64,000 nucleotides of DNA, taken from the NCBI RefSeq assembly GCF_000265425.1, contig NC_018014.1:2418001-2482000 (forward strand), given 5' to 3'. Positions 1 through 64,000 of the stretch are shown here, piece by piece. The notes beneath the pieces were generated by a model. It made no database searches and had not been told where the DNA came from. It saw only the letters and a list, made by a program, of their open reading frames with translations. A program made the translations under genes and the position numbers. Every line of letters begins with the position of its first letter. Positions within the stretch are counted from its first letter, which is position 1. This DNA is from Terriglobus roseus DSM 18391 (lineage in GTDB: Bacteria > Acidobacteriota > Terriglobia > Terriglobales > Acidobacteriaceae).

Positions 1-1
1 C

Positions 2-334
2 ACAATGATAGGGGCCTTGGCTTACACCGCTGAACAGAACTCGCCACGCACCGCAACACCTTCTAGGGCGGATAGCATCGATGCCGCTCTGGCAGTTCAA
101 GGTGCCAGATTTCGCTTCGATTCTGCGAGCGCAGATACGACATTATGGATTCTGCCGAGTCTGACTTATCCTGGCCGCGTGCGATTGACGATGAGCCAGG
201 ATGCATACTACAGGTTCCTGAAGGACTTCTACGTTCGCGCCAGTTTCTATGACAATTATGACACCCGGCCGGTGGCGGGAGCTCCTGCAAACAATCTTGG
301 AATATCTACGACTGTAGGATGGTCGTTTCGATAG
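2..334 (+). CDS. C-terminal part of a DUF481-like outer-membrane protein (5' truncated by window)
   Basis: The frame is open to the left edge of the window, so only the last ~110 residues are visible and the ATG at 5 is probably internal. The sequence alternates polar and hydrophobic residues as beta-strands do (KDFYVRASFYDNYDTRP, then NNLGISTTVGWSF) and ends in Phe-Arg. A final strand of the form GxxTTVGWSF is typical of DUF481/YdiY-like outer-membrane barrels in Acidobacteria. The family assignment is inferred from this short tail and cannot be confirmed without the missing N-terminus. Confidence 0.55.
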   Translation, partial: TMIGALAYTAEQNSPRTATPSRADSIDAALAVQGARFRFDSASADTTLWILPSLTYPGRVRLTMSQDAYYRFLKDFYVRASFYDNYDTRPVAGAPANNLGISTTVGWSFR

Positions 335-414
335 TGCTGCTCAACTAGCAATGGCCCCGTTCGTAGCGACAACCGAAGCGACGCTATCTTTCGCTTATAC
401 AGTTCGGAGACACC

Positions 415-1782
415 ATGTACCCACGAGCTTGTCAGATATTGGTCTTCATCAGCGGCGGCCTCTTTTCCGCTTTAGTTCATGCCCAGGTGGCAAGGGAGCC
501 TGCGGTGGGCGCAGTGACACTGTTCCAGAACGTGCGTGTGCTACAGAAGTCCGGGCAGCTCTCAGCACCCTCTTATGTGTTGGTCCGGGGCAACAGGATT
601 GAGCGCATCGCAACTTCTGCTGTGCCAACAGACCGCAGCGCGTCTACCAGAATCATCGAGGGAGGGGGGCGCACGCTGATGCCCGGTTTGATCGATGCGC
701 ACACTCATATTCTGCTGCAGTCGATTCCAATGTCCGTCGCGATGACTGCCGACATCGGCTATTTGAACCTGGTCGCCGGGCAAGCAGCGAGCGAAATGCT
801 ACTTCGTGGATTTACGACAATCCGCGACCTTGGTGGACCGTCCTTCGGTTTGAAGATGGCCATCGATCAGGGACTCATTCCAGGCCCCCGAATTGTCCCG
901 TCTGGCGCGTTTATCTCTCAGACGAGCGGACACGGCGACTTCCGTATGCCCTACGAAATCCCGCGCACAGTCGGTACACCGCTAAGCCATTCGGAACAGG
1001 AGGGAGTGGCCGCCATCGCTGACGGTTCCGATGAGGTGAGGCTGCGCGCCCGCGAGCAGTTGATGAAGGGGGCGACGCAAATAAAGCTCATGGCAGGCGG
1101 GGGCGTTGCCTCTCCTTACGATCCGCTCGACGTCGCGCAATACACAGAGTTTGAGTTTCGCGCGGCTGTAGAAGCAGCGGAAAACTGGGGCACCTACGTC
1201 ACTGTTCATGCCTACACGCCTAAAGCCATACGGACGGCGATCGCGGGAGGAGTGAAGTGCATCGAGCACGGTCAGCTTGCCGATGATGCGTCAGCGAAGC
1301 TGATGGCAGACAAGGGTATTTGGTGGAGTCTGCAACCATTCTTGGATGATGAAGACGCGAATCCGCAACCAGCGGGGTCGACAAATCGGCAAAAACAGCT
1401 GGAAATGTCGGCTGGGACAGACACAGCTTACAAGCTTGCGAAGAAGTACAAGGTCAAAACAGCATGGGGCACGGACACACTGTTCGATGCAAAGCTCGCA
1501 TCACGGCAGGGGGCTCAGTTGGCCAAGATGGTGCGCTGGTACACGCCGTCCGAGATTTTAACGATGGCCACTGCGGATAATGCAGAACTCCTGGCAATGG
1601 CTGGCGCCAGGAATCCATATCCCGGACGGCTGGGAGTGGTGGAAGAAGGTGCTCTGGCGGATCTTCTGCTTGTGGACGGCGACCCCATCGCTAACATTCA
1701 GTTGATCACCAATCCCGGGAAGAATCTCTTAGTCATCATGAAAGATGGAGTGATCTATAAGAACCAGATTTCGCTTCCATGA
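415..1782 (+). CDS. secreted metal-dependent amidohydrolase (Xaa-Pro dipeptidase / imidazolonepropionase-like)
   Basis: 455 residues. A cleavable signal peptide (about residues 1-24, ending before QVAREP) directs it to the periplasm. The amidohydrolase fold is complete: composite beta-domain, GLIDAHTH metal motif (~residue 95), a lysine in ATQIKLMAGGG that fits the carboxylated-Lys bridge, later histidines in VHAYTP and IEHGQL, and the last aspartate in AWGTD. Subfamily relatives hydrolyse dipeptides ending in proline or other cyclic amides; the substrate is not readable here. GGAG lies about 6 nt before the ATG. The downstream patatin gene has the same orientation with a ~95-nt gap. Confidence 0.88.
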   Translation: MYPRACQILVFISGGLFSALVHAQVAREPAVGAVTLFQNVRVLQKSGQLSAPSYVLVRGNRIERIATSAVPTDRSASTRIIEGGGRTLMPGLIDAHTHILLQSIPMSVAMTADIGYLNLVAGQAASEMLLRGFTTIRDLGGPSFGLKMAIDQGLIPGPRIVPSGAFISQTSGHGDFRMPYEIPRTVGTPLSHSEQEGVAAIADGSDEVRLRAREQLMKGATQIKLMAGGGVASPYDPLDVAQYTEFEFRAAVEAAENWGTYVTVHAYTPKAIRTAIAGGVKCIEHGQLADDASAKLMADKGIWWSLQPFLDDEDANPQPAGSTNRQKQLEMSAGTDTAYKLAKKYKVKTAWGTDTLFDAKLASRQGAQLAKMVRWYTPSEILTMATADNAELLAMAGARNPYPGRLGVVEEGALADLLLVDGDPIANIQLITNPGKNLLVIMKDGVIYKNQISLP

Positions 1783-1877
1783 ACGAAAGGCGGGGTCTGA
1801 GCTCAACATCCGTCACTATCCCATCCTGAGCTCAATGTACCTTCGCATGCATGCCAATTAGTGAGAGAAGGCTGTCG

Positions 1878-4112
1878 ATGAACCACTTACCTGCTATTTC
1901 GTATCGAGCGAATCGTCGTTCTTCATCAGGTGCAGCTGCAGTTATGCTTCTTCTATTGGTGGGCGCGATTACAACCTCTGCGCAATCCACTCCTGCACCA
2001 GCAAGACGGCCCACGATCGGCGTAGCACTCGAAGGTGGTGGGGCCCTTGGATTGGCTCATATTGGAGTGCTCCGCTGGTTTGAGAAGAATCACATCCCCG
2101 TCGACTATATCGTCGGTACTAGCATGGGCGGCTTGGTCGGTGGCCTATACGCGACCGGGCACAGTCCCAGCCAGATCGAAGGCCTTGTTAAAACGATGGA
2201 CTGGCCACTCATCATCGGCGGTGAGACGCCTTACGAAGATCTTTCTTTCCGCCGCAAGCAGGATCACCGCGCGATTCCGACAAGCCTCACGCTCGGGTTC
2301 AGACGGGGAGCGGCTCCGCCTTCGGCGCTAAACGCCGGCCAACAAATCTCCATGGAAATCGATCGAGCGACGTTGCCATATTCGACAGTTGAGTCCTTCG
2401 ACGACTTGCCGATCCCTTTCCGTTGCGTATCGACGGAGTTGATCTCTGGCCAGTTGCATGTCTTCGACCACGGCCCCATCGCTCTCGCAATGCGGTCCAC
2501 CATGTCACTACCAGGTGTGTTCGCACCCATCCGCGACGGAGACAGCTTGTATATCGATGGGGCGCTTGTGGACAACCTTCCCACTGATGTGGTTCGCGAG
2601 ATGGGACCTGACATCGTGATCGCGGTTCACCTGCAGGTTTCCGCGGCAACTGCTAACGATATTCGGTCTTTGTTTAGTGTTCTGGGACGGTCAATCACGG
2701 TAGGGGTAGCAAATACGGAATTGCGGGGAATGGAAGGGGCGGACTTGGTGATTAAGGTAGATGTCTCCCGATTCAACAGCCTGGAATATGAAAAAGGAGA
2801 TGAGCTGATCGAGCAAGGGTTTCAGGCCACGGAAGCAAAATCCATGATTCTCCGGCCCTATGCACTCAATCAAACTGACTGGGATGCATATCTTAAAAAT
2901 CGTGACGGCCGTAGGCAAGCACCGATCCCTGTCCCGCGTTTCATAGCAGTCCAGGGAGTGAATGGAGGAGCTCAAAAGACAATCGAGACATCTCTGCAAC
3001 AGATAATCGGCAAGCCGCTCGATACATCACACCTCGAGGCCGACCTGACGCGGCTGACTGGACAAGGCAGGTTCGACGGTGCCTCATATGGTCTGACACG
3101 CAAAAACGGCGAGGATGGATTGCTTGTAATCGCACACGAACAGGAATACGCGCCGCCGGTTTTGCAACTCGGCTTCGAAGTAAGTGGCGCCCAGCCTGAC
3201 AATGTGAACTTCACGCAGGCAGGAAGACTCACCTTCATGGAGATCGCCGGGGCTGGATCAGAATTGCGGAACGACTTCCAGTTCGGCAATACCTACGGTA
3301 TAGAGTCTGAGCTCTACAAACCATTTGCAGGGCGGTCACAATGGTTTTACGCGCCGCGCATCAGCGCAAACATCTCCCAGCAGCGAATCTACTCCAACGC
3401 GCTTCCTGTAGCTCAGTACAGTTTTGGCCGGGCAGCGGGAGCCCTTGATTTTGGCTATGCGGTTAGCCGTTTCACCGAAGTCCGCGCAGGGTATGAGACT
3501 GGTTACCTTGATGCCTCTCTCAGGCTTGGGACTCCAGAATTTTCGTCCGTGAAAGGAAGAACCGGCACATCAAAGCTCCGGTTCGAGACATTGCATCTCG
3601 ACCACCCAATCATTCCAAGACGCGGCTACGTGGGCCGGTTTAGTTTTGACTGGGTCGATACAAGCCCAGGTGCTAAAAGCGCGTATCCCAGTGTGCGGTC
3701 GTCTGTGAGCTATTTCAAGACTGTGTCGCGCGCCGCTTCCGTCTTCTTGACGGCGCAGGGTGGCACTACCCTTGGATACCGGAACACCGGTGTTCCGCAG
3801 TTCCTCATGGGAGGGGTTTCCGGCTGGGTAGCTTACGGGGCGAACGAACTGAGGGGCAACCAGTTCTACCTTTTGCGGGCCGGCTATATGCATTCGCTTT
3901 TCCGAATGCCACCCTTCCTTGGAGGGAACGTCTATGGTGTGACGCTCTTCGAAGCAGGGAAAATGTTTGCCTCGCCTCAGGTGAGCAGGCTGCCGACGGA
4001 TGGTGTGGCGGGCATGATCGCGGTCACAGCCGTGGGGCCAGTGTTCGTCGGCGGTGCCGTAGGCGACACAGGCCATGCGAAGTGGTTCTTCTCCCTCGGG
4101 CATGTTTTCTGA
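1878..4112 (+). CDS. patatin-like phospholipase fused to an Omp85/BamA-type beta-barrel
   Basis: 744 residues from the chosen start. An ATG lies at 1851 in frame, but GAGAGAAG sits 8 nt before the ATG at 1878 and a signal peptide follows, so 1878 is preferred. Domain order is signal peptide, patatin hydrolase (oxyanion loop EGGGALGLAHIG, nucleophile Ser ~82 in GTSMGG, catalytic Asp in DGALVDN), one POTRA-like segment (~355-430), then a beta-barrel ending in Phe (SLGHVF). This is the PlpD-like type Vd architecture, in which the barrel anchors or exports the lipase. The protein probably acts at the outer membrane on phospholipids. The motifs and the C-terminal Phe are visible; the lipid substrate is unknown. 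Confidence 0.9.
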   Translation: MNHLPAISYRANRRSSSGAAAVMLLLLVGAITTSAQSTPAPARRPTIGVALEGGGALGLAHIGVLRWFEKNHIPVDYIVGTSMGGLVGGLYATGHSPSQIEGLVKTMDWPLIIGGETPYEDLSFRRKQDHRAIPTSLTLGFRRGAAPPSALNAGQQISMEIDRATLPYSTVESFDDLPIPFRCVSTELISGQLHVFDHGPIALAMRSTMSLPGVFAPIRDGDSLYIDGALVDNLPTDVVREMGPDIVIAVHLQVSAATANDIRSLFSVLGRSITVGVANTELRGMEGADLVIKVDVSRFNSLEYEKGDELIEQGFQATEAKSMILRPYALNQTDWDAYLKNRDGRRQAPIPVPRFIAVQGVNGGAQKTIETSLQQIIGKPLDTSHLEADLTRLTGQGRFDGASYGLTRKNGEDGLLVIAHEQEYAPPVLQLGFEVSGAQPDNVNFTQAGRLTFMEIAGAGSELRNDFQFGNTYGIESELYKPFAGRSQWFYAPRISANISQQRIYSNALPVAQYSFGRAAGALDFGYAVSRFTEVRAGYETGYLDASLRLGTPEFSSVKGRTGTSKLRFETLHLDHPIIPRRGYVGRFSFDWVDTSPGAKSAYPSVRSSVSYFKTVSRAASVFLTAQGGTTLGYRNTGVPQFLMGGVSGWVAYGANELRGNQFYLLRAGYMHSLFRMPPFLGGNVYGVTLFEAGKMFASPQVSRLPTDGVAGMIAVTAVGPVFVGGAVGDTGHAKWFFSLGHVF

Positions 4113-4172
4113 ACTGCTGCCAGATCTGAATGTCAGAGACACATCACGCCCGGACTTGGCTGGAGGAAAACG

Positions 4173-4523
4173 GTGAGATCGCTGAGAACAAACTTTGGAA
4201 TCGGTCTAGCGCTTGTGCTTACCGTCTGCACTGCCAGCTTCGCTCAGGTGCAAAGAATAGACCGGCGGCAGGTTACGGGACTCGTGTCCATGGGGGGGCA
4301 GGCATTGCAAGGTGCGGTCGTGTATATCAAAGTATCCCCGACCCTAAGAGTCCGCACCTACATAACACAGGAAGACGGGTTGTATTCGTTTAGTAGTTTG
4401 CAGTCGCATACTGATTATTTGCTTTGGGCGTCATATCACGGTCGGCGTTCTAAGATGAAAAAGATAAGCCACTTTGATCGCGCACTCGACCGTAAGATCC
4501 TCTTAGTAATCCCTGAACACTAA
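4173..4523 (+). CDS. small secreted carboxypeptidase-regulatory-like domain protein
   Basis: 116 residues from a GTG start with GGAGG 6 nt upstream. A signal peptide (about 1-24, ASFAQ) precedes one small beta-sandwich of the carboxypeptidase-regulatory/transthyretin-like kind: VTGLVSMGGQALQGAVVYIK, then a D-G-x-Y-x-F turn and YLLWASYHG. It resembles the protein encoded at 35168 in length, order and turn motifs, so the two look like paralogues. The gap to the patatin gene is 60 nt, so co-transcription is possible. Function is unknown; such stand-alone domains are common in Acidobacteria. Confidence 0.72.
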   Translation: MRSLRTNFGIGLALVLTVCTASFAQVQRIDRRQVTGLVSMGGQALQGAVVYIKVSPTLRVRTYITQEDGLYSFSSLQSHTDYLLWASYHGRRSKMKKISHFDRALDRKILLVIPEH

Positions 4524-4568
4524 TGTCGCACCGTCTTCTGTTAGAGCCAAGATGCTGCCGTTCGTCTG

Positions 4569-4927
4569 GTGGCATATGATTTTTTCGGTTTCTTGTTAGC
4601 TCCCCTGTTTCTGCTCGGCTGCACTTCCAGCCCGCGCAGCCAGGATATCGTCCGCAGGTCAACCGCTGCCGTGACCAGGACTGTTGTCAACGATGCGAAA
4701 GTAGCGGCTCTTAGAATCCGCGACGATCTCAGACGCAATCCTGACAACGAGCCTGTGGACATCAACACTTTGTCCAGAATTCACCTTGAAGGCCTACCCG
4801 GTGTAACGGCGGCTATCGCCGAACGCGTGATTCGAGGCCGGCCCCTACAAACGCCCCTCTGATCCATCGCCACATCCTCTCTCAAGCGCATTATGATAAG
4901 GCCTCTCCGAGGCTCGTTGCTCATTAG
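4569..4927 (+). pseudogene. ComEA-like helix-hairpin-helix lipoprotein gene, frameshifted near 4855
   Basis: A GTG at 4569 starts a lipoprotein-like N-terminus (LFLLGC lipobox). A helix-hairpin-helix unit follows: VDINTLSRIHLEGLPGVTAAIAERVI-GRP, the ComEA-type non-specific DNA-binding motif. The frame ends at 4862, but the next frame continues with the expected HhH tail (LIHRHILSQAHYDKASPRLV) up to a TAG at 4925-4927. One inserted base around 4850-4860 would restore a normal protein of ~119 residues. It is either a recent pseudogene or a sequencing error. The motif is clear; the natural role is unknown, since ComEA relatives serve DNA uptake but many are uncharacterised. Confidence 0.7.
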
Positions 4928-5300
4928 CTGGCTGTCGTCACCGTTTAGAAACACGAGCGGTCGCTTGCCGGGTACGATGCGTGACGATAGCCGATCTCGA
5001 GCTTGGTCGACTCGGGCTGCGGGTGGATCGATTCGACCATGATGGGCTAAACGAGAGTCAGGCTATACCCCGGCAAATCGCTTACATTCAATTATCGTTC
5101 TCGAACCCGCCTGCACGTATTTATGGGCCCACGAATATCGAGCACATTCGCGGCCTTGCAGTGTTTAGAAGAAGAGTGCACTGACCTCAGTCGCCGTTAG
5201 CTTCTACTTTCAACTCTAGTACCAATCTCACCTTGGTGTTCCTATAACGCAGCCCCGGCTTATCTTCCGTAAGCAGTACGAGCATCATTCTTCCTGCTAG
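4928..5300. other. 373-base stretch without a recognisable gene
   Basis: A 67-codon open frame at 4981-5184 is present but has no recognisable domain, no ribosome binding site and no hydrophobic signal, so I do not call it. The stretch separates the frameshifted HhH gene from the 3' end of the convergent amidohydrolase-like gene. Confidence 0.5.
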
Positions 5301-6575
5301 TCACCGACTCGACAGCTGTCCCCGCAAAACAACAGCCGTGATGTCTGTCTGCAAATACCTAAGATCCTCCTGCGGATTGCGGTTCAGTATCAGCAGATTT
5401 GCGTAGTACCCCGGCTGAACCCGCCCCACGCTCTTCAGGCCGTAAGCGCGATCAAAGTTTACGGTTGCTGTTGCCAGCGCCTCGTCGTTGGTCAGCCCGA
5501 GGACTTCCTTCATCTTGTAAAGATCATTCAGTAGAGAAAGCCCTGGCAGGGTCCCGAATCGCGGATTCGCGCTTGCCGCCAGATACCTTGCACCGTTCCG
5601 TTTGTTAGCTCTCTCCAGCGCATAGAGCGACTCAGCCCACTGATTGTTTGCGTAGTTCGTGTAGACGGATTCGCTGACTCGCGTCATCGGTATGCCGCAG
5701 GTATTCCGCTCTTCGTAATACTTCGAGAATGCCGCGAACGTAGCGAAGTCGTGGAAAGAGTAGAGGCCAAGGGCTGGCGTGAGAAAGAAGTTCTTCACGA
5801 GGAACTTGGAATGCTCCTGCGTGGTCGAGCTTTCCCCATCGACCGCTCTATAGAAATTGAGTAACGAGGATGCGTTTGTCTGAAGATCCGGTAAGTCTCG
5901 GATGGAGTCCGGTGCCAGCGGGTCAAAGTACCATTCCGTGTGTAAAAGATTATGAACCCCCACCGCGTCACGATAGGCCGCTGAAGCCAACTCCGCGTTG
6001 ATGCGGATCTTGTTGTCTTCCCGAAGGCGCGGCAGCAGATACGCCATCTGGCTTGCGTTCATATCCTTATTTAGATCGACAAATTTAACACCGTCGCTGT
6101 TTTGGAGAGCGCTCGAAACCTGTTCGTCGAGCTGATCCAGCGTAAACGTGCCGCCAATGCCACGGCTCTTTATCAACGCCATGGGATAGATCACAGGTGA
6201 AGGATTCAAGCTGAGGTTAATTGCTCCACGATCCAACCCTGCCGTCGCAACGACCGAAGTGACTCCATAACGAATCGCCTCGTCAGCTTCGCACTGCGTG
6301 CTCATTTCACTCAGTGAGTCGGTCAGGCCCGCCATAATAAACTTGCCTCTGACATCCACAGTAGGCTCATCGTCGGGATACTGATCCTCCGTGTAAATCG
6401 CCGAGATGCGATCTCCCGTCACTTCGATGACGGAATGCGCAGCCAGCCCTTCGGCCGGGCGAATCAATGTCGCTCCAACTAGAAGATACGAGCCGGACCG
6501 AAACTCACGCGCACAAGACGAGAGCAGCGGTAGAAGCGACAGACCAAGGAGGCCGAGGTAGTTCATGATCCGCAT
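5301..6575 (-). CDS. amidohydrolase-fold lipoprotein lacking the metal-binding residues
   Basis: 424 residues from the ATG at 6575; an in-frame TTG at 6590 is an alternative. The N-terminus is a lipoprotein signal (LLPLLSSC). The amidohydrolase composite domain is visible at both ends: LLVGATLIRPAEG near the start and GYYANLLILNRNPQEDLR at the end. The hallmark GLIDxHxH is replaced by GLTDSLSEM, and the usual GTDAG metal loop before PGLSLLNDL is replaced by ASANP. The metal ligands are therefore missing at both sites and hydrolase activity is unlikely. It may be a binding or scaffold protein of the outer or inner membrane. The frame is intact, which argues for selection. Confidence 0.75.
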   Translation of the reverse strand: MRIMNYLGLLGLSLLPLLSSCAREFRSGSYLLVGATLIRPAEGLAAHSVIEVTGDRISAIYTEDQYPDDEPTVDVRGKFIMAGLTDSLSEMSTQCEADEAIRYGVTSVVATAGLDRGAINLSLNPSPVIYPMALIKSRGIGGTFTLDQLDEQVSSALQNSDGVKFVDLNKDMNASQMAYLLPRLREDNKIRINAELASAAYRDAVGVHNLLHTEWYFDPLAPDSIRDLPDLQTNASSLLNFYRAVDGESSTTQEHSKFLVKNFFLTPALGLYSFHDFATFAAFSKYYEERNTCGIPMTRVSESVYTNYANNQWAESLYALERANKRNGARYLAASANPRFGTLPGLSLLNDLYKMKEVLGLTNDEALATATVNFDRAYGLKSVGRVQPGYYANLLILNRNPQEDLRYLQTDITAVVLRGQLSSR

Positions 6576-6779
6576 AGCTATCCAAACCAAATCGTAGGTA
6601 CAACCAACTCTTTCATGATGAGTGGGGCGTAAGGGTCCAGGCAGCTACAACTTATGGGCGCTCTTTGCTCCAACAGACGCGCTATTGGAAATCGAGCTAT
6701 GGGAAATTAGGCTCACGAGAGCCCGCCCCACCGGCAGCGTCCCTAGAGACACCACTAAAGAACACCAAAGGATATTTTT

Positions 6780-8636
6780 ATGTGCATCGCTTGTACGTTG
6801 TCTGACACCCTGGGCAGACTTGCTTCCGATAACATGCAGCCTGATAAAGGCTCGATTGTCGGTCGGCGCCAGTTTCTGAGCGGTGCTCTCGCCCTGGCGA
6901 GCGTAGCGAGTTTGCCTGCTTCGGCCATGATGAGGGATGCTAAGGGTTCGTTCGTGAAAGCTATTCCTTCCCGAGACGGGAAGGCCACGGTGGTCTTTAC
7001 CAATGGGGCCGTCTACACCATGAATTCAAAGGCTCCCTGGGCGGAGGCTGTTGCGGTCAATGGTGACAAGATCGTCGCCGTCGGCACGAGCGCCGAAGTG
7101 AAATCCAGCATCGGTAAGCGCACAGAGGTCATCGATCTCAAGGGACAGATGCTTCTTCCTGGCTTTGTCGAGGGGCACACTCACCCGTTTCTCGGAGCCT
7201 TTTTTACCTCAGGTGTGGACCTGCAGTACCCCACGCTCGAAGAGGCACTCAAGGAGATCAAGAAGTATGTAGCCGCCAACCCGACTGGCCCGCTGCGCGG
7301 TTTTGGATGGCGCATGGATATGTTCCCGAAGGAAGGACCGACCCGCCAGATGCTGGACGAGATTGTCAGCGACCGTCCCATCATGCTTTTCGCGATCGAT
7401 GTCCATAGTATGTGGGTGAATAGCAAGGCGCTTGAAGTCGCAAAGATCACAGCGAAGACTCCCGATCCGATTCCAAACTTCAGCTATTTCGTTCGCGATA
7501 AGAATGGCGAGCCAACGGGGTTCGTGTTGGAGGTGCTTGCCGAGCTTATGGTGGCCAACGCAGTAGAGCCCGTCACGGTGCAAGCGATGTCTGCCTATCT
7601 TGGGAAGTGGCTACCGAATGCGGCGAAGGCTGGCATCACGACATTGTTCGACGCGTCTGTGCCGCCCGTCTCGGGCGATGAGGGCGACATCATCCAGATC
7701 TACGCTGACTATGAAGCGAAGGGTGCCTTACCGTTTCGCGTCTCGGCATCGCACGTAGTTAAGGGTGCCAGCGGTGTCGCAAAGGCGGTAGCGAAGACAC
7801 AAGGGCTCGCCAGACGATTTCAGAGTTCACTAGTGAACGCGCGCACGTTGAAGATCGTAGCGGACGGGACAGAGGAAGGCTGGACGGCGTACATGCTGAA
7901 GCCGTATACCGATAAGCCGAATGAAGTCGGCACACCACCATTCACCCAGCAAGAGATGGACACGATGGTCTCGTCGGCCGACCTTGCCGGTATCGATGTG
8001 CACATACACGCCTGCGGCGATGCAACGGTCCGCATGGCGCTGAATGCCATCGAGCATACGATCACGACAAATCCTCTGCGGGACCGTCGGAACACAATCG
8101 CTCACAATGTCCTGGTGGATGATGCGGATTTACCTCGCTTTGCAAAGCTAGGGGTAGTCTCCGAGTTCTCGCCTAACTGGCACTCCTACGATCCAGACAC
8201 GACACAAATCCTTCTGGAACGTATGGGACCAGAACGCCAGGGAAAGATCTACCGACCGAACTCGATCCTGAAGGCAGGAGGTCGTATCTCCATGGGCACT
8301 GATTGGCCAGCGGCGGGATATTTTTCGACCTACAAGCCACTCGACGCAATTCAGATTGGTGTGACTCGTAAGCTGCTGGACAAAACCGACGCGGACCCCT
8401 GCCTTCAACCTGAGAGCGAACGTCTTGAGCTTTCGGACGCCTTGCACGCGAACACGTTGGGAGCGGCCTACCAACTCCGCATGGAGAAGGAGATCGGTTC
8501 CATCCAAGTCGGAAAGTGCGCCGATCTGGTGGTTCTCGCAAAAAACCTCTTCAACGTGCCGAAGAGTGAGATCGCCGGCACGCCGGTGAGAATGGCCATG
8601 CTGAACGGCCGCTTTACTCATCGAGAAGCTTTCTAA
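6780..8636 (+). CDS. Tat-exported amidohydrolase (YtcJ-like, amidohydrolase family 3)
   Basis: 618 residues. The N-terminus carries a twin-arginine signal (VGRRQFLSGALALASVASLPASA) after a ~26-residue n-region, so the folded enzyme should be exported through Tat. Metal and active-site motifs are intact: GFVEGHTHPFLG, KIVADGTEEGW, HIHACGD and MGTDWPAAG. The family hydrolyses N-acyl or exocyclic amide bonds; the substrate cannot be read from sequence. AAAGGA lies ~8 nt before the ATG. An in-frame ATG at 6834 would give a shorter n-region. A hairpin at 8657-8678 follows the gene. Confidence 0.88.
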   Translation: MCIACTLSDTLGRLASDNMQPDKGSIVGRRQFLSGALALASVASLPASAMMRDAKGSFVKAIPSRDGKATVVFTNGAVYTMNSKAPWAEAVAVNGDKIVAVGTSAEVKSSIGKRTEVIDLKGQMLLPGFVEGHTHPFLGAFFTSGVDLQYPTLEEALKEIKKYVAANPTGPLRGFGWRMDMFPKEGPTRQMLDEIVSDRPIMLFAIDVHSMWVNSKALEVAKITAKTPDPIPNFSYFVRDKNGEPTGFVLEVLAELMVANAVEPVTVQAMSAYLGKWLPNAAKAGITTLFDASVPPVSGDEGDIIQIYADYEAKGALPFRVSASHVVKGASGVAKAVAKTQGLARRFQSSLVNARTLKIVADGTEEGWTAYMLKPYTDKPNEVGTPPFTQQEMDTMVSSADLAGIDVHIHACGDATVRMALNAIEHTITTNPLRDRRNTIAHNVLVDDADLPRFAKLGVVSEFSPNWHSYDPDTTQILLERMGPERQGKIYRPNSILKAGGRISMGTDWPAAGYFSTYKPLDAIQIGVTRKLLDKTDADPCLQPESERLELSDALHANTLGAAYQLRMEKEIGSIQVGKCADLVVLAKNLFNVPKSEIAGTPVRMAMLNGRFTHREAF

Positions 8637-8656
8637 AGGTTGAAGAAACGATTTAC

Positions 8657-8678
8657 GGCTCGCCTGCGAAGGCGAGCC
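8657..8678 (+). terminator. hairpin after the YtcJ-like gene
   Basis: A perfect 9-bp stem (GGCTCGCCT / AGGCGAGCC) with a GCGA loop starts 20 nt after the stop codon. No strong T tract follows (ATTCCCTGTT), so termination may be weak or it may act as an mRNA end stabiliser. Confidence 0.55.
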
Positions 8679-8889
8679 ATTCCCTGTTACTGGGGACTGA
8701 TGTTGAATGCAACCGACTTCGAACTCGTTCGTCTGGAGTAGAACCAGACAGTCGACTTATCTGGCCTGCAGACGTCGGCCCTGCCCCATCGATGCCGCCA
8801 CACTCGCGAAGGATCCTCAGGATCGAACGCGTCAATCAAAGTACTCATCTAGATTGAATCATCGTTCAACCCTCAACTCGCGGATTGAG

Positions 8890-9347
8890 CGATCCTAGAA
8901 CGCGTGCCGGTGAGGTGAAACATCATAGCGTTTTGTCTGACTCTCCAAGGCAAACTGCCAGATTCGGCAGCACGGCGGATGCCAGGAGCAATCAGAGAAA
9001 GACTGCCCATTGTTGAAATGGCCTTATTCTCTAGAGGTTGCGCCGAGTCAAGCCGCGCAATCCCGGCTCCGTCTTCGCAACAAATGCAGCCAGCCGGTCC
9101 CAACGCCGTCGCCCCACTCCTCGATCTTCCGGTTGAACACAGAGGCGATTTCCCAATGGAGCTCGATGAGTGTGGCATTGACTGCCCGCACTGCCCTCTC
9201 ACAGGGCGCGGCGATCAGTCTCGCGATCTGCGCGAAGCTCTCTCCTTCGCTTCTTCGCGCGATGGGACTCGTTTGTCCGATGGTCGAACTTGAGCTTGCC
9301 GGGTCATTATTTTCCGCCTCACGGACTCTTGTATCGACCATAGTCAA
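8890..9347 (-). pseudogene. remnant of a YhcG/DUF1016-type PDDEXK nuclease gene
   Basis: The frame from 9347 reads FAQIARLIAAPCERAVRAVN, then TLIELHWEIASVFNRKIEEWGDGV. This matches the DUF1016 N-terminal signature (IARLI...RAVRAVNxELIxLYWxIG..I..KI...WGDGV). After a frameshift another frame continues LAAFVAKTEPGLRGLTRRNL, a stop, RIRPF, which is the next conserved part of the same family. A frameshift, an in-frame stop and no C-terminal nuclease core show clear decay. The family is associated with mobile elements and defence-like loci. Its neighbour is a decayed recombinase on the same strand. Confidence 0.75.
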
Positions 9348-9369
9348 CCTGACTCAACAGCTGACTTGA

Positions 9370-9990
9370 ATGAGGCCTACCTTGCTGCACCGAAGTGCTC
9401 AATCTCCGTCTCCGTCGCGTCGCAGCTTCGGCCGCTAAGGACCAGATCACACAGTCGCTATCGCTCTCCCCGACTGTGCCGCCCTCGGAGACTGACCGCA
9501 ATCACGGCTCCTTCTCGGTTGAGCTGGCTTCCTGCCAGACACGATTCTTTTCTTCACACAGACCGGAGTGGCCACCGTCCGGACGCGGCAGCTCTCGCCC
9601 GAGAGATCGATGATCGCCTACCGGTCCTCACGCATCGGAATGGCCTCAACGGTGAGCGAGGCTAGTCTTCCCTGCTCCAGAGAGCGCAGCCGACCAGCAG
9701 CGCCAGAATCGCGGAGTCCCACTTCCCCTTAGCGGTCGATGGGTCCGGCACCGCCAGCAGTTACCTCTCCTGTTCTTGGTCTGCCAGTTTCTGAAGCGAG
9801 TTCCCTTGTCCCGCACAGTCGGGATGTCGGCCAGTTTAGCTGCCTCTCCGCGGGTGAGCATGTCGTCCTTCTGGGCTTCGGAAGCCGGTTTCCGAACCGC
9901 CGCCAAACGCACACTGGCTCACCACGCCGTTCTTGGTGCAAAGCGTCCGACAGCCCGCATTCACGACTCGCACCTTTGCCCCCACCAGTG
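9370..9990 (-). pseudogene. remnant of a tyrosine recombinase / integrase gene
   Basis: Reading the minus strand across frames gives, in order: RLAAVRKPASEAQKDD, GEAAKLADIPTVRDKGTR, a frameshift, LLAVPDPSTAKGKWDSAILA, LLVGCAL, stop and frameshift, ASLTVEAIPMREDR, stop, AIIDLSGESCRVRTVATPV, and further on DCVIWSLAAEAATR. This order matches the catalytic half of XerD-like recombinases (ILALLxGCxLRRxELAxLTxExIQxREGRWxIxDLxGKxxRVRTVPxP). The HxLRR...GH...Y core is not seen. It has at least three frameshifts or stops, so it is a true pseudogene left by an integrated element. Confidence 0.78.
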
Positions 9991-10145
9991 GTGCCACCTG
10001 CTCTTCAACTCCACGGCTTTTAGTTAGGTAACGGTTTCAACCCTGCGTGACCTTAAAGACAATTCGTCGTCGGCCCTACGAAAGCCTCGCTTCAAGTCGA
10101 CAACATGCGTACGGAAGCGGAAACGATCGGCAGGGCGCCAGGCGA
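9991..10145. other. no gene seen between the integrase remnant and the TonB receptor 3' end
   Basis: The sequence upstream of the recombinase remnant may contain further decayed N-terminal coding sequence but gives no alignable motif. Nothing else was recognised. Confidence 0.4.
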
Positions 10146-13100
10146 TCAGAATTCGACGCGCAACGATACCTGTCCGGTTCTATTCCCTCCAAAGTCTGAT
10201 CCCCGTGATTGCGTGATCTTGCCGAAGCTGGCAGACGTCAGGTCGAGCGTGGGATCGGCTAAATTGGTATGGTTCAGCACATTAGTAAATGTGCCTTCGG
10301 TACGAACTCTCAAGCTCTCGCGAATTCGGAACGTTTTGCTAATTCCAGCAGAGAGGTTAACGGTACCCGGCCCGCGTAGATCCCCAACTGCTTCTGAGCC
10401 ATAACGTCCGATGGGCCGCGACCCTACGCCGACATCACAAGTTGCGATGGACGCTGGATCCGAGCTGCCGGGGCACGCAAAGGCATTTCGATTGAACCAA
10501 TGAGAGCGTGTGCGCTCTCCGCTGTTCGCATCTGCGATACGGTCCGGCCGCTGGTTTGCGCCACCAACATACGTTCCGGATCCCGTTCCGGACGGATCGA
10601 TGTAGCCCGCCGGGAAATAGGCCGTCAAAAACGTACCGCTTTGCATCAGGAAGATGTTGCTCAACTGCCATCCGCCGAGAAGCGTGTCCGTAACCCGATT
10701 CATGTTGCTGCCGAAGATTCGCCCGCGACCTACTGGTATCTCATAGATCAATGTGGACAGCCACCGGTGGCGGCGGGTCGCGGCAACATTGCCATAATCC
10801 ACGTGGCGGTCGAAGCTGTCCGTCGCACTGTAGCCACCCTGCTCATCGACGAAACCCGCTGAGTTGAAGTTGCCGGCGCTCCCTTGGTTGTCGGAAAGGT
10901 TCTTGGCAAGCGTGTAGGTGGTTCCGAATGACAGGCCGCGACTCATCCGCCGTGTGAACTCTACCTGCATGGACTGATAGTCTGCCTGGGCCGCTGTGCT
11001 CCGATTCGTCACCTGGTAAAAGTTCGGGAAGGGGTAGTCCGCCTGCGATGCCTGTGAGGACAAGCGCGTACTGGACCTTGCTAACTGATTCAGTTGTGGC
11101 TGCCAGATCAGGTGCCATGTGTGCAGTCCAACATAGGAGATACGACCGGCAAGGTTATGTCCAAAGTCATGGTCGATGGATAGATTCGTTTGCAGGGAAT
11201 AGGGGTCGTGCCAGTTGGGGTCGATGGCGCTATAGAAGTAAACGCTGCCGAGCGCAGGCGTGAACTGTCCGCTGGCGGCGGTATTGGGGAAGACAAATGT
11301 TGGTGGAACAAACGTCGACGAGCCTGCTGTGTTGGAACCACTGGAGTAGTAATTGGTGAAGGTCTGGTAGTTCTGCTGCAGTGTCTGCGCGATTGCGTAA
11401 AAGAGAGCGCCTGTCGTGGTGATGTTGAAGTAGCCCGCGCCGCCCCGCAGAACCGTTTTGTCATCGCTGAAAGGACGATAGGCAAATCCAACACGCGGCA
11501 TGAAGCGCAGGTGCGGTGCTTTGCGCAGACCCGCAGGCAGACCGGCATCGACATTGCTGACAACCGGCGTGCAAGGAACGCCGGCAACGCTACCGCCGCT
11601 GGCATACGGGTTGTTCACACCTGCGATAGGGCATGCATTCACATTAGCCAGTTCCTGCACATCAAGTGCACTTGCATACCCTGACGGGTAGATCAGCCTC
11701 CCGGTCCGCGCCACGGATGGATCAAAGTTGCCGGCAAGTCCATTGGAGGACGCCAGCGCCGGATGGTACTCATACCGTAAGCCGAAGGTCAGGTTGAGCC
11801 GTTCAGTTGCCTTCCAGGCATCTTGTGCATAGAAGGCGAAACTGTTTGTGGTCGCGTCATTGTCCTGGCGGATGTTGTTGCTTTGGTTCTGGTACGGGAC
11901 GCCTGCCAGGAAGTCTGCAAACTGGTCGCCGGTGGCCGTGTTCTGCGCGTCGAAGAGGAAGTTGCCGTAGTTGATTGAGGGTGTGGCGCCTCCGGCCTGC
12001 GTGTGCGCTCCAAGGTGTCGAATGTCGAATCCCAGGCGCATGGTGTGCCCGCCTGCCGTGTACGTGACGTTGTCGATGTATTGAAATACTCGCGAGCGCT
12101 CTTCATAACCAAGGCGCGACCCGATGGAAGTGACAGGAGCATCACCACCGTTGAAGTTGAGGTGAGGGATGCCGTTAAAGAATGGCGTCACACTCGTCGT
12201 CAGGCCCGTGCTCTGTGTGAATCCCGAACCATCGAAGGGGTTGCTATTGCCATCCTGCTCCAGTGTGAAGCCGAACTTAGCCTCATTGGCTAGCCGTGGC
12301 GTGACTGCAATATTAACGTTACTGGTCAGAATGCGATAGCGCGCGTAGGCCGTGCTGTTCGGAAGGGTCAGGTCGATCGGTTGCGATTGATTATTATTCT
12401 TCCAGGAGTAACGGACCGAGGCGGTTATCTTGCTTCCAATGACCTGGTCAGCACGTACATCGAATTGATTTGAGTTGATGTCGTTTCGCCGCGAACTGAG
12501 ATAGTTGTAGCCACGATCGGCAACAGCGGCCGACAAAGAGAGATTTGCGTCGATATTGGGATCAGGATAGAACTGCAGGAACTTGGCGGAGACTGGATTA
12601 ACGGGCAGGATGTTTCCTGCGTACGTTCCACCGGTGAAGGGGTTCTGCAGCGGCGTGGATGTCTCCTGCGAGAAGTTTCCCTGTTTCATCAGAACGGTAG
12701 GCACAGTGCGCTGCAGCGGCGTCGTCTGTGGGAAGCGAAGTCCCTCAAAGGCTCCGAAGAGGAAGGTTCGATTACGTCCGTTATATAGGTGCGGGACTAC
12801 GACAGGGAGACCAACGCTTGCCCCGAAGTCCTTGGCGTCTTTCTGTGGCTTGGTGCTCGCATCAGCGCCAAAGGGTGTCGCATCTAATGCGTCATTCTGG
12901 TAGTACATGTAAGCCGAGCCATGGACCTGGTTCGTACCGCTCTTCGTAATGGTTGTGATCTCACCAGGCTGACCGTACTCGGCGTTGTTATTAACGCCGT
13001 CGACGCGGATCTCAGCAATGGATTCTGCAGACGGAAAGGCATCGGCTTGCACGTTGTTACTGGTCTGATTTTGCGCGGAGATGCCATCGACCGTCGTGTC

Positions 13101-13694
13101 CGTCTGCGAAGGCAGACCACCCTGGATGGAATAGCGCACCGAAGGGGCGGGACGCGTTGATGGCGCTGGTGGATAGCCTGCACTGTCTGGCTGCACACCA
13201 GGTAAAGCCTGCACCACGCTCAAAGGCGAGGTGGATCCTGCACCACGATAATTCGCCGGTAAATCAAGGACCGCCTGCGGTGTCAGAGTGGCTGATATCT
13301 GAGCGTTTTCTAGGTTGATCAGCCCCGCGTCTGTCGCGCTGACCGTGACCGCATCGTTGACATCGCCCGTTTTGAGTGTGACGTCGAAGCGCAGTTCCTG
13401 ACGCGACTGCAGCAAGATGCCCGTTGACGTCGATGTAGACAGTCCCGCTGCCTGAGCCATGATGTCGTAGTGGCCTGGCTCAAGATTCAGCGAGGTATAG
13501 CTTCCGTTGCTGTCGCTTGTGGCAATACGGTCCGTATTGCTTTCCGTCCGGTGCAGTCTAACGGTTGCATTTGGAACGCGAGCACCCGTCTTGTCCTGGA
13601 CGGTGCCGGAGATGCTGCCAAGCGTTGACTGCGCCAGAGCACATGGCGCGACGACGACAACAAGCGCAATGGGGAGGAGAGAGCGACGATGCAT
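10146..13694 (-). CDS. Oar-like TonB-dependent outer-membrane receptor
   Basis: 1182 residues from the ATG at 13694, which has GAGGCC 7 nt upstream and a signal peptide ending ALAQ; the frame is open further upstream but that part has no signal. Domain order is signal peptide, carboxypeptidase-regulatory domain (SISGTVQDKTGARVPNATVR), plug (YSIQGGLPSQTDTTVDGIS, then SIAEIRVDGVNNNAEYGQ and ITTITKSGTNQVHGSAYMYY), then a ~900-residue barrel ending QVSLRVEF. Acidobacteria carry many such receptors, thought to import glycans, peptides or chelates, and the ligand is unknown. The MATE gene upstream is on the same strand with a 46-nt gap, so they may be co-transcribed. Confidence 0.92.
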   Translation of the reverse strand: MHRRSLLPIALVVVVAPCALAQSTLGSISGTVQDKTGARVPNATVRLHRTESNTDRIATSDSNGSYTSLNLEPGHYDIMAQAAGLSTSTSTGILLQSRQELRFDVTLKTGDVNDAVTVSATDAGLINLENAQISATLTPQAVLDLPANYRGAGSTSPLSVVQALPGVQPDSAGYPPAPSTRPAPSVRYSIQGGLPSQTDTTVDGISAQNQTSNNVQADAFPSAESIAEIRVDGVNNNAEYGQPGEITTITKSGTNQVHGSAYMYYQNDALDATPFGADASTKPQKDAKDFGASVGLPVVVPHLYNGRNRTFLFGAFEGLRFPQTTPLQRTVPTVLMKQGNFSQETSTPLQNPFTGGTYAGNILPVNPVSAKFLQFYPDPNIDANLSLSAAVADRGYNYLSSRRNDINSNQFDVRADQVIGSKITASVRYSWKNNNQSQPIDLTLPNSTAYARYRILTSNVNIAVTPRLANEAKFGFTLEQDGNSNPFDGSGFTQSTGLTTSVTPFFNGIPHLNFNGGDAPVTSIGSRLGYEERSRVFQYIDNVTYTAGGHTMRLGFDIRHLGAHTQAGGATPSINYGNFLFDAQNTATGDQFADFLAGVPYQNQSNNIRQDNDATTNSFAFYAQDAWKATERLNLTFGLRYEYHPALASSNGLAGNFDPSVARTGRLIYPSGYASALDVQELANVNACPIAGVNNPYASGGSVAGVPCTPVVSNVDAGLPAGLRKAPHLRFMPRVGFAYRPFSDDKTVLRGGAGYFNITTTGALFYAIAQTLQQNYQTFTNYYSSGSNTAGSSTFVPPTFVFPNTAASGQFTPALGSVYFYSAIDPNWHDPYSLQTNLSIDHDFGHNLAGRISYVGLHTWHLIWQPQLNQLARSSTRLSSQASQADYPFPNFYQVTNRSTAAQADYQSMQVEFTRRMSRGLSFGTTYTLAKNLSDNQGSAGNFNSAGFVDEQGGYSATDSFDRHVDYGNVAATRRHRWLSTLIYEIPVGRGRIFGSNMNRVTDTLLGGWQLSNIFLMQSGTFLTAYFPAGYIDPSGTGSGTYVGGANQRPDRIADANSGERTRSHWFNRNAFACPGSSDPASIATCDVGVGSRPIGRYGSEAVGDLRGPGTVNLSAGISKTFRIRESLRVRTEGTFTNVLNHTNLADPTLDLTSASFGKITQSRGSDFGGNRTGQVSLRVEF

Positions 13695-13740
13695 GTTAGG
13701 CCTCAAGATTGTGAAGTAGAAGTGTGGTCCGCGGTGCGCT

Positions 13741-15297
13741 TCAACGCACTCGCAGCGGGGACAGCAAAGCAATGGAGTGAGTGGCATCTGCTGCAGCTTC
13801 CGACCGCATACGATGTTGCCAAAGGACGGTAAGAAGAAGACCGGAACTTACGGAGGCGATGGCTCTTCCCATCCACAGTCCGACAGCGCCATATCCCAGG
13901 GGAAACGCAAGTAAGTACGCCGCCGGCATACCAAGCACCCAGTTACAGAAGACGCTTACCCACAAAGGCGTGCGCGTATCACCAAGTCCAGTTAAGGCAG
14001 ACGCCTGCACTACGAATGCCGCATCGCCAAGAATAAGAACGCTGCACAGCCAGAACAACGGCGTCGCTGCTGCAACGACGTGGTTGTCTGTCGTATAGAA
14101 GGAAGCGAGCTTGTGAGCGAAGCTGAGAAAAGCAACCGCTGCAATCGCTCCATAGCCAAGCGCGAGCAACATTGTCGCCTTGGTAGCGCTCCGCACGCCG
14201 CGCAGGTCGTTACGTCCAGCGGCTTGACCAACACGGATCATCGCTGCGTAAGAGAGTCCGGTTGGGACCATATAAACGAACGCGTTCAAATCAAGTGCCA
14301 CCTGATGGGCAGCAAGCAAATTCGTTCCTAGCCGAGCACAAAGTAGCGACATGAACGTAGATATGCCGAGTTCCAGGGAGAATTCCAGGCCGGAAGGCCA
14401 ACCGACTTGTAGCAGCGCCCGCAGCCTTGCTGCATCCGGACGAAGCGTGGCGAGCCTCGGGCGCTGGTGCATCTGCCGCAGAGCGAAGACCACGCCGGGT
14501 ACCAGTAACAGCAACATCCAAAAACGCACAACAACCGTGGCCCACCCTGAGCCTGCGAGTCCCATGGCAGGCATGTGCCAGTGCCCATACAGCAGAAGCC
14601 AGTCGAAGAGCAGATTCACAGCTCCAGAAGTTACCAAGGACGCCGTGATGAGTCCGACACGGTTGATGGATTGCAGAAACCGCCGCAATGCCATGTAAAG
14701 CATCAGTGGAACGGTGGACCAGACCAATGCACGAAGGTAGGTTTGTGTTATTAAAGCGACATCTCGTGAGACGCCAAATCGCGGCAGCAGAGTGCCGAAG
14801 CCAAGGGTGAGAAGCATTACCAGCGGCGTCGCGAGGACAACGATCCACATCGACTGCGCAAGCATGCGCACACACTCTTGCTTATCGTTACGTCCGGCAG
14901 CCTGCGAAACATAGGTCTCAAGGCCATTAAGCAGGTAGATCGCAAAGAATGCGATCGCGTAGTAAATTGTGTTGCCAAGCGAGGACGCAGCGATAGCCGC
15001 CGCGGAATGCGGCAGTCGTCCGATCATGAGGGCGTCGACAATATAGGTCGACATCCAGCCCAACTCTCCAAGCGCAAGGGGCAACCCAATGCGTGTGCAT
15101 GCGGCGACCTCGCGTCGAAGGCTAACGGCAGATACCGCAGGCGCATTCTCAAGCAGCGCACTGCCATCAGCGCTGCTTGATGAAATAGAAAGCAACTCAA
15201 CTCCTTGAGGGATGGATTCTTCCTTCTGATGCAACATGCGTGCTGCTGAAAAATCAGATTTTGACAGAGTGAAACGCGGAACGGCTTCTGGTTTCAC
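13741..15297 (-). CDS. MATE family multidrug/metabolite exporter
   Basis: 518 residues from a GTG start; an ATG at 15237 would shorten the unusually long hydrophilic N-terminus by 20 residues. About twelve hydrophobic helices are seen, with MATE features: GLPLALGELGWMSTYIVDALMIGRLP in helix 1, YVSQAAGRND after helix 2, and the second-half copy IRVGQAAGRNDLRG. MATE proteins export organic cations or metabolites by Na+ or H+ antiport across the inner membrane. It is divergent from the PIG-L gene at 15378 across an 80-nt gap that should hold both promoters. Confidence 0.88.
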   Translation of the reverse strand: MKPEAVPRFTLSKSDFSAARMLHQKEESIPQGVELLSISSSSADGSALLENAPAVSAVSLRREVAACTRIGLPLALGELGWMSTYIVDALMIGRLPHSAAAIAASSLGNTIYYAIAFFAIYLLNGLETYVSQAAGRNDKQECVRMLAQSMWIVVLATPLVMLLTLGFGTLLPRFGVSRDVALITQTYLRALVWSTVPLMLYMALRRFLQSINRVGLITASLVTSGAVNLLFDWLLLYGHWHMPAMGLAGSGWATVVVRFWMLLLLVPGVVFALRQMHQRPRLATLRPDAARLRALLQVGWPSGLEFSLELGISTFMSLLCARLGTNLLAAHQVALDLNAFVYMVPTGLSYAAMIRVGQAAGRNDLRGVRSATKATMLLALGYGAIAAVAFLSFAHKLASFYTTDNHVVAAATPLFWLCSVLILGDAAFVVQASALTGLGDTRTPLWVSVFCNWVLGMPAAYLLAFPLGYGAVGLWMGRAIASVSSGLLLTVLWQHRMRSEAAADATHSIALLSPLRVR

Positions 15298-15377
15298 ATG
15301 CGAAACATAAGCTTGAAACTCGTCTGGGGAAGGCTCTTCAAGAGCGACACCAGATCATCTGAGCCTGAGAGGATTTC

Positions 15378-16146
15378 ATGCGCGTTCTGGTTCTTTCGCC
15401 GCATCGTGATGATGCAGCCTTCTCATGCGGATTGATTCTGCACGAACTTCTCTCCGCAGGACACAGCGTTTCCATCGTGAACGTTTGCACAGTCAGCCGA
15501 TACGCTCCCCTACGCCTCGCAGGACAGCCACGACGTTACTCGGCTGGTCACTGCACTGCGGATGCGAGAAGACCTCGTATTTATACAAACGATCTTGCGG
15601 GCAACTGGAGCGAAGAGCGACCAGGTCCATCTAGGGGATCTGGCATGGCAGGATCTGCCAATTCGCTGGGGAACGGAGGACGCACACTCCTTGTCTCCAG
15701 CAGACCTTCGGCAGGACGAGGTGCAATCGTTGGCGCGGAGCTTTGCCTCACTCCCCTTTACAGATCTCGTGTTGGCGCCGATGGCCTTGGGAGGCCATAT
15801 CGACCATCGACTGGTCTACGAAGCAGCTAGGCACACCTTTAGCAGTGCCCGCCTTCTCTTCTACGAGGATCTGCCGTATGCATGTCGGATGTCCGCAGAC
15901 AAACGAGAGAACTCTGCTTTGAGCCCCGGACAGGTGCTTCAGGAAGCATGGTTTCCACTGGAGCCGGCATCCGCTGCGTCGAAGCGAGATTACGCGATGT
16001 GTTATCCATCTCAGATCGCGGTCGACGTCTCCGACGAGATGCAAACATACGCTATGGCCCATAGCGGCAGAGAACGGTTTTCCGCGAGCCCAGAAGCATT
16101 ACAGAAGCTGCGCACCGCGCTCCAGAGACAAGGAGTTCCCGATTGA
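15378..16146 (+). pseudogene. PIG-L family deacetylase gene with a single-base frameshift in a CCCC run
   Basis: GAGAGG precedes the ATG. The first frame reads VLVLSPHRDDAAFSCGLILHELL, the PIG-L zinc motif (usually PHPDDE, here PHRDDA). At the C run 15507-15510 one extra C shifts the frame; removing it gives SRYAPYASQDSHDVTRLVTALRMREDLVF, which joins smoothly to the second frame with the zinc histidine in GGHIDHRLVYEA. The repaired protein would be ~255 residues. The stop overlaps the glycosyltransferase start (TGATG). PIG-L enzymes deacetylate N-acetylglucosaminyl conjugates, which fits a sugar-modification pair. It could be a pseudogene or a homopolymer sequencing error. Confidence 0.72.
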
Positions 16147-16976
16147 TGAAACTACCCTCTCCAAGTCAAGAGAACGCGGGCCCTGAAGTCTCTATTCTGA
16201 TGACGGCGTTTAATAGCTCCACATATCTTGCGGAGGCCTTCGATAGCATTCTGAGTCAGGCAACATCTCGCATTTGGGAACTTCTCTTTGTGGACGACGG
16301 ATCCACCGACGGAACTCTTGCCATCGCTCGGCAGCATGCGAACCGGTATTCCGGAAGAATTCGTGTTCTGGTACATCCGGGCGGTGTCAATCGAGGGATC
16401 AGCGCGTCACGTAATCTTGCGCTGCGTTATGCCCGCGCGCCTCTAATCACTTTCCTCGACTCCGATGATGTCTGGCTTCCACACCATCTGGAGACGCAGG
16501 CGTCTTTGCTGGATGACATGCCCCACGTAACGATGGTTTATGCAGCGGCCGAACGCTGGGTCGACTTCACAGTCCCGTTCCATGAACAGAGCTCCCGCGC
16601 AGCCAACTGGGGAAGTAATTACATACCACCGCTGATACCCAGGGGGGCGTCCGTCGGTCTGCTGGCACGTGGAGAACTGCTACGTTGGTTTCGGGAAGAT
16701 GAGAGTATGGTCCCGTGTATCTGCACGGTCATGCTAAGAACCGCAGCGGCAAGGATGGTTGGCGGCTTCTGTGCCGACTTCCGAGGACTTTACGACGATC
16801 AGGCGTTCCACGCAAAGGTCGCACGGCAATACGATATTTATGCGCACGACGTTTGTGTCGCGCGTTATCGTCAACATCCGGCTTCGTGCTGTGCTCGGGC
16901 ACGTTTGGATGATCAGATTGAGCAGAAGGAGCGCGACAAGTTCCAGGCATTCCTGTCGTCGACTCAAGGAACTTGA
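16146..16976 (+). CDS. family 2 glycosyltransferase
   Basis: 276 residues. I chose the ATG at 16146, which overlaps the previous stop as TGATG, over a TTG one codon upstream. The GT-A fold is clear: EVSILMTAFN strand, DDGSTDGT nucleotide-sugar motif (~residue 50), ISASRNLAL, and DSDDVW as the metal-binding DxD motif (~105). A late acceptor-side segment (DDQAFHAKVARQYD) is also present. It transfers a sugar from a nucleotide donor in the cytoplasm, probably onto a glycolipid or polysaccharide precursor. The donor and acceptor are unknown. The overlap with the PIG-L gene suggests a two-gene operon. Confidence 0.88.
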   Translation: MKLPSPSQENAGPEVSILMTAFNSSTYLAEAFDSILSQATSRIWELLFVDDGSTDGTLAIARQHANRYSGRIRVLVHPGGVNRGISASRNLALRYARAPLITFLDSDDVWLPHHLETQASLLDDMPHVTMVYAAAERWVDFTVPFHEQSSRAANWGSNYIPPLIPRGASVGLLARGELLRWFREDESMVPCICTVMLRTAAARMVGGFCADFRGLYDDQAFHAKVARQYDIYAHDVCVARYRQHPASCCARARLDDQIEQKERDKFQAFLSSTQGT

Positions 16977-16988
16977 TCGATGAAGCTA

Positions 16989-17314
16989 CGGCGGCCGCGT
17001 CGCCATCCTTCCCGGACAGGCACCCGCCGAGGAGTTCAGCACCCTTGCGCATGAACTCGCATACGAAATGCTCCACAAGGCAGAGCGCCGCACAGCGACC
17101 TCAGAGACCGTACGTGAAACAGCAGACCATCGGCCTTGACGCTGGCCAAGCCTCCGCCGACTACATCCACCTGTTGTACGGCAACGCCGTTCTGCTGACG
17201 GAAAGCCTCGAGGTCATCTAGAAGACATCAGATCTCATCCTCTCTTCTACTGAGACGGCACCCGACGCAGCCAAACAGAACAAAACCACCGAAGCAGTCG
17301 CGGAGGTGGCGTAG
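16989..17314 (+). pseudogene. C-terminal fragment of an ArdC/ImmA-like zinc metallopeptidase gene
   Basis: The first frame reads GRVAILPGQAPAEEFSTLAH, ELAYEMLHKAERRTATSETVRET. This is the HExxH segment of the peptidase domain found in ArdC-like antirestriction proteins, with the last His changed to Tyr (HELAY). After a deletion and frameshift, a second frame reads QTIGLDAGQASADYIHLLYG, NAVLLTESLEVI, then TAG at 17219 where CAG is expected, then KTSDLILSSTETAPD...AEVA to a stop at 17314. The N-terminal DNA-binding half is missing. It is a decayed plasmid or ICE gene directly after the glycosyltransferase. Confidence 0.72.
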
Positions 17315-17568
17315 TGCAGACCATCCTCAACATCCTCACGCATGCCTCTTGGTGATCCATCCTATGAATGAGACTCGTGACAGGCCGCTCCGCACCCGCT
17401 ATTCCAGCGATTTGGGACATCTGAAGTCGTGGCTATGGGATCTGGGCATAGTGGAAAAGATATCGATGACTTCATCGTCTCCCTAGTTCGCGATCCGCTC
17501 CTTCCTTCGTCGGTCAGCGTGTCGGCCTTCTAACCAGAGAAACAGCACGATGTATGTGTGGCGGGTGT
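17315..17568. other. no gene recognised
   Basis: This ~250-base stretch between the metallopeptidase remnant and the 3' end of the histidine kinase gene shows no coding motif. It probably belongs to the same decayed element. Confidence 0.4.
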
Positions 17569-18972
17569 TTATGGACGGAGGATCTTCTCTGCGTTGTGGT
17601 TGTCGTTGTCGAAGGAGGGTGGCAGCAGTATCTGAACATTTAGACCTCCTGCGGATCTGTTGCTTGCCATAATTTTGCCTCCGTGGAGATGTACGGCTCG
17701 CTCCGCGATCGCCAGCCCTACGCCGAAACCACCGGAGCTCTCTGATCTCGCCATGTCGACCCGATAGAACGGGCGGAATATATGAGAGAGATGATCGAGC
17801 GGAATCCCGGGGCCGGTATCTCTCACAGAGACCTTGAAACCGCCGGGCGGGATCTGAACAGCCATTGCCTGATGGACGTCAAGGTTGCTGAGCTCGACTT
17901 CCACGACGCCCCCGGGCGGCGTATAGCGAATCGCATTTCGGAGGATGTTCTCGATGGCGCGGCTGAGCATGACAGGCTGCCCCGTCATTAAGCTGTTCCT
18001 CACGTTAGAGTGAAACTCGATTCTGCAACCCCGTGCACTTGCCTCAAAGTTCGCAGCCTCCAACAACTCTTCGATCAATAGCTGCATTTCGAAACTGTCC
18101 AGACGAGGCGTCTGCCGTGTGCTCTCCAGCAGCGAGAGCGTCAGCATCTCTCCGATGAGTTCATTGACTTTCCCTGTCTCTTGCTCCATGTGATCGAAGA
18201 CTGCCTGGTCGGCGTTGCTGTCCTCTCGGGCGAGTTCGACGGCCATACACAGGCGTGCGAGTGGCGAACGAAGCTCGTGTGAAACGTCACGGATGAGCAT
18301 TTTCTGCGCGTCGATCAGTTCGCTCACGCGATCCGCCATGCTGTTGAAGTCGGCCATTAGTGTCCGCACATCGGCGCTGTCAAATTGTCCCCAGCGTGAT
18401 GGGCCTGGAACAGGAAGACGAGTATCCAGGTCGCCGGCAGTAAAGGTGCGAAATGCTGCAGAGAGGGCTCGAAGGGGACGAGTCAGCAGGTACGCAAAAA
18501 GGAACGTCACCAGAATGGACAGTGGCAAGGCGCTCTTAGGAAATGGTGGGAATAACGGAGGACGGATAAATGGCGAACTGAGGACGATAAACCACTTTGC
18601 TCCCGAAGCCAGCGTGATAGGCATCGCATGAATCCATTGACTGCCGTTCCTCTTACCGGTCAATGCGTCCTTGCTGATGGAACGCTGTAGGGCTTCTGCT
18701 TCTACCTGCGTTATCGAGCGGCCACAGAGTGGTTTCCCCTGGGCGTTTGCAACGATCCAGAGAGGATCAGAAAGCGAAACAGCAGAACAACCGTGGGAGC
18801 GATAGTCCTCGAGCGCTATCGTCAGAGTGTGTTGCGCGGAACTCTTGAAGATGGCTTCCAGCTCAGTCGGAGAGTGCGGCACGTCATCCGGAAAGAAGAT
18901 AGTCGCGCCTACGAACACGGCAAGCGTTGCAAGCCAGAAGGAGAGAAAGAGTTGCAGGAAGAAGGTGCGCAT
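17569..18972 (-). CDS. CpxA-like membrane sensor histidine kinase
   Basis: 467 residues. TM1 is at ~5-25 (LFLSFWLATLAVFVGATIFF) and TM2 at ~150-170, flanking a ~125-residue periplasmic sensor. A HAMP linker (RPLRALSAAF...GDLDTRLP) follows, then the H-box DVSHELRSPLARL, N-box ENILRNAIRYTP, G1 DTGPGI and G2 GFGVGLAIA. All kinase motifs are intact. The gene starts 7 nt after the response regulator gene, so the two form an operon. By position and type it should report envelope stress to the regulator, which lies divergent from the RND efflux operon. Confidence 0.93.
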   Translation of the reverse strand: MRTFFLQLFLSFWLATLAVFVGATIFFPDDVPHSPTELEAIFKSSAQHTLTIALEDYRSHGCSAVSLSDPLWIVANAQGKPLCGRSITQVEAEALQRSISKDALTGKRNGSQWIHAMPITLASGAKWFIVLSSPFIRPPLFPPFPKSALPLSILVTFLFAYLLTRPLRALSAAFRTFTAGDLDTRLPVPGPSRWGQFDSADVRTLMADFNSMADRVSELIDAQKMLIRDVSHELRSPLARLCMAVELAREDSNADQAVFDHMEQETGKVNELIGEMLTLSLLESTRQTPRLDSFEMQLLIEELLEAANFEASARGCRIEFHSNVRNSLMTGQPVMLSRAIENILRNAIRYTPPGGVVEVELSNLDVHQAMAVQIPPGGFKVSVRDTGPGIPLDHLSHIFRPFYRVDMARSESSGGFGVGLAIAERAVHLHGGKIMASNRSAGGLNVQILLPPSFDNDNHNAEKILRP

Positions 18973-18979
18973 CGGCTAC

Positions 18980-19717
18980 TCAGGCCTCTTCCATGCGAGC
19001 CACCGGCATGGATGGAGAGAAGAGGTAACCGGTGCTCCGTATCGCGATGAGTCCGCCCGTGAACAGTGGAAAGACTTCAAGCTTCTTACGCAGACGCGAG
19101 ACGTGCATATCAACACTTCTGTCGTACGCGCGATGCGGCCTTTCCAGCGCTTCGATGCAAAGAACCTCTCGGTTAAGCACTTCGCCCGGATGAGATAGAA
19201 AGATGCGCAGGAGGAGGTATTCCACGTCCGTAAGATCGATTGAGCGGCCATGGAACGTTATCTGACGGTGCAACGGATCGATGGCAAACCCCGGAGTTGC
19301 CTCTGCAGCAGGCATATCAGCGCGAGGCACGACATGCGCGCGACGAACCACAGCGCGCATGCGAGCGAGTAACTCTCGTGGGTTGAACGGCTTCGGAAGA
19401 TAGTCGTCCGCTCCCATTTCGAGGCCGACAATCCGGTCGATCTCTTCGCCTCTTGCGGTAAGCAGAAGGACATGGGGGTTCATCTCGCGTTGGAGACGAC
19501 GCAAAACCTCAAAGCCATCGAAATCCGGCAACATCACATCAAGGACGACTAGTTCCGCACGGACTCTACGTGCGGCCTCCATGCCCGATGCTCCGGTGTG
19601 TGCAGCAGTGACGTCCCAGCCGTGACGAGTCAAGTAGTCCCGCAGCATCGAGCAGAGTTTCACGTCATCATCGATGACCAGCACGCGGTCCTTCTGGATG
19701 GTCTGCGCTTCTGTCAT
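18980..19717 (-). CDS. CpxR-like OmpR-family response regulator
   Basis: 245 residues. The receiver domain has the acidic pair DDD, phospho-acceptor Asp in VVLDVMLPDFDGF, Thr in LLTARGEE and Lys in KPFNPREL. The C-terminal winged helix has the OmpR pattern IDLTDVEYLLLRIFL...YDRSVDMHVSRLRKKL. It is first in the operon with the kinase at 17569. The divergent promoter region to the efflux operon contains a 10-bp-phased GTGAC/GTTAC array (19773-19812), so this protein is the best candidate to bind it and control mdtABC-like efflux and perhaps itself. That link is inferred. Confidence 0.92.
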   Translation of the reverse strand: MTEAQTIQKDRVLVIDDDVKLCSMLRDYLTRHGWDVTAAHTGASGMEAARRVRAELVVLDVMLPDFDGFEVLRRLQREMNPHVLLLTARGEEIDRIVGLEMGADDYLPKPFNPRELLARMRAVVRRAHVVPRADMPAAEATPGFAIDPLHRQITFHGRSIDLTDVEYLLLRIFLSHPGEVLNREVLCIEALERPHRAYDRSVDMHVSRLRKKLEVFPLFTGGLIAIRSTGYLFSPSMPVARMEEA

Positions 19718-19772
19718 GTGTATCCAGCCTCTTCCCTAGTCTGCGCCCAAACCCTTTCCAGACGGATGTTCC

Positions 19773-19812
19773 GTGACACTTCGTTACACTTTGTGACCCA
19801 TCATTACCACGG
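19773..19812 (+). promoter_or_regulatory. phased direct-repeat array before the RND efflux operon (array A)
   Basis: Four units begin exactly 10 bp apart: GTGACACTTC at 19773, GTTACACTTT at 19783, GTGACCCATC at 19793 and the weaker ATTACCACGG at 19803. The array ends 38 nt before the efflux adaptor ATG and lies 55 nt from the regulator start on the other strand. Tandem 10-bp direct repeats are the binding geometry of OmpR/CpxR-type regulators. Three more arrays with the same GTGAC-GTTAC-GTGAC order occur in the window. Confidence 0.75.
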
Positions 19813-19850
19813 TTCAACTTTGGCCGATCACTCTTGGATAAGAGGTAACC

Positions 19851-21167
19851 ATGCTCCCTTCCGAGAGGCCGATGCAAGAAGCCACATCCGCCGCCCCTGA
19901 CGAATCCGCCCCCCAGCAGACGCCGCATGAACGCCGGTGGCTCGCCTGGGTACTCGTTGTCCTGGTCTGCGGCATCATCACGATCCCTCTGCTTCTGCCT
20001 ACGATGCCACCCGGCGGGATGCCTCCGGGTGGTATGCCACCGGCCGGTCCTGGAGGCGCCGCGCCCAGGGGGGCCGGCGATAAGGGCAAGAAGGCTTCAG
20101 GATCCCCGAGCAGCGTCATGGCAGCCACGGACAACAGCACCCCGGTCACGACGGCCAAGGTGCAAACGGGCCACATGGATATCTTCCTGGATGCCCTCGG
20201 TACCGTGACCCCGTTGGCTACGGTAAATGTGTACAGCCAGGTCAGCGGACGCGTCCTGGCGGTGAACTACCGCGAGGGCCAGATGGTTCACAAGGGACAG
20301 GTGCTGGTAGAGATCGATCCGCGCCCGACCGAGGCACAGGCGCAGCAGGCACGGGGTAGCCTGGCGCGAGATCGGGCGCTCCTGGACCAGGCCCGCGTCA
20401 ACCTGCAGCGCTACCAGGAAGCATTGAAGGATCACGCAATCGCCGAGCAGACCGTATTCGATCAGTCCGCGACCGTGAATCAGTACGAGGGTACGGTCGC
20501 CAATGACGAAGGACAGGTGAAGTACTACGAGGTTCAGCTCAGCTATTGCCATATCATCGCGCCGATCTCCGGCAAGATTGGTCTGCGGCTGGTTGACTCC
20601 GGCAATACCATCTTTTCGGGCAGTTCAACCACCATTGCGACGATCACGCAGCTGAACCCAATCACCGTTGTGTTCTCCGTTGCGGAAGATCATCTCCCCA
20701 AGATCCAGCAGAAGACCGGGCCGAATCATGGAGCCTTGACGGTTGCCCTTTACGACCGTTCCCAGACCAGCCAACTAACCACTGGAAAGCTGCTTACCCT
20801 CGACAACCAGGTGGATACAAGCACCGGAACCGTGCGGCTGCGTGCCCAGTTCGACAACGCTGCAGCAGCGCTCTATCCCAACCAATTCGTGAATGCACGG
20901 CTTCAGGTGGATACGCTGCAGAACGCCAAGCTGATCCCCACTGGCGCCGTGCAATACAACGGCCAACAAGCATTTGTGTACGTCGTGAAACAGGACTCCA
21001 CGGTGGCGCTGCGTAATATCACCGTCCTGAATACTGAAGGAAACCAGAGTGCGATCGACGGCCTGAACCCCGGCGATACGGTCATCACTAGTAACTTCGA
21101 CCGTCTGACGGATGGCGCAAAGGTGGCAGTGGGTTCCAGCCAGTCGGCCATGATGGGGCCTGCGTAA
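19851..21167 (+). CDS. mdtA: RND efflux periplasmic adaptor (MdtA-like)
   Basis: 438 residues with AGAGG 5 nt before the ATG. One N-terminal TM helix (WLAWVLVVLVCGIITIPLLL) anchors it. A Met/Pro/Gly linker (MPPGG repeated) follows, then the membrane-fusion fold: lipoyl half VNVYSQVSGRVLAVNYREGQMVHKGQ, a helical hairpin (QAQQARGSLARDRALL), and the second lipoyl half and beta-barrel APISGKIGLRLVDSGN. It links the inner-membrane pump to the outer-membrane factor. The stop overlaps the next start (TAATGA). The symbol reflects family and gene order, not proven substrates. Confidence 0.9.
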   Translation: MLPSERPMQEATSAAPDESAPQQTPHERRWLAWVLVVLVCGIITIPLLLPTMPPGGMPPGGMPPAGPGGAAPRGAGDKGKKASGSPSSVMAATDNSTPVTTAKVQTGHMDIFLDALGTVTPLATVNVYSQVSGRVLAVNYREGQMVHKGQVLVEIDPRPTEAQAQQARGSLARDRALLDQARVNLQRYQEALKDHAIAEQTVFDQSATVNQYEGTVANDEGQVKYYEVQLSYCHIIAPISGKIGLRLVDSGNTIFSGSSTTIATITQLNPITVVFSVAEDHLPKIQQKTGPNHGALTVALYDRSQTSQLTTGKLLTLDNQVDTSTGTVRLRAQFDNAAAALYPNQFVNARLQVDTLQNAKLIPTGAVQYNGQQAFVYVVKQDSTVALRNITVLNTEGNQSAIDGLNPGDTVITSNFDRLTDGAKVAVGSSQSAMMGPA

Positions 21168-24100
21168 TGAATATTTCGCGGCCCTTCATCACGCGGCCGG
21201 TTGCGACGATCCTGCTGATGGTGGCGATCCTGCTCGTCGGCATTGTCGCTTACAGGGACCTGCCAATCTCTGCACTACCTGAGGTCAACTACCCGACCAT
21301 TCAGGTGCAGACGCTGTATCCCGGCGCCAGTCCCGAGGTGATGAGTTCCACAGTCACCGGTCCGTTGGAGAAGCAGTTCGGCCAGATGCAGGGCCTGTCG
21401 CAGATGACCTCCACCTCTTCCGGAGGTGCGTCGGTCATTGTGTTGCAGTTTGATTTGACCGAAGACATCGACGTCGCTGAACAGGAAGTCCAGGCTGCGA
21501 TCAATGCCTCAAACTCCTACCTGCCCGCCGACCTTCCTATCCCACCGACTTACAGTAAGACAAACCCCGCAGATGCGCCTGTGTTGACGCTTGCTCTGAC
21601 ATCGAAGGTGATGCCATTGAGTGAAGTCCAGGACCTTGCGGACACACGTTTGGCACCGAAGATCTCTCAGCTCACCGGTGTGGGTCTCGTCACGATCCAG
21701 GGCGGGCAGAAGCCTGCGGTACGCATCCAGGCAAATCCAACGGCGCTTGCCTCTTATGGTTTGACTCTTGAAGATGTCCGGACAGCGATTACCGGCACCA
21801 GCGTCAACACGGCCAAAGGCACGCTGAACGGACCGCAGCAGGCGTACACCATCGACGCGAACGATCAGCTCACTTCGGCCGAGCAGTACAAGCAAGTGGT
21901 CGTGGCCTATCGCAATGGATCGGCTGTCATGCTGCCGGAGGTCGCGAAGATCACCAATGGCGTTGAGAACAACAAACTGGCTGCCTGGATGAACACCACG
22001 CCAGCGATTATCCTCAGCATCCAGCGGCAATCTGATGCCAACACGATCAAGGTAGTCGACTCGATCAAGGCACTGCTGCCGCAGTTGCAGGCAAGCCTGC
22101 CGGCTTCCATTGAAGTGCATATACTGACCGACCGAACCATAACGGTCCGCGCTTCGGTAGAAGACGTTGAGTTCGAGCTGCTGCTGACGATCGGGCTGGT
22201 GATCGCGGTGATTTACGTCTTCCTGCGATCATGGCGAGCCACCGTGATTCCTGCGGTTGCTGTTCCGCTCTCGTTGGTCGGTACGTTCGCCGCGATGTAT
22301 GCGCTGGGCTACAGCCTGAACAATCTAACGTTGATGGCGCTCACGATTTCGACCGGCTTCGTCGTCGATGATGCGATCGTGATGATCGAGAACATCAGCC
22401 GCTACCTGGAAGAGGGACTGGATCCTCTTGAGGCATCCCTCAAAGGCGCTGAAGAGATCGGCTTCACCATCCTGTCGCTCACGGTTTCACTGATCGCTGT
22501 GCTGATTCCGCTGCTGTTCATGGGAGACATCACTGGCCGGCTCTTCCGGGAGTTTGCCGTGACGCTGGCGGTGACAATCATCATCTCCGCGGTGGTCTCC
22601 CTCACCTTGACACCGATGATGGCGTCGCGGCTGTTGAAGCACACACCTCCTGAAGACGAGACGCGCTTTTACAAATGGTCAGAGCACCAGTTCGAACGCA
22701 TCATCGGCTTCTACGGGCGGACACTTCAGTGGGTGCTCGGTCGTCAGGCGGTGGTGCTGGTCATTGCGTTCAGCATGATCGTCTGCGCTGGTCTTCTGTA
22801 CTACTTCATCCCCAAGGGCTTCTTCCCGACGCAGGATACCGGCATCATCCAAGCCATCACCCAGGCACCGGAGGCCACGAGCTTCGACGCGATGAGCAAA
22901 CGGGAACAAACGGTGGCCCGAGAGATTCTGGAAGACCCCGCCGTGGAATCCATCGCATCGTTCATCGGCGTGGATGCCAGCAACACCACGCCAAATACGG
23001 GACGCATGCAGATCAATCTGAAGGCACTGTCCACGCGTGGTGTCTCAGCGACGGAGGTTATCCAGCGACTGCGTCCCAAGCTGAACCGCATCACCGGCAT
23101 CACAACCTACCTGCAGCCAGTCCAGGATCTTACCGTTGAGGATCGTGTCAGTCGTACGCAATACCAGTACACGATCGAAGACTCCGACAGCGCAGAGCTG
23201 AAGGCGTGGTCGTCGAAGCTGGTCGCCAGGCTTCGTACCCTGCCTCAACTAGAAGACGTGACCACGGACGAGTTGCCGAACGGCAATGCAGTCACGGTCG
23301 ATGTGGACCGCGTCACGGCATCCCGTCTAGGCATCAACCCTCAGAGCCTGGACAACACGCTTTACGATGCCTTCGGCCAGCGCCAGATCTCAACGCTGTA
23401 TAGCCAGACGAACCAGTACCACGTGATCCTCGAAGCTGATTCGAAGTTTCAGAGCAGCGTGGAGCGGCTTGGCGATATTTACATGCAGGGCACGGGAACT
23501 GCGAGTAACTCCAGCAGCGGTGGAGGATCGGGGGGCTACGGCCAGACTGGCACGTCGTCTTCCTCCTCGACCAACTCGCAATTGACTGCGAGCAGTACAA
23601 GCGGTGTAAGCGCCACGACATCCAGCAGCTCGACGCTGGCTACGACTACAGCCAACAGCCAACTCAATACCTCGGCGCAAAACGGGGCAATCTCAGGATC
23701 GACCACCGGCAGTACAGTGCTCCAGACATCGTCGACCACCGGCAGCACGTCTGCACTTAGCACATCCTCTTCCAGTGGTGGGTCGTCGTCGGCGCAGAGC
23801 AGTACCGGGTCAGCCGCTGGTGGTGGTGGCGGCAGTGCAAGCAGCAGCAATTCGAGCGCTCGTTATCCCGTCCCGCTCGCGGCATTCACCACGATCAAGA
23901 AGTCCCTTACACCGCTGACCATCAATCGTCAGTCGCAGTTTCCGGTCATCACGATCTCGTTCAATCTTGCGCCGGGTGTGCACTTGAGCCAGGCGGTGAA
24001 TGCCGTGACGAAAGCGACCGCTGCACTCAAGATGCCAACGAATGTACAGACGAAGTTCCAGGGTACAGCAGCCAGTTATGAGACATCGTTGAACAACGAA

Positions 24101-24652
24101 GGTCTGCTGGTGCTTGCAGCGCTACTCACCGTCTACATCGTCCTCGGTGTTTTGTACGAGAGCTTCATTCACCCACTCACTATTCTCTCCACACTGCCGT
24201 CAGCAGGCGTAGGCGCGTTGCTGGCGCTCATGCTCTGCCGCATGGACTTGGGCATCGTTGGCATCATCGGCATTGTGCTGCTGATTGGCATCGTGAAGAA
24301 GAACGGCATCATGATGGTCGACTTCGCTCTCAACGCAGAACGCGTCGAAGGCAAGCCGCCCGAAGAAGCGATCTATAACGCGAGCTTGCTTCGCTTCCGT
24401 CCGATCATGATGACGACCCTTGCTGCCCTCTTCGGTGGATTACCGCTCGCACTTGGTCGCGGTATCGGGGCTGAGCTGCGCAGGCCTCTTGGCGTAGCGA
24501 TGGTGGGCGGCTTGCTATTGAGCCAGGTACTGACGCTGTACACGACGCCGGTGATCTACCTCTGGTTCGATCGCATCAGCCAGAAGTTGCAGCGGAGAAA
24601 GAACGATAAGCCGATTGGTCAACAGAACCTGCCACTAGGGGGTCAGGCATGA
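21167..24652 (+). CDS. mdtB: RND efflux permease (MdtB-like) with a large Ser/Thr/Gly-rich insertion
   Basis: 1161 residues, about 120 more than the family norm. It has the RND layout: TM1, a large periplasmic loop, TM2-6 with TM4 proton-relay signature STGFVVDDAIVMIENISR, then the second half with TM10 GIVLLIGIVKKNGIMMVDFAL. The excess is a low-complexity stretch at about residues 775-898, almost only Ser, Thr, Gly, Ala and Asn, between LGDIYMQG and the conserved PVPLAAFTTIKKSLTPL. In AcrB that position lies in the funnel domain near the outer-membrane-factor docking site. It should form a heteromeric pump with the next gene, which overlaps it by 4 nt. Confidence 0.92.
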   Translation: MNISRPFITRPVATILLMVAILLVGIVAYRDLPISALPEVNYPTIQVQTLYPGASPEVMSSTVTGPLEKQFGQMQGLSQMTSTSSGGASVIVLQFDLTEDIDVAEQEVQAAINASNSYLPADLPIPPTYSKTNPADAPVLTLALTSKVMPLSEVQDLADTRLAPKISQLTGVGLVTIQGGQKPAVRIQANPTALASYGLTLEDVRTAITGTSVNTAKGTLNGPQQAYTIDANDQLTSAEQYKQVVVAYRNGSAVMLPEVAKITNGVENNKLAAWMNTTPAIILSIQRQSDANTIKVVDSIKALLPQLQASLPASIEVHILTDRTITVRASVEDVEFELLLTIGLVIAVIYVFLRSWRATVIPAVAVPLSLVGTFAAMYALGYSLNNLTLMALTISTGFVVDDAIVMIENISRYLEEGLDPLEASLKGAEEIGFTILSLTVSLIAVLIPLLFMGDITGRLFREFAVTLAVTIIISAVVSLTLTPMMASRLLKHTPPEDETRFYKWSEHQFERIIGFYGRTLQWVLGRQAVVLVIAFSMIVCAGLLYYFIPKGFFPTQDTGIIQAITQAPEATSFDAMSKREQTVAREILEDPAVESIASFIGVDASNTTPNTGRMQINLKALSTRGVSATEVIQRLRPKLNRITGITTYLQPVQDLTVEDRVSRTQYQYTIEDSDSAELKAWSSKLVARLRTLPQLEDVTTDELPNGNAVTVDVDRVTASRLGINPQSLDNTLYDAFGQRQISTLYSQTNQYHVILEADSKFQSSVERLGDIYMQGTGTASNSSSGGGSGGYGQTGTSSSSSTNSQLTASSTSGVSATTSSSSTLATTTANSQLNTSAQNGAISGSTTGSTVLQTSSTTGSTSALSTSSSSGGSSSAQSSTGSAAGGGGGSASSSNSSARYPVPLAAFTTIKKSLTPLTINRQSQFPVITISFNLAPGVHLSQAVNAVTKATAALKMPTNVQTKFQGTAASYETSLNNEGLLVLAALLTVYIVLGVLYESFIHPLTILSTLPSAGVGALLALMLCRMDLGIVGIIGIVLLIGIVKKNGIMMVDFALNAERVEGKPPEEAIYNASLLRFRPIMMTTLAALFGGLPLALGRGIGAELRRPLGVAMVGGLLLSQVLTLYTTPVIYLWFDRISQKLQRRKNDKPIGQQNLPLGGQA

Positions 24653-27600
24653 ACATATCTGCCCCTGCGATTCGCAGACCCATCGCTACAATTCTGTTGA
24701 CGGCTGCGCTGGGCCTGGCTGGAACTCTAGCCTTCAACGTCCTTCCAGTTTCCCCGTTGCCACAGATCGATTCCCCGACCATCAGTGTCAGCGCGCAGCT
24801 ACCGGGCGCCAGCCCCGATGTGATGGCAGCGGCCGTGGCGACACCACTCGAGCGTCAGTTTGGTCATATCGCCGGTGTCACGGAGATGACCTCGCAGAGC
24901 TCGACTGGATCAAGTTCGATCTCGCTGCAGTTTGATCTGAGTAAGAACGTCAACGCCGCGGCACGTGAAGTACAGGCGGCGATCAGTGCGGCCCGGACCT
25001 ATCTCCCAACGAACCTGCCTTCCAATCCTGTGTACCGCAAGGTGAACTCCGCGGACGCACCCATCGCCATTCTTGGGATTGAGTCCGACACGTATGCCGT
25101 AGGCGCGCTCTACGATTCCGCATCTACCATCCTGCAGCAGAAGATTGCGCAGATTAAGGGTGTTGGTCAGATCACCATCGGCGGTTCCACACTGCCCGCC
25201 GTACGTGTTGAAATCAATCCCCTGCAGCTTGAGCACTATGGCTTGAGCCTGGCGGATGTTGCCACCTTCCTGAAGAACCAGAACGCTCACACGCCGACCG
25301 GTGCTCTGTCAGACGGGCAGACCATGAGCTACATCACGGTGAACGATCAGCTCTCAAAAGCAGAGGACTATCGCAAGCTGGTGGTGAGTACGCGCAATGG
25401 AGCTGCCGTCCGATTGGAGGACATCGCAGAGGTCGTAGATTCGACCGAGAATCTACACTCCAGCGGCTATGTGAATGGACGCAAGTCGGTTGACCTCATC
25501 ATCTTCAAACAGCCCGGTGCCAACATCATCGAGACAGTGGATCGCATCAACGCACAGCTCCCTGCCCTGCGTTCGGCGATCCCGGCCGGGCAGTCGATTA
25601 CCAAAATCATGGATGCGACCACCACGATCCGTGCTTCGCTGCGTGATACAGAACTGACACTGCTCCTTTCGATCCTGCTCGTCATCCTGGTGGTCTTCGT
25701 GTTCCTCCGCGACTGGAGAGCGACGATCATCCCCGGCATTGCCGTTCCCACTTCGTTGATCGGAACCTTCGGTGCGATGTACCTGCTGCACTATTCACTC
25801 GACAACCTCAGCCTGATGGCGCTCACCATCTCGACGGGATTCGTCATCGACGATGCCATCGTCGTCATGGAAAACATCACGCGTTACGTTGAGGAGGGCG
25901 TGCCGCCACTCGAAGCAGCATATAAAGGCGCAAAGGAGATTGGCTTCACGGTCATCTCCATCACGGCTTCCCTGCTGGCAGTGTTCATTCCAATCCTCAT
26001 GATGGGTGGCATCATCGGGCGACTCTTCCGTGAGTTCGCCGTGACGCTATCGATCGCCATCTTCATTTCGATGGTCCTGTCCCTGACGACGACGCCAATG
26101 CTTTGCTCGCTGCTGTTGAAGCCCCGCGAGAAGTCAGAGCACGGCCGCTTGTATCGGTTCGTGGAAAGCTGCTTCGACTGGCTGCGCGCCATGTATGAAC
26201 GCAGCCTTCGCTGGGTGATCCGCGACCACGCAGTGCTGGTCCTCGCGGTCTTCCTCTTCACCATCGGGTTGAATGTTGTGTACCTGATGCGTGTCTCAAA
26301 AGGCTTGTTTCCCCAGCAGGACACAGGCTTGTTGATGGGCGCTGTCATGGGTCCACAGGATGCGTCGTTCCAGATGATGGATGGCGCCACCAAGAAGTCC
26401 GTCGAGATCGTTCGCGCAGATCCTGCAGTCCAGAATGTCATTGGTTTTACGGGCGGCGGCATCAGCGGCACGTCGAACAACGCTTTCATGTTCGTTGTCC
26501 TCAAGCCACTGGACGAGCGCAAGCTGAGTGCGACTGCTGTCCTGAATCGTCTGCGTCCGAAACTGATGGTAGTCAAAGAGGCGCAGACCTTCCTGATGGC
26601 CGCGCAGGAGATCAACCTTGGCGCGCGACAATCGAACGCACAGTATCAATACACGCTGCAGGCAGACTCCACAAGCGACCTGAAGAAATACGTCCCCCTG
26701 CTCACACGCGAGATGAAGAAACTGTCCCTCGTTGCCGACGTCAACTCCGATCTACAGAGCGGTGGCCTGGAGGCCTACCTGACGTATGACCGTCGCACGG
26801 CAGCCCGCCTTGGGATCATGCCTTCGAATATCAACGACGCCCTGAACTACTCCTTTTCGCAGGCGCAGACGTCGACGATCTACAAGCCGCTCAATCAGTA
26901 CCATGTCATCCTCGAAGCCCAGCAGCAGTTCACGCAATCACCCGCGACTCTTCGCAATACGTATGTGCAAACCGCCAGCGGTTCCGTCCCCCTGAGTGCC
27001 ATCAGCACTTATAAAACGCTCACCGCCCCGCTGTCCGTGAACCATTCCGGTCTCTATCCGTCGTCGACCATCTCTTTCAACCTGGCAGGCGGGACATCGA
27101 TTGAAAAAGCAACCAGCGAGGTGCACGCGCTGGAAACACAGTTGCACATACCGAAGAGCGTGCATGGAGCTTTCTCCGGCACAGCCCAGCTCTATCAGGC
27201 TTCCATCGACTCTGAGCCGATTCTGATCGCCACCGCCATCTTCGCGGTATACATCGTCCTGGGTGTTCTCTATGAGAGCTTCATTCACCCCATCACCATC
27301 CTCACCACGCTCCCATCCGCATCGCTCGGTGCAGTCATCACGCTCGTGCTCTTCCATGCCGAACTGGACGTCATCTCCCTGATCGGGATCATCCTGCTCA
27401 TCGGCATTGTGAAGAAGAACGCCATCATGATGATCGACTTTGCGTTGCAGTTGGAACGCGAGCAAAACTTGCCGCCCGAAGACGCCATCTTCCAAGCCTG
27501 CATCCTGCGCTTTCGTCCCATCCTGATGACCACCGCGGCAGCATTCTTCGGAGCAGTTCCACTGGCCTTTGGCAGCGGAATCGGCTCGGAGTTTCGCCGG

Positions 27601-27759
27601 CCACTTGGCCTCACCATTCTCGGTGGTTTGCTTGTGAGCCAGGTCCTCACGCTCTACACCACGCCAGTCGTGTACCTGATGTTGGATCGCCTGCGCCATC
27701 GCTTTGGTCGCAAGCAATCGAACCATCCTCATGCGATCGCGGCCCAGGGGGCATTATGA
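24649..27759 (+). CDS. mdtC: RND efflux permease (MdtC-like)
   Basis: 1036 residues, the normal length, without the insertion seen in its neighbour. TM4 carries STGFVIDDAIVVMENITRYVEEG with the two Asp of the proton relay; TM10 carries LLIGIVKKNAIMMIDFALQLER. The periplasmic porter and funnel domains are complete. In the MdtB/MdtC pair one subunit mainly conducts protons and the other binds substrate; which role applies here cannot be read. Translational coupling (ATGA overlaps on both sides) supports a fixed stoichiometry within the operon. Confidence 0.92.
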   Translation: MNISAPAIRRPIATILLTAALGLAGTLAFNVLPVSPLPQIDSPTISVSAQLPGASPDVMAAAVATPLERQFGHIAGVTEMTSQSSTGSSSISLQFDLSKNVNAAAREVQAAISAARTYLPTNLPSNPVYRKVNSADAPIAILGIESDTYAVGALYDSASTILQQKIAQIKGVGQITIGGSTLPAVRVEINPLQLEHYGLSLADVATFLKNQNAHTPTGALSDGQTMSYITVNDQLSKAEDYRKLVVSTRNGAAVRLEDIAEVVDSTENLHSSGYVNGRKSVDLIIFKQPGANIIETVDRINAQLPALRSAIPAGQSITKIMDATTTIRASLRDTELTLLLSILLVILVVFVFLRDWRATIIPGIAVPTSLIGTFGAMYLLHYSLDNLSLMALTISTGFVIDDAIVVMENITRYVEEGVPPLEAAYKGAKEIGFTVISITASLLAVFIPILMMGGIIGRLFREFAVTLSIAIFISMVLSLTTTPMLCSLLLKPREKSEHGRLYRFVESCFDWLRAMYERSLRWVIRDHAVLVLAVFLFTIGLNVVYLMRVSKGLFPQQDTGLLMGAVMGPQDASFQMMDGATKKSVEIVRADPAVQNVIGFTGGGISGTSNNAFMFVVLKPLDERKLSATAVLNRLRPKLMVVKEAQTFLMAAQEINLGARQSNAQYQYTLQADSTSDLKKYVPLLTREMKKLSLVADVNSDLQSGGLEAYLTYDRRTAARLGIMPSNINDALNYSFSQAQTSTIYKPLNQYHVILEAQQQFTQSPATLRNTYVQTASGSVPLSAISTYKTLTAPLSVNHSGLYPSSTISFNLAGGTSIEKATSEVHALETQLHIPKSVHGAFSGTAQLYQASIDSEPILIATAIFAVYIVLGVLYESFIHPITILTTLPSASLGAVITLVLFHAELDVISLIGIILLIGIVKKNAIMMIDFALQLEREQNLPPEDAIFQACILRFRPILMTTAAAFFGAVPLAFGSGIGSEFRRPLGLTILGGLLVSQVLTLYTTPVVYLMLDRLRHRFGRKQSNHPHAIAAQGAL

Positions 27760-29294
27760 AACTTGTCACATCTGCTCGCGCAACGGGCGCAGCGTTAACG
27801 CTTTCTCTCTCCCTGCTTGGTGGTTGCCGCGTTGGCCCTAAGTATGTCCGTGCCTCGATGCCTACAGCGCCGCCAGTCGCATACAAGGAGAACCAGGCCG
27901 GCAGCGACGAAGCCCGCAGCAACGGTTGGCGTCAGGCTCATCCAGACGATGCCATGCTGCGCGGAAAGTGGTGGGAGGTCTTCCAGAACGCAGAGCTAAA
28001 CGCTCTGGAAGAACACCTCATCATCGACAACCAGAACATCAAGCAATACTTCGAGAACTACATGGCGGCGCGCGCTGTTGTCCGCAATGCCCATGCCTCT
28101 CTCTATCCATCGATCTCGTTTGCACCCAGCACGAACATCCAAGGTCAGGGCAATCAGAGCACCGCGACCGCAACGACGTCCACCACGGGCACGAGCGGAA
28201 GCGGTACGACCGGGACGACGCTTGCGAGCAACAGCAGCCACAGTTACTCACTCCCCTTCAGCGCCTCTTGGGAGCCTGATCTCTTCGGGAAGGTTCGTAA
28301 CACCATTCGCGAGGACGCCAACGCGGCACAGGTAAGTGCGGCAAATCTGGCGAACGAAACACTCAGCGAGCAGGCCAGTCTGGCTCAGTATTACTTCGAA
28401 CTGCGCGGCCAGGACGCACTTCAGGAGCTCTACAACAAGACAGTGGATGCCTACCGAGATACTCTGCGTCTCACCCAGACGCGATACCGGACCGGCATTG
28501 ACTCTGACCAGGATGTCGCCCAGGCCGAGACAAACCTTCGCACCGCCGAAGCGAATGCAGCCGCGGTGGCGACAACACGTGGCCAGTACGAACACGCCAT
28601 CGCTCTGCTGATCGGTCAGCCCCCAGGCAACTTCTCAATCGCCGTCAAACCGTTGGATGCCAAGCCTCCGTTCGTTCCGGTCGGGATCCCATCCCAACTG
28701 CTGGAACGGCGTCCAGACATTGCAGCAGCCGAGCGAACGATGGCTCAGGCGAATGCACTGATCGGCGTCGGCCAGGCGGCCTACTACCCTGACATCTCTC
28801 TGACTGCCAGCGCGGGAACACAAAGCTCAGACATTACGCACCTGCTGAATCTCTCCGCGGGCTTCTGGTCACTGGGCACAAGCGCAACCGAGACGATCTT
28901 CGACGCGGGAGCGCGCCGCGCTACGGTGCAACAGTACAAGGCACAGTACAACGCAGATGTGGCGGCATACCGGCAGACGGTGCTGAACGCCTTCAAGGAG
29001 GTCGAAGATTATCTGATCTCAAGCCGGCAACTCGCTGAACAGCAACAACGACAGCAGTTAGCGATCACCTCCGCGCAGCGATACCAGAAGCTCGCCTTCA
29101 CCCGTTACACAACGGGCGTCGACACCTACCTTAATGTTCTGACAGCACAGAACAGTGTCTTCAACAGCCAGGAAACGGAAGTCAACCTCCGTACCAGCCG
29201 CATGACCGCGGCTGTCCAGTTGATCGCGGCTCTCGGTGGTGGTTGGAGTGCGACAGATCTGCCATCGGAGAAGGACGTTACTCGCAAGCCATAG
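27756..29294 (+). CDS. outer-membrane efflux factor, NodT/TolC-like lipoprotein
   Basis: 512 residues. It has a lipoprotein signal (LSLSLLGGCRVGPKY) and the two repeated outer-membrane-efflux-protein domains. Conserved segments are WWEVFQNAELNALEEHLIIDNQNI, SWEPDLFGKVRNTIRED, PSQLLERRPDIAAAERTMAQANALIGV and FDAGARRATVQQYKAQY. A Thr/Ser/Gly-rich insert of ~30 residues (about 133-162) sits just before the conserved SWEPDLFG, where the first extracellular loop of the barrel is expected. It overlaps the permease stop by 4 nt and completes the tripartite pump. Confidence 0.9.
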   Translation: MKLVTSARATGAALTLSLSLLGGCRVGPKYVRASMPTAPPVAYKENQAGSDEARSNGWRQAHPDDAMLRGKWWEVFQNAELNALEEHLIIDNQNIKQYFENYMAARAVVRNAHASLYPSISFAPSTNIQGQGNQSTATATTSTTGTSGSGTTGTTLASNSSHSYSLPFSASWEPDLFGKVRNTIREDANAAQVSAANLANETLSEQASLAQYYFELRGQDALQELYNKTVDAYRDTLRLTQTRYRTGIDSDQDVAQAETNLRTAEANAAAVATTRGQYEHAIALLIGQPPGNFSIAVKPLDAKPPFVPVGIPSQLLERRPDIAAAERTMAQANALIGVGQAAYYPDISLTASAGTQSSDITHLLNLSAGFWSLGTSATETIFDAGARRATVQQYKAQYNADVAAYRQTVLNAFKEVEDYLISSRQLAEQQQRQQLAITSAQRYQKLAFTRYTTGVDTYLNVLTAQNSVFNSQETEVNLRTSRMTAAVQLIAALGGGWSATDLPSEKDVTRKP

Positions 29295-29436
29295 AAGGCA
29301 CCTCACCCTGAAGGGCTCTGCCAGGTCGAACTCCTAAAAGGCCAGGTCCGCAAGAAACTGGCCGCTGCCTGCACCGCACTCCCGTTGCGCGGAAGGCCGT
29401 TTCGTACGCCAAACGTAGAACGCTAGCTCTTGGCGT

Positions 29437-29658
29437 TCAACCTTCGGTTGCGACGGGAATTGTTTTCGGGCGTGCGTGGAACTCAACCACTTCCTTCACG
29501 TCCAAACAGAGAGCAAAACCTGCGTAGAGAAAGCCGTAGGCGGTACCTCCGATGAGAAAGCTGACCAGCAGCGATGGGAGCCATGCCGACATGGAAAGGA
29601 TTGGTTCTTTCATCGTCGTATTGACCGAATGGATCAGTCTGGGTATTGGATTTCTCAT
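29437..29658 (-). CDS. small putative membrane protein downstream of array B
   Basis: 73 residues from the ATG at 29658, which has GGGAG a few nt upstream; the open frame continues to 29718 but that would overlap the regulatory array. One TM helix is likely (WLPSLLVSFLIGGTAYGFLYAGFAL), followed by a polar tail. No family is recognised. Evidence that it is real is contextual: array B (29709-29748) reads in its direction and ends 50 nt before the start. It could be a pump-associated or envelope-stress peptide, but that is a guess. Confidence 0.45.
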   Translation of the reverse strand: MRNPIPRLIHSVNTTMKEPILSMSAWLPSLLVSFLIGGTAYGFLYAGFALCLDVKEVVEFHARPKTIPVATEG

Positions 29659-29708
29659 GGACTCCCGATTCGACCCTCGTTGTTTATAGACGGCTTTCAC
29701 CGAAGGCC

Positions 29709-29748
29709 GTTCCGTCATGAGTGGTCACTGACCGTAACGATTTGTCAC
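29709..29748 (-). promoter_or_regulatory. phased direct-repeat array between the small membrane protein and the orphan regulator (array B)
   Basis: On the minus strand four 10-bp units follow without gaps: GTGACAAATC (29748-29739), GTTACGGTCA (29738-29729), GTGACCACTC (29728-29719) and ATGACGGAAC (29718-29709). The order GTGAC-GTTAC-GTGAC equals that of array A. It lies between the minus-strand gene starting at 29658 and the plus-strand regulator starting near 29788, so it could control either or both. Confidence 0.72.
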
Positions 29749-29787
29749 AACCAGATCAGCATGACTTGAGGTACCGTTCGCGGAGTT

Positions 29788-30543
29788 TTGCGGGAGTGTG
29801 GCATCCACGACTTACTACATTCACGCGGCGTGTCTCGCGATGTCCTGATCGTCGATGACGATGTAGATCTATGCCGAATGCTCGCAAGCTTCCTCGGCCA
29901 GCACGGCTGGATAGTCCATGCCGGGCATAACGGCCAACGTGCGCTGGAACTCTGCCGGAGCAAACCCTTCGAGGTAATTCTGCTCGACATTGACTTGTCG
30001 GACTGCAGTGGCTTCGACCTTATCCGAGAGATTCACGACTCGATGGGGACACCCATCATCGTTATCAGTGGTCGATGCGAAGAGACGGATCGCATTGTGG
30101 GTCTGGAGCTCGGGGCGGATGATTACATCTCGAAGCCTTTCAGCCTGCGGGAATTGTTTGCTCGCATGGGGGCCGTTGTCCGTCGATCAGGTCAATTGGC
30201 TAGGAGCCCGAACGGCCCTTCTACTCACTCCTTCGGTCATTTTGTAGTCCAGTTGGAAACGCATGAAATCTCTTACGGCAGAACGAAGCTTACCTTGACC
30301 CCGGCGGAATTTCAGCTCCTACGTCTCTTACTCGATAGGCCGTATGAAGTGTGCAGTCGTGAGCTGCTGGCGCAGATCGTGCTGCTTCGGACCTATGACC
30401 CACTCGACAGAAGTCTGGACATGCACATCTTGAGACTTCGGCGAAAGCTGGGCCGTGTTCCACAGTTCGGAGGGGGCATCCTCACCGTAAGGAGCGGTGG
30501 CTACATGCTGGCTCTCCATCCTCAAAAATTCAAAGGGATCTGA
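29788..30543 (+). CDS. orphan OmpR-family response regulator
   Basis: 251 residues from a TTG with GGAG close upstream; a GTG at 29830 just before DVLIVDDD is an alternative and would remove 14 residues without domain content. The receiver is intact: VDDD, phospho-acceptor Asp in VILLDIDLSDCSGF, Ser in IIVISGR and Lys in ISKPFSLREL. The winged helix has LTLTPAEFQLLRLLL...YDPLDRSLDMHILRLRRKL. It resembles the regulator at 18980, but no histidine kinase lies beside it. It faces the secretin operon, which is convergent, and has array B upstream. Confidence 0.9.
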   Translation: MRECGIHDLLHSRGVSRDVLIVDDDVDLCRMLASFLGQHGWIVHAGHNGQRALELCRSKPFEVILLDIDLSDCSGFDLIREIHDSMGTPIIVISGRCEETDRIVGLELGADDYISKPFSLRELFARMGAVVRRSGQLARSPNGPSTHSFGHFVVQLETHEISYGRTKLTLTPAEFQLLRLLLDRPYEVCSRELLAQIVLLRTYDPLDRSLDMHILRLRRKLGRVPQFGGGILTVRSGGYMLALHPQKFKGI

Positions 30544-30585
30544 ATGACAAGAGTCAGTCGCGACGGTATGTGGAGTTCGTTCCAA

Positions 30586-32517
30586 TCAGAATCTGTCACC
30601 GACGCGGTAGGTGCTGACGTGCATCGCAGAGTCGCTCACCACGTGCGGCGTCACTGTGATCAAAAGCTCGTTCCTGGTTCCGTCGGAGTTCTTGTTGGTG
30701 CTTTGGAAACCCGGTAGATCTGCCATCCCAGGCAAACCGTCCAGCGCCTTTGCTTCATCTGTACTTACCAGGGCGGCAAGCATGGTCGATTGGCCAGGGG
30801 CGATGGTAACGGTCGACTTCAGCGCCCGGTTGTTGAGGATAGGGATATCGTTGACCCCGGTTCCTCCCAGGGATTCGAGCTTGAAGTCGAGATTCAATTC
30901 CACGTCTCCGTCCCGAAGGAGCCGTGGTGTCAGTTTGAGCGTGAGGCCGATATCCTCGAACTGGATCTGCGGCGTCGTGTTGCTACCGCTGCCGCTGGAC
31001 CCAGTGAGCTGTGCAATGACGGAACTGCTGACCCCAGCAGCCGCCAACTCCTGCGCTACAGTGCTGCTCGAAGCCGAAGTCGTGATTGCCGTCAGAATTG
31101 GATAGCGGGATCCGACACGCAACGTGGCCTCGTGGCGGTCACTCGAGCGTATCTGGAGCGCATTCAACATCCGGACGTCGGTGGAGTTCAAGAGCATATT
31201 CAAACTGGTCGAACCCATAGATATTCCCAGCAGCGGAACACCCTCCAGGCTGCCGACAGTTCCAAGGATGCTTGTAAGGGAACTACTTCCAGACACGCCG
31301 GCTGCCACGAGGAATGCGACCTCCTGCAGTTCCTGCTGATAAGTCGTGCCCGAGAGAGTCAACGCACCGCTCGAGATAGATTCATTGAGTAGGGTTTGGT
31401 TATCTGAGATCAGCTTCTGTGCCGTGCCAGAGACGTCAGTAGCAGTGGCCGAGGTCGGCGGTGCAAACCCGATCTTGCGGGCGGTAGTCTTGTCGACTTC
31501 GTAGATGTTGATGTCGAGCAGGATGTCTGCAGTTCGCACAGCAAGCTCGGTCAACAGATCATGGATGCGGTGCACGGATGCTTGTGGACCACGAACAACG
31601 ATGATGCCGCTGTCGGCATTCACCGCCAGATGCGTCAGATCAAAATGTGAACGCAGGACATTTGCGAGTTCCAGCATTTGCGGCCGGTTCTGCGAGGAGA
31701 GATAGATGGTCTCTTCCACCAGTGGCATGAGCAATCCACGCACCTCTTCTGCGTCATCTGCAATCAAGGCGCTCGTCGAGTCCAGTGGTACGGCGAAGAG
31801 ATGGGCCGCCTTATGAAGCACGCGGGCTGCCCCCAGGAAATCAACATCATCGACATCGATGCGAAGGTTCTTCCCACTCAGGACAGAAGGATCGAAGACG
31901 CTTTCGATGCCGAACGCCCTGTAAACCTCGCGGACGACCTGCTGTGTGGCGCCACTCGTATGAAAACTCCGGACCCCATCAAAGGGTGTCAAGGCAAGCG
32001 GTCCCTCAAATTCCTCTGACGTACGCCGCTCCTGCTGCCCTGTCGTTTTACGTAGGGTGTCGGCGAATTGCAGTACGAGCGGGTTGTTCGGATCGAGAGT
32101 TCTTGCTCCCGCAAACAAGCGGTCGGCCTCTCCAGCATCGCCCGCAAGGCGCGACTTGAAGGAGGCCTGCATTAATCGCTTCACCTCAACCTCACGCGCA
32201 TAGAGCAGCGCCAGGACGTAGGTTCGGTTGTCAGGGTCGAGGTGGACGGCTCGTTCAAATTGGCGCTGGGCCTTCTGAAATTCTCCGCGCGCGAAGAACT
32301 TTGCTCCTTCCAGATAGGCGTCGTCTGCCTCCCGCTTTTGTCTTCGCGACCCGGTATGCGCCGTGGTCGTCGGCACATCCGCAGCAGATGGTTGCGACTC
32401 GCTCTGATTACTGCTGCTACTGAGTACCACCGTGCTTGCGCAAGTGATACCGGGACTTGCGCACGCAGCACCGAGGGGAAGCAAGAAAACAAGTCCCGCC
32501 TCCCATCTACTGAACAT
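30586..32517 (-). CDS. TPR-secretin protein (GspD/PilQ family), second of a tandem pair
   Basis: 643 residues from the ATG at 32517, whose N-terminus forms a signal peptide; an upstream in-frame start at 32553 would lie deeper inside the previous gene. After a low-complexity Ser-rich segment come TPR-like helices (GAKFFARGEFQKAQRQFERAVHLDP), secretin N-domains (ALIADDAEEVRGLL, SGIIVVRGPQASVHRIHDLL) and a secretin core (RVGSRYPILTA, QFEDIGLTLKLTPRLLRDGDVELNLDFKLES, AALVSTDEAKALDGLPGMADLPG, ELLITVTPHVV). Secretins form large outer-membrane channels. It overlaps the first secretin gene by 11 nt. No ATPase, platform or pseudopilin gene lies nearby, so the partner machinery is unknown. Confidence 0.85.
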   Translation of the reverse strand: MFSRWEAGLVFLLPLGAACASPGITCASTVVLSSSSNQSESQPSAADVPTTTAHTGSRRQKREADDAYLEGAKFFARGEFQKAQRQFERAVHLDPDNRTYVLALLYAREVEVKRLMQASFKSRLAGDAGEADRLFAGARTLDPNNPLVLQFADTLRKTTGQQERRTSEEFEGPLALTPFDGVRSFHTSGATQQVVREVYRAFGIESVFDPSVLSGKNLRIDVDDVDFLGAARVLHKAAHLFAVPLDSTSALIADDAEEVRGLLMPLVEETIYLSSQNRPQMLELANVLRSHFDLTHLAVNADSGIIVVRGPQASVHRIHDLLTELAVRTADILLDINIYEVDKTTARKIGFAPPTSATATDVSGTAQKLISDNQTLLNESISSGALTLSGTTYQQELQEVAFLVAAGVSGSSSLTSILGTVGSLEGVPLLGISMGSTSLNMLLNSTDVRMLNALQIRSSDRHEATLRVGSRYPILTAITTSASSSTVAQELAAAGVSSSVIAQLTGSSGSGSNTTPQIQFEDIGLTLKLTPRLLRDGDVELNLDFKLESLGGTGVNDIPILNNRALKSTVTIAPGQSTMLAALVSTDEAKALDGLPGMADLPGFQSTNKNSDGTRNELLITVTPHVVSDSAMHVSTYRVGDRF

Positions 32518-34888
32518 GCACCGCCCCAGGTTTCCCGACGACAGCCAGGCCACTCTGCTTGCTGTCAGTGGCGTTCATGTTCGTCAGGGTTAGAGTCGAA
32601 TCTCCACTGCCTACCGCCTTGAACGTAAGGATCACAAGGCTTCCATCACCCGTCACCCCACCAGCATTTGGTGGCCGCACCACGGATACGGAGACCACTC
32701 CATTGCCGCTCTCGCGTTGCTGCAACGCCGCGGGTTGACCGTCACGGCCCAGGAGCTCTCCGTTGTCCACGCGCACGAGCGACAACACCTTGGGATCGAA
32801 ATTTACTTGGAACGGAGCGCTGAATAGATCGACCGCGTGGGAAGCCGTCACAGCCACCTGGAAGGTGGATCCGATCTGCTGATTCACTGCGGACGGTACC
32901 ACTTGAAGGACTACCGATGCACTTGGTATCGCGCCGCTTGTCTTGGTTGTGGGTGATACCAGCGGACGCGCCTGCGCCGCAAGCTGTCCAAGCATGGCCG
33001 AGGCAGCGTTCGCGGCAGACGTCGGCTGACTGGTGGCAGCCTGCTCTTTGCCTCCAACATCGTCCACATCCTTCGTATCGCTGAGTCTGCCATTCGGGCC
33101 GCGATGCCGCAGTTCGATGCTCTGGCTGGTGCCGCTGTCGATCACTCTCGTGTTCGCTTCGGTCAGGGGTGATTCCCGAACGATGTGCGGAATCAGTAGG
33201 AAGACGATCTCGTCGCTCGATTGCTTCTTGTCCTGACTGCTAAAAAAATATTTGAGAAACGGTAGCTCTCCTAGCCCAGGCGTTCCGCTTACGCTCTTGG
33301 TATCGCTCTGCTGAAGAAGCCCAGCCAGAATGGATGGTTCGCCGTCTTTGAGTTGAATCACCTGCTGCACCAAGCGCTGGGAGATGATCGGCTCCGAGAC
33401 GCCGCTGATGGTGGTTGACCCTGTCTGCGAGGAGACTTCGATCTTCATCTTGAGTGATACCTGGTGATCAAGATGAACCGTGGGTGTCATGTCGATGTTG
33501 ACACCCACATCCACGTAAGTGAACTGCGTCGTCGCTGTGGCAGTCGATGTGAGCGTGGAAGTTGTCGAACCGGTTGCGACGGGGATCTTTGATCCGATCT
33601 TGAGCGTCGCCTGTTGACCATCACTCGCGCGTACCCTTGGATTCTGCAGAACCCGCGTGTCCGAGTCAGACAGCAGCGCGTTCAGCGAAGCGCTGCTCAA
33701 AGTCACGGCGAAGTTGGTGCCGTTCAAGTTGCCGAGTGTGTTCAGCGTCAATCCCGAGGTGGAAGTACTAGTAGACGTTGACGATGAGCTCGAAGAACTG
33801 GTGGAATTCGCATTGCTGGCTTGGGCACTCACACTGAAGCTCGTCGGCAACGTAATGCCTAGATTCCGCTCCAGATCACGGCTTACCTCCAGAACCGCAA
33901 CGTCTACGACCACTTCCGAGCGCGTCCGATCAAAGTCATCAATCAGCTTCTGAACCAGCACCAGCTCGGCTGGGGTCGCACGGATCACAATGGCGTTCTG
34001 CGATGCGAGTAGAAAGATCTTGGTACTCGGATCGAGGAGATTCCTGAGCGCAGTCAGTACTTCGTTGGCATCATTCTGCTGCGACATATTTGTCAAATAG
34101 AACGTCTCTACCGCAAGACCGTCATTGTCGGTATGCTTCGCGCGATTGTTCTGCGCAACAAAGATCGTGTTCTCCGTAAGTGGAGACCAGAACGTCCCGG
34201 CTATCTTACCGACGATTCGGAGACTATCGTTCAGCGACACGTTGGAGAGGTCCACCGCAATCCGTCTCGAGTTGTAGTCGGAATCGAAGATGACATTGAG
34301 GCCCGCCAGCTTTGCGATCGCCTGATAGATGACCTTGCTGTCTTCAACAAGGTGCATGGTGATAGGGTCCATCGAAATTGGCGCGAGCTCGACCGGACTG
34401 TCCAAAGAATCAATCTCGCGACGCACGCGCTTCTGATGCTGTGCCTGTAAGTTCCCCACCGGAGCGGCCGCACCGCCTCCTCCAGCAACCGCACTTCCCG
34501 ACGCATGCGATGCATTGGATGGTTCCTCTGAGGCGAGGAGCTCTTGTGCAGCCGATTGATTTCCCCGGTCGATCTGCAGGGCGCGCGCGAACTCTTTCAT
34601 GGCGCCGGCGTCGCCAGATTGCCGCAAGACACGCCCACGATCCAGATGTGCGTTCGATGCCTGGAAGCGCATCCGCTCATAGTGGGTCTCGTAGCGGAGA
34701 TCCTTCGGCTTCAGTAGATGCGCTTGACGATAGGCCTCAAAGGCTGCGTCGAAATCATTACGCAGCTCGGCCTCGTTCCCGCGCTTGTCCCATTTCGCCG
34801 CGGATTGCGCCAGGGATTTGTTTGGAGCAACGCAGGTAACTACCGCACAGAGAAGCGATAGAAATACCTTGCGTTTACAGTCAGCCAT
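32507..34888 (-). CDS. TPR-secretin with C-terminal cohesin domain, first of a tandem pair
   Basis: 793 residues from the ATG at 34888 (signal peptide VFLSLLCAVVTCVAPNKSLAQ); a GTG at 34960 would put the start inside array C and is disfavoured. Domain order is signal, TPR-like helices, secretin N0/STN (SKVIYQAIAKLAGLNVIFD), N1/N3 repeats, a Ser-rich gate-proximal loop, the secretin core (TRVLQNPRVRASDGQQATLKIGSKIPVATG, VDVGVNIDMTPTVH, ILAGLLQQSDTKSVSGTPGLGELPFL, EIVFLLIPHIVRES), a linker, then a ~125-residue cohesin domain (GSTFQVAVTASHAVDLFSAP...). Cohesins bind dockerins or act as adhesion modules. Secretin-cohesin fusions occur in Acidobacteria. Confidence 0.88.
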   Translation of the reverse strand: MADCKRKVFLSLLCAVVTCVAPNKSLAQSAAKWDKRGNEAELRNDFDAAFEAYRQAHLLKPKDLRYETHYERMRFQASNAHLDRGRVLRQSGDAGAMKEFARALQIDRGNQSAAQELLASEEPSNASHASGSAVAGGGGAAAPVGNLQAQHQKRVRREIDSLDSPVELAPISMDPITMHLVEDSKVIYQAIAKLAGLNVIFDSDYNSRRIAVDLSNVSLNDSLRIVGKIAGTFWSPLTENTIFVAQNNRAKHTDNDGLAVETFYLTNMSQQNDANEVLTALRNLLDPSTKIFLLASQNAIVIRATPAELVLVQKLIDDFDRTRSEVVVDVAVLEVSRDLERNLGITLPTSFSVSAQASNANSTSSSSSSSTSTSTSTSGLTLNTLGNLNGTNFAVTLSSASLNALLSDSDTRVLQNPRVRASDGQQATLKIGSKIPVATGSTTSTLTSTATATTQFTYVDVGVNIDMTPTVHLDHQVSLKMKIEVSSQTGSTTISGVSEPIISQRLVQQVIQLKDGEPSILAGLLQQSDTKSVSGTPGLGELPFLKYFFSSQDKKQSSDEIVFLLIPHIVRESPLTEANTRVIDSGTSQSIELRHRGPNGRLSDTKDVDDVGGKEQAATSQPTSAANAASAMLGQLAAQARPLVSPTTKTSGAIPSASVVLQVVPSAVNQQIGSTFQVAVTASHAVDLFSAPFQVNFDPKVLSLVRVDNGELLGRDGQPAALQQRESGNGVVSVSVVRPPNAGGVTGDGSLVILTFKAVGSGDSTLTLTNMNATDSKQSGLAVVGKPGAVHVQ

Positions 34889-34953
34889 CTCGTGTCGAAA
34901 AACTTTGGAATATTGTCGGCTCACAGTGCGATAGACGTTCAACGAAGTCTTCG

Positions 34954-34983
34954 GCGGCACTCCGGTCGGTAACGAATTGTCAT
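34954..34983 (-). promoter_or_regulatory. phased direct-repeat array before the secretin operon (array C)
   Basis: On the minus strand the units are ATGACAATTC (34983-34974), GTTACCGACC (34973-34964) and a weak third, GGAGTGCCGC (34963-34954). The first two are nearly the same as those of array D, which points the other way. The array ends 66 nt before the preferred secretin start at 34888. Confidence 0.65.
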
Positions 34984-35061
34984 CATCACTCGTGACATTT
35001 CAGGATCCTGTCAGGCAGCTGATCAGGCGGTGCACTCATGCAGCACCAACGGACTGCGGCG

Positions 35062-35101
35062 ATGACAATTTGTTACAAACCGTGACCACGGCAACAAACC
35101 G
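35062..35101 (+). promoter_or_regulatory. phased direct-repeat array before the small secreted protein gene at 35168 (array D)
   Basis: Units start every 10 bp: ATGACAATTT at 35062, GTTACAAACC at 35072, GTGACCACGG at 35082 and a degenerate CAACAAACCG at 35092. The array ends 66 nt before the TTG start at 35168, the same distance as between array C and the secretin start. Arrays C and D together make the secretin/35168 intergenic region a symmetric divergent promoter. Confidence 0.72.
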
Positions 35102-35167
35102 GAAGCGTTCTTCTAAAGCCAACGCGGCCGCAGTGATCCATAGGACCGCTGCAGAAGGAGCAAGACA

Positions 35168-35668
35168 TTGCGCATGCTTTTAAACTCCAGTGGTAATTCC
35201 CTCGCTCTGCGATCCTGCTTGGCTCTTGCGGGCGCCATTCTAATCTTCGGTCGGTTTGCGGCAGCACAAGGTGCGCCGCTGGCAGGACCCGCCCCATTCA
35301 AAGCGATTGTCAGCGTCCGCGGCGGCGGCGTTGAGCGCAACGCGCCGTACCGTGTGCCGCAGCGCGTCGTGCAGGGAGTTGTGCGAGACGGCCACGAAAA
35401 AGGAATCCCACGGGCTGAGGTCTTCCTCAAGGACGATCGAACCTTGAAAGTGCGTCAACTTCTTGCGGACGAGAACGGGAACTATATCTTCGGTGGTCTG
35501 CCACTCGATCACGACTACCAGGTATGGGCAAAAGCAGGCGAAATAACCACTCCGGTCAAACCTGTCAGCTCGTTCATGGGGATGCATGACGTGACGATGA
35601 ACTTCCACATCGCAGCCGACAGCCACACATCGGAAGCTCCGAAGACTATCGAGACCGCAAAGCAGTAG
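35168..35668 (+). CDS. secreted carboxypeptidase-regulatory-like domain protein, paralogue of 4173 gene
   Basis: 166 residues from a TTG with AGAAGGAG 7 nt upstream; an ATG two codons later has poorer spacing. A signal peptide (SCLALAGAILIFGRFAAAQ) precedes one beta-sandwich: VVQGVVRDGHEKGIPRAEVFLK, DENGNYIFGGLPLDHDYQVWAKAGE. The last ~20 residues are polar. It resembles the 4173 product in the order strand, turn (D-x-G-x-Y-x-F) and DYxxWA. Transcription is divergent from the secretin operon and shares a symmetric pair of regulatory arrays with it, so a joint role at the cell envelope is inferred. Confidence 0.78.
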   Translation: MRMLLNSSGNSLALRSCLALAGAILIFGRFAAAQGAPLAGPAPFKAIVSVRGGGVERNAPYRVPQRVVQGVVRDGHEKGIPRAEVFLKDDRTLKVRQLLADENGNYIFGGLPLDHDYQVWAKAGEITTPVKPVSSFMGMHDVTMNFHIAADSHTSEAPKTIETAKQ

Positions 35669-35823
35669 TTCTGTCGGCGACCTCAGTCGGAAGAAGCACC
35701 CGGCATCAAGAGCTGTCTCCCCGAAGGCCAGCGTGATCGCCATCACTCGATGGCGGACCGTAAGGAAAGCACAACTATTCACCATGTCACGGTGGACGAG
35801 AGGGATCTTGTCTTCCAGAATTC

Positions 35824-37059
35824 GTGAGGCACCAGCTGAAGCTGAAACAACTATTGGGCGGTCCAGATCGCGTCGGTCAGAGAGATGAGTCGGTCGGCGC
35901 GGCGTGCGCTCTCACACCACCGCACGTGGAAGAGACTGCGAGCGATGTCGTCCAGCTCTATCAACAAAGTTGCGCACGGCTAGGCCTGCTTACTATGAGC
36001 TGTATGTTTGTCGCCCTTCCTCTCTGGGGCCAGAACCAGGCCGCGCTCCACCTGCCAGATGGCCCAACTCCACAGAGCACATCGTCCATGGCAATAGCGC
36101 AGGCCACGACACAAGGTGACTCCACACTGTCGGGCATGATTCTTGACACTGCCGGCGCTTCCATCGTGGGGATTGCTCTCCACTTGGAAGACGTTGCTGG
36201 TAAGGACATTCGGCAAGCGTCAACGGATATCGACGGAAAGTTCACCTTTGGCAAAGTGGCTTCCGGGACCTACCGTGTCGTCGTGCTGCCGCAGAATGGC
36301 TTTGAGGGATACACCACCGAGAGTTTCGACGTCGGCTCGCAAGAGGCCGTGGCGATCTACGCAATCACGCTGGGGATCGCATCCGCCAGCAGTGAGGTGA
36401 CCGTACGACCGACGGAGATAATCGCAGCCGAGCAGATTAAGGCACAGGAGAAACAGCGACTGATCGGCATCCTGCCCAACTACTACATCAGCTTCGTGCA
36501 CGATGCAGCGCCAATGACCGCGAAGCAGAAGTACGGCTTAGCGCTTCATGAGTTTCTCGATCCAACGCGCTTTGCTGGCACGGCAATCGTAGCGGGCGTG
36601 GAACAAGCGAATAACTCGTATGCTGGTTACGGATCAGGTGCGGCAGGATACGGAAAACGCTACGCCGCCGCATATGGCGACGGTCTCTTCCAGAGCATTT
36701 TGAGCCATGCAGTCTTCCCCTCTCTCCTTCACCAGGATCCTCGCTACTTCTATCAGGGGACGGGCACGACCAAGTCACGCGCCTTGCACGCCATCAGCTT
36801 CGCTGTGGCTGTGCGAAACGACAATGGCCATACGGCTCCGAATTACTCCTACCTGCTCGGCGACATTGGGGCCGGCATGATATCGAACCTCTACTATCCG
36901 CATGCTGACCGCGGTTATGGCTTGGTCTTTACAAATGCAATAATCAGCATGGGAGGACGCGCAGCGGGCGGTTTGCTGCACGAATTTCTCGATAAGCACA
37001 TTACAAAGAATGTCCCGCGAACGGGGACTTCGTCCACCAGCGGAAAGATCCAACCGTAG
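35824..37059 (+). CDS. carboxypeptidase-regulatory-domain protein with a C-terminal membrane-associated region
   Basis: 411 residues from a GTG at 35824; no convincing ribosome binding site is seen, and a hydrophobic signal-like segment (LGLLTMSCMFVALPLWGQ) only begins ~50 residues in, so the true start is probably later. A carboxypeptidase-regulatory domain (STLSGMILDTAGASIVGIALHLEDV...GKFTFGKVASGTYRVVVLP) is followed by a region with GLALHEFLDPTRFAGTAIVAGVEQ, RYAAAYGDGLFQSIL and LLHQDPRYFYQGTG. This second part is a conserved acidobacterial family of unknown function, probably outer-membrane associated. Confidence 0.72.
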   Translation: MRHQLKLKQLLGGPDRVGQRDESVGAACALTPPHVEETASDVVQLYQQSCARLGLLTMSCMFVALPLWGQNQAALHLPDGPTPQSTSSMAIAQATTQGDSTLSGMILDTAGASIVGIALHLEDVAGKDIRQASTDIDGKFTFGKVASGTYRVVVLPQNGFEGYTTESFDVGSQEAVAIYAITLGIASASSEVTVRPTEIIAAEQIKAQEKQRLIGILPNYYISFVHDAAPMTAKQKYGLALHEFLDPTRFAGTAIVAGVEQANNSYAGYGSGAAGYGKRYAAAYGDGLFQSILSHAVFPSLLHQDPRYFYQGTGTTKSRALHAISFAVAVRNDNGHTAPNYSYLLGDIGAGMISNLYYPHADRGYGLVFTNAIISMGGRAAGGLLHEFLDKHITKNVPRTGTSSTSGKIQP

Positions 37060-37092
37060 GTAGGGCCACCGCCGGTATGTCGTCAGAGGGCC

Positions 37093-37300
37093 CTACCTGT
37101 GGGATCTCAACTTGCAAAGATTGTCAGTTCCCTGCTCGCCAGCCTTGTCCGGGTCGAAGACCAACACGATCTTACGGATATCGTTGGCGATCGCCAGTTC
37201 AAGGTGCGCGACGGTGAACGCTGTGCCGCAAGTCGCTACAGCCGTCTTGATGCCGCCGGCGTACAGAGTGGTCGCGTCCCCCTTTGCCCTCGATCATCAC
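37093..37300 (-). pseudogene. fragment of a DnaG-type primase TOPRIM domain
   Basis: The minus strand reads VMIEGK, a frameshift, then GDATTLYAGGIKTAVATCGT, AFTVAHLELAIANDIRKIVL, VFDPDKAGEQGTDN and a stop. This follows the DnaG TOPRIM core (VxEGYxDxxxLxxxGxxxxVAxxGTAxTxxQ...VxxxFDxDxAGxxA). The zinc-binding N-terminus and the RNA-polymerase basic domain are absent. A second primase copy is usually borne by phages or plasmids, and this one lies ~450 nt from a tRNA gene, a common integration target. Confidence 0.65.
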
Positions 37301-37692
37301 TGTCTTAGGTTTTGAACATCGGGCAAACCTGACTCGAGCTCGCCACACATCTTAAAGATGTAGCTTAGGCCCTCCCGTCGCGGGTCAAATGGCGCATTTA
37401 AGATCGCAATCCTCGAGTCCTAAACCAAGGAACGCAACTGCTTCCCTAGGATAGGTGTAAGTCTGATTCGGGAATCTCGGCGAGCGGGGCGATCAGCCCA
37501 ATGGCTCTTCTGAATAAGCTCGCGTACATATCCTGGATATCGACGCTCCTTCGTCGATACTTTCAGTCCCCCACTTCCAGCCTCGGGGCCAAAGAGATGA
37601 ATAGGGACGCTTTCCAACGGAGTTTCCGCCAGTATGCGTACCAGTAGGAGCAGGTAGACATCCGGCAGACTGTGTGGAAGGCATAGAAACAG
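37301..37692. other. no gene recognised between the primase fragment and the tRNA terminator
   Basis: A minus-strand open frame at 37420-37617 reads MESVPIHLFGPEAGSGGLKV onward and a second frame overlaps it, but neither shows a known domain or a ribosome binding site. The stretch is probably decayed mobile DNA. Confidence 0.4.
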
Positions 37693-37719
37693 ATAAACCC
37701 CTCAGATAGAGGGGTTTAT
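37693..37719 (-). terminator. intrinsic terminator after tRNA-Ser
   Basis: A perfect 11-bp stem (ATAAACCCCTC / GAGGGGTTTAT) with a 5-nt loop lies 31 nt downstream of the tRNA 3' end on the minus strand. Confidence 0.7.
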
Positions 37720-37749
37720 GGCGTTCCGTGTAGAACTTAATGAAGGTCG

Positions 37750-37841
37750 TGGCGGAGAGTGAGGGATTCGAACCCCCGATAGACTTACGCCTATGTCTGA
37801 TTTCGAGTCAGGTGCATTCAACCGGGCTCTGCCAACTCTCC
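37750..37841 (-). tRNA. tRNA-Ser (anticodon CGA)
   Basis: The minus strand gives a class II tRNA of 92 nt with encoded CCA. The acceptor stem GGAGAGT pairs with ACTCTCC, the discriminator is G, and the anticodon loop is CTCGAAA within stem CTGA/TCAG. A long variable arm and a T arm with GGTTCGAATCC are present. Anticodon CGA reads UCG. A near-consensus promoter lies directly upstream and a hairpin terminator downstream, so it is a single-gene unit. Confidence 0.96.
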
Positions 37842-37851
37842 GACTTGATCG

Positions 37852-37880
37852 AGTATAGAGGTTCGGACGGGACACGGCAA
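37852..37880 (-). promoter_or_regulatory. sigma70-type promoter of tRNA-Ser
   Basis: On the minus strand TTGCCG (37880-37875) and TATACT (37857-37852) are separated by exactly 17 nt. The -10 box ends 10 nt before the first tRNA base. Confidence 0.75.
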
Positions 37881-38294
37881 ACCGCTTTGTCGCGGAATGC
37901 GAACCACCGTTCCCACCCCACGCGGTTATCCGCCTTCTTCGCCGTCGAAGCACTTTCTCAAGTTCCGGGACCACATTTCCACGGCAACTCTTCGTACAGT
38001 TGAAGTTGCGGTTACCCACATCGGAACGACCACAAGTGCCGCCAGACTTTTGCACCGGCATCCCACATCTTGTGCTTGCGCGGTCACCCGGCACGAGCTA
38101 AAGTACATCTACTTCCGATGCAGTGCATGGCACCGCTCCCCAGCGATCCCTGCACAAGCGAAGCTAAAGCGAAAAAAGCAGCAGTTAGACGATGGTCGAA
38201 GGCAAGGCGGTCTTGCTGGAAACACATCGCCCGAAACGAATGTTCTCCACCCCATTTCGGCAGCGCGCCTTCAATGGCGCATGCAAGGAGCACC
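37881..38294. other. long region upstream of nrdA, no gene recognised
   Basis: The nrdA frame stays open back to 38070, but the upstream codons have no conserved content and the ribosome binding site lies at 38285. I see no clear NrdR-box pair or riboswitch. The leader is >250 nt long and probably holds the nrdA promoter. Confidence 0.45.
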
Positions 38295-40772
38295 ATGGCG
38301 AGCACTACCGTCCAGACCAGCCTTTCCGATATCCTTCCCGGCTTCCCCGCCCGCGAAGAAACGCCCGTCATGCACGTCAAAAAGCGGAACGGCGCTCTCG
38401 AACCGGTAGACGTCAACAAGATCGTCCGCGCCGTGCAGCGCTCTGGCTACGGCCTGCAGCACGTCGATGCGATCCGCATCGCATCCAAGACCATCGGTGG
38501 TCTCTATGACGGCGCGACCACCCGCGAACTGGACGCCATCTCCATCGACACTGCCGCTTCCCTTATTGCGGAAGAGCCGCAGTACTCCAAGCTGGCTTCG
38601 CGGCTGCTGCTGGCCACCATCCTCAAGGAAGTCGCCGGTCAAAACCTGCACTCCTTCTCGCAGTCCGTCGAGTACGGCGCGCAGGTCGGCATCGTCTCGC
38701 CCGCAGTCGCAGAGTTCGTACGCATCCACATGCGCAAGCTGAACCAGGCCATCAAGGAAGACAACGACGACCGCTTCGAGTACTTCGGCCTGCGCACCGT
38801 ATACGACCGCTACCTGCTCCGCGATCCCCTCTCCCGCAAGGTCATCGAGACCCCGCAGCATTTCTTCCTGCGCGTCGCCTGCGGTCTCGCCGGCACCCCG
38901 CACGAAGCAATTGAGTTCTACAACCTGATCTCCTCGCACGACTACATGCCGTCGTCGCCCACGCTCTTCAACAGCGGTACGAAGCACCCGCAGATGTCGA
39001 GCTGCTACCTGCATGACTCACCGCAGGACTCGCTCGAATCCATCTACGACTCCTACAAGGACGTCGCGCTGCTCAGCAAGTTCTCCGGCGGCATCGGCCT
39101 CGCCTTTCACCGCGTCCGCAGCGAAGGATCGCTGATCCGTGCCACCAACGGCCTCTCCAACGGCATCGTGCCGTGGCTGCGTACGCTCGACTCCTCCGTC
39201 GCCGCCGTCAACCAGGGCGGTAAGCGGAAGGGTGCATGCTGCGTCTACCTCGAGCCTTGGCACGCGGACATCGAGAGCTTCTTGGAACTCCGCGAGAACA
39301 CCGGCGATCTCTCCCGCCGCACCTACAACCTGAACCTCGCCAACTGGATTCCCGACCTCTTCATGAAGCGCGTCGACGAGGACGGCATGTGGTCGCTCTT
39401 CGACCCCAAGCTCGTCCCGCAGCTCCCTGACCTCTTCGGGGAAGAGTTCGAAAAGGCCTACATCCAGGCCGAAGAAGACAAGATCTACTACCGCCAGATG
39501 AAGGCGCGAGACCTTTACGCACGCATGATGCGTTCGCTTGCCGAAACCGGCAACGGCTGGATGACCTTCAAGGACGCCTGCAACGTCAAGAACAACCAGA
39601 CAGGCCTGCCCGGCAACGTGATCCATCTGTCGAACCTGTGCACGGAGATCACGGAAGTCACCAGCAAGGACGAGACGGCTGTGTGCAACCTGGGCTCGGT
39701 GAACCTAGGTCGTCACATGAAGACTGACGAAAACGGCAAGACGGTATTCGACTTCGAGAAGCTCGCCAACACCGTCCGGGTTGCCGTGCCCATGCTCGAC
39801 CGCGTCATCGACATCAACTTCTACCCGGTGCAGCAGGCCCTCAAGGCCAACAACCGCTGGCGCCCCGTAGGCCTTGGCGTCATGGGTCTGCAGGACGTCT
39901 TCTTCCAGATGCGTCTTCCCTTCGACTCCCCCGAAGCGCAGGCACTCTCGACCAAGATTCAGGAAGAGATCTACTACTACGCCATGCTCGCCACCACCGA
40001 GCTCGCCGAGAAGAACGGACCGCACCCCTCGTTCAACGAGACCCGCCTCGCACAGGGCAACTTCCAGTTCGACCTATGGAAGATCACGCCCAGCGAGCCC
40101 GAGCGTTGGGAGGCACTGCGCCAGCGCATCAAGCAGTCTGGAGTGCGCAACTCCCTACTGATCGCCATCGCACCTACGGCGACCATCGCATCCATCGTCG
40201 GCTGCTATGAGTGCATCGAGCCGCAGATCTCCAACCTCTTCAAGCGCGAAACCCTCTCAGGCGAGTTCCTGCAGGTCAACCGCTACCTCATCAACGAGCT
40301 CAAGGCACTCGGCATGTGGAACGAAGAGATGCGCATGAAGCTCAAGATGTCCGAAGGTTCCGTACAGAACATCGACGACCTCACCGACGAGCTGAAGCTC
40401 ATCTACCGCACCGTCTGGGAAGTCCCCATGCGCAGCCTCATCGATATGGCAGCAGCACGCAACGCCTACATCGACCAGGCACAGTCGCTCAACCTATTCA
40501 GCGAGTCGCCCAACATCGGCCGCCTCTCCTCCATGTACATGTACGCCTGGAAGCAGGGCCTCAAGACGACCTACTACCTGCGTTCGCGTCCCGCAACCAA
40601 GATCGCGAAGACCACCGTACAGAAGGGCGCCATGTCCTCCAGCCTGCCGCAGACCGCACAGGCCCAGTTGCAGAACGTCTCCGTCCCCGAGCCGGAGCAG
40701 CAGCCCATCGACGCCTCCGCAGCCATCGCCTGCTCTCTCGAAAACCCTGAGAGCTGCGAGGCCTGCCAGTAA
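38295..40772 (+). CDS. nrdA: class Ia ribonucleoside-diphosphate reductase, alpha subunit
   Basis: 825 residues from the ATG at 38295, with AAGGAG 4 nt before it; an upstream in-frame start at 38070 is rejected. An N-terminal ATP-cone (MHVKKRNGALEPVDVNKIVRAV) gives allosteric control. The catalytic barrel shows SSCYLHDS, GGIGLAFHRVRS, NLCTEI and AVCNLGSVNL with active-site cysteines. The C-terminus ends CSLENPESCEACQ, a redox-active cysteine pair that thioredoxin or glutaredoxin would re-reduce. It reduces NDPs to dNDPs with the NrdB radical subunit encoded 115 nt downstream. A GC-rich imperfect hairpin with an AAGGC/GCCTT core lies in that gap (about 40783-40810). Confidence 0.96.
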   Translation: MASTTVQTSLSDILPGFPAREETPVMHVKKRNGALEPVDVNKIVRAVQRSGYGLQHVDAIRIASKTIGGLYDGATTRELDAISIDTAASLIAEEPQYSKLASRLLLATILKEVAGQNLHSFSQSVEYGAQVGIVSPAVAEFVRIHMRKLNQAIKEDNDDRFEYFGLRTVYDRYLLRDPLSRKVIETPQHFFLRVACGLAGTPHEAIEFYNLISSHDYMPSSPTLFNSGTKHPQMSSCYLHDSPQDSLESIYDSYKDVALLSKFSGGIGLAFHRVRSEGSLIRATNGLSNGIVPWLRTLDSSVAAVNQGGKRKGACCVYLEPWHADIESFLELRENTGDLSRRTYNLNLANWIPDLFMKRVDEDGMWSLFDPKLVPQLPDLFGEEFEKAYIQAEEDKIYYRQMKARDLYARMMRSLAETGNGWMTFKDACNVKNNQTGLPGNVIHLSNLCTEITEVTSKDETAVCNLGSVNLGRHMKTDENGKTVFDFEKLANTVRVAVPMLDRVIDINFYPVQQALKANNRWRPVGLGVMGLQDVFFQMRLPFDSPEAQALSTKIQEEIYYYAMLATTELAEKNGPHPSFNETRLAQGNFQFDLWKITPSEPERWEALRQRIKQSGVRNSLLIAIAPTATIASIVGCYECIEPQISNLFKRETLSGEFLQVNRYLINELKALGMWNEEMRMKLKMSEGSVQNIDDLTDELKLIYRTVWEVPMRSLIDMAAARNAYIDQAQSLNLFSESPNIGRLSSMYMYAWKQGLKTTYYLRSRPATKIAKTTVQKGAMSSSLPQTAQAQLQNVSVPEPEQQPIDASAAIACSLENPESCEACQ

Positions 40773-40887
40773 GACATACGTGTGGGGCGGCCTTAAGGCG
40801 GCCCCGCACGCCCTGTTATCCCGCGTGCTTTGCAGAAAGCACGCCCGCCGCACGCAGGCGAAACAAGTTCGTTAGGAGTCCTATCCA

Positions 40888-41940
40888 ATGTCCACCATCG
40901 CAACGCCAGTAACCACGGCTAACTCCGTCGCAGCACCGATCTCCATCCTTGATCCCGGCATGTGTCTCACGCTTCGTCCGATGAAGTACCCGGTCTACTA
41001 CGACATGTTCCGCGACGGTATCAAGAACACCTGGACCGTGGAAGAAGTCGACTTCTCCACCGACCTCGTCGATCTTCGTTCGAAGATGAGCCCGGCCGAG
41101 ATCCACACCATCAAGCGCCTCGTGGCCTTCTTCGCGACCGGCGACTCCATCGTCTCGAACAACCTCGTGCTCAATCTCTACAAGCACATCAACTCGCCCG
41201 AAGCGCGCCTCTACCTCTCGCGCCAGCTCTACGAGGAGGCCGTGCACGTCCAGTTCTACCTGACGCTGCTCGACAACTACGTCCCCGACCAGAAAGAGCG
41301 CGAAGAGGCCTTCTCCGCCGTTGAGAACATCCCCTCCATCCAGAAGAAAGCCGAGTTCTGTATGAAGTGGATGGACTCCATCCAGGCCCTCGACACGCTC
41401 GAGACGCGCGATCACCGCCGCCAGTTTCTGCTCAACCTCATCTGCTTCGCGTCGTCGATTGAAGGCCTCTTCTTCTTCGCGGCCTTCGCCTACGTCTACT
41501 TCTTCCGTTCGAAGGGCCTGCTGCACGGCCTGGCATCGGGCACGAACTGGGTCTTCCGTGACGAAAGCTGCCACCTCGAGTTCGCCTTTGAGGTCGTCAA
41601 CACCGTCCGCCAGCAGGAACCAGACCTCTGGGACGCCGATCTTGAGCGCCAGATCATCGAAATGCTCGAGGAAGCCGTTGACTGCGAAGCACAATTCGCA
41701 GACGATCTGCTCTCCGGCGGCGTCGCCGGACTCTCCGTCCGCGACATGCGCGCTTACCTCGGCTACGTCGCCGACAGCCGCCTGCAGCGACTCGGCATCG
41801 CGCCTCACTTCAAGACCAAGAACCCCTTCAGCTTCATGGAGCTGCAGGACGTCCAGGAGCTCACCAACTTCTTCGAACGCCGCGTCTCGGCCTACCAGAC
41901 CGCGGTCGAAGGCGAAGTTGGCTTTGGCGAAGATTTTTAA
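40888..41940 (+). CDS. nrdB: class Ia ribonucleoside-diphosphate reductase, beta subunit
   Basis: 350 residues. Diiron ligands are all present: Asp in FFATGDSIVSNN, Glu and His in EEAVHVQFY, Glu in SSIEGLFFFAAF, and Glu/His in FRDESCHLEF. The Tyr four residues after the first ligand His (HVQFY) matches the radical tyrosine of E. coli NrdB, so this looks like a tyrosyl-radical class Ia protein rather than the Phe-bearing Ic type. The C-terminal tail (EVGFGEDF) is the peptide that docks to NrdA. A strong hairpin terminator follows 36 nt after the stop. Confidence 0.96.
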   Translation: MSTIATPVTTANSVAAPISILDPGMCLTLRPMKYPVYYDMFRDGIKNTWTVEEVDFSTDLVDLRSKMSPAEIHTIKRLVAFFATGDSIVSNNLVLNLYKHINSPEARLYLSRQLYEEAVHVQFYLTLLDNYVPDQKEREEAFSAVENIPSIQKKAEFCMKWMDSIQALDTLETRDHRRQFLLNLICFASSIEGLFFFAAFAYVYFFRSKGLLHGLASGTNWVFRDESCHLEFAFEVVNTVRQQEPDLWDADLERQIIEMLEEAVDCEAQFADDLLSGGVAGLSVRDMRAYLGYVADSRLQRLGIAPHFKTKNPFSFMELQDVQELTNFFERRVSAYQTAVEGEVGFGEDF

Positions 41941-41971
41941 CGAACAATTCCGCACGATAATCCAGTGACAA

Positions 41972-42005
41972 AGAAAGCTGCCCGCACATCGCCGGGCAGC
42001 TTCTT
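41972..42005 (+). terminator. intrinsic terminator after nrdB
   Basis: GCTGCCCG (41977-41984) pairs with CGGGCAGC (41993-42000), flanked by AAGAAA and TTCTTT, which extend the stem and supply a T-rich tail. Its presence argues against the in-frame GTG at 41965 as the start of the next gene. Confidence 0.8.
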
Positions 42006-42030
42006 TCGTCTGTTCACCATCTCAAAAACC

Positions 42031-42669
42031 ATGCGAGTGGAAGAAGAAGTTCGCATCCCCGACGCGGTGGATGTGGTAGAGCCCAACCAGGTCGAGTCCA
42101 CCATTGAAGCGAAGCAGATTGGCGACCGCATCCGGCGCCTCCGCATGAAACGCTCCATGGGTCTCGTCGAACTCGGCAAGAAAACCGGCCTCTCGGCCAG
42201 CTTCCTGTCCCAGCTGGAAACCGGTCGTGTTGTCCCCACGGTTCGAAACCTGGCGCGTATCTCCATCACCTTCGGCAAAGATCTCTCGTACTTCTTCCGC
42301 GACGAGCAGCCCATCACCTTCCGCATCCTCCGCCAGTCGGAGCGCGTACGCCTGCAGAAGAACGCCGGAACCGTACCGACCTTCCTCTCGGAAAACCTCA
42401 GCGGCCTCATCGCCGACAGCAGCATGGTTCCCTGCATCGCAGAATTTCGCGGTACCGCCGAAGAGGTCTGCTTCCGGCCCCGCATCTTCGAAGGCGTTGA
42501 ATTCACCATGGTCGTCGAAGGTACCCTCACCCTCGTCTCTGAGATGGAAACACGCACCTTGGAATGCGGTGATGTCGCCTGGCTCGACGCCATGCGCAAG
42601 CGCCAGTACACCTGCGACCCCGGCGAACGCGCACGCGCCATCATCATCACGCGTCCCAACCGCAACTAG
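42031..42669 (+). CDS. XRE-family transcriptional regulator with C-terminal cupin domain
   Basis: 212 residues from the ATG at 42031, which lies after the nrdB terminator; a GTG at 41965 would run through that hairpin. The helix-turn-helix spans ~30-85 (IGDRIRRLRMKRSMGLVELG, SASFLSQLETGRVVPTVRNL). The cupin beta-barrel follows (IFEGVEFTMVVEGTLTLVSE, LECGDVAWLDAMRKRQY) and probably binds a small effector. Such MerR-sized XRE-cupin proteins often control amino-acid, polyamine or antibiotic genes. The target here is unknown. Confidence 0.88.
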   Translation: MRVEEEVRIPDAVDVVEPNQVESTIEAKQIGDRIRRLRMKRSMGLVELGKKTGLSASFLSQLETGRVVPTVRNLARISITFGKDLSYFFRDEQPITFRILRQSERVRLQKNAGTVPTFLSENLSGLIADSSMVPCIAEFRGTAEEVCFRPRIFEGVEFTMVVEGTLTLVSEMETRTLECGDVAWLDAMRKRQYTCDPGERARAIIITRPNRN

Positions 42670-42689
42670 ACACATCCGACGACACAGTT

Positions 42690-42726
42690 AGAACCCCACG
42701 TCTCCCTCTCTGAGACATGGGGTTCT
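42690..42726 (+). terminator. intrinsic terminator after the XRE-cupin gene
   Basis: AGAACCCCA-C-GTCTC pairs with GAGAC-A-TGGGGTTCT (one mismatch), followed by TCGTTT. An ATG inside the hairpin (42717) is therefore not a credible start for the following pabB gene. Confidence 0.75.
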
Positions 42727-42770
42727 TCGTTTCGCACACCCCGACGCACGGGACGCGAGACACTATTGCC

Positions 42771-44728
42771 ATGCCCTCTGTTCCCGCAGACCAGCCAAGG
42801 AAATGGACGCCGCTCCCCGCGTCCTGGCGCAGGGCTGCCCTCGACCAGACCGGCACGGTCCTGCTTGAGTCTTCACTCCCAAGCGAAACGCAGCACCACT
42901 CCTATCTCTTCCTCGCCGCTGACCGCGTCCTCACCGCGCACTCGCCGCAAGAACTTCCGTCTCTCTTCGAAGCCATCGAGCAGGCCCTCGCCGAAGGCCA
43001 CTGGGTAGCCGGTTCCCTGGACTACGAAGCCGGCTCCCACTTCCTCGACCTGCCCACACGAGTAACCAGGACGCCGCTCGCAACCTTCGGCATCTACACC
43101 GCGCCGCGCATCTTCGACCACACAAGCGACTCCACGGATGAGCCCGAACCGCCCAGGCCTGGACCGCTGCCCATCGCTCCCATGCTGCGCATCCGCCGCG
43201 AAGACTACACCGCCGCCATCGCCCGCATCCAGCGGTGGATCGCCGCCGGCGATACCTACCAGCTCAACTTCACCACCCACGCACTAAGTCCGTACGCCGA
43301 CGACGCAGCCACGCTCTACGCGGCGTTGCAAACGCAGCAGCCATGCAGCTACGGCGCCATCCTGAACCTGCTACCGCAAAGCAAACCGTCCTCAGCCTCT
43401 CACCGGAACTCTTCTTCCGCGCCACACCCGACGGCACGCTGACCACCAAACCCATGAAAGGCACCGCGCTGCGCGGCACAACCGCAGCCGAAGACGACGC
43501 GCGCGCCGAGTCCCTGCGCAATGACGAGAAGAACCGCGCAGAACACGTCATGATCGTCGACCTTCTCCGCAACGATCTCGGCCGCATCTGCGAAGCGGGC
43601 ACCGTCCGCGTCGATCGCCTCTTCGAAGTCGAGCGCTATCCCACGCTGCTGCAGATGACCTCCACTATCACCGGCCGCACGCCCCACCGGCTCGCCTGGT
43701 ATCAGGTCTTCCGCGCACTCTTCCCCTCTGGTTCCATCACCGGCGCACCCAAACGTCACACCATGGCACTGACCGCACAGATCGAGGACCACCCACGCGG
43801 CATCTACACCGGCGCCATCGGCTACTTTGCACCGGACGGCAACGCGTGCTTCAACGTAGCGATCCGCACCGTCGTACTCGACGGCAAAACGATGGTGTTA
43901 GGAGTCGGCGGCGGCATCGTCGCAGACTCCACCTCCACCGGCGAATACGACGAATGCCTCCTCAAAACCGCCTTCCTGCAACGCGCAGCCCAACCCATCC
44001 AACTGATCGAAACAATGCGCTGGATGGGCACCACCCCGGCTGCCCCGGACATTGGCACTCTTGCGCATGAGCGGGAACTCGCGGAAAGAATACCGCTGCT
44101 CCCATTCCATCTGCAGCGCCTCGAAAGCTCCGCCGCATCCCTCGGATTCCGTTTCGACGCAGAAGCCATCCTCGCCACCATCGCAGAAGCAAGCACCCAG
44201 TGGGACGGCCAACCCAGGCGTCTGCGACTGCTTCTCCACCGCAATGGCGCGGTTGAGCTTCAGCATGCCGACGCTCCCAACTGGCAGCCCCATCTAAAGG
44301 TGAGCTTCGCAAGACAGATCACGAGCCGCGAAGCTCCGTACCTCCGCCACAAGAGCACCTTCCGCCCGGAGTACGATCCGGCCCTGCGCGAAGCGCATGC
44401 CGCAGGCCACGACGAAGCCCTCTTCCGGAATGAAATCGGTGAGATCACCGAGGGCTGCATTTCGTCGCTGCTGGCATGCCTGCAGGGACAGTGGCTCACA
44501 CCACCGCTCGCCAGTGGCTGCCTGCCCGGTACCTACCGCGCAGCACTCCTCGAAGCAGGCCTGATCCGGGAACGATCCATCACCATGAGTGACCTGCGAA
44601 CGGCAGACCATCTCTGTCTCTGCAACGCCATACGGGGCACCGGCTGCATTGCATCTCTGCAACTACCAGACGGTGAGCGCATCCATTACAAGATCGCCGC
44701 GCACCCGCCGCAACTTGTAGGAAGATGA
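42771..44728 (+). pseudogene. pabB: fused aminodeoxychorismate synthase component I / 4-amino-4-deoxychorismate lyase, frameshifted near 43370
   Basis: The ATG at 42771 starts a frame with PabB N-terminal content (WVAGSLDYEAGSHFLDLP, REDYTAAIARIQRWIAAGDTYQLNFT) that ends out of frame at 43442. The second frame carries the rest of the chorismate-binding domain (LSLSPELFFR, TKPMKGTALRGTT, HVMIVDLLRNDLGRIC, ALFPSGSITGAPKRHTM, GIYTGAIGYFAPDG) and then a PabC-like aminotransferase class IV domain (NEIGEITEGCISSLLA, LCNAIRGTGCI). One base missing around 43368-43372 (ILNL / ATAKQTVLSL) would give one ~652-residue protein. It would make p-aminobenzoate from chorismate for folate. It may be a sequencing error, since the rest is well conserved. 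Confidence 0.8.
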
Positions 44729-44816
44729 GGCTTACAGAAGGTAGTCTTGATAGAGTGCCTCTCGCCGAAGTGATCCTCAACCATCAAGCTCTTGCTTCGA
44801 AGCAAGGACCTGAGCG

Positions 44817-44885
44817 TTTGCTTTCGGAGGGGCATGGCTTCAGCCATGCCATCAACAAGCTCAAGAAAGACCGGCGTTCGCCGCT
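44817..44885 (+). repeat. structured intergenic repeat, copy 1
   Basis: The unit has hairpin 1, GGCATGGCT-TC-AGCCATGCC (44831-44850), a ~20-nt spacer, and hairpin 2, CGGCG-TT-CGCCG (44872-44883). A second copy follows 134 bp downstream. Directly upstream lies a further palindrome (44791-44806, CTTGCTTCGAAGCAAG). Confidence 0.8.
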
Positions 44886-44949
44886 TACGGAACCCATCAG
44901 ACGCGCACAAGACCTCTCAGCACCAGGGACATCGGAAGCAAGAATTTAA

Positions 44950-45020
44950 GCTTTTGCTTTCGGAGGGGCATGGCTTCAGCCATGCCATCAACAAACTCAA
45001 GAGAGACCGGCTTTAGCCGC
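44950..45020 (+). repeat. structured intergenic repeat, copy 2
   Basis: Same order as copy 1 and the first hairpin is identical (44968-44987). In hairpin 2 the stem is CGGCT-TT-AGCCG (45008-45019), so a G-C pair of copy 1 is replaced by T-A with pairing kept. Both copies lie between pabBC and the ZIP transporter gene. Confidence 0.8.
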
Positions 45021-45069
45021 TGAGGGAATCTCTCAGGGGCATACGAAAGAATTAAGGAACGAGGAAACG

Positions 45070-45849
45070 TTGGAAGCAGGCATTGCCGTAGCGGCGATTC
45101 AGGCAGTGGCCATGGCGGCAGCGCTCTGGCTCAGTGCGCGGCATCGCCTGCTCGAACGCGGCATGGGGTATCTCGTCAGTCTCGCCGTCGGCGTTCTGCT
45201 GGCAACGGCGCTGCTGCACATCATGCCGGAAGCCATCATCACCGTCGGCAATCGGCCGGCGCTCTGGTTCACCTTCCTCGCCACCATCTTCGTGCTCTTC
45301 TGCTTTGAGCGGATCTTCGCCACACTCACCGGCCATCCTGTCGAAACGCCCGCGCAGGGCGAGCCCGACTGCGGTCCGCATCACCATCATCACCACGAAC
45401 ACGGCGCACGCCCCGTCTCGCTCATCTTCGGTGGCATGCTGCACAGCTTCGTCGATGGTGTCTCGGTCGCCGCAGCCTTCGCCGCCGGCCGTCGCATCGG
45501 CTGGCTAACCGCCGTTGCCATCACGCTGCATGAAGTGCCGCACCGCATGGGCGACTACGCCCTGCTACGCCACCTCCACGTCTCGCCCGCCCGCGCCCAG
45601 CGCTTCCTTCTGCTCATCGCCGCGGCAGCCATGGCAGGGGTAGCTATCGTGGGCGTGGCAGGCCACACATTCGACGCAACCAACTGGCTCCTGCCCGTAA
45701 GTGCCGCCAGCTTCGTCTACATCGCCCTGGTGAACCTCATGCCGGAACTCCCCGGAGAAAGCACCATCCGCAGCGTATGCCTGCAACTCGCCTGCATGAT
45801 CGCCGGAGCGATCCTCGTAGCACTGGTCCTGCGAGTCCCCGGTAGCTGA
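45070..45849 (+). CDS. ZIP family divalent metal transporter
   Basis: 259 residues from a TTG with GAGG 4 nt upstream. Eight or so TM helices are seen. The cytoplasmic loop between TM3 and TM4 is histidine-rich (HHHHHHEHG). Metal-site motifs are HSFVDGVSVAAAF in TM4 and ITLHEVPHRMGDYALL in TM5. ZIP proteins import zinc, iron or manganese into the cytoplasm; the ion is not readable. A nrdB-type iron demand nearby is coincidental context only. Confidence 0.88.
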   Translation: MEAGIAVAAIQAVAMAAALWLSARHRLLERGMGYLVSLAVGVLLATALLHIMPEAIITVGNRPALWFTFLATIFVLFCFERIFATLTGHPVETPAQGEPDCGPHHHHHHEHGARPVSLIFGGMLHSFVDGVSVAAAFAAGRRIGWLTAVAITLHEVPHRMGDYALLRHLHVSPARAQRFLLLIAAAAMAGVAIVGVAGHTFDATNWLLPVSAASFVYIALVNLMPELPGESTIRSVCLQLACMIAGAILVALVLRVPGS

Positions 45850-46106
45850 CTCCGAGTCACCATCCGGTCGCCATGGAGCGACGAATACGGCTCATTCCTG
45901 GGAAGGGAGCCCGCCGGAGATTCCTCCAAGGGCGGAGCTCGCACGGATCTCGAACCGCTATCCTCGTCACGCTGAAATCTTGTCAAGCCCCTGGACCATC
46001 TAAACATCACATTCAAAGCCACTTACAAGTGGCGGATAATTAGAGGAATTCCGCTAGAATAGAAAGAGTAGAGGATAACGGCGTTTTAGGCGCGAGCTAA
46101 ATCCTT

Positions 46107-46191
46107 TAGAATCTAATTTTTGCGTGTAAGTCCAATAGAATCTAATTTTTACAGGCGCTGCAAAACCTAACCCCTTTCGAATCTGATTTTT
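46107..46191 (+). repeat. three copies of a 15-bp repeat
   Basis: TAGAATCTAATTTTT at 46107-46121 and again exactly at 46136-46150, then the variant TCGAATCTGATTTTT at 46177-46191. Spacing is 29 and 41 bp. The AT-rich units stand out from the GC-rich surroundings. They may be an operator or a decayed repeat array. Confidence 0.7.
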
Positions 46192-46202
46192 ACGAAAATT
46201 GA

Positions 46203-46218
46203 GGGGGGGGGGAGGGGG
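46203..46218 (+). repeat. G10-A-G5 tract upstream of rpmB
   Basis: Ten consecutive G residues (46203-46212), an A, then five more. It is the longest homopolymer noticed in the window and lies ~130 nt before rpmB. Confidence 0.85.
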
Positions 46219-46349
46219 TCACGGCGAACCACCCATGGTTCTCCCTCTGCCGGCTCCGAAACGCAACAAAAGCGTGTAATAATTCGTGGAAATCGTGACA
46301 TAATCGTAGGGTTGGTCTGAAACATCAGACCCGGCATCAGGAGATTGGT

Positions 46350-46571
46350 ATGGCGAAGGTATGTCCCATCACCGGCAAACGGCCGATGGCTGGAAATAAA
46401 GTGTCGCACGCGAACAATAAGACGCGTCGCCGCTGGGAGCCGAACCTGCAGTGGAAGCGCATTTGGGTTCCGAGCGAGAAGAAGTTTGTGCGTATGCGCG
46501 TGTCTGCACGCGGCCTCCGCACCATTAACAAGCTGGGCGTAGAAGCTGCCCTGCTCCAGGCGAAGGGATAA
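46350..46571 (+). CDS. rpmB: 50S ribosomal protein L28 (bL28)
   Basis: 73 residues, the usual length. Start [20 protein letters not shown] and [20 protein letters not shown] are diagnostic. Only one cysteine is seen near the start, so the zinc-ribbon CxxC form is absent. CAGGAG lies 8 nt upstream. rpmG follows 5 nt later, the common L28-L33 pair. Confidence 0.96.
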
Positions 46572-46576
46572 CGGAC

Positions 46577-46729
46577 ATGCGCACAATCATCAAGCTCGTC
46601 TCCAGCGCCGGTACCGGCCACTTCTACACCACGACCAAGAACCCCAAGACCACCAGCGCTAAGCTGGAGTTCAAGAAGTACGATCCGGTCGTGCGTAAGC
46701 ACGTCTCGTATCGCGAAGCGAAGATCTAA
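46577..46729 (+). CDS. rpmG: 50S ribosomal protein L33 (bL33), cysteine-free form
   Basis: 50 residues: [20 protein letters not shown] then [20 protein letters not shown] and [10 protein letters not shown]. It lacks the four zinc cysteines, so it is the C-minus form that does not bind zinc. It is too short for usual open-frame cut-offs. It lies 5 nt after rpmB and is followed by a 12-bp hairpin. Confidence 0.95.
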
Positions 46730-46754
46730 CTCTTCCCTTCCAATACTCTCTCGC

Positions 46755-46782
46755 AACGCCGCGATCTCCGGATCGCGGCGTT
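46755..46782 (+). terminator. hairpin after rpmB-rpmG
   Basis: A perfect 12-bp stem (AACGCCGCGATC / GATCGCGGCGTT) with TCCG loop, 26 nt after the rpmG stop. The following sequence (CGTGTGTG) is not T-rich. Confidence 0.65.
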
Positions 46783-46918
46783 CGTGTGTGTGCGCTTCCG
46801 CACAATTTACTTTCGCCGGTAGGCGACTTCGACGCTGCGGCTGCATCTACCAAAAAATGACGCACGGCCATCCAATGACAAAGGTTCGGCGTCCGCAGTC
46901 TTATACAGGAGCATCAGG

Positions 46919-47788
46919 ATGCATCCCTCCGTTCGTTCGCTCGCGCTCTGTGCAACACTTTCCGCGGCCATGTTGGCCGGCTGCCACAGCAATAACGCCG
47001 CAACCGCCGGCTCCACCACCGTCCGTATGCCCGATGGCAGCGTACAGGTCATCGCCGCCGGCCAGCCGCTCCCCGTCGGCTCCACCGTCCTCGCTGTAGG
47101 CAATGGCTCCACCGCCATCTCGCCCGCAACCGGTGCTCCAGTTGCTGTCGCACCCGGCGGATCAGTAACTCCCATGCCCCCGGCAGCAGCGCCCGGTTAT
47201 GCCCCCAGCGGACCCGCGACAGCACCCGCACCCGCGGCAACACCCGCACCTGCCGCAGCTCCGGTCGCAGCGGCACCCGCTCCCGCACCGGCACTGGTCG
47301 TCCCCGCTGGTACTCGTGTAACCATCCGCACCAACGAATCGCTCTCGGCAGAACATAGCGGCGGCCCCGGAACCAGCTTCAGCGGCGAGCTTAACTCCCC
47401 CATCGTGGTGCGTGGAGTAACAGTCTTCCGCCGCGGTACTTCAGTGCGTGGCGAGATCGTCAGCGCCAACGGCCGGGGCCACTTCACCGGCGCCGGCGCC
47501 ATCGGCATCGAGCTGACCAACATCGGCGGTTACCGCGTGCAGACCAGCGAGTACATCGCACGCACCAAGGGTCGCGGCAAGCGCACTGCAGGCTTCATCG
47601 GCGGCGGCGCGGGTCTCGGTGCGCTCATCGGCGGTCTGGCCGGCGGTGGTAAGGGTGCCCTGATCGGCGGCATGTCCGGCGCAGGCGCAGGCACCGTCGC
47701 AGGAGCGTACACCGGCAGCCGCGACACCATCATCCCGTCGGAGAGTGCCATCACCTTCACGCTGCGCAGCTCCATCGCAGTAAAGTAA
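46919..47788 (+). CDS. lipoprotein with Pro/Ala-rich linker and glycine-zipper helix
   Basis: 289 residues. The lipobox is LAGC (~residue 22). A Pro/Ala-rich low-complexity linker spans ~80-125. A folded part begins PAGTRVTIRTNESLSAEHSG and includes GELNSPIVVRGVTVFRRGTSVRGE. Near the C-terminus is a glycine-zipper stretch (FIGGGAGLGALIGGLAGGGK then GALIGGMSGAGAGTVAGAYT), which tends to pack into or oligomerise at membranes. No specific family name is recognised. It is probably an envelope protein; a bidirectional terminator follows. Confidence 0.8.
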   Translation: MHPSVRSLALCATLSAAMLAGCHSNNAATAGSTTVRMPDGSVQVIAAGQPLPVGSTVLAVGNGSTAISPATGAPVAVAPGGSVTPMPPAAAPGYAPSGPATAPAPAATPAPAAAPVAAAPAPAPALVVPAGTRVTIRTNESLSAEHSGGPGTSFSGELNSPIVVRGVTVFRRGTSVRGEIVSANGRGHFTGAGAIGIELTNIGGYRVQTSEYIARTKGRGKRTAGFIGGGAGLGALIGGLAGGGKGALIGGMSGAGAGTVAGAYTGSRDTIIPSESAITFTLRSSIAVK

Positions 47789-47813
47789 GCGTTCGCACCG
47801 CAACAGCAGACAT

Positions 47814-47847
47814 AAAAAAAGGGGCCATGAACATGGCCCCCTTTTTT
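47814..47847. terminator. bidirectional terminator between convergent genes
   Basis: A run of seven A, then GGGGCCATG-AA-CATGGCCCC, then C and six T. It can serve the lipoprotein gene (+) and the aminopeptidase gene (-). Confidence 0.88.
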
Positions 47848-47868
47848 ACTTCTCGCGCTCCGGAATCG

Positions 47869-48921
47869 TTAAGGCTGAATCAGAAACACCCCATCGCGCA
47901 TGATCTGAGACTCGCCCTCAGCATCACCCAGCCAGATGTTGAAGCCGAGACCGACCACATCGATGTGTGTCGAAGACTTCCACGGCGCTCCTGTATGTGC
48001 GCCATATGGATCACCGAACGCGATATGGATGCCAGGGAACTTCTCATCCTGCAGAATATTGCCGATCACTTCCTGCACGCCAATGTTCGTCCCAATTGCG
48101 AATTCACCCACGCGGTCGCTGTTCTCGTCCGTGTGCGTGTAAGCCCAGAATTCCCGCTCCAACTGCTTGTTCTCGCAGGAAATCCGAACGATCCGATTGT
48201 TCTCAATAGCAATCGAAAGCGGCGTCTCCCGCAGGATGCCATAACGAGCGCACAGATAGTCGCCAACAACACCGTCGACCACAAACACACCGTTCACTTC
48301 ACCCGGAGCCGTAAAGCACTCGCCGCCCGGCAGGTTTCCCCACTTCTCCGTGGAGATGATGCCCGACGTCTTGAACCACTTGTAGTTCGGGTTTAGTTGC
48401 GCGTGGATGTCCGTTCCAGCAGCAGTCGTCGCACGCACATAAGTCGCCTCACGCACGCGATCCAGAACCGCCTGCGACAGCGCATCGACCGCACTGAAGT
48501 CCGCGCGCATGCCCTGCACCATGATCTCGGGTGTCACATTCACCATGTGGGCGTGCCGCATGCGGCGGCGGTTCACAACATCCGTCATCTCCATCCGGCT
48601 GCGCAACTCATTCGGCTGCACCTCCACGGCGAAGATGCTCACCTGGCTCGACTCCATGTCTTCCAGCACAGCAGCAGGCATTCCGATCAACGGCCGAGGA
48701 GCAAGCTCCTCGAGTACAAAGCCATTCCATTGGCAGCCGATCCGGTCCAGTTCCACAGCGATCGACGCCGCGATCGCCATCGTCTTCTCATCGGTGATGA
48801 CCGTAACTTTCTCGCCCGGTTGAATCCGCAGGCACGTGGTCACAGCATTACGTGCGCCTTGGCCAAACGACGGCGGAAAAGGCACAGAGGAAAGACGCGT
48901 CGAGATATAGGCTGCTGGCAT
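47869..48921 (-). CDS. M29 family metalloaminopeptidase (aminopeptidase T/S-like)
   Basis: 350 residues; the ATG at 48921 has GGAG close upstream. The N-terminal half is Rossmann-like (IQPGEKVTVITDEKTMAIAA). The C-terminal half holds the M29 metal residues: Glu in GNLPGGECFTAPGEVNG, GEFAIGTNIGV, and His/Asp in GIHIAFGDPYGAHTG and STHID. These enzymes release N-terminal residues, often Leu, and bind two metal ions. It is cytoplasmic, as no signal peptide is seen. The gene is separated from the upstream aminotransferase gene by a terminator. Confidence 0.85.
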   Translation of the reverse strand: MPAAYISTRLSSVPFPPSFGQGARNAVTTCLRIQPGEKVTVITDEKTMAIAASIAVELDRIGCQWNGFVLEELAPRPLIGMPAAVLEDMESSQVSIFAVEVQPNELRSRMEMTDVVNRRRMRHAHMVNVTPEIMVQGMRADFSAVDALSQAVLDRVREATYVRATTAAGTDIHAQLNPNYKWFKTSGIISTEKWGNLPGGECFTAPGEVNGVFVVDGVVGDYLCARYGILRETPLSIAIENNRIVRISCENKQLEREFWAYTHTDENSDRVGEFAIGTNIGVQEVIGNILQDEKFPGIHIAFGDPYGAHTGAPWKSSTHIDVVGLGFNIWLGDAEGESQIMRDGVFLIQP

Positions 48922-48975
48922 CGTTCTCCTTCAGATGCTTAAGCGTACCGCGCCGGCTCGCCCCCAGCCGAAAAT

Positions 48976-49008
48976 GGAAGACCCCGGCAGAAATCGCCGG
49001 GGTCTTCC
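48976..49008 (-). terminator. intrinsic terminator after the Tat-exported aminotransferase gene
   Basis: A perfect 13-bp stem (GGAAGACCCCGGC / GCCGGGGTCTTCC) with a 7-nt loop; on the minus strand it is followed by ATTTTCGG. Confidence 0.82.
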
Positions 49009-49030
49009 AGGTATGCCGCTTGGGCAGGAG

Positions 49031-50299
49031 TTATGCGCGGTAAAGCTCGTGCGGGATGTCGTTGATGTCCAGATGAGCTGCCACCGGTGCGGTGGGCGAG
49101 TTCATGACCTTGGTGAAGGCCGTCTGGAACTTCTTCATCTCTTCCGGTGTACCGACGGTCACGCGGACCATCGTCGGGTAGATCGACCAGACACGGCCGA
49201 TAGCCACCTTCTCGCCAAGCATCGCGCGCTGCACTTCGGCGCCGGGACGCTTTACGTCAACCATGAACATGTTGGCTTGTGCACCAGGAATAAATGCAAA
49301 GTTGTTCTTCTGCAGGTACTCGAGCGTGTTGTCCAGCGTGTCCTTGTTGATCTTGCGGCGCAGCGGAACCAGCTGCGGATCGTTCAGGCTGGCGGCTGCG
49401 GCTGCGGCCGAGGTCAGCGAGATCGAACCGATCTGGCGGTTGTTCGACGTGACAGTCTCAAACTTCGCCAGCAGGTCAGGACGGCCGAAGGCGAAGCCGG
49501 CGCGAACGCCTGCCATACCGTAGATCTTCGAGAACGTGCGCAGGACGATGACGTCCTTGTCTGCAGCAACCATGTCGATGACGGAGTCTTCGGTCGAGAA
49601 GTGGTGATAGGCCTCGTCGACGATGACAACCGAACCGGCAGGCTTGTTCTTTACGAGCCATTCGATGTCCGACTTCGGCGTGATCGTGCCGGTCGGGTTG
49701 TTCGGGTTCACGATGTAATACGCACCCGGATTCGGGTGAGCAGCAAGCATCGCCTTCACGTCGTACGCGTAGGTCTTTTTATCCAGCGGAACCTGGATGT
49801 ACTTGGCCTTACAGGTCTGTGCAGCGCGGAAACCCTGCTCGTAGGAGGGATCGCCCAGGATGAGCGCCTTGTCCGGTCCAATGTTGGAGTAGAGAGCCAG
49901 ATCCAGCGGTCCACCCGAACCCGGGTAGATGCGGACGTAGCCAGGCTTCAACTGGAACTGCTCGCTGATCGCCTTGGTCATCGCGGCAGAGTACTCACGA
50001 TCGTAACGGCCGCCCTTCTTGGCAGCGCCGCTGATCGCTTCGAGGGCGACGGGAGCAGGTCCAAGCGGGTTCTCGTTCGACGAGATGATCACGGTGTTGG
50101 GGTCACGCGGAGCACGTCCGCCGCCCATGTCATCGCCCATGCCGCCACCACGGCGACCTGCTTGCGGCGCGGCCGGAGCTGCGGCCTGCATTGCGAATGC
50201 GGGCATGGATGCCACCGCAGCCGAAGCGATGCCAGCGGTGCGCATGAAAGAACGGCGGGAAAAATACTGCTGGGCGGAAGCGAAGTTCTTCAAATCCAT
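49031..50299 (-). CDS. Tat-exported PLP-dependent aminotransferase (histidinol-phosphate aminotransferase-like)
   Basis: 422 residues from the ATG at 50299 with GAGGAG 7 nt upstream; the frame is open to 50581 but without a start signal. A twin-arginine signal (FSRRSFMRTAGIASAAVASM) is followed by a Gly/Arg linker. The fold-type I core has SSNENPLGPAPVALEAI, IYPGSGGPLDLAL, YIVNPNNPTGTITP, VDEAYHHFS and the PLP lysine in RTFSKIYGMAGVRAGFAFG. It resembles HisC, but export by Tat makes a role in histidine synthesis unlikely. It may transaminate periplasmic amino acids. The substrate is unknown. Confidence 0.87.
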   Translation of the reverse strand: MDLKNFASAQQYFSRRSFMRTAGIASAAVASMPAFAMQAAAPAAPQAGRRGGGMGDDMGGGRAPRDPNTVIISSNENPLGPAPVALEAISGAAKKGGRYDREYSAAMTKAISEQFQLKPGYVRIYPGSGGPLDLALYSNIGPDKALILGDPSYEQGFRAAQTCKAKYIQVPLDKKTYAYDVKAMLAAHPNPGAYYIVNPNNPTGTITPKSDIEWLVKNKPAGSVVIVDEAYHHFSTEDSVIDMVAADKDVIVLRTFSKIYGMAGVRAGFAFGRPDLLAKFETVTSNNRQIGSISLTSAAAAAASLNDPQLVPLRRKINKDTLDNTLEYLQKNNFAFIPGAQANMFMVDVKRPGAEVQRAMLGEKVAIGRVWSIYPTMVRVTVGTPEEMKKFQTAFTKVMNSPTAPVAAHLDINDIPHELYRA

Positions 50300-50516
50300 A
50301 CGACTCTCCTCAGTGAAACTGCGGTGAACGAATCGAGGTACACGTCGGCGACACGACGCTACTTTGCGTTTGCAGGAAACTTGTGAACTGAAGCTTGGGA
50401 TCGCCCATGCAGGACGGCTGTTTGCATGAGGATTTCCTTCACAATAGCGTGAATTCTTCGCGAATGCGCAATGCACCACAACTTTTTTTTCGAGACGGCG
50501 TCGAAGGTTAGGTTTC
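50300..50516. other. intergenic, promoter region of the aminotransferase gene
   Basis: No gene is seen. The run of nine T at 50483-50491 is on the plus strand and no clear terminator hairpin for the GCS2 gene was found. Confidence 0.4.
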
Positions 50517-51620
50517 TTACAGTCCGGCGCGCGTCTCGGACGCCATGTAGTCCACCACCGCGCGCAGGTCATTCGTCTCACGCCAGACTTTCAACTGCCG
50601 GTCCGCCCCGCTGCCGTTTTCCAGCATCGTGCGAATGTAGTTGATTTCATTGCGCGATCCCAGTTCGTCGACCACGTCGTCGATGAAGTGCAGGTATTCC
50701 TCGATCAGTTCGCGCTCGGGCACCTCGGTCTCTTTGCCGAAGTCGATTAGTTTGCCATCCAAACCATATCGGACCGCCCGGAACTTGTTCTCCATCAGCA
50801 GCGCACGCGAGTACTGCCGAAAATCCACGTTGTTTGCGTGCAGACAGTGCAGCTTCATCGCCGTCGCCTGAATCAGAGCCGCAATCGCCACGGACTCCTC
50901 CGCCCTCATGGGGATGTCGCAAATGCGCACCTCGACCGTATTGAAGAATGGGTGTGGCCGAACGTCCCACCAGAGCTTCTTCGCGTTGTCGATGCTGTTC
51001 GTCTTGATCAGCAGATTCACATAGTTTTCGAATTCGGAGTACGAGGCGAAGCTGTCCGGCAGATTCGTACGCGGAAAGTTCTCAAACACCTTTGCGCGAT
51101 AGCTCTTGTAACCCGTGTCCATGCCCAGCCAGAAGGGCGAATTCGTGGACAGCGCAAGGATGTGCGGAAGAAAGTAACGCAGAGAATTCATGATGCGAAT
51201 GGCTGCCTCCCGATCCTCAATGCCCACGTGAACGTGCAGGCCAAAGATCAGGTTTGCGCGCGCCACCAGTTGTAGATCTTCCACGACCTTGTCGTAACGC
51301 GGATCGGGATAGATCTCCTGCTCACGCCAGTCAGCAAAGGGATGAGTCGCGCCCGCGACGAGCACCAGGCCATTCTCCTCAGCCAAACGAATCATATTGC
51401 GGCGAAGATCGTAAAGGTCTTCGCGAGCATCCTGGATGTTGTGGCAGACCCTCGTGCCGACCTCGATGACAGACTGGTGCATCTCGGCTTTCACGCGCTC
51501 TTCCAGGCGCAGCTTGCCGTTCTCCAGCATCTCCGTCGCCACATGTGAGCGCAGATCGCGGGTCACGGGGTCAATGGTCTGGTACTCCTCTTCAATGCCC
51601 AACGTGAACGACGGTCGCAT
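50517..51620 (-). CDS. GCS2-type carboxylate-amine ligase (YbdK-like)
   Basis: 367 residues. The signature start FTLGIEEEYQTIDPVTRDLR is diagnostic of the glutamate-cysteine ligase 2 superfamily, with later conserved GATHPFADW, FGLHVHVGIEDREAAIRIMN and EVRICDIPMRAEE. Members join an amino group to a carboxylate with ATP, usually on glutamate; weak gamma-glutamylcysteine activity is known for E. coli YbdK. A gsh pathway is not evident here. It is the last gene of a minus-strand set with an ATP-grasp ligase and a hydrolase, which points to a small peptide-like product. Confidence 0.88.
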   Translation of the reverse strand: MRPSFTLGIEEEYQTIDPVTRDLRSHVATEMLENGKLRLEERVKAEMHQSVIEVGTRVCHNIQDAREDLYDLRRNMIRLAEENGLVLVAGATHPFADWREQEIYPDPRYDKVVEDLQLVARANLIFGLHVHVGIEDREAAIRIMNSLRYFLPHILALSTNSPFWLGMDTGYKSYRAKVFENFPRTNLPDSFASYSEFENYVNLLIKTNSIDNAKKLWWDVRPHPFFNTVEVRICDIPMRAEESVAIAALIQATAMKLHCLHANNVDFRQYSRALLMENKFRAVRYGLDGKLIDFGKETEVPERELIEEYLHFIDDVVDELGSRNEINYIRTMLENGSGADRQLKVWRETNDLRAVVDYMASETRAGL

Positions 51621-51737
51621 AGCAAGCTCCGATGCCGCGCACTATTCCGGGAGTGGCTTTCCTATGTCGCCAGCCCGACAGAGCTACGGGTGAGAACGAG
51701 AGTAGCATCGAGCACCCGCACCGCACATCCTCAGGCG

Positions 51738-52259
51738 TCAGTTCCCGACGCTGCGATTCAGGTTCTCGTACCAACGTGTGGGGCGAACGAAAAAGACAAG
51801 CTCGCCGGGCTGCGTATGCACGGCCACATTACCGCAGGTATTTTCCGCGGCAACACCCGACTTAGCAACTTCGGTCATGTTGTATCCGCGCGGCGGAGCG
51901 TATCGAGCCGGTCGGCGGCAGTCGTTATAATCCACGCTGCTGACCAGAACACGCAGAGGATCGCCCACGGGCGCAGGCATCAACCCGATGCCCTGCGCCC
52001 CTGTGGCAAACTCATACCCCGGGCCTGAAGGCTCGTCATACCAGAGCTTCACATGACCGTTCGCAATAGGCTGGCCATTGCGTCCATCAATCAAACGCAC
52101 GCGAAAGACAAGCGAACCTGGAGGGGCATCGACAGATGCCGCACTCGCTGAAGACTTTGGCAGAGGTGGTACAGCAATGCCTGCGGGCGCACCCGTCTGC
52201 TGCTGCGCGCATGCCGTACTTGCAAGCACCAGAATCACCGCTGAGAGAAGGTGCTTCAT
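51738..52259 (-). CDS. small secreted or lipid-anchored protein of the amidoligase cluster
   Basis: 173 residues. The N-terminus is a signal sequence (LLSAVILVLASTAC), with STAC as a possible lipobox. The mature part has VFRVRLIDGRNGQPIANGHVKLWY, a pattern seen in carboxypeptidase-regulatory or Ig-like beta-sandwiches, and four later cysteine/proline-rich turns. Its start overlaps the ATP-grasp stop by 4 nt (ATGA), so translation is coupled. No function is known. The coupling suggests it acts with the product or enzymes of the cluster at the envelope. Confidence 0.7.
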   Translation of the reverse strand: MKHLLSAVILVLASTACAQQQTGAPAGIAVPPLPKSSASAASVDAPPGSLVFRVRLIDGRNGQPIANGHVKLWYDEPSGPGYEFATGAQGIGLMPAPVGDPLRVLVSSVDYNDCRRPARYAPPRGYNMTEVAKSGVAAENTCGNVAVHTQPGELVFFVRPTRWYENLNRSVGN

Positions 52260-53245
52260 TTGATCGATTTCTTCTGACGAGCAGCTTTCGCGGCCTCAGG
52301 TTGTACGTCTGGCTGATATCCCAGGAAGGAAGACCAGCGCAATTCCGGCAACTCGCCATCGTTCGCTTGCGCACGCTCAATGGCAAGCTTTGCCACCTGC
52401 TCAACGATCCATTGAAAGTTTTCTTCACCAACAGAGTTCAGATCCGCATCCGGCGCCGGGTTCATGAAATCAATCGCGTAGGGAATGCCGTCTTCCACCG
52501 CAAATTCGACAGTGTTGAGGTCGTATCCAAGCGACCTGCACAGGGTGAGCGCATCCTTCTCCACGCGTGCAAGCAAGGCGGGCTCATAAGTCGGCGGATT
52601 CAGCACATAACGATCGGCGTGCGGGCGTGATGGATCGTACGGCATGATACGCACGTCTCTCTGTCCAACCACATAACAGCGAAAATACTCGCGGAACTTG
52701 ACCGCAGCCTGCAGCGTCATGCAAAGGTCGCGCGTCTGGTCATACGCTTCAAAGAACTCGCGCTCATCGTGGACGTGAAAGACGTCCTTCCATCCACCAC
52801 CGTCATGCGGTTTCAGAAACGCCGGAAAGCCGATGTAGTCGAAGACGCTCTTCCAGTCGTAGGGATACGGCAAATTCCGAAACGAGATGTCATTGGTGTC
52901 CGGCGGCATCTGCTTGCTCGGCAGAATGACTGTCTTCGGCACAGCGACACCTAGTTTCGCAGCCAAAGCGTAGTTGAAGAACTTGTCGTCGGCGCTCCAC
53001 CAGAACGGATTGTTGATGACATGCGTTCCGGTAAGAACCGCATTCTTCAGGTAAGCCCGGTAGAACGGAACGTCATGCGAGATGCGGTCGACAATGACGG
53101 AATAGCCGCACGGACAAGCCTCTTTGACCGAACCGATCTCAACAAACTCCGCTGTAATCCCATCCACATTCATGGAATTGACCTTGTCCACAAAAGCCTG
53201 AGGGAAGGTGTTTTCCATGCCGAAGAGGATGCCGATCTTCTTCAT
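52256..53245 (-). CDS. RimK-like ATP-grasp ligase of the amidoligase cluster
   Basis: 329 residues. The ATP-grasp core is visible: first lysine region AKLGVAVPKTVIL, second lysine and glycine-rich loop in FPAFLKPHDGGGWKDVFHV, and metal ligands in VEFAVEDG and AIDFMNPAPDAD. ATP-grasp enzymes form amide or ester bonds through acyl-phosphates. The N-terminal domain (GILFGMENTFPQAFVDKVNS) is the usual pre-ATP-grasp fold. The substrate is unknown. Its neighbours, an alpha/beta-hydrolase 115 nt upstream and a GCS2 ligase downstream, form a same-strand set. Confidence 0.85.
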   Translation of the reverse strand: MKKIGILFGMENTFPQAFVDKVNSMNVDGITAEFVEIGSVKEACPCGYSVIVDRISHDVPFYRAYLKNAVLTGTHVINNPFWWSADDKFFNYALAAKLGVAVPKTVILPSKQMPPDTNDISFRNLPYPYDWKSVFDYIGFPAFLKPHDGGGWKDVFHVHDEREFFEAYDQTRDLCMTLQAAVKFREYFRCYVVGQRDVRIMPYDPSRPHADRYVLNPPTYEPALLARVEKDALTLCRSLGYDLNTVEFAVEDGIPYAIDFMNPAPDADLNSVGEENFQWIVEQVAKLAIERAQANDGELPELRWSSFLGYQPDVQPEAAKAARQKKSIK

Positions 53246-53360
53246 TCTTATCTCCTAAGTTGGTGGATGCGTTACGGCGGAGTTCTGTAGTTTCTGGCTT
53301 CGTAGTCTCTGGACGCGAGCCGGCTTCCCGGCGTGTGAGGAGAACGAAAAACCCCAACTC

Positions 53361-54071
53361 CTAGAGATAAGTCTGAAGCATTCTCCGCCACCAGGGCCAG
53401 TCATGCCCCGTGTTGTCACCCCAAACATCCAGACGGACGGGGATGCCCTTGCTCCGCATCATGGCGGCGAGGCGCTCGTTGTCGTTCCAGCATTGGTCGT
53501 GTTGCCCGGTCGCCAGGACGTAGGTGTTGTGCCGGAACTTATCCAGATACCAGGGGTCGTTCAGATTTGGCAGAAAGTCCATAGGCAGCGTGTAATAGAC
53601 ATCGTCGTCGTAGTGCCCTCGCAGGAAACGCGCCAGATCAAACGCACCGCCCATTGAGAGCATGGCGTTGATCTTGTCCGGGTGGCGCAGCGCCATGCTG
53701 GCCGCGTGAAAGCCGCCAAATGAGCAGCCAGTCATCGCTACCATCTGGTTCCAGTTCTTGTGGCGAACCTGCGGCAGCACCTCGTGCATGATGTATTGCT
53801 CATACTGCAGGTGCCGTGCGATCTGCCAGCGCCCGCTGACGCCCCGGTTGTACCAGCTTTCGCTGTCAACAGAGTCAACGCACCACAGCTGGATCTGGCC
53901 GCGGTTAATCTTGTTTTCGATTGCGGCCACCATGCCCTGATCTTCAAACTCATAGAAGCGGCCGCAGGACGTGGGAAAGACGATTACGGGCAAGCCGTCA
54001 TGCCCAAAGACAAGGCGCTCCATTGGCCGGCCCAAGGCAGCAGAGTGGTCGACGTGGTATTCGCGGTGCAT
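53361..54071 (-). CDS. alpha/beta-hydrolase (esterase) of the amidoligase cluster
   Basis: 236 residues. The nucleophile elbow is GCSFGGFHA (Ser ~113). A likely Asp is in ATGQHDQCW and the His in GDNTGHDWPWW near the C-terminus, completing the triad. The core strand VIVFPTSCGRFYEFEDQGM supplies the oxyanion side. No signal peptide is seen, so it is cytoplasmic. It starts 56 nt from the divergent hydrolase at 54128, and the shared gap should hold both promoters. It may hydrolyse or transfer the product of the ligases; this is inferred. Confidence 0.83.
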   Translation of the reverse strand: MHREYHVDHSAALGRPMERLVFGHDGLPVIVFPTSCGRFYEFEDQGMVAAIENKINRGQIQLWCVDSVDSESWYNRGVSGRWQIARHLQYEQYIMHEVLPQVRHKNWNQMVAMTGCSFGGFHAASMALRHPDKINAMLSMGGAFDLARFLRGHYDDDVYYTLPMDFLPNLNDPWYLDKFRHNTYVLATGQHDQCWNDNERLAAMMRSKGIPVRLDVWGDNTGHDWPWWRRMLQTYL

Positions 54072-54127
54072 ATGCGTTGCCCTCCGGCAAAAGCCTGCTC
54101 TGGTACCCTTCGAAGGAATCTTAGTTC

Positions 54128-54985
54128 ATGGAAATCGTTGCCTCCCAGCCCGACACTCACACGGAAATCACCCCGCCGGGACCACGAATGGCAGAGGTCG
54201 CAGCGCAGGGCCGCTACCTTCGGATCTGTGACTGGGAGTCTCAGTACCTTCCCAATCCTCGAGACCTCTTCCTTTATCTGCCCGAAGCCTACCTCCTCGA
54301 ACCCGAGCGCAGCTTCCCGGTCTTAGTTCTGCATGACGGGCAGAATCTCTTTGACGGTGACCTGGCCTACGTAAAAGGCAGCACATGGCGTGCGGGCACT
54401 ACAGCAGATGAAGAGATCGCTGCAGGTCGCGTCGAACCCTTGATCCTGGTCGGCGTAGCGAACACCGGCGCAACTCGGATGGCGGACTATACCCCTACGC
54501 CCGACCCAAGGCTCGGTGGCGGAAGAGGCCCCTTCTACGCGCAACTGCTGATAGAAGAACTCCTCCCGATGTTGCGCGCCGAGTATCGCGTGCTTTCAGG
54601 CGCAGACCACACAGGTATAGCTGGCTCATCCCTGGGTGGCCTCATCTCCTTGGCGATAGGTCTCAAGTCCCCGAACGTCTTCGGTCGCATTGGCGTGCTG
54701 TCTCCATCCATCTGGTGGGACAACCGCTCGATTCTGCGCGACGTTCGCTCGCTGAAGAGCCGCCTGCCCCTCCGCATTTGGCTGGATATGGGTACGGGCG
54801 AGGGCCTGCGTCACGTTCGCGACGCCGATTTGCTCTCGCAATTGCTTCTAGGCAAAGGGTGGCGGGAGGGAAACGACCTTCTGTACAGGAAGTTTCCGGG
54901 GGCGATTCATAATGAGGATGCCTGGGCAGATCGGTTCGCCGAGGTTCTGCAATTTCTTTTTCCGGACATGGGGAATCGCAGGTGA
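54128..54985 (+). CDS. enterochelin-esterase-like alpha/beta-hydrolase
   Basis: 285 residues. Features are the strand SFPVLVLHDGQNLFDG, YTPTPDPRLGGGRGPFYAQ, nucleophile elbow GIAGSSLGGLISL (Ser ~162), catalytic Asp/Glu near LDMGTGEG and His in FPGAIHNEDAWADRF. The family includes Fes/IroE-type esterases of siderophore esters and related putative esterases. No signal peptide is seen. It is divergent from the 53361 hydrolase and so borders the amidoligase set. Its role is unknown; siderophore hydrolysis is possible but unsupported by other genes here. Confidence 0.85.
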   Translation: MEIVASQPDTHTEITPPGPRMAEVAAQGRYLRICDWESQYLPNPRDLFLYLPEAYLLEPERSFPVLVLHDGQNLFDGDLAYVKGSTWRAGTTADEEIAAGRVEPLILVGVANTGATRMADYTPTPDPRLGGGRGPFYAQLLIEELLPMLRAEYRVLSGADHTGIAGSSLGGLISLAIGLKSPNVFGRIGVLSPSIWWDNRSILRDVRSLKSRLPLRIWLDMGTGEGLRHVRDADLLSQLLLGKGWREGNDLLYRKFPGAIHNEDAWADRFAEVLQFLFPDMGNRR

Positions 54986-55154
54986 TCCCACAGCCGCCTT
55001 GTATTCCGGCGAAAAATGGCCCACAATAGATTGGTTGGAAAGAGCTGCGCGCCGAAGCGTTTCCCCGGCCGGCAGAATCTCTGCCGCGGCAGTTGGCCCC
55101 GTCGAACGGGGTAACCGAGACATCTTTCAGAGTGAGGAAGTAAAAACAGTGGTC

Positions 55155-55571
55155 ATGATTCGTCTGGCGCGCGTAGGCGCCACCAAGCAGCCGTACTATC
55201 GCATCGTCGTCATCGAGAAGGATCGCGCCCGCAACGGCCGTTCCATCGAAGTGGTTGGTACCTACAATCCCCGCACCGAGCCCGCAACTGTCGAGCTCAA
55301 GCACGATCGCATTGCCTACTGGACCGGCGTCGGCGCACAGATGTCGGACATCGTCGCCAAGCTTGTGAAGAATGCACCCGCGCCGGCAGCTGCCGACGCC
55401 CGTAGCAGCATAATCTCCCATTGCGGTACAAAGGCCACGTTTCTGTCGCAAAAACGCGATTTAGACGTGGCTTTTTCCTTGCTTGCAAGGCCATACCCCT
55501 GTAGAAACTTTTTAAGTGGAAGCTGTATCCCTTTAGCAACCATCCAACTGATCACTGGCGCTGCGCGGTAG
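55155..55571 (+). CDS. rpsP: 30S ribosomal protein S16 (bS16) with an apparently frameshifted C-terminus
   Basis: The start MIRLARVGATKQPYYRIVVI and RSIEVVGTYNPRTEPATVEL are diagnostic of bS16. GAGGAAG lies ~14 nt upstream; an in-frame GTG at 55149 would have better spacing. Conserved sequence ends near residue 80 (KNAPAPAAA). The frame then runs ~55 residues into non-conserved sequence and through a hairpin terminator. If one base is added near 55392 the protein ends naturally as PTPVAA with TAA at 55411-55413. bS16 is essential for 30S assembly, so this is probably a sequencing error, or a tolerated tail. Confidence 0.85.
   Translation: MIRLARVGATKQPYYRIVVIEKDRARNGRSIEVVGTYNPRTEPATVELKHDRIAYWTGVGAQMSDIVAKLVKNAPAPAAADARSSIISHCGTKATFLSQKRDLDVAFSLLARPYPCRNFLSGSCIPLATIQLITGAAR
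55434..55475 (+). terminator. intrinsic terminator after rpsP
   Basis: GCCACGT (55434-55440) pairs with ACGTGGC (55465-55471), enclosing an inner TCGC/GCGA stem, and is followed by TTTTT. It lies 20 nt after the inferred natural rpsP stop but inside the extended frame. Confidence 0.7.
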
Positions 55572-55616
55572 CGCCTCCAGCCGCAAGAGCGGATCAAGTT
55601 CACCCCCAAGGTACGT

Positions 55617-55886
55617 ATGACGGACAATCCCCTCCCCGGTTCTGTGCAACAGATGTGTGACTTAATGACTGGCATGGCGACCGCCTTGGTGGACCAACCG
55701 GACAAGGTCCGTGTTGAAGCGGAAACCTTCGAGACCGAGACGGTGTTGCGGCTGTACGTCGCCACCGATGATCTCGGCAAGCTCATCGGCAAACAGGGTC
55801 GCACAGCGCGGTCACTGCGCACGATTCTTGGTGCCGCCGGCAGCAAGCTACAGCAGCGCTTCAGCCTCGATGTGCAGTCCGAATAG
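55617..55886 (+). CDS. khpA: KH-domain RNA-binding protein KhpA
   Basis: 89 residues, AAGG upstream. The KH domain occupies the second half with the GXXG loop in GKLIGKQGRTARSLRTILGA. KhpA-type proteins bind RNA with KhpB/Jag and influence ribosome maturation and cell-wall growth in Gram-positives. The position rpsP-khpA-rimM-trmD-rplS is classic. The stop codon is directly followed by the rimM ATG. Confidence 0.92.
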   Translation: MTDNPLPGSVQQMCDLMTGMATALVDQPDKVRVEAETFETETVLRLYVATDDLGKLIGKQGRTARSLRTILGAAGSKLQQRFSLDVQSE

Positions 55887-56456
55887 ATGATTCCGCAGAC
55901 AAATGATTGGGTGACACTGGCCCGCGTCGTCCGTCCGCAGGGTCGACGCGGTGAGGTTCTTTGTGACCTCTTCACGGACTTCCCGGACCAGTTCAAAGAT
56001 CGTCCCAACGTATCCCTCCTCGCGCCCAGCGGCCTCCGCACGGATGCGGTCGTCCAGGATCACTGGCTGCCTGTAGGCCGAAGCGCCGGTCGAATCGTAC
56101 TGAAGTTCGCAGGTTACGACTCCATCACCGATGCCGAAAAGCTTACTAAGGCCGAAGCGCAAATCCCTGCCGAAGAACGAGTTGCGTTGGATGAGCAAAC
56201 GTACTACGTGAACGATCTGATCGGGTGCATCATGACCGACGGCGAGATCGAGATCGGGAAAGTAGATGACATGCACTTCCCGCAGGATCCCCAGGGTCGC
56301 CGCATCGAAACAGCAGCATCCATCTTCGTTGTGACCCGGGCAAACGGCGATGAAGTCATGATCCCCTTCGCCAATGAGTTCATCGCAAAGATCGACATCG
56401 CTGCGAAGCGGATTGAGATGCGCCTGCCGCAGGGCCTTGTCGACATGAACGGCTAG
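55887..56456 (+). CDS. rimM: ribosome maturation factor RimM
   Basis: 189 residues. The RimM beta-barrel has WVTLARVVRPQGRRGEVLCD at the start and GRIVLKFAGYDSITDAEKL. The PRC-barrel half has YYVNDLIGCIMTD and VMIPFANEFIAKID. It helps process 16S rRNA and assemble the 30S head, binding S19. It begins at once after khpA and ends 40 nt before trmD. Confidence 0.95.
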   Translation: MIPQTNDWVTLARVVRPQGRRGEVLCDLFTDFPDQFKDRPNVSLLAPSGLRTDAVVQDHWLPVGRSAGRIVLKFAGYDSITDAEKLTKAEAQIPAEERVALDEQTYYVNDLIGCIMTDGEIEIGKVDDMHFPQDPQGRRIETAASIFVVTRANGDEVMIPFANEFIAKIDIAAKRIEMRLPQGLVDMNG

Positions 56457-56496
56457 CTGCAGCAGCCAGCAATCCAACCGATGAAAGAATAGCGGC

Positions 56497-57366
56497 ATGC
56501 CGTCCGAAACCAGCATAACGACTGCAGCCGAACCGAAGCAGACTCTCCGCTTCGATATCGTGACGATCTTTCCTGACTTCTTTGAAAGCACACTCCGCAA
56601 CGGAGTGGTCGCGCGCGCGTTGAACAGCGGCATCGCACAGATCGGCACCGTCGATCTGCGCAGCTTTACCCACGATCGCCACCGCACGGTCGATGACCGC
56701 CCGTTCGGCGGCGGCGAAGGCATGGTGCTGAAACCCGAGCCACTCTCCGAGGCGATTGAGTCTCTGGGGCTGTCGCCCAAGCCCCTCCGCGATCCCAGGC
56801 GAGAGACGGTGATCCTGCTCTCTGCACAGGGATCACGGTTCACACAGGCGGTGGCCCATGAGTTGAAGTCGATGGATCGCGTCGTTCTGGTCTGCGGGCG
56901 ATACGAAGGGGTAGACGAACGCGTCAACCAGATGCACTGCGACCGCGAACTCTCCATCGGCGACTACGTCCTCTCGGGCGGAGAACTCGGCGCTGCCATC
57001 ATCGTGGACGCCGTCACGCGGCTCCTGCCGGGCGTTCTTGGGAACCCGGACTCCGCACATTACGAGAGCTTCGGCCACGCCCACGACTCCGATCGCGCTG
57101 AGAACGCACCTCCACAAGCCGTTGCAGCATCTGCCGGATTGCTCGACTACCCTCACTACACGCGACCGGCCGAGTTTCGCGGAGTCGCCATCCCCGACGT
57201 CCTCGCAGCCGGCGATCATCTAGCCATTCGGCGCTGGCGCAGGCAACAGGCTCTCCTGAAAACGCTGCAAAATCGTCCCGACCTGCTGGCTGAGGCACCG
57301 CTGACCAAGGAGGATCGCAGGTTTCTTGAAAGCCTACGCAGATCCGCCGAGCCGAACCAACAGTGA
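56497..57366 (+). CDS. trmD: tRNA (guanine-N1-)-methyltransferase
   Basis: 289 residues, slightly longer than usual because of ~17 polar residues before [17 protein letters not shown]. The SPOUT knot is present: [35 protein letters not shown] and LLPGVLGN, followed by [20 protein letters not shown]. It methylates G37 of tRNAs read by CNN codons and prevents +1 frameshifting. A separate promoter for rplS lies in the following gap. Confidence 0.95.
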
Positions 57367-57403
57367 TTCCCTTGCAGGAAAGTCGCTTTCGCCATATCGG
57401 ATA

Positions 57404-57432
57404 TTGTTTTTCGGCGTTATTTGGGATAAACT
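57404..57432 (+). promoter_or_regulatory. sigma70-type promoter before rplS
   Basis: TTGTTT (57404-57409) and TAAACT (57427-57432) are spaced by 17 nt and lie ~30 nt before the rplS ATG. Confidence 0.6.
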
Positions 57433-57463
57433 GATCCACGACTCTAAGTAAGGAAACAGCATT

Positions 57464-57820
57464 ATGTCGATTCACCCCATCATGCAGAAGCTCGCGGCTA
57501 AGCTCGAGCGCACTGACCTTCCGGAATTCGCTCCGGGCGATACCGTCCGCGTGCAGGTAAAGATCAAGGAAGGCGACAAAGAGCGTCTTCAGGCATTCGA
57601 GGGCATGTGCATCGCCCGTAAGAATGGCCCCCAGGGTTCCTTCACCGTGCGCAAGATGAGCTTCGGCCAGGGCGTGGAGCGTATCTTCCCGTTCAACTCG
57701 AAGGTCGTCGACAAGGTCGAGAAGGTTCGCTCGTACGAAGTGCGTCGCGCCAAGCTGTTCTACCTCCGTGGTCTGCGCGGTAAGGCCGCCCGTCTGCGCG
57801 AAGTGGGCCGCACCGCTTAA
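57464..57820 (+). CDS. rplS: 50S ribosomal protein L19 (bL19)
   Basis: 118 residues, the normal length. Motifs are [51 protein letters not shown] and [15 protein letters not shown]. bL19 sits at the 30S-50S interface. AAGGAAA lies 8 nt before the ATG. A 10-bp hairpin with a T tail closes the cluster. Confidence 0.97.
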
Positions 57821-57840
57821 GCTTCTTCCACCTCAATGAG

Positions 57841-57867
57841 ACGAGCGCCCCTTGGGCGCTCGTTTTT
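57841..57867 (+). terminator. intrinsic terminator after rplS
   Basis: ACGAGCGCCC pairs with GGGCGCTCGT (10 bp, loop CTT), followed by TTTTC; 20 nt after the stop. Confidence 0.88.
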
Positions 57868-57884
57868 CGTTGCTGTTCACTTAT

Positions 57885-58830
57885 TTACTTCGCGGGGCTT
57901 GGCTCCGCCGCTGGAACCGCTTGAGCAGCCGGCGAGAAACCCGGCACCTTGCCGCAGTTGGTAATGCAGACCGCTGTTGCCAGCTTTGGTCGCATGCCCG
58001 TCGGCAGCGGTGGAGCTACCGTAGCTTCCTTGTTCTCTATCCGCTTTGCGCCGGGCCACTCGTACGGAGCACCGGCCGTGCTCCCGTAACCCATCACGGG
58101 ATAGCGCGAATCCTCGGTGTATTGCGGATCGAACTTCACCCAGGCTGACTCGGGCTTCTTGCCGGTCAACGGCTTTTCCGACGCGAGTTGAAACTCGTGG
58201 TCGCCCACCTTAACGCTCAGTGTATTTTCACGGAACGCGTCCTTCTGCTCCAGCGAGCCCGGAAAGGCAGACTGCGATACGATCACCGTGCCAATGGTTG
58301 GTGCGGAAAGATAGATGAACTTCAGGTCCGGTATGTCGTGATTCAGACGAGCCTTGCCCGTCCATCCATCCACTGTCATTGTGCCGTCGACGATGCTGAT
58401 GGGATGGGACTTCGCCACCTTGATCTTCGACTTAACTCGCTTGCCCTTCTTGTTGTAGAGCACAGGTAAAGGGCGCGCAGTCGGGGCCGACCAACGGCGT
58501 TCCGTCGAAACTCGCTTCATACTCGCCACGCCACGTCATACCAGACGCCGCGAGATCTTCGACGCTCGGAGGGTTCGGCTCCATACCCGCCGGTAACACC
58601 TTCAAAGTGTGTGCGGAGGGCTCATCGTTTTCAGCCGCCGCAAGACCAGGTGCCGGATCCGCGGACGCCGGATCGCCCTTAGGCGTTGGTGTCGGCGCCA
58701 CTTGGGCAGGCTTGGACTCCTTGCCCGTCGGTGGCTCGACAGTCGTCGCGGGGGAGTTTTGGGAAACGGCACAGGCAGGCAGAAGAGCAAAGGCCGCCAA
58801 GGTCAAACTGAGGCAGCGGGGACTGCGCAT
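57885..58830 (-). pseudogene. putative lipoprotein gene, frameshifted near 58472
   Basis: The ATG at 58830 has GGAG 5 nt upstream and a lipobox-like LLPAC. A Pro/Thr/Ala-rich linker is followed by SGMTWRGEYEASFDGTPLVG and PDCAP. The reading then moves to another frame, LPVLYNKKGKRVKSKIKVAK, SHPISIVDGTMTVDGWTGKA and on to a stop at 57885. Removing one C of the CCC (plus-strand GGG 58471-58473) restores a ~314-residue protein. The mature part is beta-rich without a known domain. It could be a pseudogene or a sequencing error, and is convergent with rplS. Confidence 0.68.
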
Positions 58831-59031
58831 GGGGTCTCCATTAGAAAGTATCAACGTTGCGAGAGTATCCTGCGGAACATCGATTGTGTAGAGAGACTAG
58901 CGCTGGCCAGCACGAGTCGTCCACGGCGCATCTCCATCCCTTCAACGCGGCCTGCCATGGAGATCAACCTGCTGTGCGGCGGCGTCTGCCTGTGATGCTG
59001 CCGCAGCCTTTGCTTTGTACACTGGTAGAGC

Positions 59032-59817
59032 ATGGCGACCATCCCCACAGACCTTCGTCGCAAGCGCCCGATGATTCCCGAAGGGCAGACCAAGCAGCAG
59101 ATGCTGCGAGACCTCGTCTGCTCTGACGCACCCGAGCAGGCGCTGCGTTACCACGGCTTCTGCTGCATCGCCGGCGTGGACGAAGTGGGCCGCGGCGCGT
59201 TGTTCGGTTCCGTGGTGGCCGCAGCGGTCGTGCTGCCGCCACGCACCTCGAAGCTGCAGCGCCTCGGTCTTCGCGACAGCAAGCAACTGACCCGCGAGGA
59301 ACGTGAACTCCTGGACCGCGAAATCCGCAAGTGTGCCATCGCCTTTGCGGTGGGGGAGGTCGACTCCGAGACCATCGACCGGATCAACATCTACCAGGCC
59401 TCGCGCCTGGCTATGCGTTTGGCAGTCGACCAACTAGGCTGCGTCCCGGATCACTTGCTCATCGACGCGATGCGGATCGACCATCCCTGCGCGCAGACCA
59501 AGCTCATCTACGGGGATTCCCTGTCCGTGTCGATCGCTGCAGCATCAGTGTTGGCTAAGGTCTATCGCGATGCGCAGATGCGCGAGTGGCACCTCGCACA
59601 CCCGCAGTACGGCCTCGCATCTCATAAGGGCTACGCCACGCCGGAACATCGCCGCGCGCTGGAAGAACACGGCCCGACCCCCTTGCACCGCAGATCCTTT
59701 GCTCCGGTGGCAAAGTTCTTCGGGGACGAGACCCTGGAACAAGCTGTAGTGATGACTGATCTGTTGTTCGATGATGCCGAGTTACAGGAGGAGTTGGAAC
59801 CTTGTCAAAGCGCCTGA
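59032..59817 (+). CDS. rnhB: ribonuclease HII
   Basis: 261 residues with ~45 extra N-terminal residues. The catalytic motifs are GVDEVGRGALFGSVVAAAVV (Asp-Glu), LRDSKQLTREER, the third Asp in HLLIDAMRID, and SVSIAAASVLAKVYRDAQMR. It removes ribonucleotides and RNA primers from DNA. It belongs to the rpsP-rplS-rnhB chromosomal neighbourhood common in many bacteria. The end overlaps the next gene by 16 nt. Confidence 0.94.
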   Translation: MATIPTDLRRKRPMIPEGQTKQQMLRDLVCSDAPEQALRYHGFCCIAGVDEVGRGALFGSVVAAAVVLPPRTSKLQRLGLRDSKQLTREERELLDREIRKCAIAFAVGEVDSETIDRINIYQASRLAMRLAVDQLGCVPDHLLIDAMRIDHPCAQTKLIYGDSLSVSIAAASVLAKVYRDAQMREWHLAHPQYGLASHKGYATPEHRRALEEHGPTPLHRRSFAPVAKFFGDETLEQAVVMTDLLFDDAELQEELEPCQSA

Positions 59818-60539
59818 TGTGCGTGGTCGCACACCCCGATGATGAATGTTTCGCCTTCGGCGGAGCGCTGGCACTTGCCGCAAAGGCCTCCTGCGAAACC
59901 TACGTAGTTTGCCTGACGGACGGCCAGGCAGCGACCAACCGCGGCAGCTCCGCGGACGGCCAGGATCTCGGCAGAATGCGGCGCGACGAGTTCGCACGGA
60001 GCTGCGACGTGCTCGGCGTCACTAAACACGAGATCCTTGATTATCAGGACGGTCGACTCGAATTCGAAGAACTGAATGGCGTTGCGAAGCGGCTCGTAGA
60101 ACGCATGCGGACATGGAAGCCGCACATCGTCCTCACCTTCGGTCTGGACGGATCACTGAACGTTCACGCTGACCACACCATGGCAAGCTGCTTCACCAGC
60201 GCCGCCTTTCATTGGTCGGCTCGCAGCAAGCGCTTCCCGGATCTTGGTCTGCCAACCCACGCACCACAAAAGCTATATCACCAGAGCACGGAGTTCACGC
60301 TGCCGGACCGCGAGGCGCTTCTGCCCGCACCCTGGACAGTCGTACTCGACGTCTCAGCCGTGAAAGAGCAGAAGCTCGCGGCCTTCCGCGAACACACCTC
60401 GCAGGTCCCTGTAATGGACAACGTGAAGCCCTTCTGGGATCAGTACGGCGATCGTGAACACTACACACTCGCCGCAGCGTCCACGCCGCAGGCCGCAGTG
60501 TTGACGCAAAGCATGTTCGAAGGCATCGTCGAGGACTAA
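59802..60539 (+). CDS. PIG-L family deacetylase (BshB-like)
   Basis: 245 residues from a TTG with AGGAGG ~10 nt upstream. The zinc motif is VVAHPDDECFAFGG, with the third ligand His in NVHADHTMAS. The family deacetylates N-acetylglucosaminyl compounds, including the bacillithiol precursor GlcNAc-malate and mycothiol intermediates. No bshA or bshC is in the window, so the thiol role is only possible. The start lies inside the rnhB 3' end and the stop overlaps msrQ by 4 nt on the other strand. Confidence 0.85.
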   Translation: MSKRLMCVVAHPDDECFAFGGALALAAKASCETYVVCLTDGQAATNRGSSADGQDLGRMRRDEFARSCDVLGVTKHEILDYQDGRLEFEELNGVAKRLVERMRTWKPHIVLTFGLDGSLNVHADHTMASCFTSAAFHWSARSKRFPDLGLPTHAPQKLYHQSTEFTLPDREALLPAPWTVVLDVSAVKEQKLAAFREHTSQVPVMDNVKPFWDQYGDREHYTLAAASTPQAAVLTQSMFEGIVED

Positions 60540-61222
60540 GCCGCTACGCGGACAGCAGGCTTCTTCTTGAGCCACTGGTAGGCCGGTCGAGCCAGCAACA
60601 GCACCAGAAGCACAGCTGAGTCCTTCCAGGGGCTCAGCACCCCCTTTTTCACCAGCCACCAGTAGTGAATGACCCCAAAGACGGCCGCAATGTAGACGGT
60701 CCGATGCAGCGTCTGCCACGGCTTACCGCCCATCTTGCGCATGATCCATTGCGGCGAAGTCAGCGCGAGCGCCAGCAGAATCACATACGACAGCAAACCC
60801 ACCTGGATGAAACGGCGCTTTGCAACGTCCTCAACCATCGTGGGCCAGACCGCGATCCAATCCTCACGCAACACGTGGAACTGTCCCTGGCGCAGCGCAT
60901 CCAGCGCGCCAGGCAGATCAAATCCGCTGAAGAGCAAGACATAAGTCAGCAGGTGCAGAGATGCGTAAAAGAACGCAAACAGCCCCAGCATCCGGCGCAG
61001 ACGGACAAGCCAGGCCAGCTTCGGTGAGAGCCGACGAACAGGCGTGATCGCAAGCGAGATCAAAAGCATCCACAGTGCCCAGTCGCCAGTCCAGTGCGTA
61101 ATGGTCTGCACAGGATCCGCGCCGAGTGTGTCCTCGTGAAAGCTCCACACGATGCCAAAAAACGGCACCAGCGCCAGCAGGAATACGAAAGGCTTCAGGA
61201 TCTTGATCGTGCGATTGGACAT
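60536..61222 (-). CDS. msrQ: MsrQ heme-binding membrane subunit of periplasmic methionine sulfoxide reductase
   Basis: 228 residues with six TM helices. Likely heme histidines occur in TMs: ASLHLLTYV and TLHRTVYIAAVFGVIHYWW. The ferric-reductase-like fold matches MsrQ/YedZ. It passes electrons from the quinone pool to MsrP. msrP lies upstream on the same strand with a 132-nt gap that holds an AT/TC-rich repeat-like sequence. Confidence 0.92.
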   Translation of the reverse strand: MSNRTIKILKPFVFLLALVPFFGIVWSFHEDTLGADPVQTITHWTGDWALWMLLISLAITPVRRLSPKLAWLVRLRRMLGLFAFFYASLHLLTYVLLFSGFDLPGALDALRQGQFHVLREDWIAVWPTMVEDVAKRRFIQVGLLSYVILLALALTSPQWIMRKMGGKPWQTLHRTVYIAAVFGVIHYWWLVKKGVLSPWKDSAVLLVLLLARPAYQWLKKKPAVRVAA

Positions 61223-61354
61223 GAATTCAGTTTCTGAGTTTCTCGTTTCGTAGTTTCGAGGCTCCGAAGTCGACTGGAAGTGAGTCTCGCATCGAGAACC
61301 TGCTGCGATCTGCGAATCTCAAACAAGAAACCAGAAACGAGCAACGAGAAACAC
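61223..61354. repeat. repeat-like TTTCTCGTTTC sequence between msrP and msrQ
   Basis: AGTTTCTCGTTTCGTAG and, inverted further on, CAGAAACGAGCAACGAGAAA frame this gap. A related string (TAGTTTCTGGCTTCGTAG) occurs at about 53288-53306 between two genes of the amidoligase cluster. Confidence 0.5.
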
Positions 61355-62317
61355 CTAATAGTTCTTGTTCAGATCCATGCCCTTGTAGAGCGACGCCACC
61401 TCGTTGCCATAGCCGTTGAATGGCAGCGTTGCCACCGTACGCGGGAAGACGCTCGCGTCAATGCGGCGCTCATGTGCCTGGCTCCAGCGAGGGTGGTTGT
61501 GCGTCGGATTCACATTCGAGTAAAAACCGTACTCTGACGCCGAGATGTCGTTCCACGTCGTCACCGGCTGCTTGTCGGTAAACCGTATGCGCACGATCGA
61601 CTTCGCTGACTTGAAGCCATACTTCCACGGGACGATCACGCGGATGGGCGCGCCCTGCTGATTCTCCAGCGTCTGGCCGTACGCGCCAAAGGTCAACAGC
61701 GCCAGCGGGTTCATCGCCTCATCCAGACGCAGACCTTCGGTATAGGGCCAGTTGAAGCCACCCGGAAGATCCATCTGGCTGCGGTCCGCCAGCGAGATGA
61801 ACTCGACGTACTTTGCCTCGGGCTTCGGCTGCGCAAAGTTGATCAGGTTCGCCAGCGGATAACCCACCCACGGAATGATCATGCTCCACGCTTCAACGCA
61901 ACGGAACCGATATGTGCGGTCTTCCAGTGGCTTGTACTTCAGCAACGTCTCGATATCGACCGTCTTCGGGTTATTGCACAGGCCTTCGATCTTCACAGTC
62001 CACGGCCGCTGCTTAAGCTTGCCCGCGTTCGCCTTCGGATCGGCCTTGTCTGTGCCGAACTCGTAAAAATTGTTGTAGCTGGTCGCCTTGCCCTGCGGCG
62101 TGATGGCATCGCTCACTGCGGGCGCCTGCCCCGGCACCGTCGGCAACTTGGTGGCAGCGTGAACCGTCGGCGTGAAGAGCGGCGGCATCTTCTGGTGCCA
62201 CTCATACGCCAGTCCCGCTGCGGCCAGGCCACCGAAGATGAGGTTGCGGCGATTCAGGAAACTCTCGCGTGGTGTGATCTCAGACGACTTAAACTCCGGT
62301 GCTTTGCCGATCAACAT
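61355..62317 (-). CDS. msrP: MsrP molybdopterin-containing periplasmic methionine sulfoxide reductase
   Basis: 320 residues. The Tat signal is FLNRRNLIFGGLAAAGLAYE. The molybdenum ligand Cys lies in RFRCVEAWSMIIPWVGYPL. Other YedY features are NNFYEFG, WTVKIEGLCNNP and RVIVPWKYGFKSAKSIVRI. It repairs oxidised methionine in envelope proteins using MsrQ as electron donor. Confidence 0.94.
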   Translation of the reverse strand: MLIGKAPEFKSSEITPRESFLNRRNLIFGGLAAAGLAYEWHQKMPPLFTPTVHAATKLPTVPGQAPAVSDAITPQGKATSYNNFYEFGTDKADPKANAGKLKQRPWTVKIEGLCNNPKTVDIETLLKYKPLEDRTYRFRCVEAWSMIIPWVGYPLANLINFAQPKPEAKYVEFISLADRSQMDLPGGFNWPYTEGLRLDEAMNPLALLTFGAYGQTLENQQGAPIRVIVPWKYGFKSAKSIVRIRFTDKQPVTTWNDISASEYGFYSNVNPTHNHPRWSQAHERRIDASVFPRTVATLPFNGYGNEVASLYKGMDLNKNY

Positions 62318-62469
62318 CTCGCTTACCTCTTCCTCTACGTGTCGCCCTACAGATCACAGCACGACGCTGTCATCTTAGTATGACGTGCTGAAACGGCGAC
62401 CGGTTTGCGTCTGGCGGCACATTGCGAAAGACTTGTGGGCGGACGTTCGTACGACGAAAGGTATCTTGC

Positions 62470-63258
62470 ATGACAATTCCGGCAGCACGCGAGGCGGTTC
62501 TACGCCAGACCGCGGACACTCTTCTGACAGCGCGACGCACCGCCTCCCCGATTTCGGATCTTCCGGTCGCGCTGCACCCCGCAACAGAAGCTGAGGCATT
62601 CGCCGTTCAGGACGTCATGGCGGAAGCCTATCGTCCCGTCGCCGGCTACAAAGTCGGCGCGCGCAGTCCGGAGCATGAGCCTTTCTTCGCACCCATGCCC
62701 GCCGCATGGATGGGCGAGAACGGAGCGCTCTTCCGCGGCGAGAATCACCGCCTGCGTGGCGTTGAAGCAGAGATCTGCTTCCGCATCGGCACTGCGCTGC
62801 CACCACGCGCACTTCCTTACACGCGCGATGAAGTTGTCGCCGCCATCGGAAGCTGCCATCCGGCAATCGAGATCCTCGAATCGGCGTACAACGATCCAAC
62901 ATCTGTCTCCCGCGAATGTATGCTGGCCGACCTCCAGATGCACGGCGGCTTTGTTGCCGGTCCTGCAGTCCCCAATTGGCAGACGATCGATTGGTCGCAG
63001 GAGCAGGTCACGCTCTCTGCCGACGGCGCCGTCCGCGTGGAGAACACCGGCTCAAACCCCGGTGGCAGCGACCTCATCCGCCTCCTTGTCTATCTGGCAA
63101 ACGAAGGCGCCACCCGCACCGGCGGCCTCAAGCATGGCGACTGGATTACGACCGGCAGTTGGACCGGCGTTACCTGGACCTCGCACGGCACGGAAGTGGT
63201 CGCGAACTTCAGCCACGCAGGCCGCGTCAGCCTGCAATTTGCCTCGGAGAAGCTGTAA
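62470..63258 (+). CDS. 2-keto-4-pentenoate hydratase/fumarylacetoacetate-hydrolase-like protein (MhpD-like)
   Basis: 262 residues from the ATG at 62470 with AAAGG 8 nt upstream; an in-frame ATG at 62422 lacks such a site. MhpD-type features are AGYKVGARSPEHE, metal site VEAEICFRIGTAL (Glu-x-Glu), HPAIEILES and LKHGDWITTGSWTG. Members hydrate 2-keto-4-pentenoate or decarboxylate oxaloacetate-like acids with Mg2+. No aromatic meta-cleavage genes are nearby, so the substrate is open. Malate synthase follows 3 nt later. Confidence 0.85.
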   Translation: MTIPAAREAVLRQTADTLLTARRTASPISDLPVALHPATEAEAFAVQDVMAEAYRPVAGYKVGARSPEHEPFFAPMPAAWMGENGALFRGENHRLRGVEAEICFRIGTALPPRALPYTRDEVVAAIGSCHPAIEILESAYNDPTSVSRECMLADLQMHGGFVAGPAVPNWQTIDWSQEQVTLSADGAVRVENTGSNPGGSDLIRLLVYLANEGATRTGGLKHGDWITTGSWTGVTWTSHGTEVVANFSHAGRVSLQFASEKL

Positions 63259-63261
63259 GCC

Positions 63262-64000
63262 ATGCAGACCATTGAATTCAAGACGCCGCTTACGCCCGCT
63301 GACGAACAGATCCTCACACCGGACGCCGTCAACTTCCTGACGGCACTCCACCGTAACTTCAACGCCCGCCGGCTCGAGCTGCTGCAGGCCCGCATCGCTC
63401 GCCAGGCGCACTTGGACGCAGGCGAACGCCCTGACTTCCTGCCGGAGACCGCCAGCATTCGCAGTGCCGCTTGGCGCTGCGCACCGATCCCTGCTGACCT
63501 CCAGGACCGTCGCGTCGAGATCACCGGGCCTGTCGAACGCAAGATGGTGATCAACGCGCTGAACAGCGGTGCGAAGGTCTTCATGGCGGACTTTGAAGAC
63601 TCCACCACACCCACCTGGACCAACCTCCTCGAAGGTCAGGCAAACCTGCGGGACGCCGTCCGCCGCACCATCACCTTCGAAGCCCCGGAGACGGGCAAAA
63701 GCTACAAGCTCAACGAGAAGACAGCAGTGCTCTTCGTACGGCCGCGCGGCTGGCATCTGCCGGAACAGCACATGATCGTGGATGGCGAGCCGATGAGCGG
63801 CTCCCTCTTCGATTTCGGCCTCTACCTCTTTCACAACGCGACAGAGCTGCTTGCACGCGGCTCCGGACCGTACTTCTACCTACCCAAGATGGAATCGCAT
63901 CTGGAAGCGCGGCTGTGGAACGACGCCATCGTCTTCGCGCAGAACTACATCGGCGTGCCGCAAGGCTCCGTCCGCGCAACCGTGCTGATCGAGACCATCC
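63262..64000 (+). CDS. aceB: malate synthase A, 5' part (truncated by window)
   Basis: 246 residues are visible before the window ends. Malate synthase A motifs are [54 protein letters not shown] and [18 protein letters not shown], with catalytic residues of the glyoxylate site beginning to appear (Arg in VRPRGWH). It condenses glyoxylate with acetyl-CoA in the glyoxylate shunt. The ATG is 3 nt after the hydratase stop, so the two are co-transcribed. Confidence 0.94.

Follow-up and report, generated by a model that had tools for sequence, protein, structure and literature searches.

Tandem GTKAC arrays at one Terriglobus roseus locus, likely operators of a CpxAR-family system with a changed half-site

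The locus lies in a 64-kb window of the genome of Terriglobus roseus, a soil bacterium; the window is the whole stretch of DNA that was analysed. It holds a sensor kinase, two response regulators, envelope genes and four arrays of 10-bp-phased pentamers, each array followed by a GTCT box or a variant of it:

17569–18972, minus strand: CpxA-like sensor histidine kinase with HAMP, HisKA and HATPase_c domains (Pfam, NCBIfam, Foldseek)
18980–19717, minus strand: RR1, CpxR-family response regulator, recognition helix DRSVDMHVSRLRKKL (Pfam; tree with EcCpxR; array-flanking relatives)
19773–19807, plus strand: array 1, GTGAC-GTTAC-GTGAC-ATTAC, four phased units facing the RND operon
19831–19834, plus strand: CTCT, the GTCT-box variant of array 1, 23 bp past the last unit
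19851–29294, plus strand: RND efflux operon, with adaptor (19851), MdtB/MuxB-like (21167) and MdtC-like (24649) permeases and outer-membrane channel (27756) (Pfam, NCBIfam)
29437–29658, minus strand: 73-aa ORF, N-terminal remnant of a pro-kumamolisin-like protease gene (sequence identity)
29688–29691, minus strand: GTCT of CGTCTATAAA, array 2, 22 bp past the last unit
29714–29748, minus strand: array 2, GTGAC-GTTAC-GTGAC-ATGAC, four units facing the protease-gene remnant
29788–30543, plus strand: RR2, orphan response regulator, helix DRSLDMHILRLRRKL (Pfam; clade; helix Arg)
30586–32553, minus strand: second secretin (Pfam), with N-terminal TPR-like matches below cutoff
32507–34960, minus strand: secretin with C-terminal cohesin domain (Pfam, NCBIfam)
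34933–34936, minus strand: GTCT of CGTCTATCGC, array 3, 22 bp past the third-unit position
34969–34983, minus strand: array 3, ATGAC-GTTAC intact, degenerate third unit GGAGT at 34959–34963, facing the secretins
35062–35086, plus strand: array 4, ATGAC-GTTAC-GTGAC followed by a degenerate CAACA, facing the small protein
35111–35114, plus strand: TTCT, the GTCT-box variant of array 4, 24 bp past the last unit
35168–35668, plus strand: small protein with a CarboxypepD_reg-like domain just below the Pfam cutoff

Direct reading of the sequence finds all four arrays where the original prediction had placed them. The unit order it gave holds, as does the degenerate third unit of the array at 34983. 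The arrays at 19773 (plus) and 29748 (minus) each have a fourth unit, making both one unit longer than first described. RTKAC pairs at a spacing of 10 occur five times per strand in the window, compared with zero to three times at any other spacing from 5 to 39, where the counts at 20 and 30 come partly from the same arrays. Nine of the ten spacing-10 pairs fall inside arrays; the remaining one (21095) is in coding sequence.

Across the 5.23-Mb genome, the pattern RTKAC-N5-RTKAC-N5-RTKAC has ten matches, five at the locus and as many in a second, exact copy of it. The window sits within a 460,518-bp tandem duplication, with the copy of the locus 460.5 kb away. The reversed three-unit pattern, used as a control, has no match in the same genome, and a model trained only on arrays from relatives recovers the same places. 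The arrays are kept in relatives, as had been anticipated: three of them hold 6–12 strict matches, clustered within 26–34 kb each. The genes downstream of these arrays encode, among other products, secretins, an MdtABC-like pump, OEPs, pro-kumamolisin-like proteases and small secreted proteins. The expected preference for promoters over coding sequence was likewise borne out, with 23 of 24 arrays of at least three units in the window and the three relatives lying outside ORFs of at least 150 aa.

A genome-wide regulon, by contrast, did not emerge. The model search, which scored 150 of 689 first-look candidates, gave only two matches (E up to 10) away from this locus and its tandem copy. One is a weak two-unit site at 4725638 that precedes a sigma-factor-like gene (E 0.068); the other has an E value of 1.57. 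The first has a counterpart 71–90 bp before the G005 ortholog, a 95% identical gene (E 0.115), and none in the other orthologs whose loci were read in the sense strand, which is why we did not count it. The circuit is one clustered locus rather than a global regulon.

A GTCT box often follows the last array unit by 21–22 bp. We found GTCT 17–24 bp after the array in 14 of 31 cases, against a mean of 1.06 and a maximum of 5 in 2000 shuffles; the box was picked after inspecting the same arrays, and those of the 31 that belong to orthologous promoters do not count as independent cases. The shorter word was adopted after an earlier pattern, GTCTWTA with at least six of seven positions matched, which followed 13 of 39 arrays (shuffle mean 2.63, maximum 8). 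We also considered an ECF-type promoter (GGAAC-N16-CGTC) and rejected it: of the 31 arrays, 4 have GAAC one base past the last unit, and orthologous protease promoters account for three of these.

Single array matches in other genomes call for caution. The reversed control matches once or twice in 5 of 19 genomes of the genus, and across the family, when the middle unit is required to be GTTAC, a forward match occurs in 17 of 200 genomes versus a control match in 11 of 200 (counted by eye). Because such matches are near chance, only clusters, or matches beside conserved genes, are meaningful. Although lone three-unit matches arise this readily in many genomes, a repeat family or coincidence is a very improbable alternative to operators, given the placement of the arrays, their polarity, the GTCT spacing and their conservation between diverged genomes.

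The RND operon has the MdtABC/MuxABC layout of an adaptor, two distinct permeases and an outer-membrane channel. Its pump models all score below their equivalog cutoffs (MdtA/MuxA 343 bits, cutoff 391; MdtB/MuxB 1468, cutoff 1584; MdtC 1312, cutoff 1774), and the channel scores above its subfamily-model cutoff. The 73-residue ORF, first taken for a membrane protein, is instead what remains of a protease gene, with 53% identity over 70 aa to a Pfam-typed 1025-aa protease of G006. For the secretin at 32507–34960, the ATG at 34888, 3' of the GTCT box, would be a likelier start. The small protein at 35168 is apparently secreted, its signal-like N-terminus having been judged by eye. Candidates for a CpxP/Spy-type target came from two relatives and have no tblastn match in the window; of these array-preceded small proteins, one matches LTXXQ weakly (E 0.016) and the other has no match. 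Both the DUF4410 and the LTXXQ matches in relatives are weak and below cutoff. The predicted link among efflux, secretins and small secreted proteins through OmpR/CpxR-type sites one helical turn apart stands, as a set of putative tandem operators read from sequence.

Which system might read these operators? The kinase, the regulator and the gene layout are all CpxA/CpxR-like. Among 71 NCBIfam models, the best two for the kinase are CpxA models (253 and 197 bits, both below strict cutoffs), and among six E. coli kinases compared by BLAST, CpxA scores best at 131 bits, followed by EnvZ at 102. Foldseek ranks 2–21 are CpxA kinase-core chains; the sensor-domain fold is of a generic PAS type, and fold comparison there does not single out CpxA. 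In the regulator tree, EcCpxR falls within a 39-row clade (support 99/97) together with RR1 and the GTMAA regulators, with EcOmpR outside, all E. coli rows, EcOmpR included, being long branches. The GTKAC regulators form their own clade (99/99).

Two regulators at the locus are candidates, and RR1 with its kinase is the likely reader. Arrays lie beside relatives of this pair in five genomes from three other genera (G155, G200 and G132, of one genus, plus G114 and G083), where the target is a pump or an OMP. The regulators flanking those arrays match RR1 at 48–62% and RR2 at 40–47%, with a kinase alongside, which makes RR1 the better candidate. It is unlikely that RR2 is instead the main reader, leaving RR1 to control something else or the pump alone, even though the locus contains RR2 or an ortholog of it in the window and in both G006 and G013. 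RR2 groups in the clade of RR1, where it has a long branch, and keeps Arg at recognition-helix position 10, so it may share the sites.

RR1 could also be an ordinary OmpR-like regulator, with GTKAC simply the OmpR box (GTTACANNNNGTTACA) and no switch in specificity. Its BLAST score to E. coli OmpR (163 bits) is slightly above that to CpxR (156), and the CreB and OmpR NCBIfam models score above CpxR. The boxes of OmpR and RstA are GTTAC-like (PMC7315122); GTTACANNNNGTTACA (OmpR) and TACATNTNGTTACA are nearly the same words as those in the arrays, and both regulators have the same helix Arg. However, OmpR and RstA lie outside the CpxR-family clade, in which EcCpxR falls together with the GTMAA regulators and the GTKAC clade, and the kinase clearly resembles CpxA more closely than it does EnvZ or RstB. 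Tree and kinase scores therefore argue against OmpR/EnvZ membership, and we regard an OmpR-like RR1 as slightly less probable still than RR2 as main reader. E. coli BaeSR also adjoins an MdtABC-type pump, but BaeR has Asn at helix position 10 and the kinase here is nearer CpxA than BaeS, and we rejected BaeSR membership on these grounds.

The closest parallel is gammaproteobacterial CpxAR, which shares the kinase family, the regulator clade, regulator and kinase genes that diverge from a target with tandem operators in between, the distance from the last unit to a -10-like box, and an MdtABC/MuxABC pump as target. The E. coli cpxR-cpxP spacer has the same layout: TTTAC-N5-TTTAC-N5-CTGAC toward cpxP, 21 nt, then TAAACT. 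In P. aeruginosa, PMC12802237 describes two predicted, DAP-seq-supported tandem CpxR sites before muxA and a rise of muxABC-opmB on Cpx activation. Unlike CpxAR, the system here has GTKAC in place of TTKAC/GTMAA and Arg in place of Asn at helix position 10, counts secretins and, in relatives, a protease among its targets, and has sites confined to one locus.

The difference in operator word follows the regulator clade. Among regulators collected by kinase similarity, independently of their promoters, the 59 without the helix Arg have GTMAA pairs (the CpxR box, reverse TTKAC) in 36 cases, GTKAC pairs in none and no detected box in 23. The 19 with Arg10 have GTKAC pairs in 13 cases and GTMAA pairs in 3. 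A strict GTKAC pair is missing for six Arg regulators: two in the clade, L146 and L172, show no box; L132, also in the clade, has a mixed array; and three from Solimonas have only a mixed GTAAA/GTAAC site 716–745 bp off. Three in-clade promoters (L136, L138 and L149) retain GTMAA pairs as well. The 400 bp upstream of RR1 contain no GTMAA pair, and the window arrays are GTKAC, not GTAAA-N5-GTAAA. When NTKAC units reading away from the regulator are compared, the commonest first base is G at 22 of 24 loci inside the clade and T at 32 of 36 loci beyond it. Phased units of this kind occur at all in 53 of 1559 background windows.

Two alignment columns, 208 (that of the helix Arg) and 32 (receiver domain), fully separate 23 GTKAC from 36 GTMAA regulators. 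The helix Arg aligns with a base-contact position of RstA, where the equivalent Arg contacts G5, a contact that could not be mapped onto a GTKAC base. E. coli ArcA also has Arg at this position, although its box is not known to be a GTKAC repeat. On balance, we favor the view that one acidobacterial CpxR-family clade switched its half-site from TTKAC to GTKAC along with a helix change from Lys/Asn/Ser/Ala to Arg, converging on an OmpR/RstA-type word. Promoters with old and new units (L149, L136, L138 and L132) may be intermediates. Arg10 is probably the cause, judging from a correlation in essentially one clade; for that same reason, residue and operator may share ancestry without one causing the other.

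Taken together, these comparisons make it likely that the arrays are tandem operators through which a CpxAR-family system (the kinase at 17569 and RR1), with its half-site changed to GTKAC, activates envelope genes. The kinase would sense envelope stress and phosphorylate RR1, which would bind head to tail on three or four half-sites, each one turn from the next, and activate a promoter with its -10 region some two turns further downstream. The units activated would be the MdtABC/MuxABC-type pump, the secretin pair and the small secreted protein, and the protease that survives as a remnant would be an ancestral target. In this Acidobacteriaceae clade, the new half-site probably arose via the helix Arg.

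We found no apparent prior report in a literature search on CpxR/OmpR-family motif and helix evolution and on acidobacterial regulators that covered titles, abstract openings and few subscription journals. How a regulator changes its DNA word yet keeps its regulon is an open question in the evolution of gene regulation. Here both words, promoters that mix them and a candidate residue occur within one family, which opens the change to tests on purified protein. The locus also provides a predicted envelope-stress circuit for a phylum with little mapped regulation, and would make paired secretins part of that circuit, along with secreted proteases in relatives.

All four arrays of the original prediction were found where it had put them, two with one unit more than claimed. 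The sites and genes that matter here are these:

17569..18972 (-), sensor kinase
18980..19717 (-), RR1, the regulator proposed to read the arrays
19773 (+), array 1
29748 (-), array 2
29788..30543 (+), RR2, an orphan regulator
32507-34960, secretin whose C-terminus carries a cohesin domain; its partner, another secretin, has weak TPR matches
34983 (-), array 3
35062 (+), array 4

The strict three-unit pattern, RTKAC-N5-RTKAC-N5-RTKAC, matches 10 times in the one-contig genome of 5,227,858 bases, divided equally between the window locus and an exact copy (five each), and its reverse matches 0 times in that whole genome. A sequence-only model trained on 24 arrays of three relatives, with the window arrays left out, returned all four arrays and their copies (E 0.0002-0.069). 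Among the 150 of 689 first-look candidates that were scored, this search gave two hits elsewhere, at 4725638 with E 0.068 and at 1520634 with E 1.57. At L098:7638-7661, a two-unit GTTAC site, with TATAAT 23 bp further on, lies upstream of a gene that by eye resembles an ECF sigma factor; a weak match likewise precedes the ortholog of that gene in a relative, G005. Separately, the window holds a pair of direct 94-bp repeats, 88% identical, at 44799-45028.

The window is present twice, in head-to-tail copies at 2301669-2762186 and 2762187-3222704. The duplicated unit is 460,518 bp, or 8.8% of the genome. The copies are 99.98% identical over the 140 kb compared, and their alignments end with a 3-base GCC overlap. 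Spot pairs matched at 100% inside the unit (4/4), and those outside it were without match (5/5). Eichorst and others (PMC5900883) give T. roseus KBS 63 a CheckM contamination of 13.79% and multi-copy markers identical save one, from which they inferred population diversity; the value listed for the window's genome is 9.37%. If the assembly is right, tandem duplication would explain both the high score and the identical markers.

Within the genus, the strict pattern is present in 5 of 19 genomes. Of the 13 matches in G001, 12 fall within about 30 kb of one contig and the last precedes an RND operon at another site; G006 has 7 (6 inside about 26 kb) and G013 has 9, all inside about 34 kb. The single match in G005 is at chance level, because reversed controls reach 1-2 matches in 5 of the 19. 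A looser two-unit search added candidate sites in relatives. In the window and three relatives, 23 of 24 arrays with at least three units lie clear of any ORF of 150 aa or longer. A same-strand ORF start lies within 450 bp of 20 of them; two of the other four are in the window, where the ORF picker dropped the starts at 35168 and 29658. Downstream of arrays in the window and relatives lie, among others, the MdtABC-like operon and genes for secretins, for pro-kumamolisin-like proteases bearing Ig-like domains, for OEPs, CarboxypepD_reg proteins and a TonB-plug protein, and for small proteins, of which one matches LTXXQ weakly; a two-unit site precedes an alpha-galactosidase-like protein gene.

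In the wider family sample, the forward pattern occurs in 17 of 200 genomes and the control in 11 of 200, so a single match is no evidence by itself. Outside the genus, we examined the sites of 7 of 13 pattern-bearing genomes. Six adjoin an RR1/kinase-like pair or homologs of the same target genes: G155, G200 and G132 (one genus), G083, G114, and G193, in which homologs of the protease, secretin and OMP accompany an array at the end of a contig. The seventh, G076, has neither alongside.

The arrays also share a downstream geometry. Among 31 arrays with at least three units, 13 have GTCT 21 or 22 bp past the last unit and 14 have it 17-24 bp past; 2000 shuffles averaged 1.06 and never exceeded 5. 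The contrast overstates independence, because the box was first noticed in these arrays and some are orthologous. In several two-unit arrays the box lies about 10 bp further out, as would be expected had a third unit decayed. The E. coli cpxP promoter reads TTTAC-N5-TTTAC-N5-CTGAC, then 21 nt to TAAACT, in our own reading the -10.

The predicted 73-residue membrane protein (29437-29658) proved to be something else, aligning (53%) to the first 70 residues of a 1025-aa protease of G006. It is a remnant of a pro-kumamolisin-like protease gene that retains a four-unit operator and GTCT box. Four further G006/G001 queries (DUF4410-like, a second OEP and two LTXXQ-like) had no match in the 64-kb window; these genes were therefore lost by this lineage or never here.

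Several comparisons place the regulatory pair near CpxAR. The best NCBIfam models for the kinase are CpxA, at scores below their cutoffs; among six E. coli kinases EcCpxA is top at 131 bits (next, 102), and the modelled core resembles CpxA structures. By pairwise score OmpR, CpxR and CreB are about equally near RR1; in the tree EcCpxR, and not EcOmpR, nests with RR1's family (99/97). The clade of RR1, named for its GTKAC half-site, has support of 99/99 in the E. coli-containing tree and 100/100 in a larger one, where its 28 rows comprise 23 GTKAC regulators, 4 without a strict box and RR2.

Regulator columns 208 and 32 completely separate the 23 GTKAC regulators from 36 with the classic CpxR box, GTMAA. 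Column 208 is Arg in 23/23 of the former; in the latter it varies among Lys, Ala, Asn, Ser and further residues. It corresponds to the base-contacting Arg207/208 of RstA, for which the source paper carries two numberings (PMC4117788); the OmpR and RstA boxes are described as GTTAC-like (PMC7315122). This position is Arg in EcOmpR, EcRstA, EcPhoB and EcArcA, Asn in EcCpxR and EcBaeR, and Thr in EcCreB. The PhoB box is ATGAC in reverse, which fits an Arg-GTKAC pairing; the ArcA box is not known to be a GTKAC repeat and would not fit. Also counting against the rule are L146 and L172, where Arg is present but a box was not detected, L132, with Arg and a mixed array, and Solimonas regulators, with Arg and a sole, mixed GTAAA/GTAAC site at a distance of 716-745 bp. 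In Solimonas L153, L162 and L178 an ORF, the end of which by eye resembles an LTXXQ/Spy-type protein, precedes the CpxR-like gene, and the mixed site lies further upstream than this ORF end.

At least 80 loci were collected by similarity to kinases from array-bearing loci; 78 were counted after removal of L158 (no regulator found) and L135 (only 25 bp upstream). Among the loci listed, the 19 with Arg at helix position 10 comprise 10 with GTKAC only, 3 with GTKAC and GTMAA and 6 with neither, and the 59 without it comprise 0 with GTKAC, 36 with GTMAA and 23 with neither (Fisher p = 1.2e-10, uncorrected for kinship between loci). In 1558 random windows of the same loci, GTKAC pairs occur in 1.1% and GTMAA pairs in 0.26%. 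The 78-locus count leaves out ten loci (the window, near relatives or array-chosen) that the in-clade sets for tree columns, polarity and first-base counts include, though its L131 is itself from G001; L131 and L047 are one gene under two handles.

With the first base of NTKAC left free, the most frequent one is G at 22 of 24 loci inside the clade, whereas at 32 of 36 loci outside the clade it is T. In the kinase-chosen loci listed, away-reading units begin with G 31, T 14 and A 6 times where Arg is present, and with T 90, C 8, G 5 and A 1 times where it is not. Upstream of the regulators at L149, L136, L138 and L132, ancestral GTMAA and derived GTMAC units occur together. GTMAA pairs point toward the regulator in 58 cases versus 18 away, and RTKAC pairs away from it in 44 versus 15 toward. 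As GTMAA reads TTKAC in reverse, the two boxes share a polarity, and we therefore conclude that TTKAC became GTKAC.
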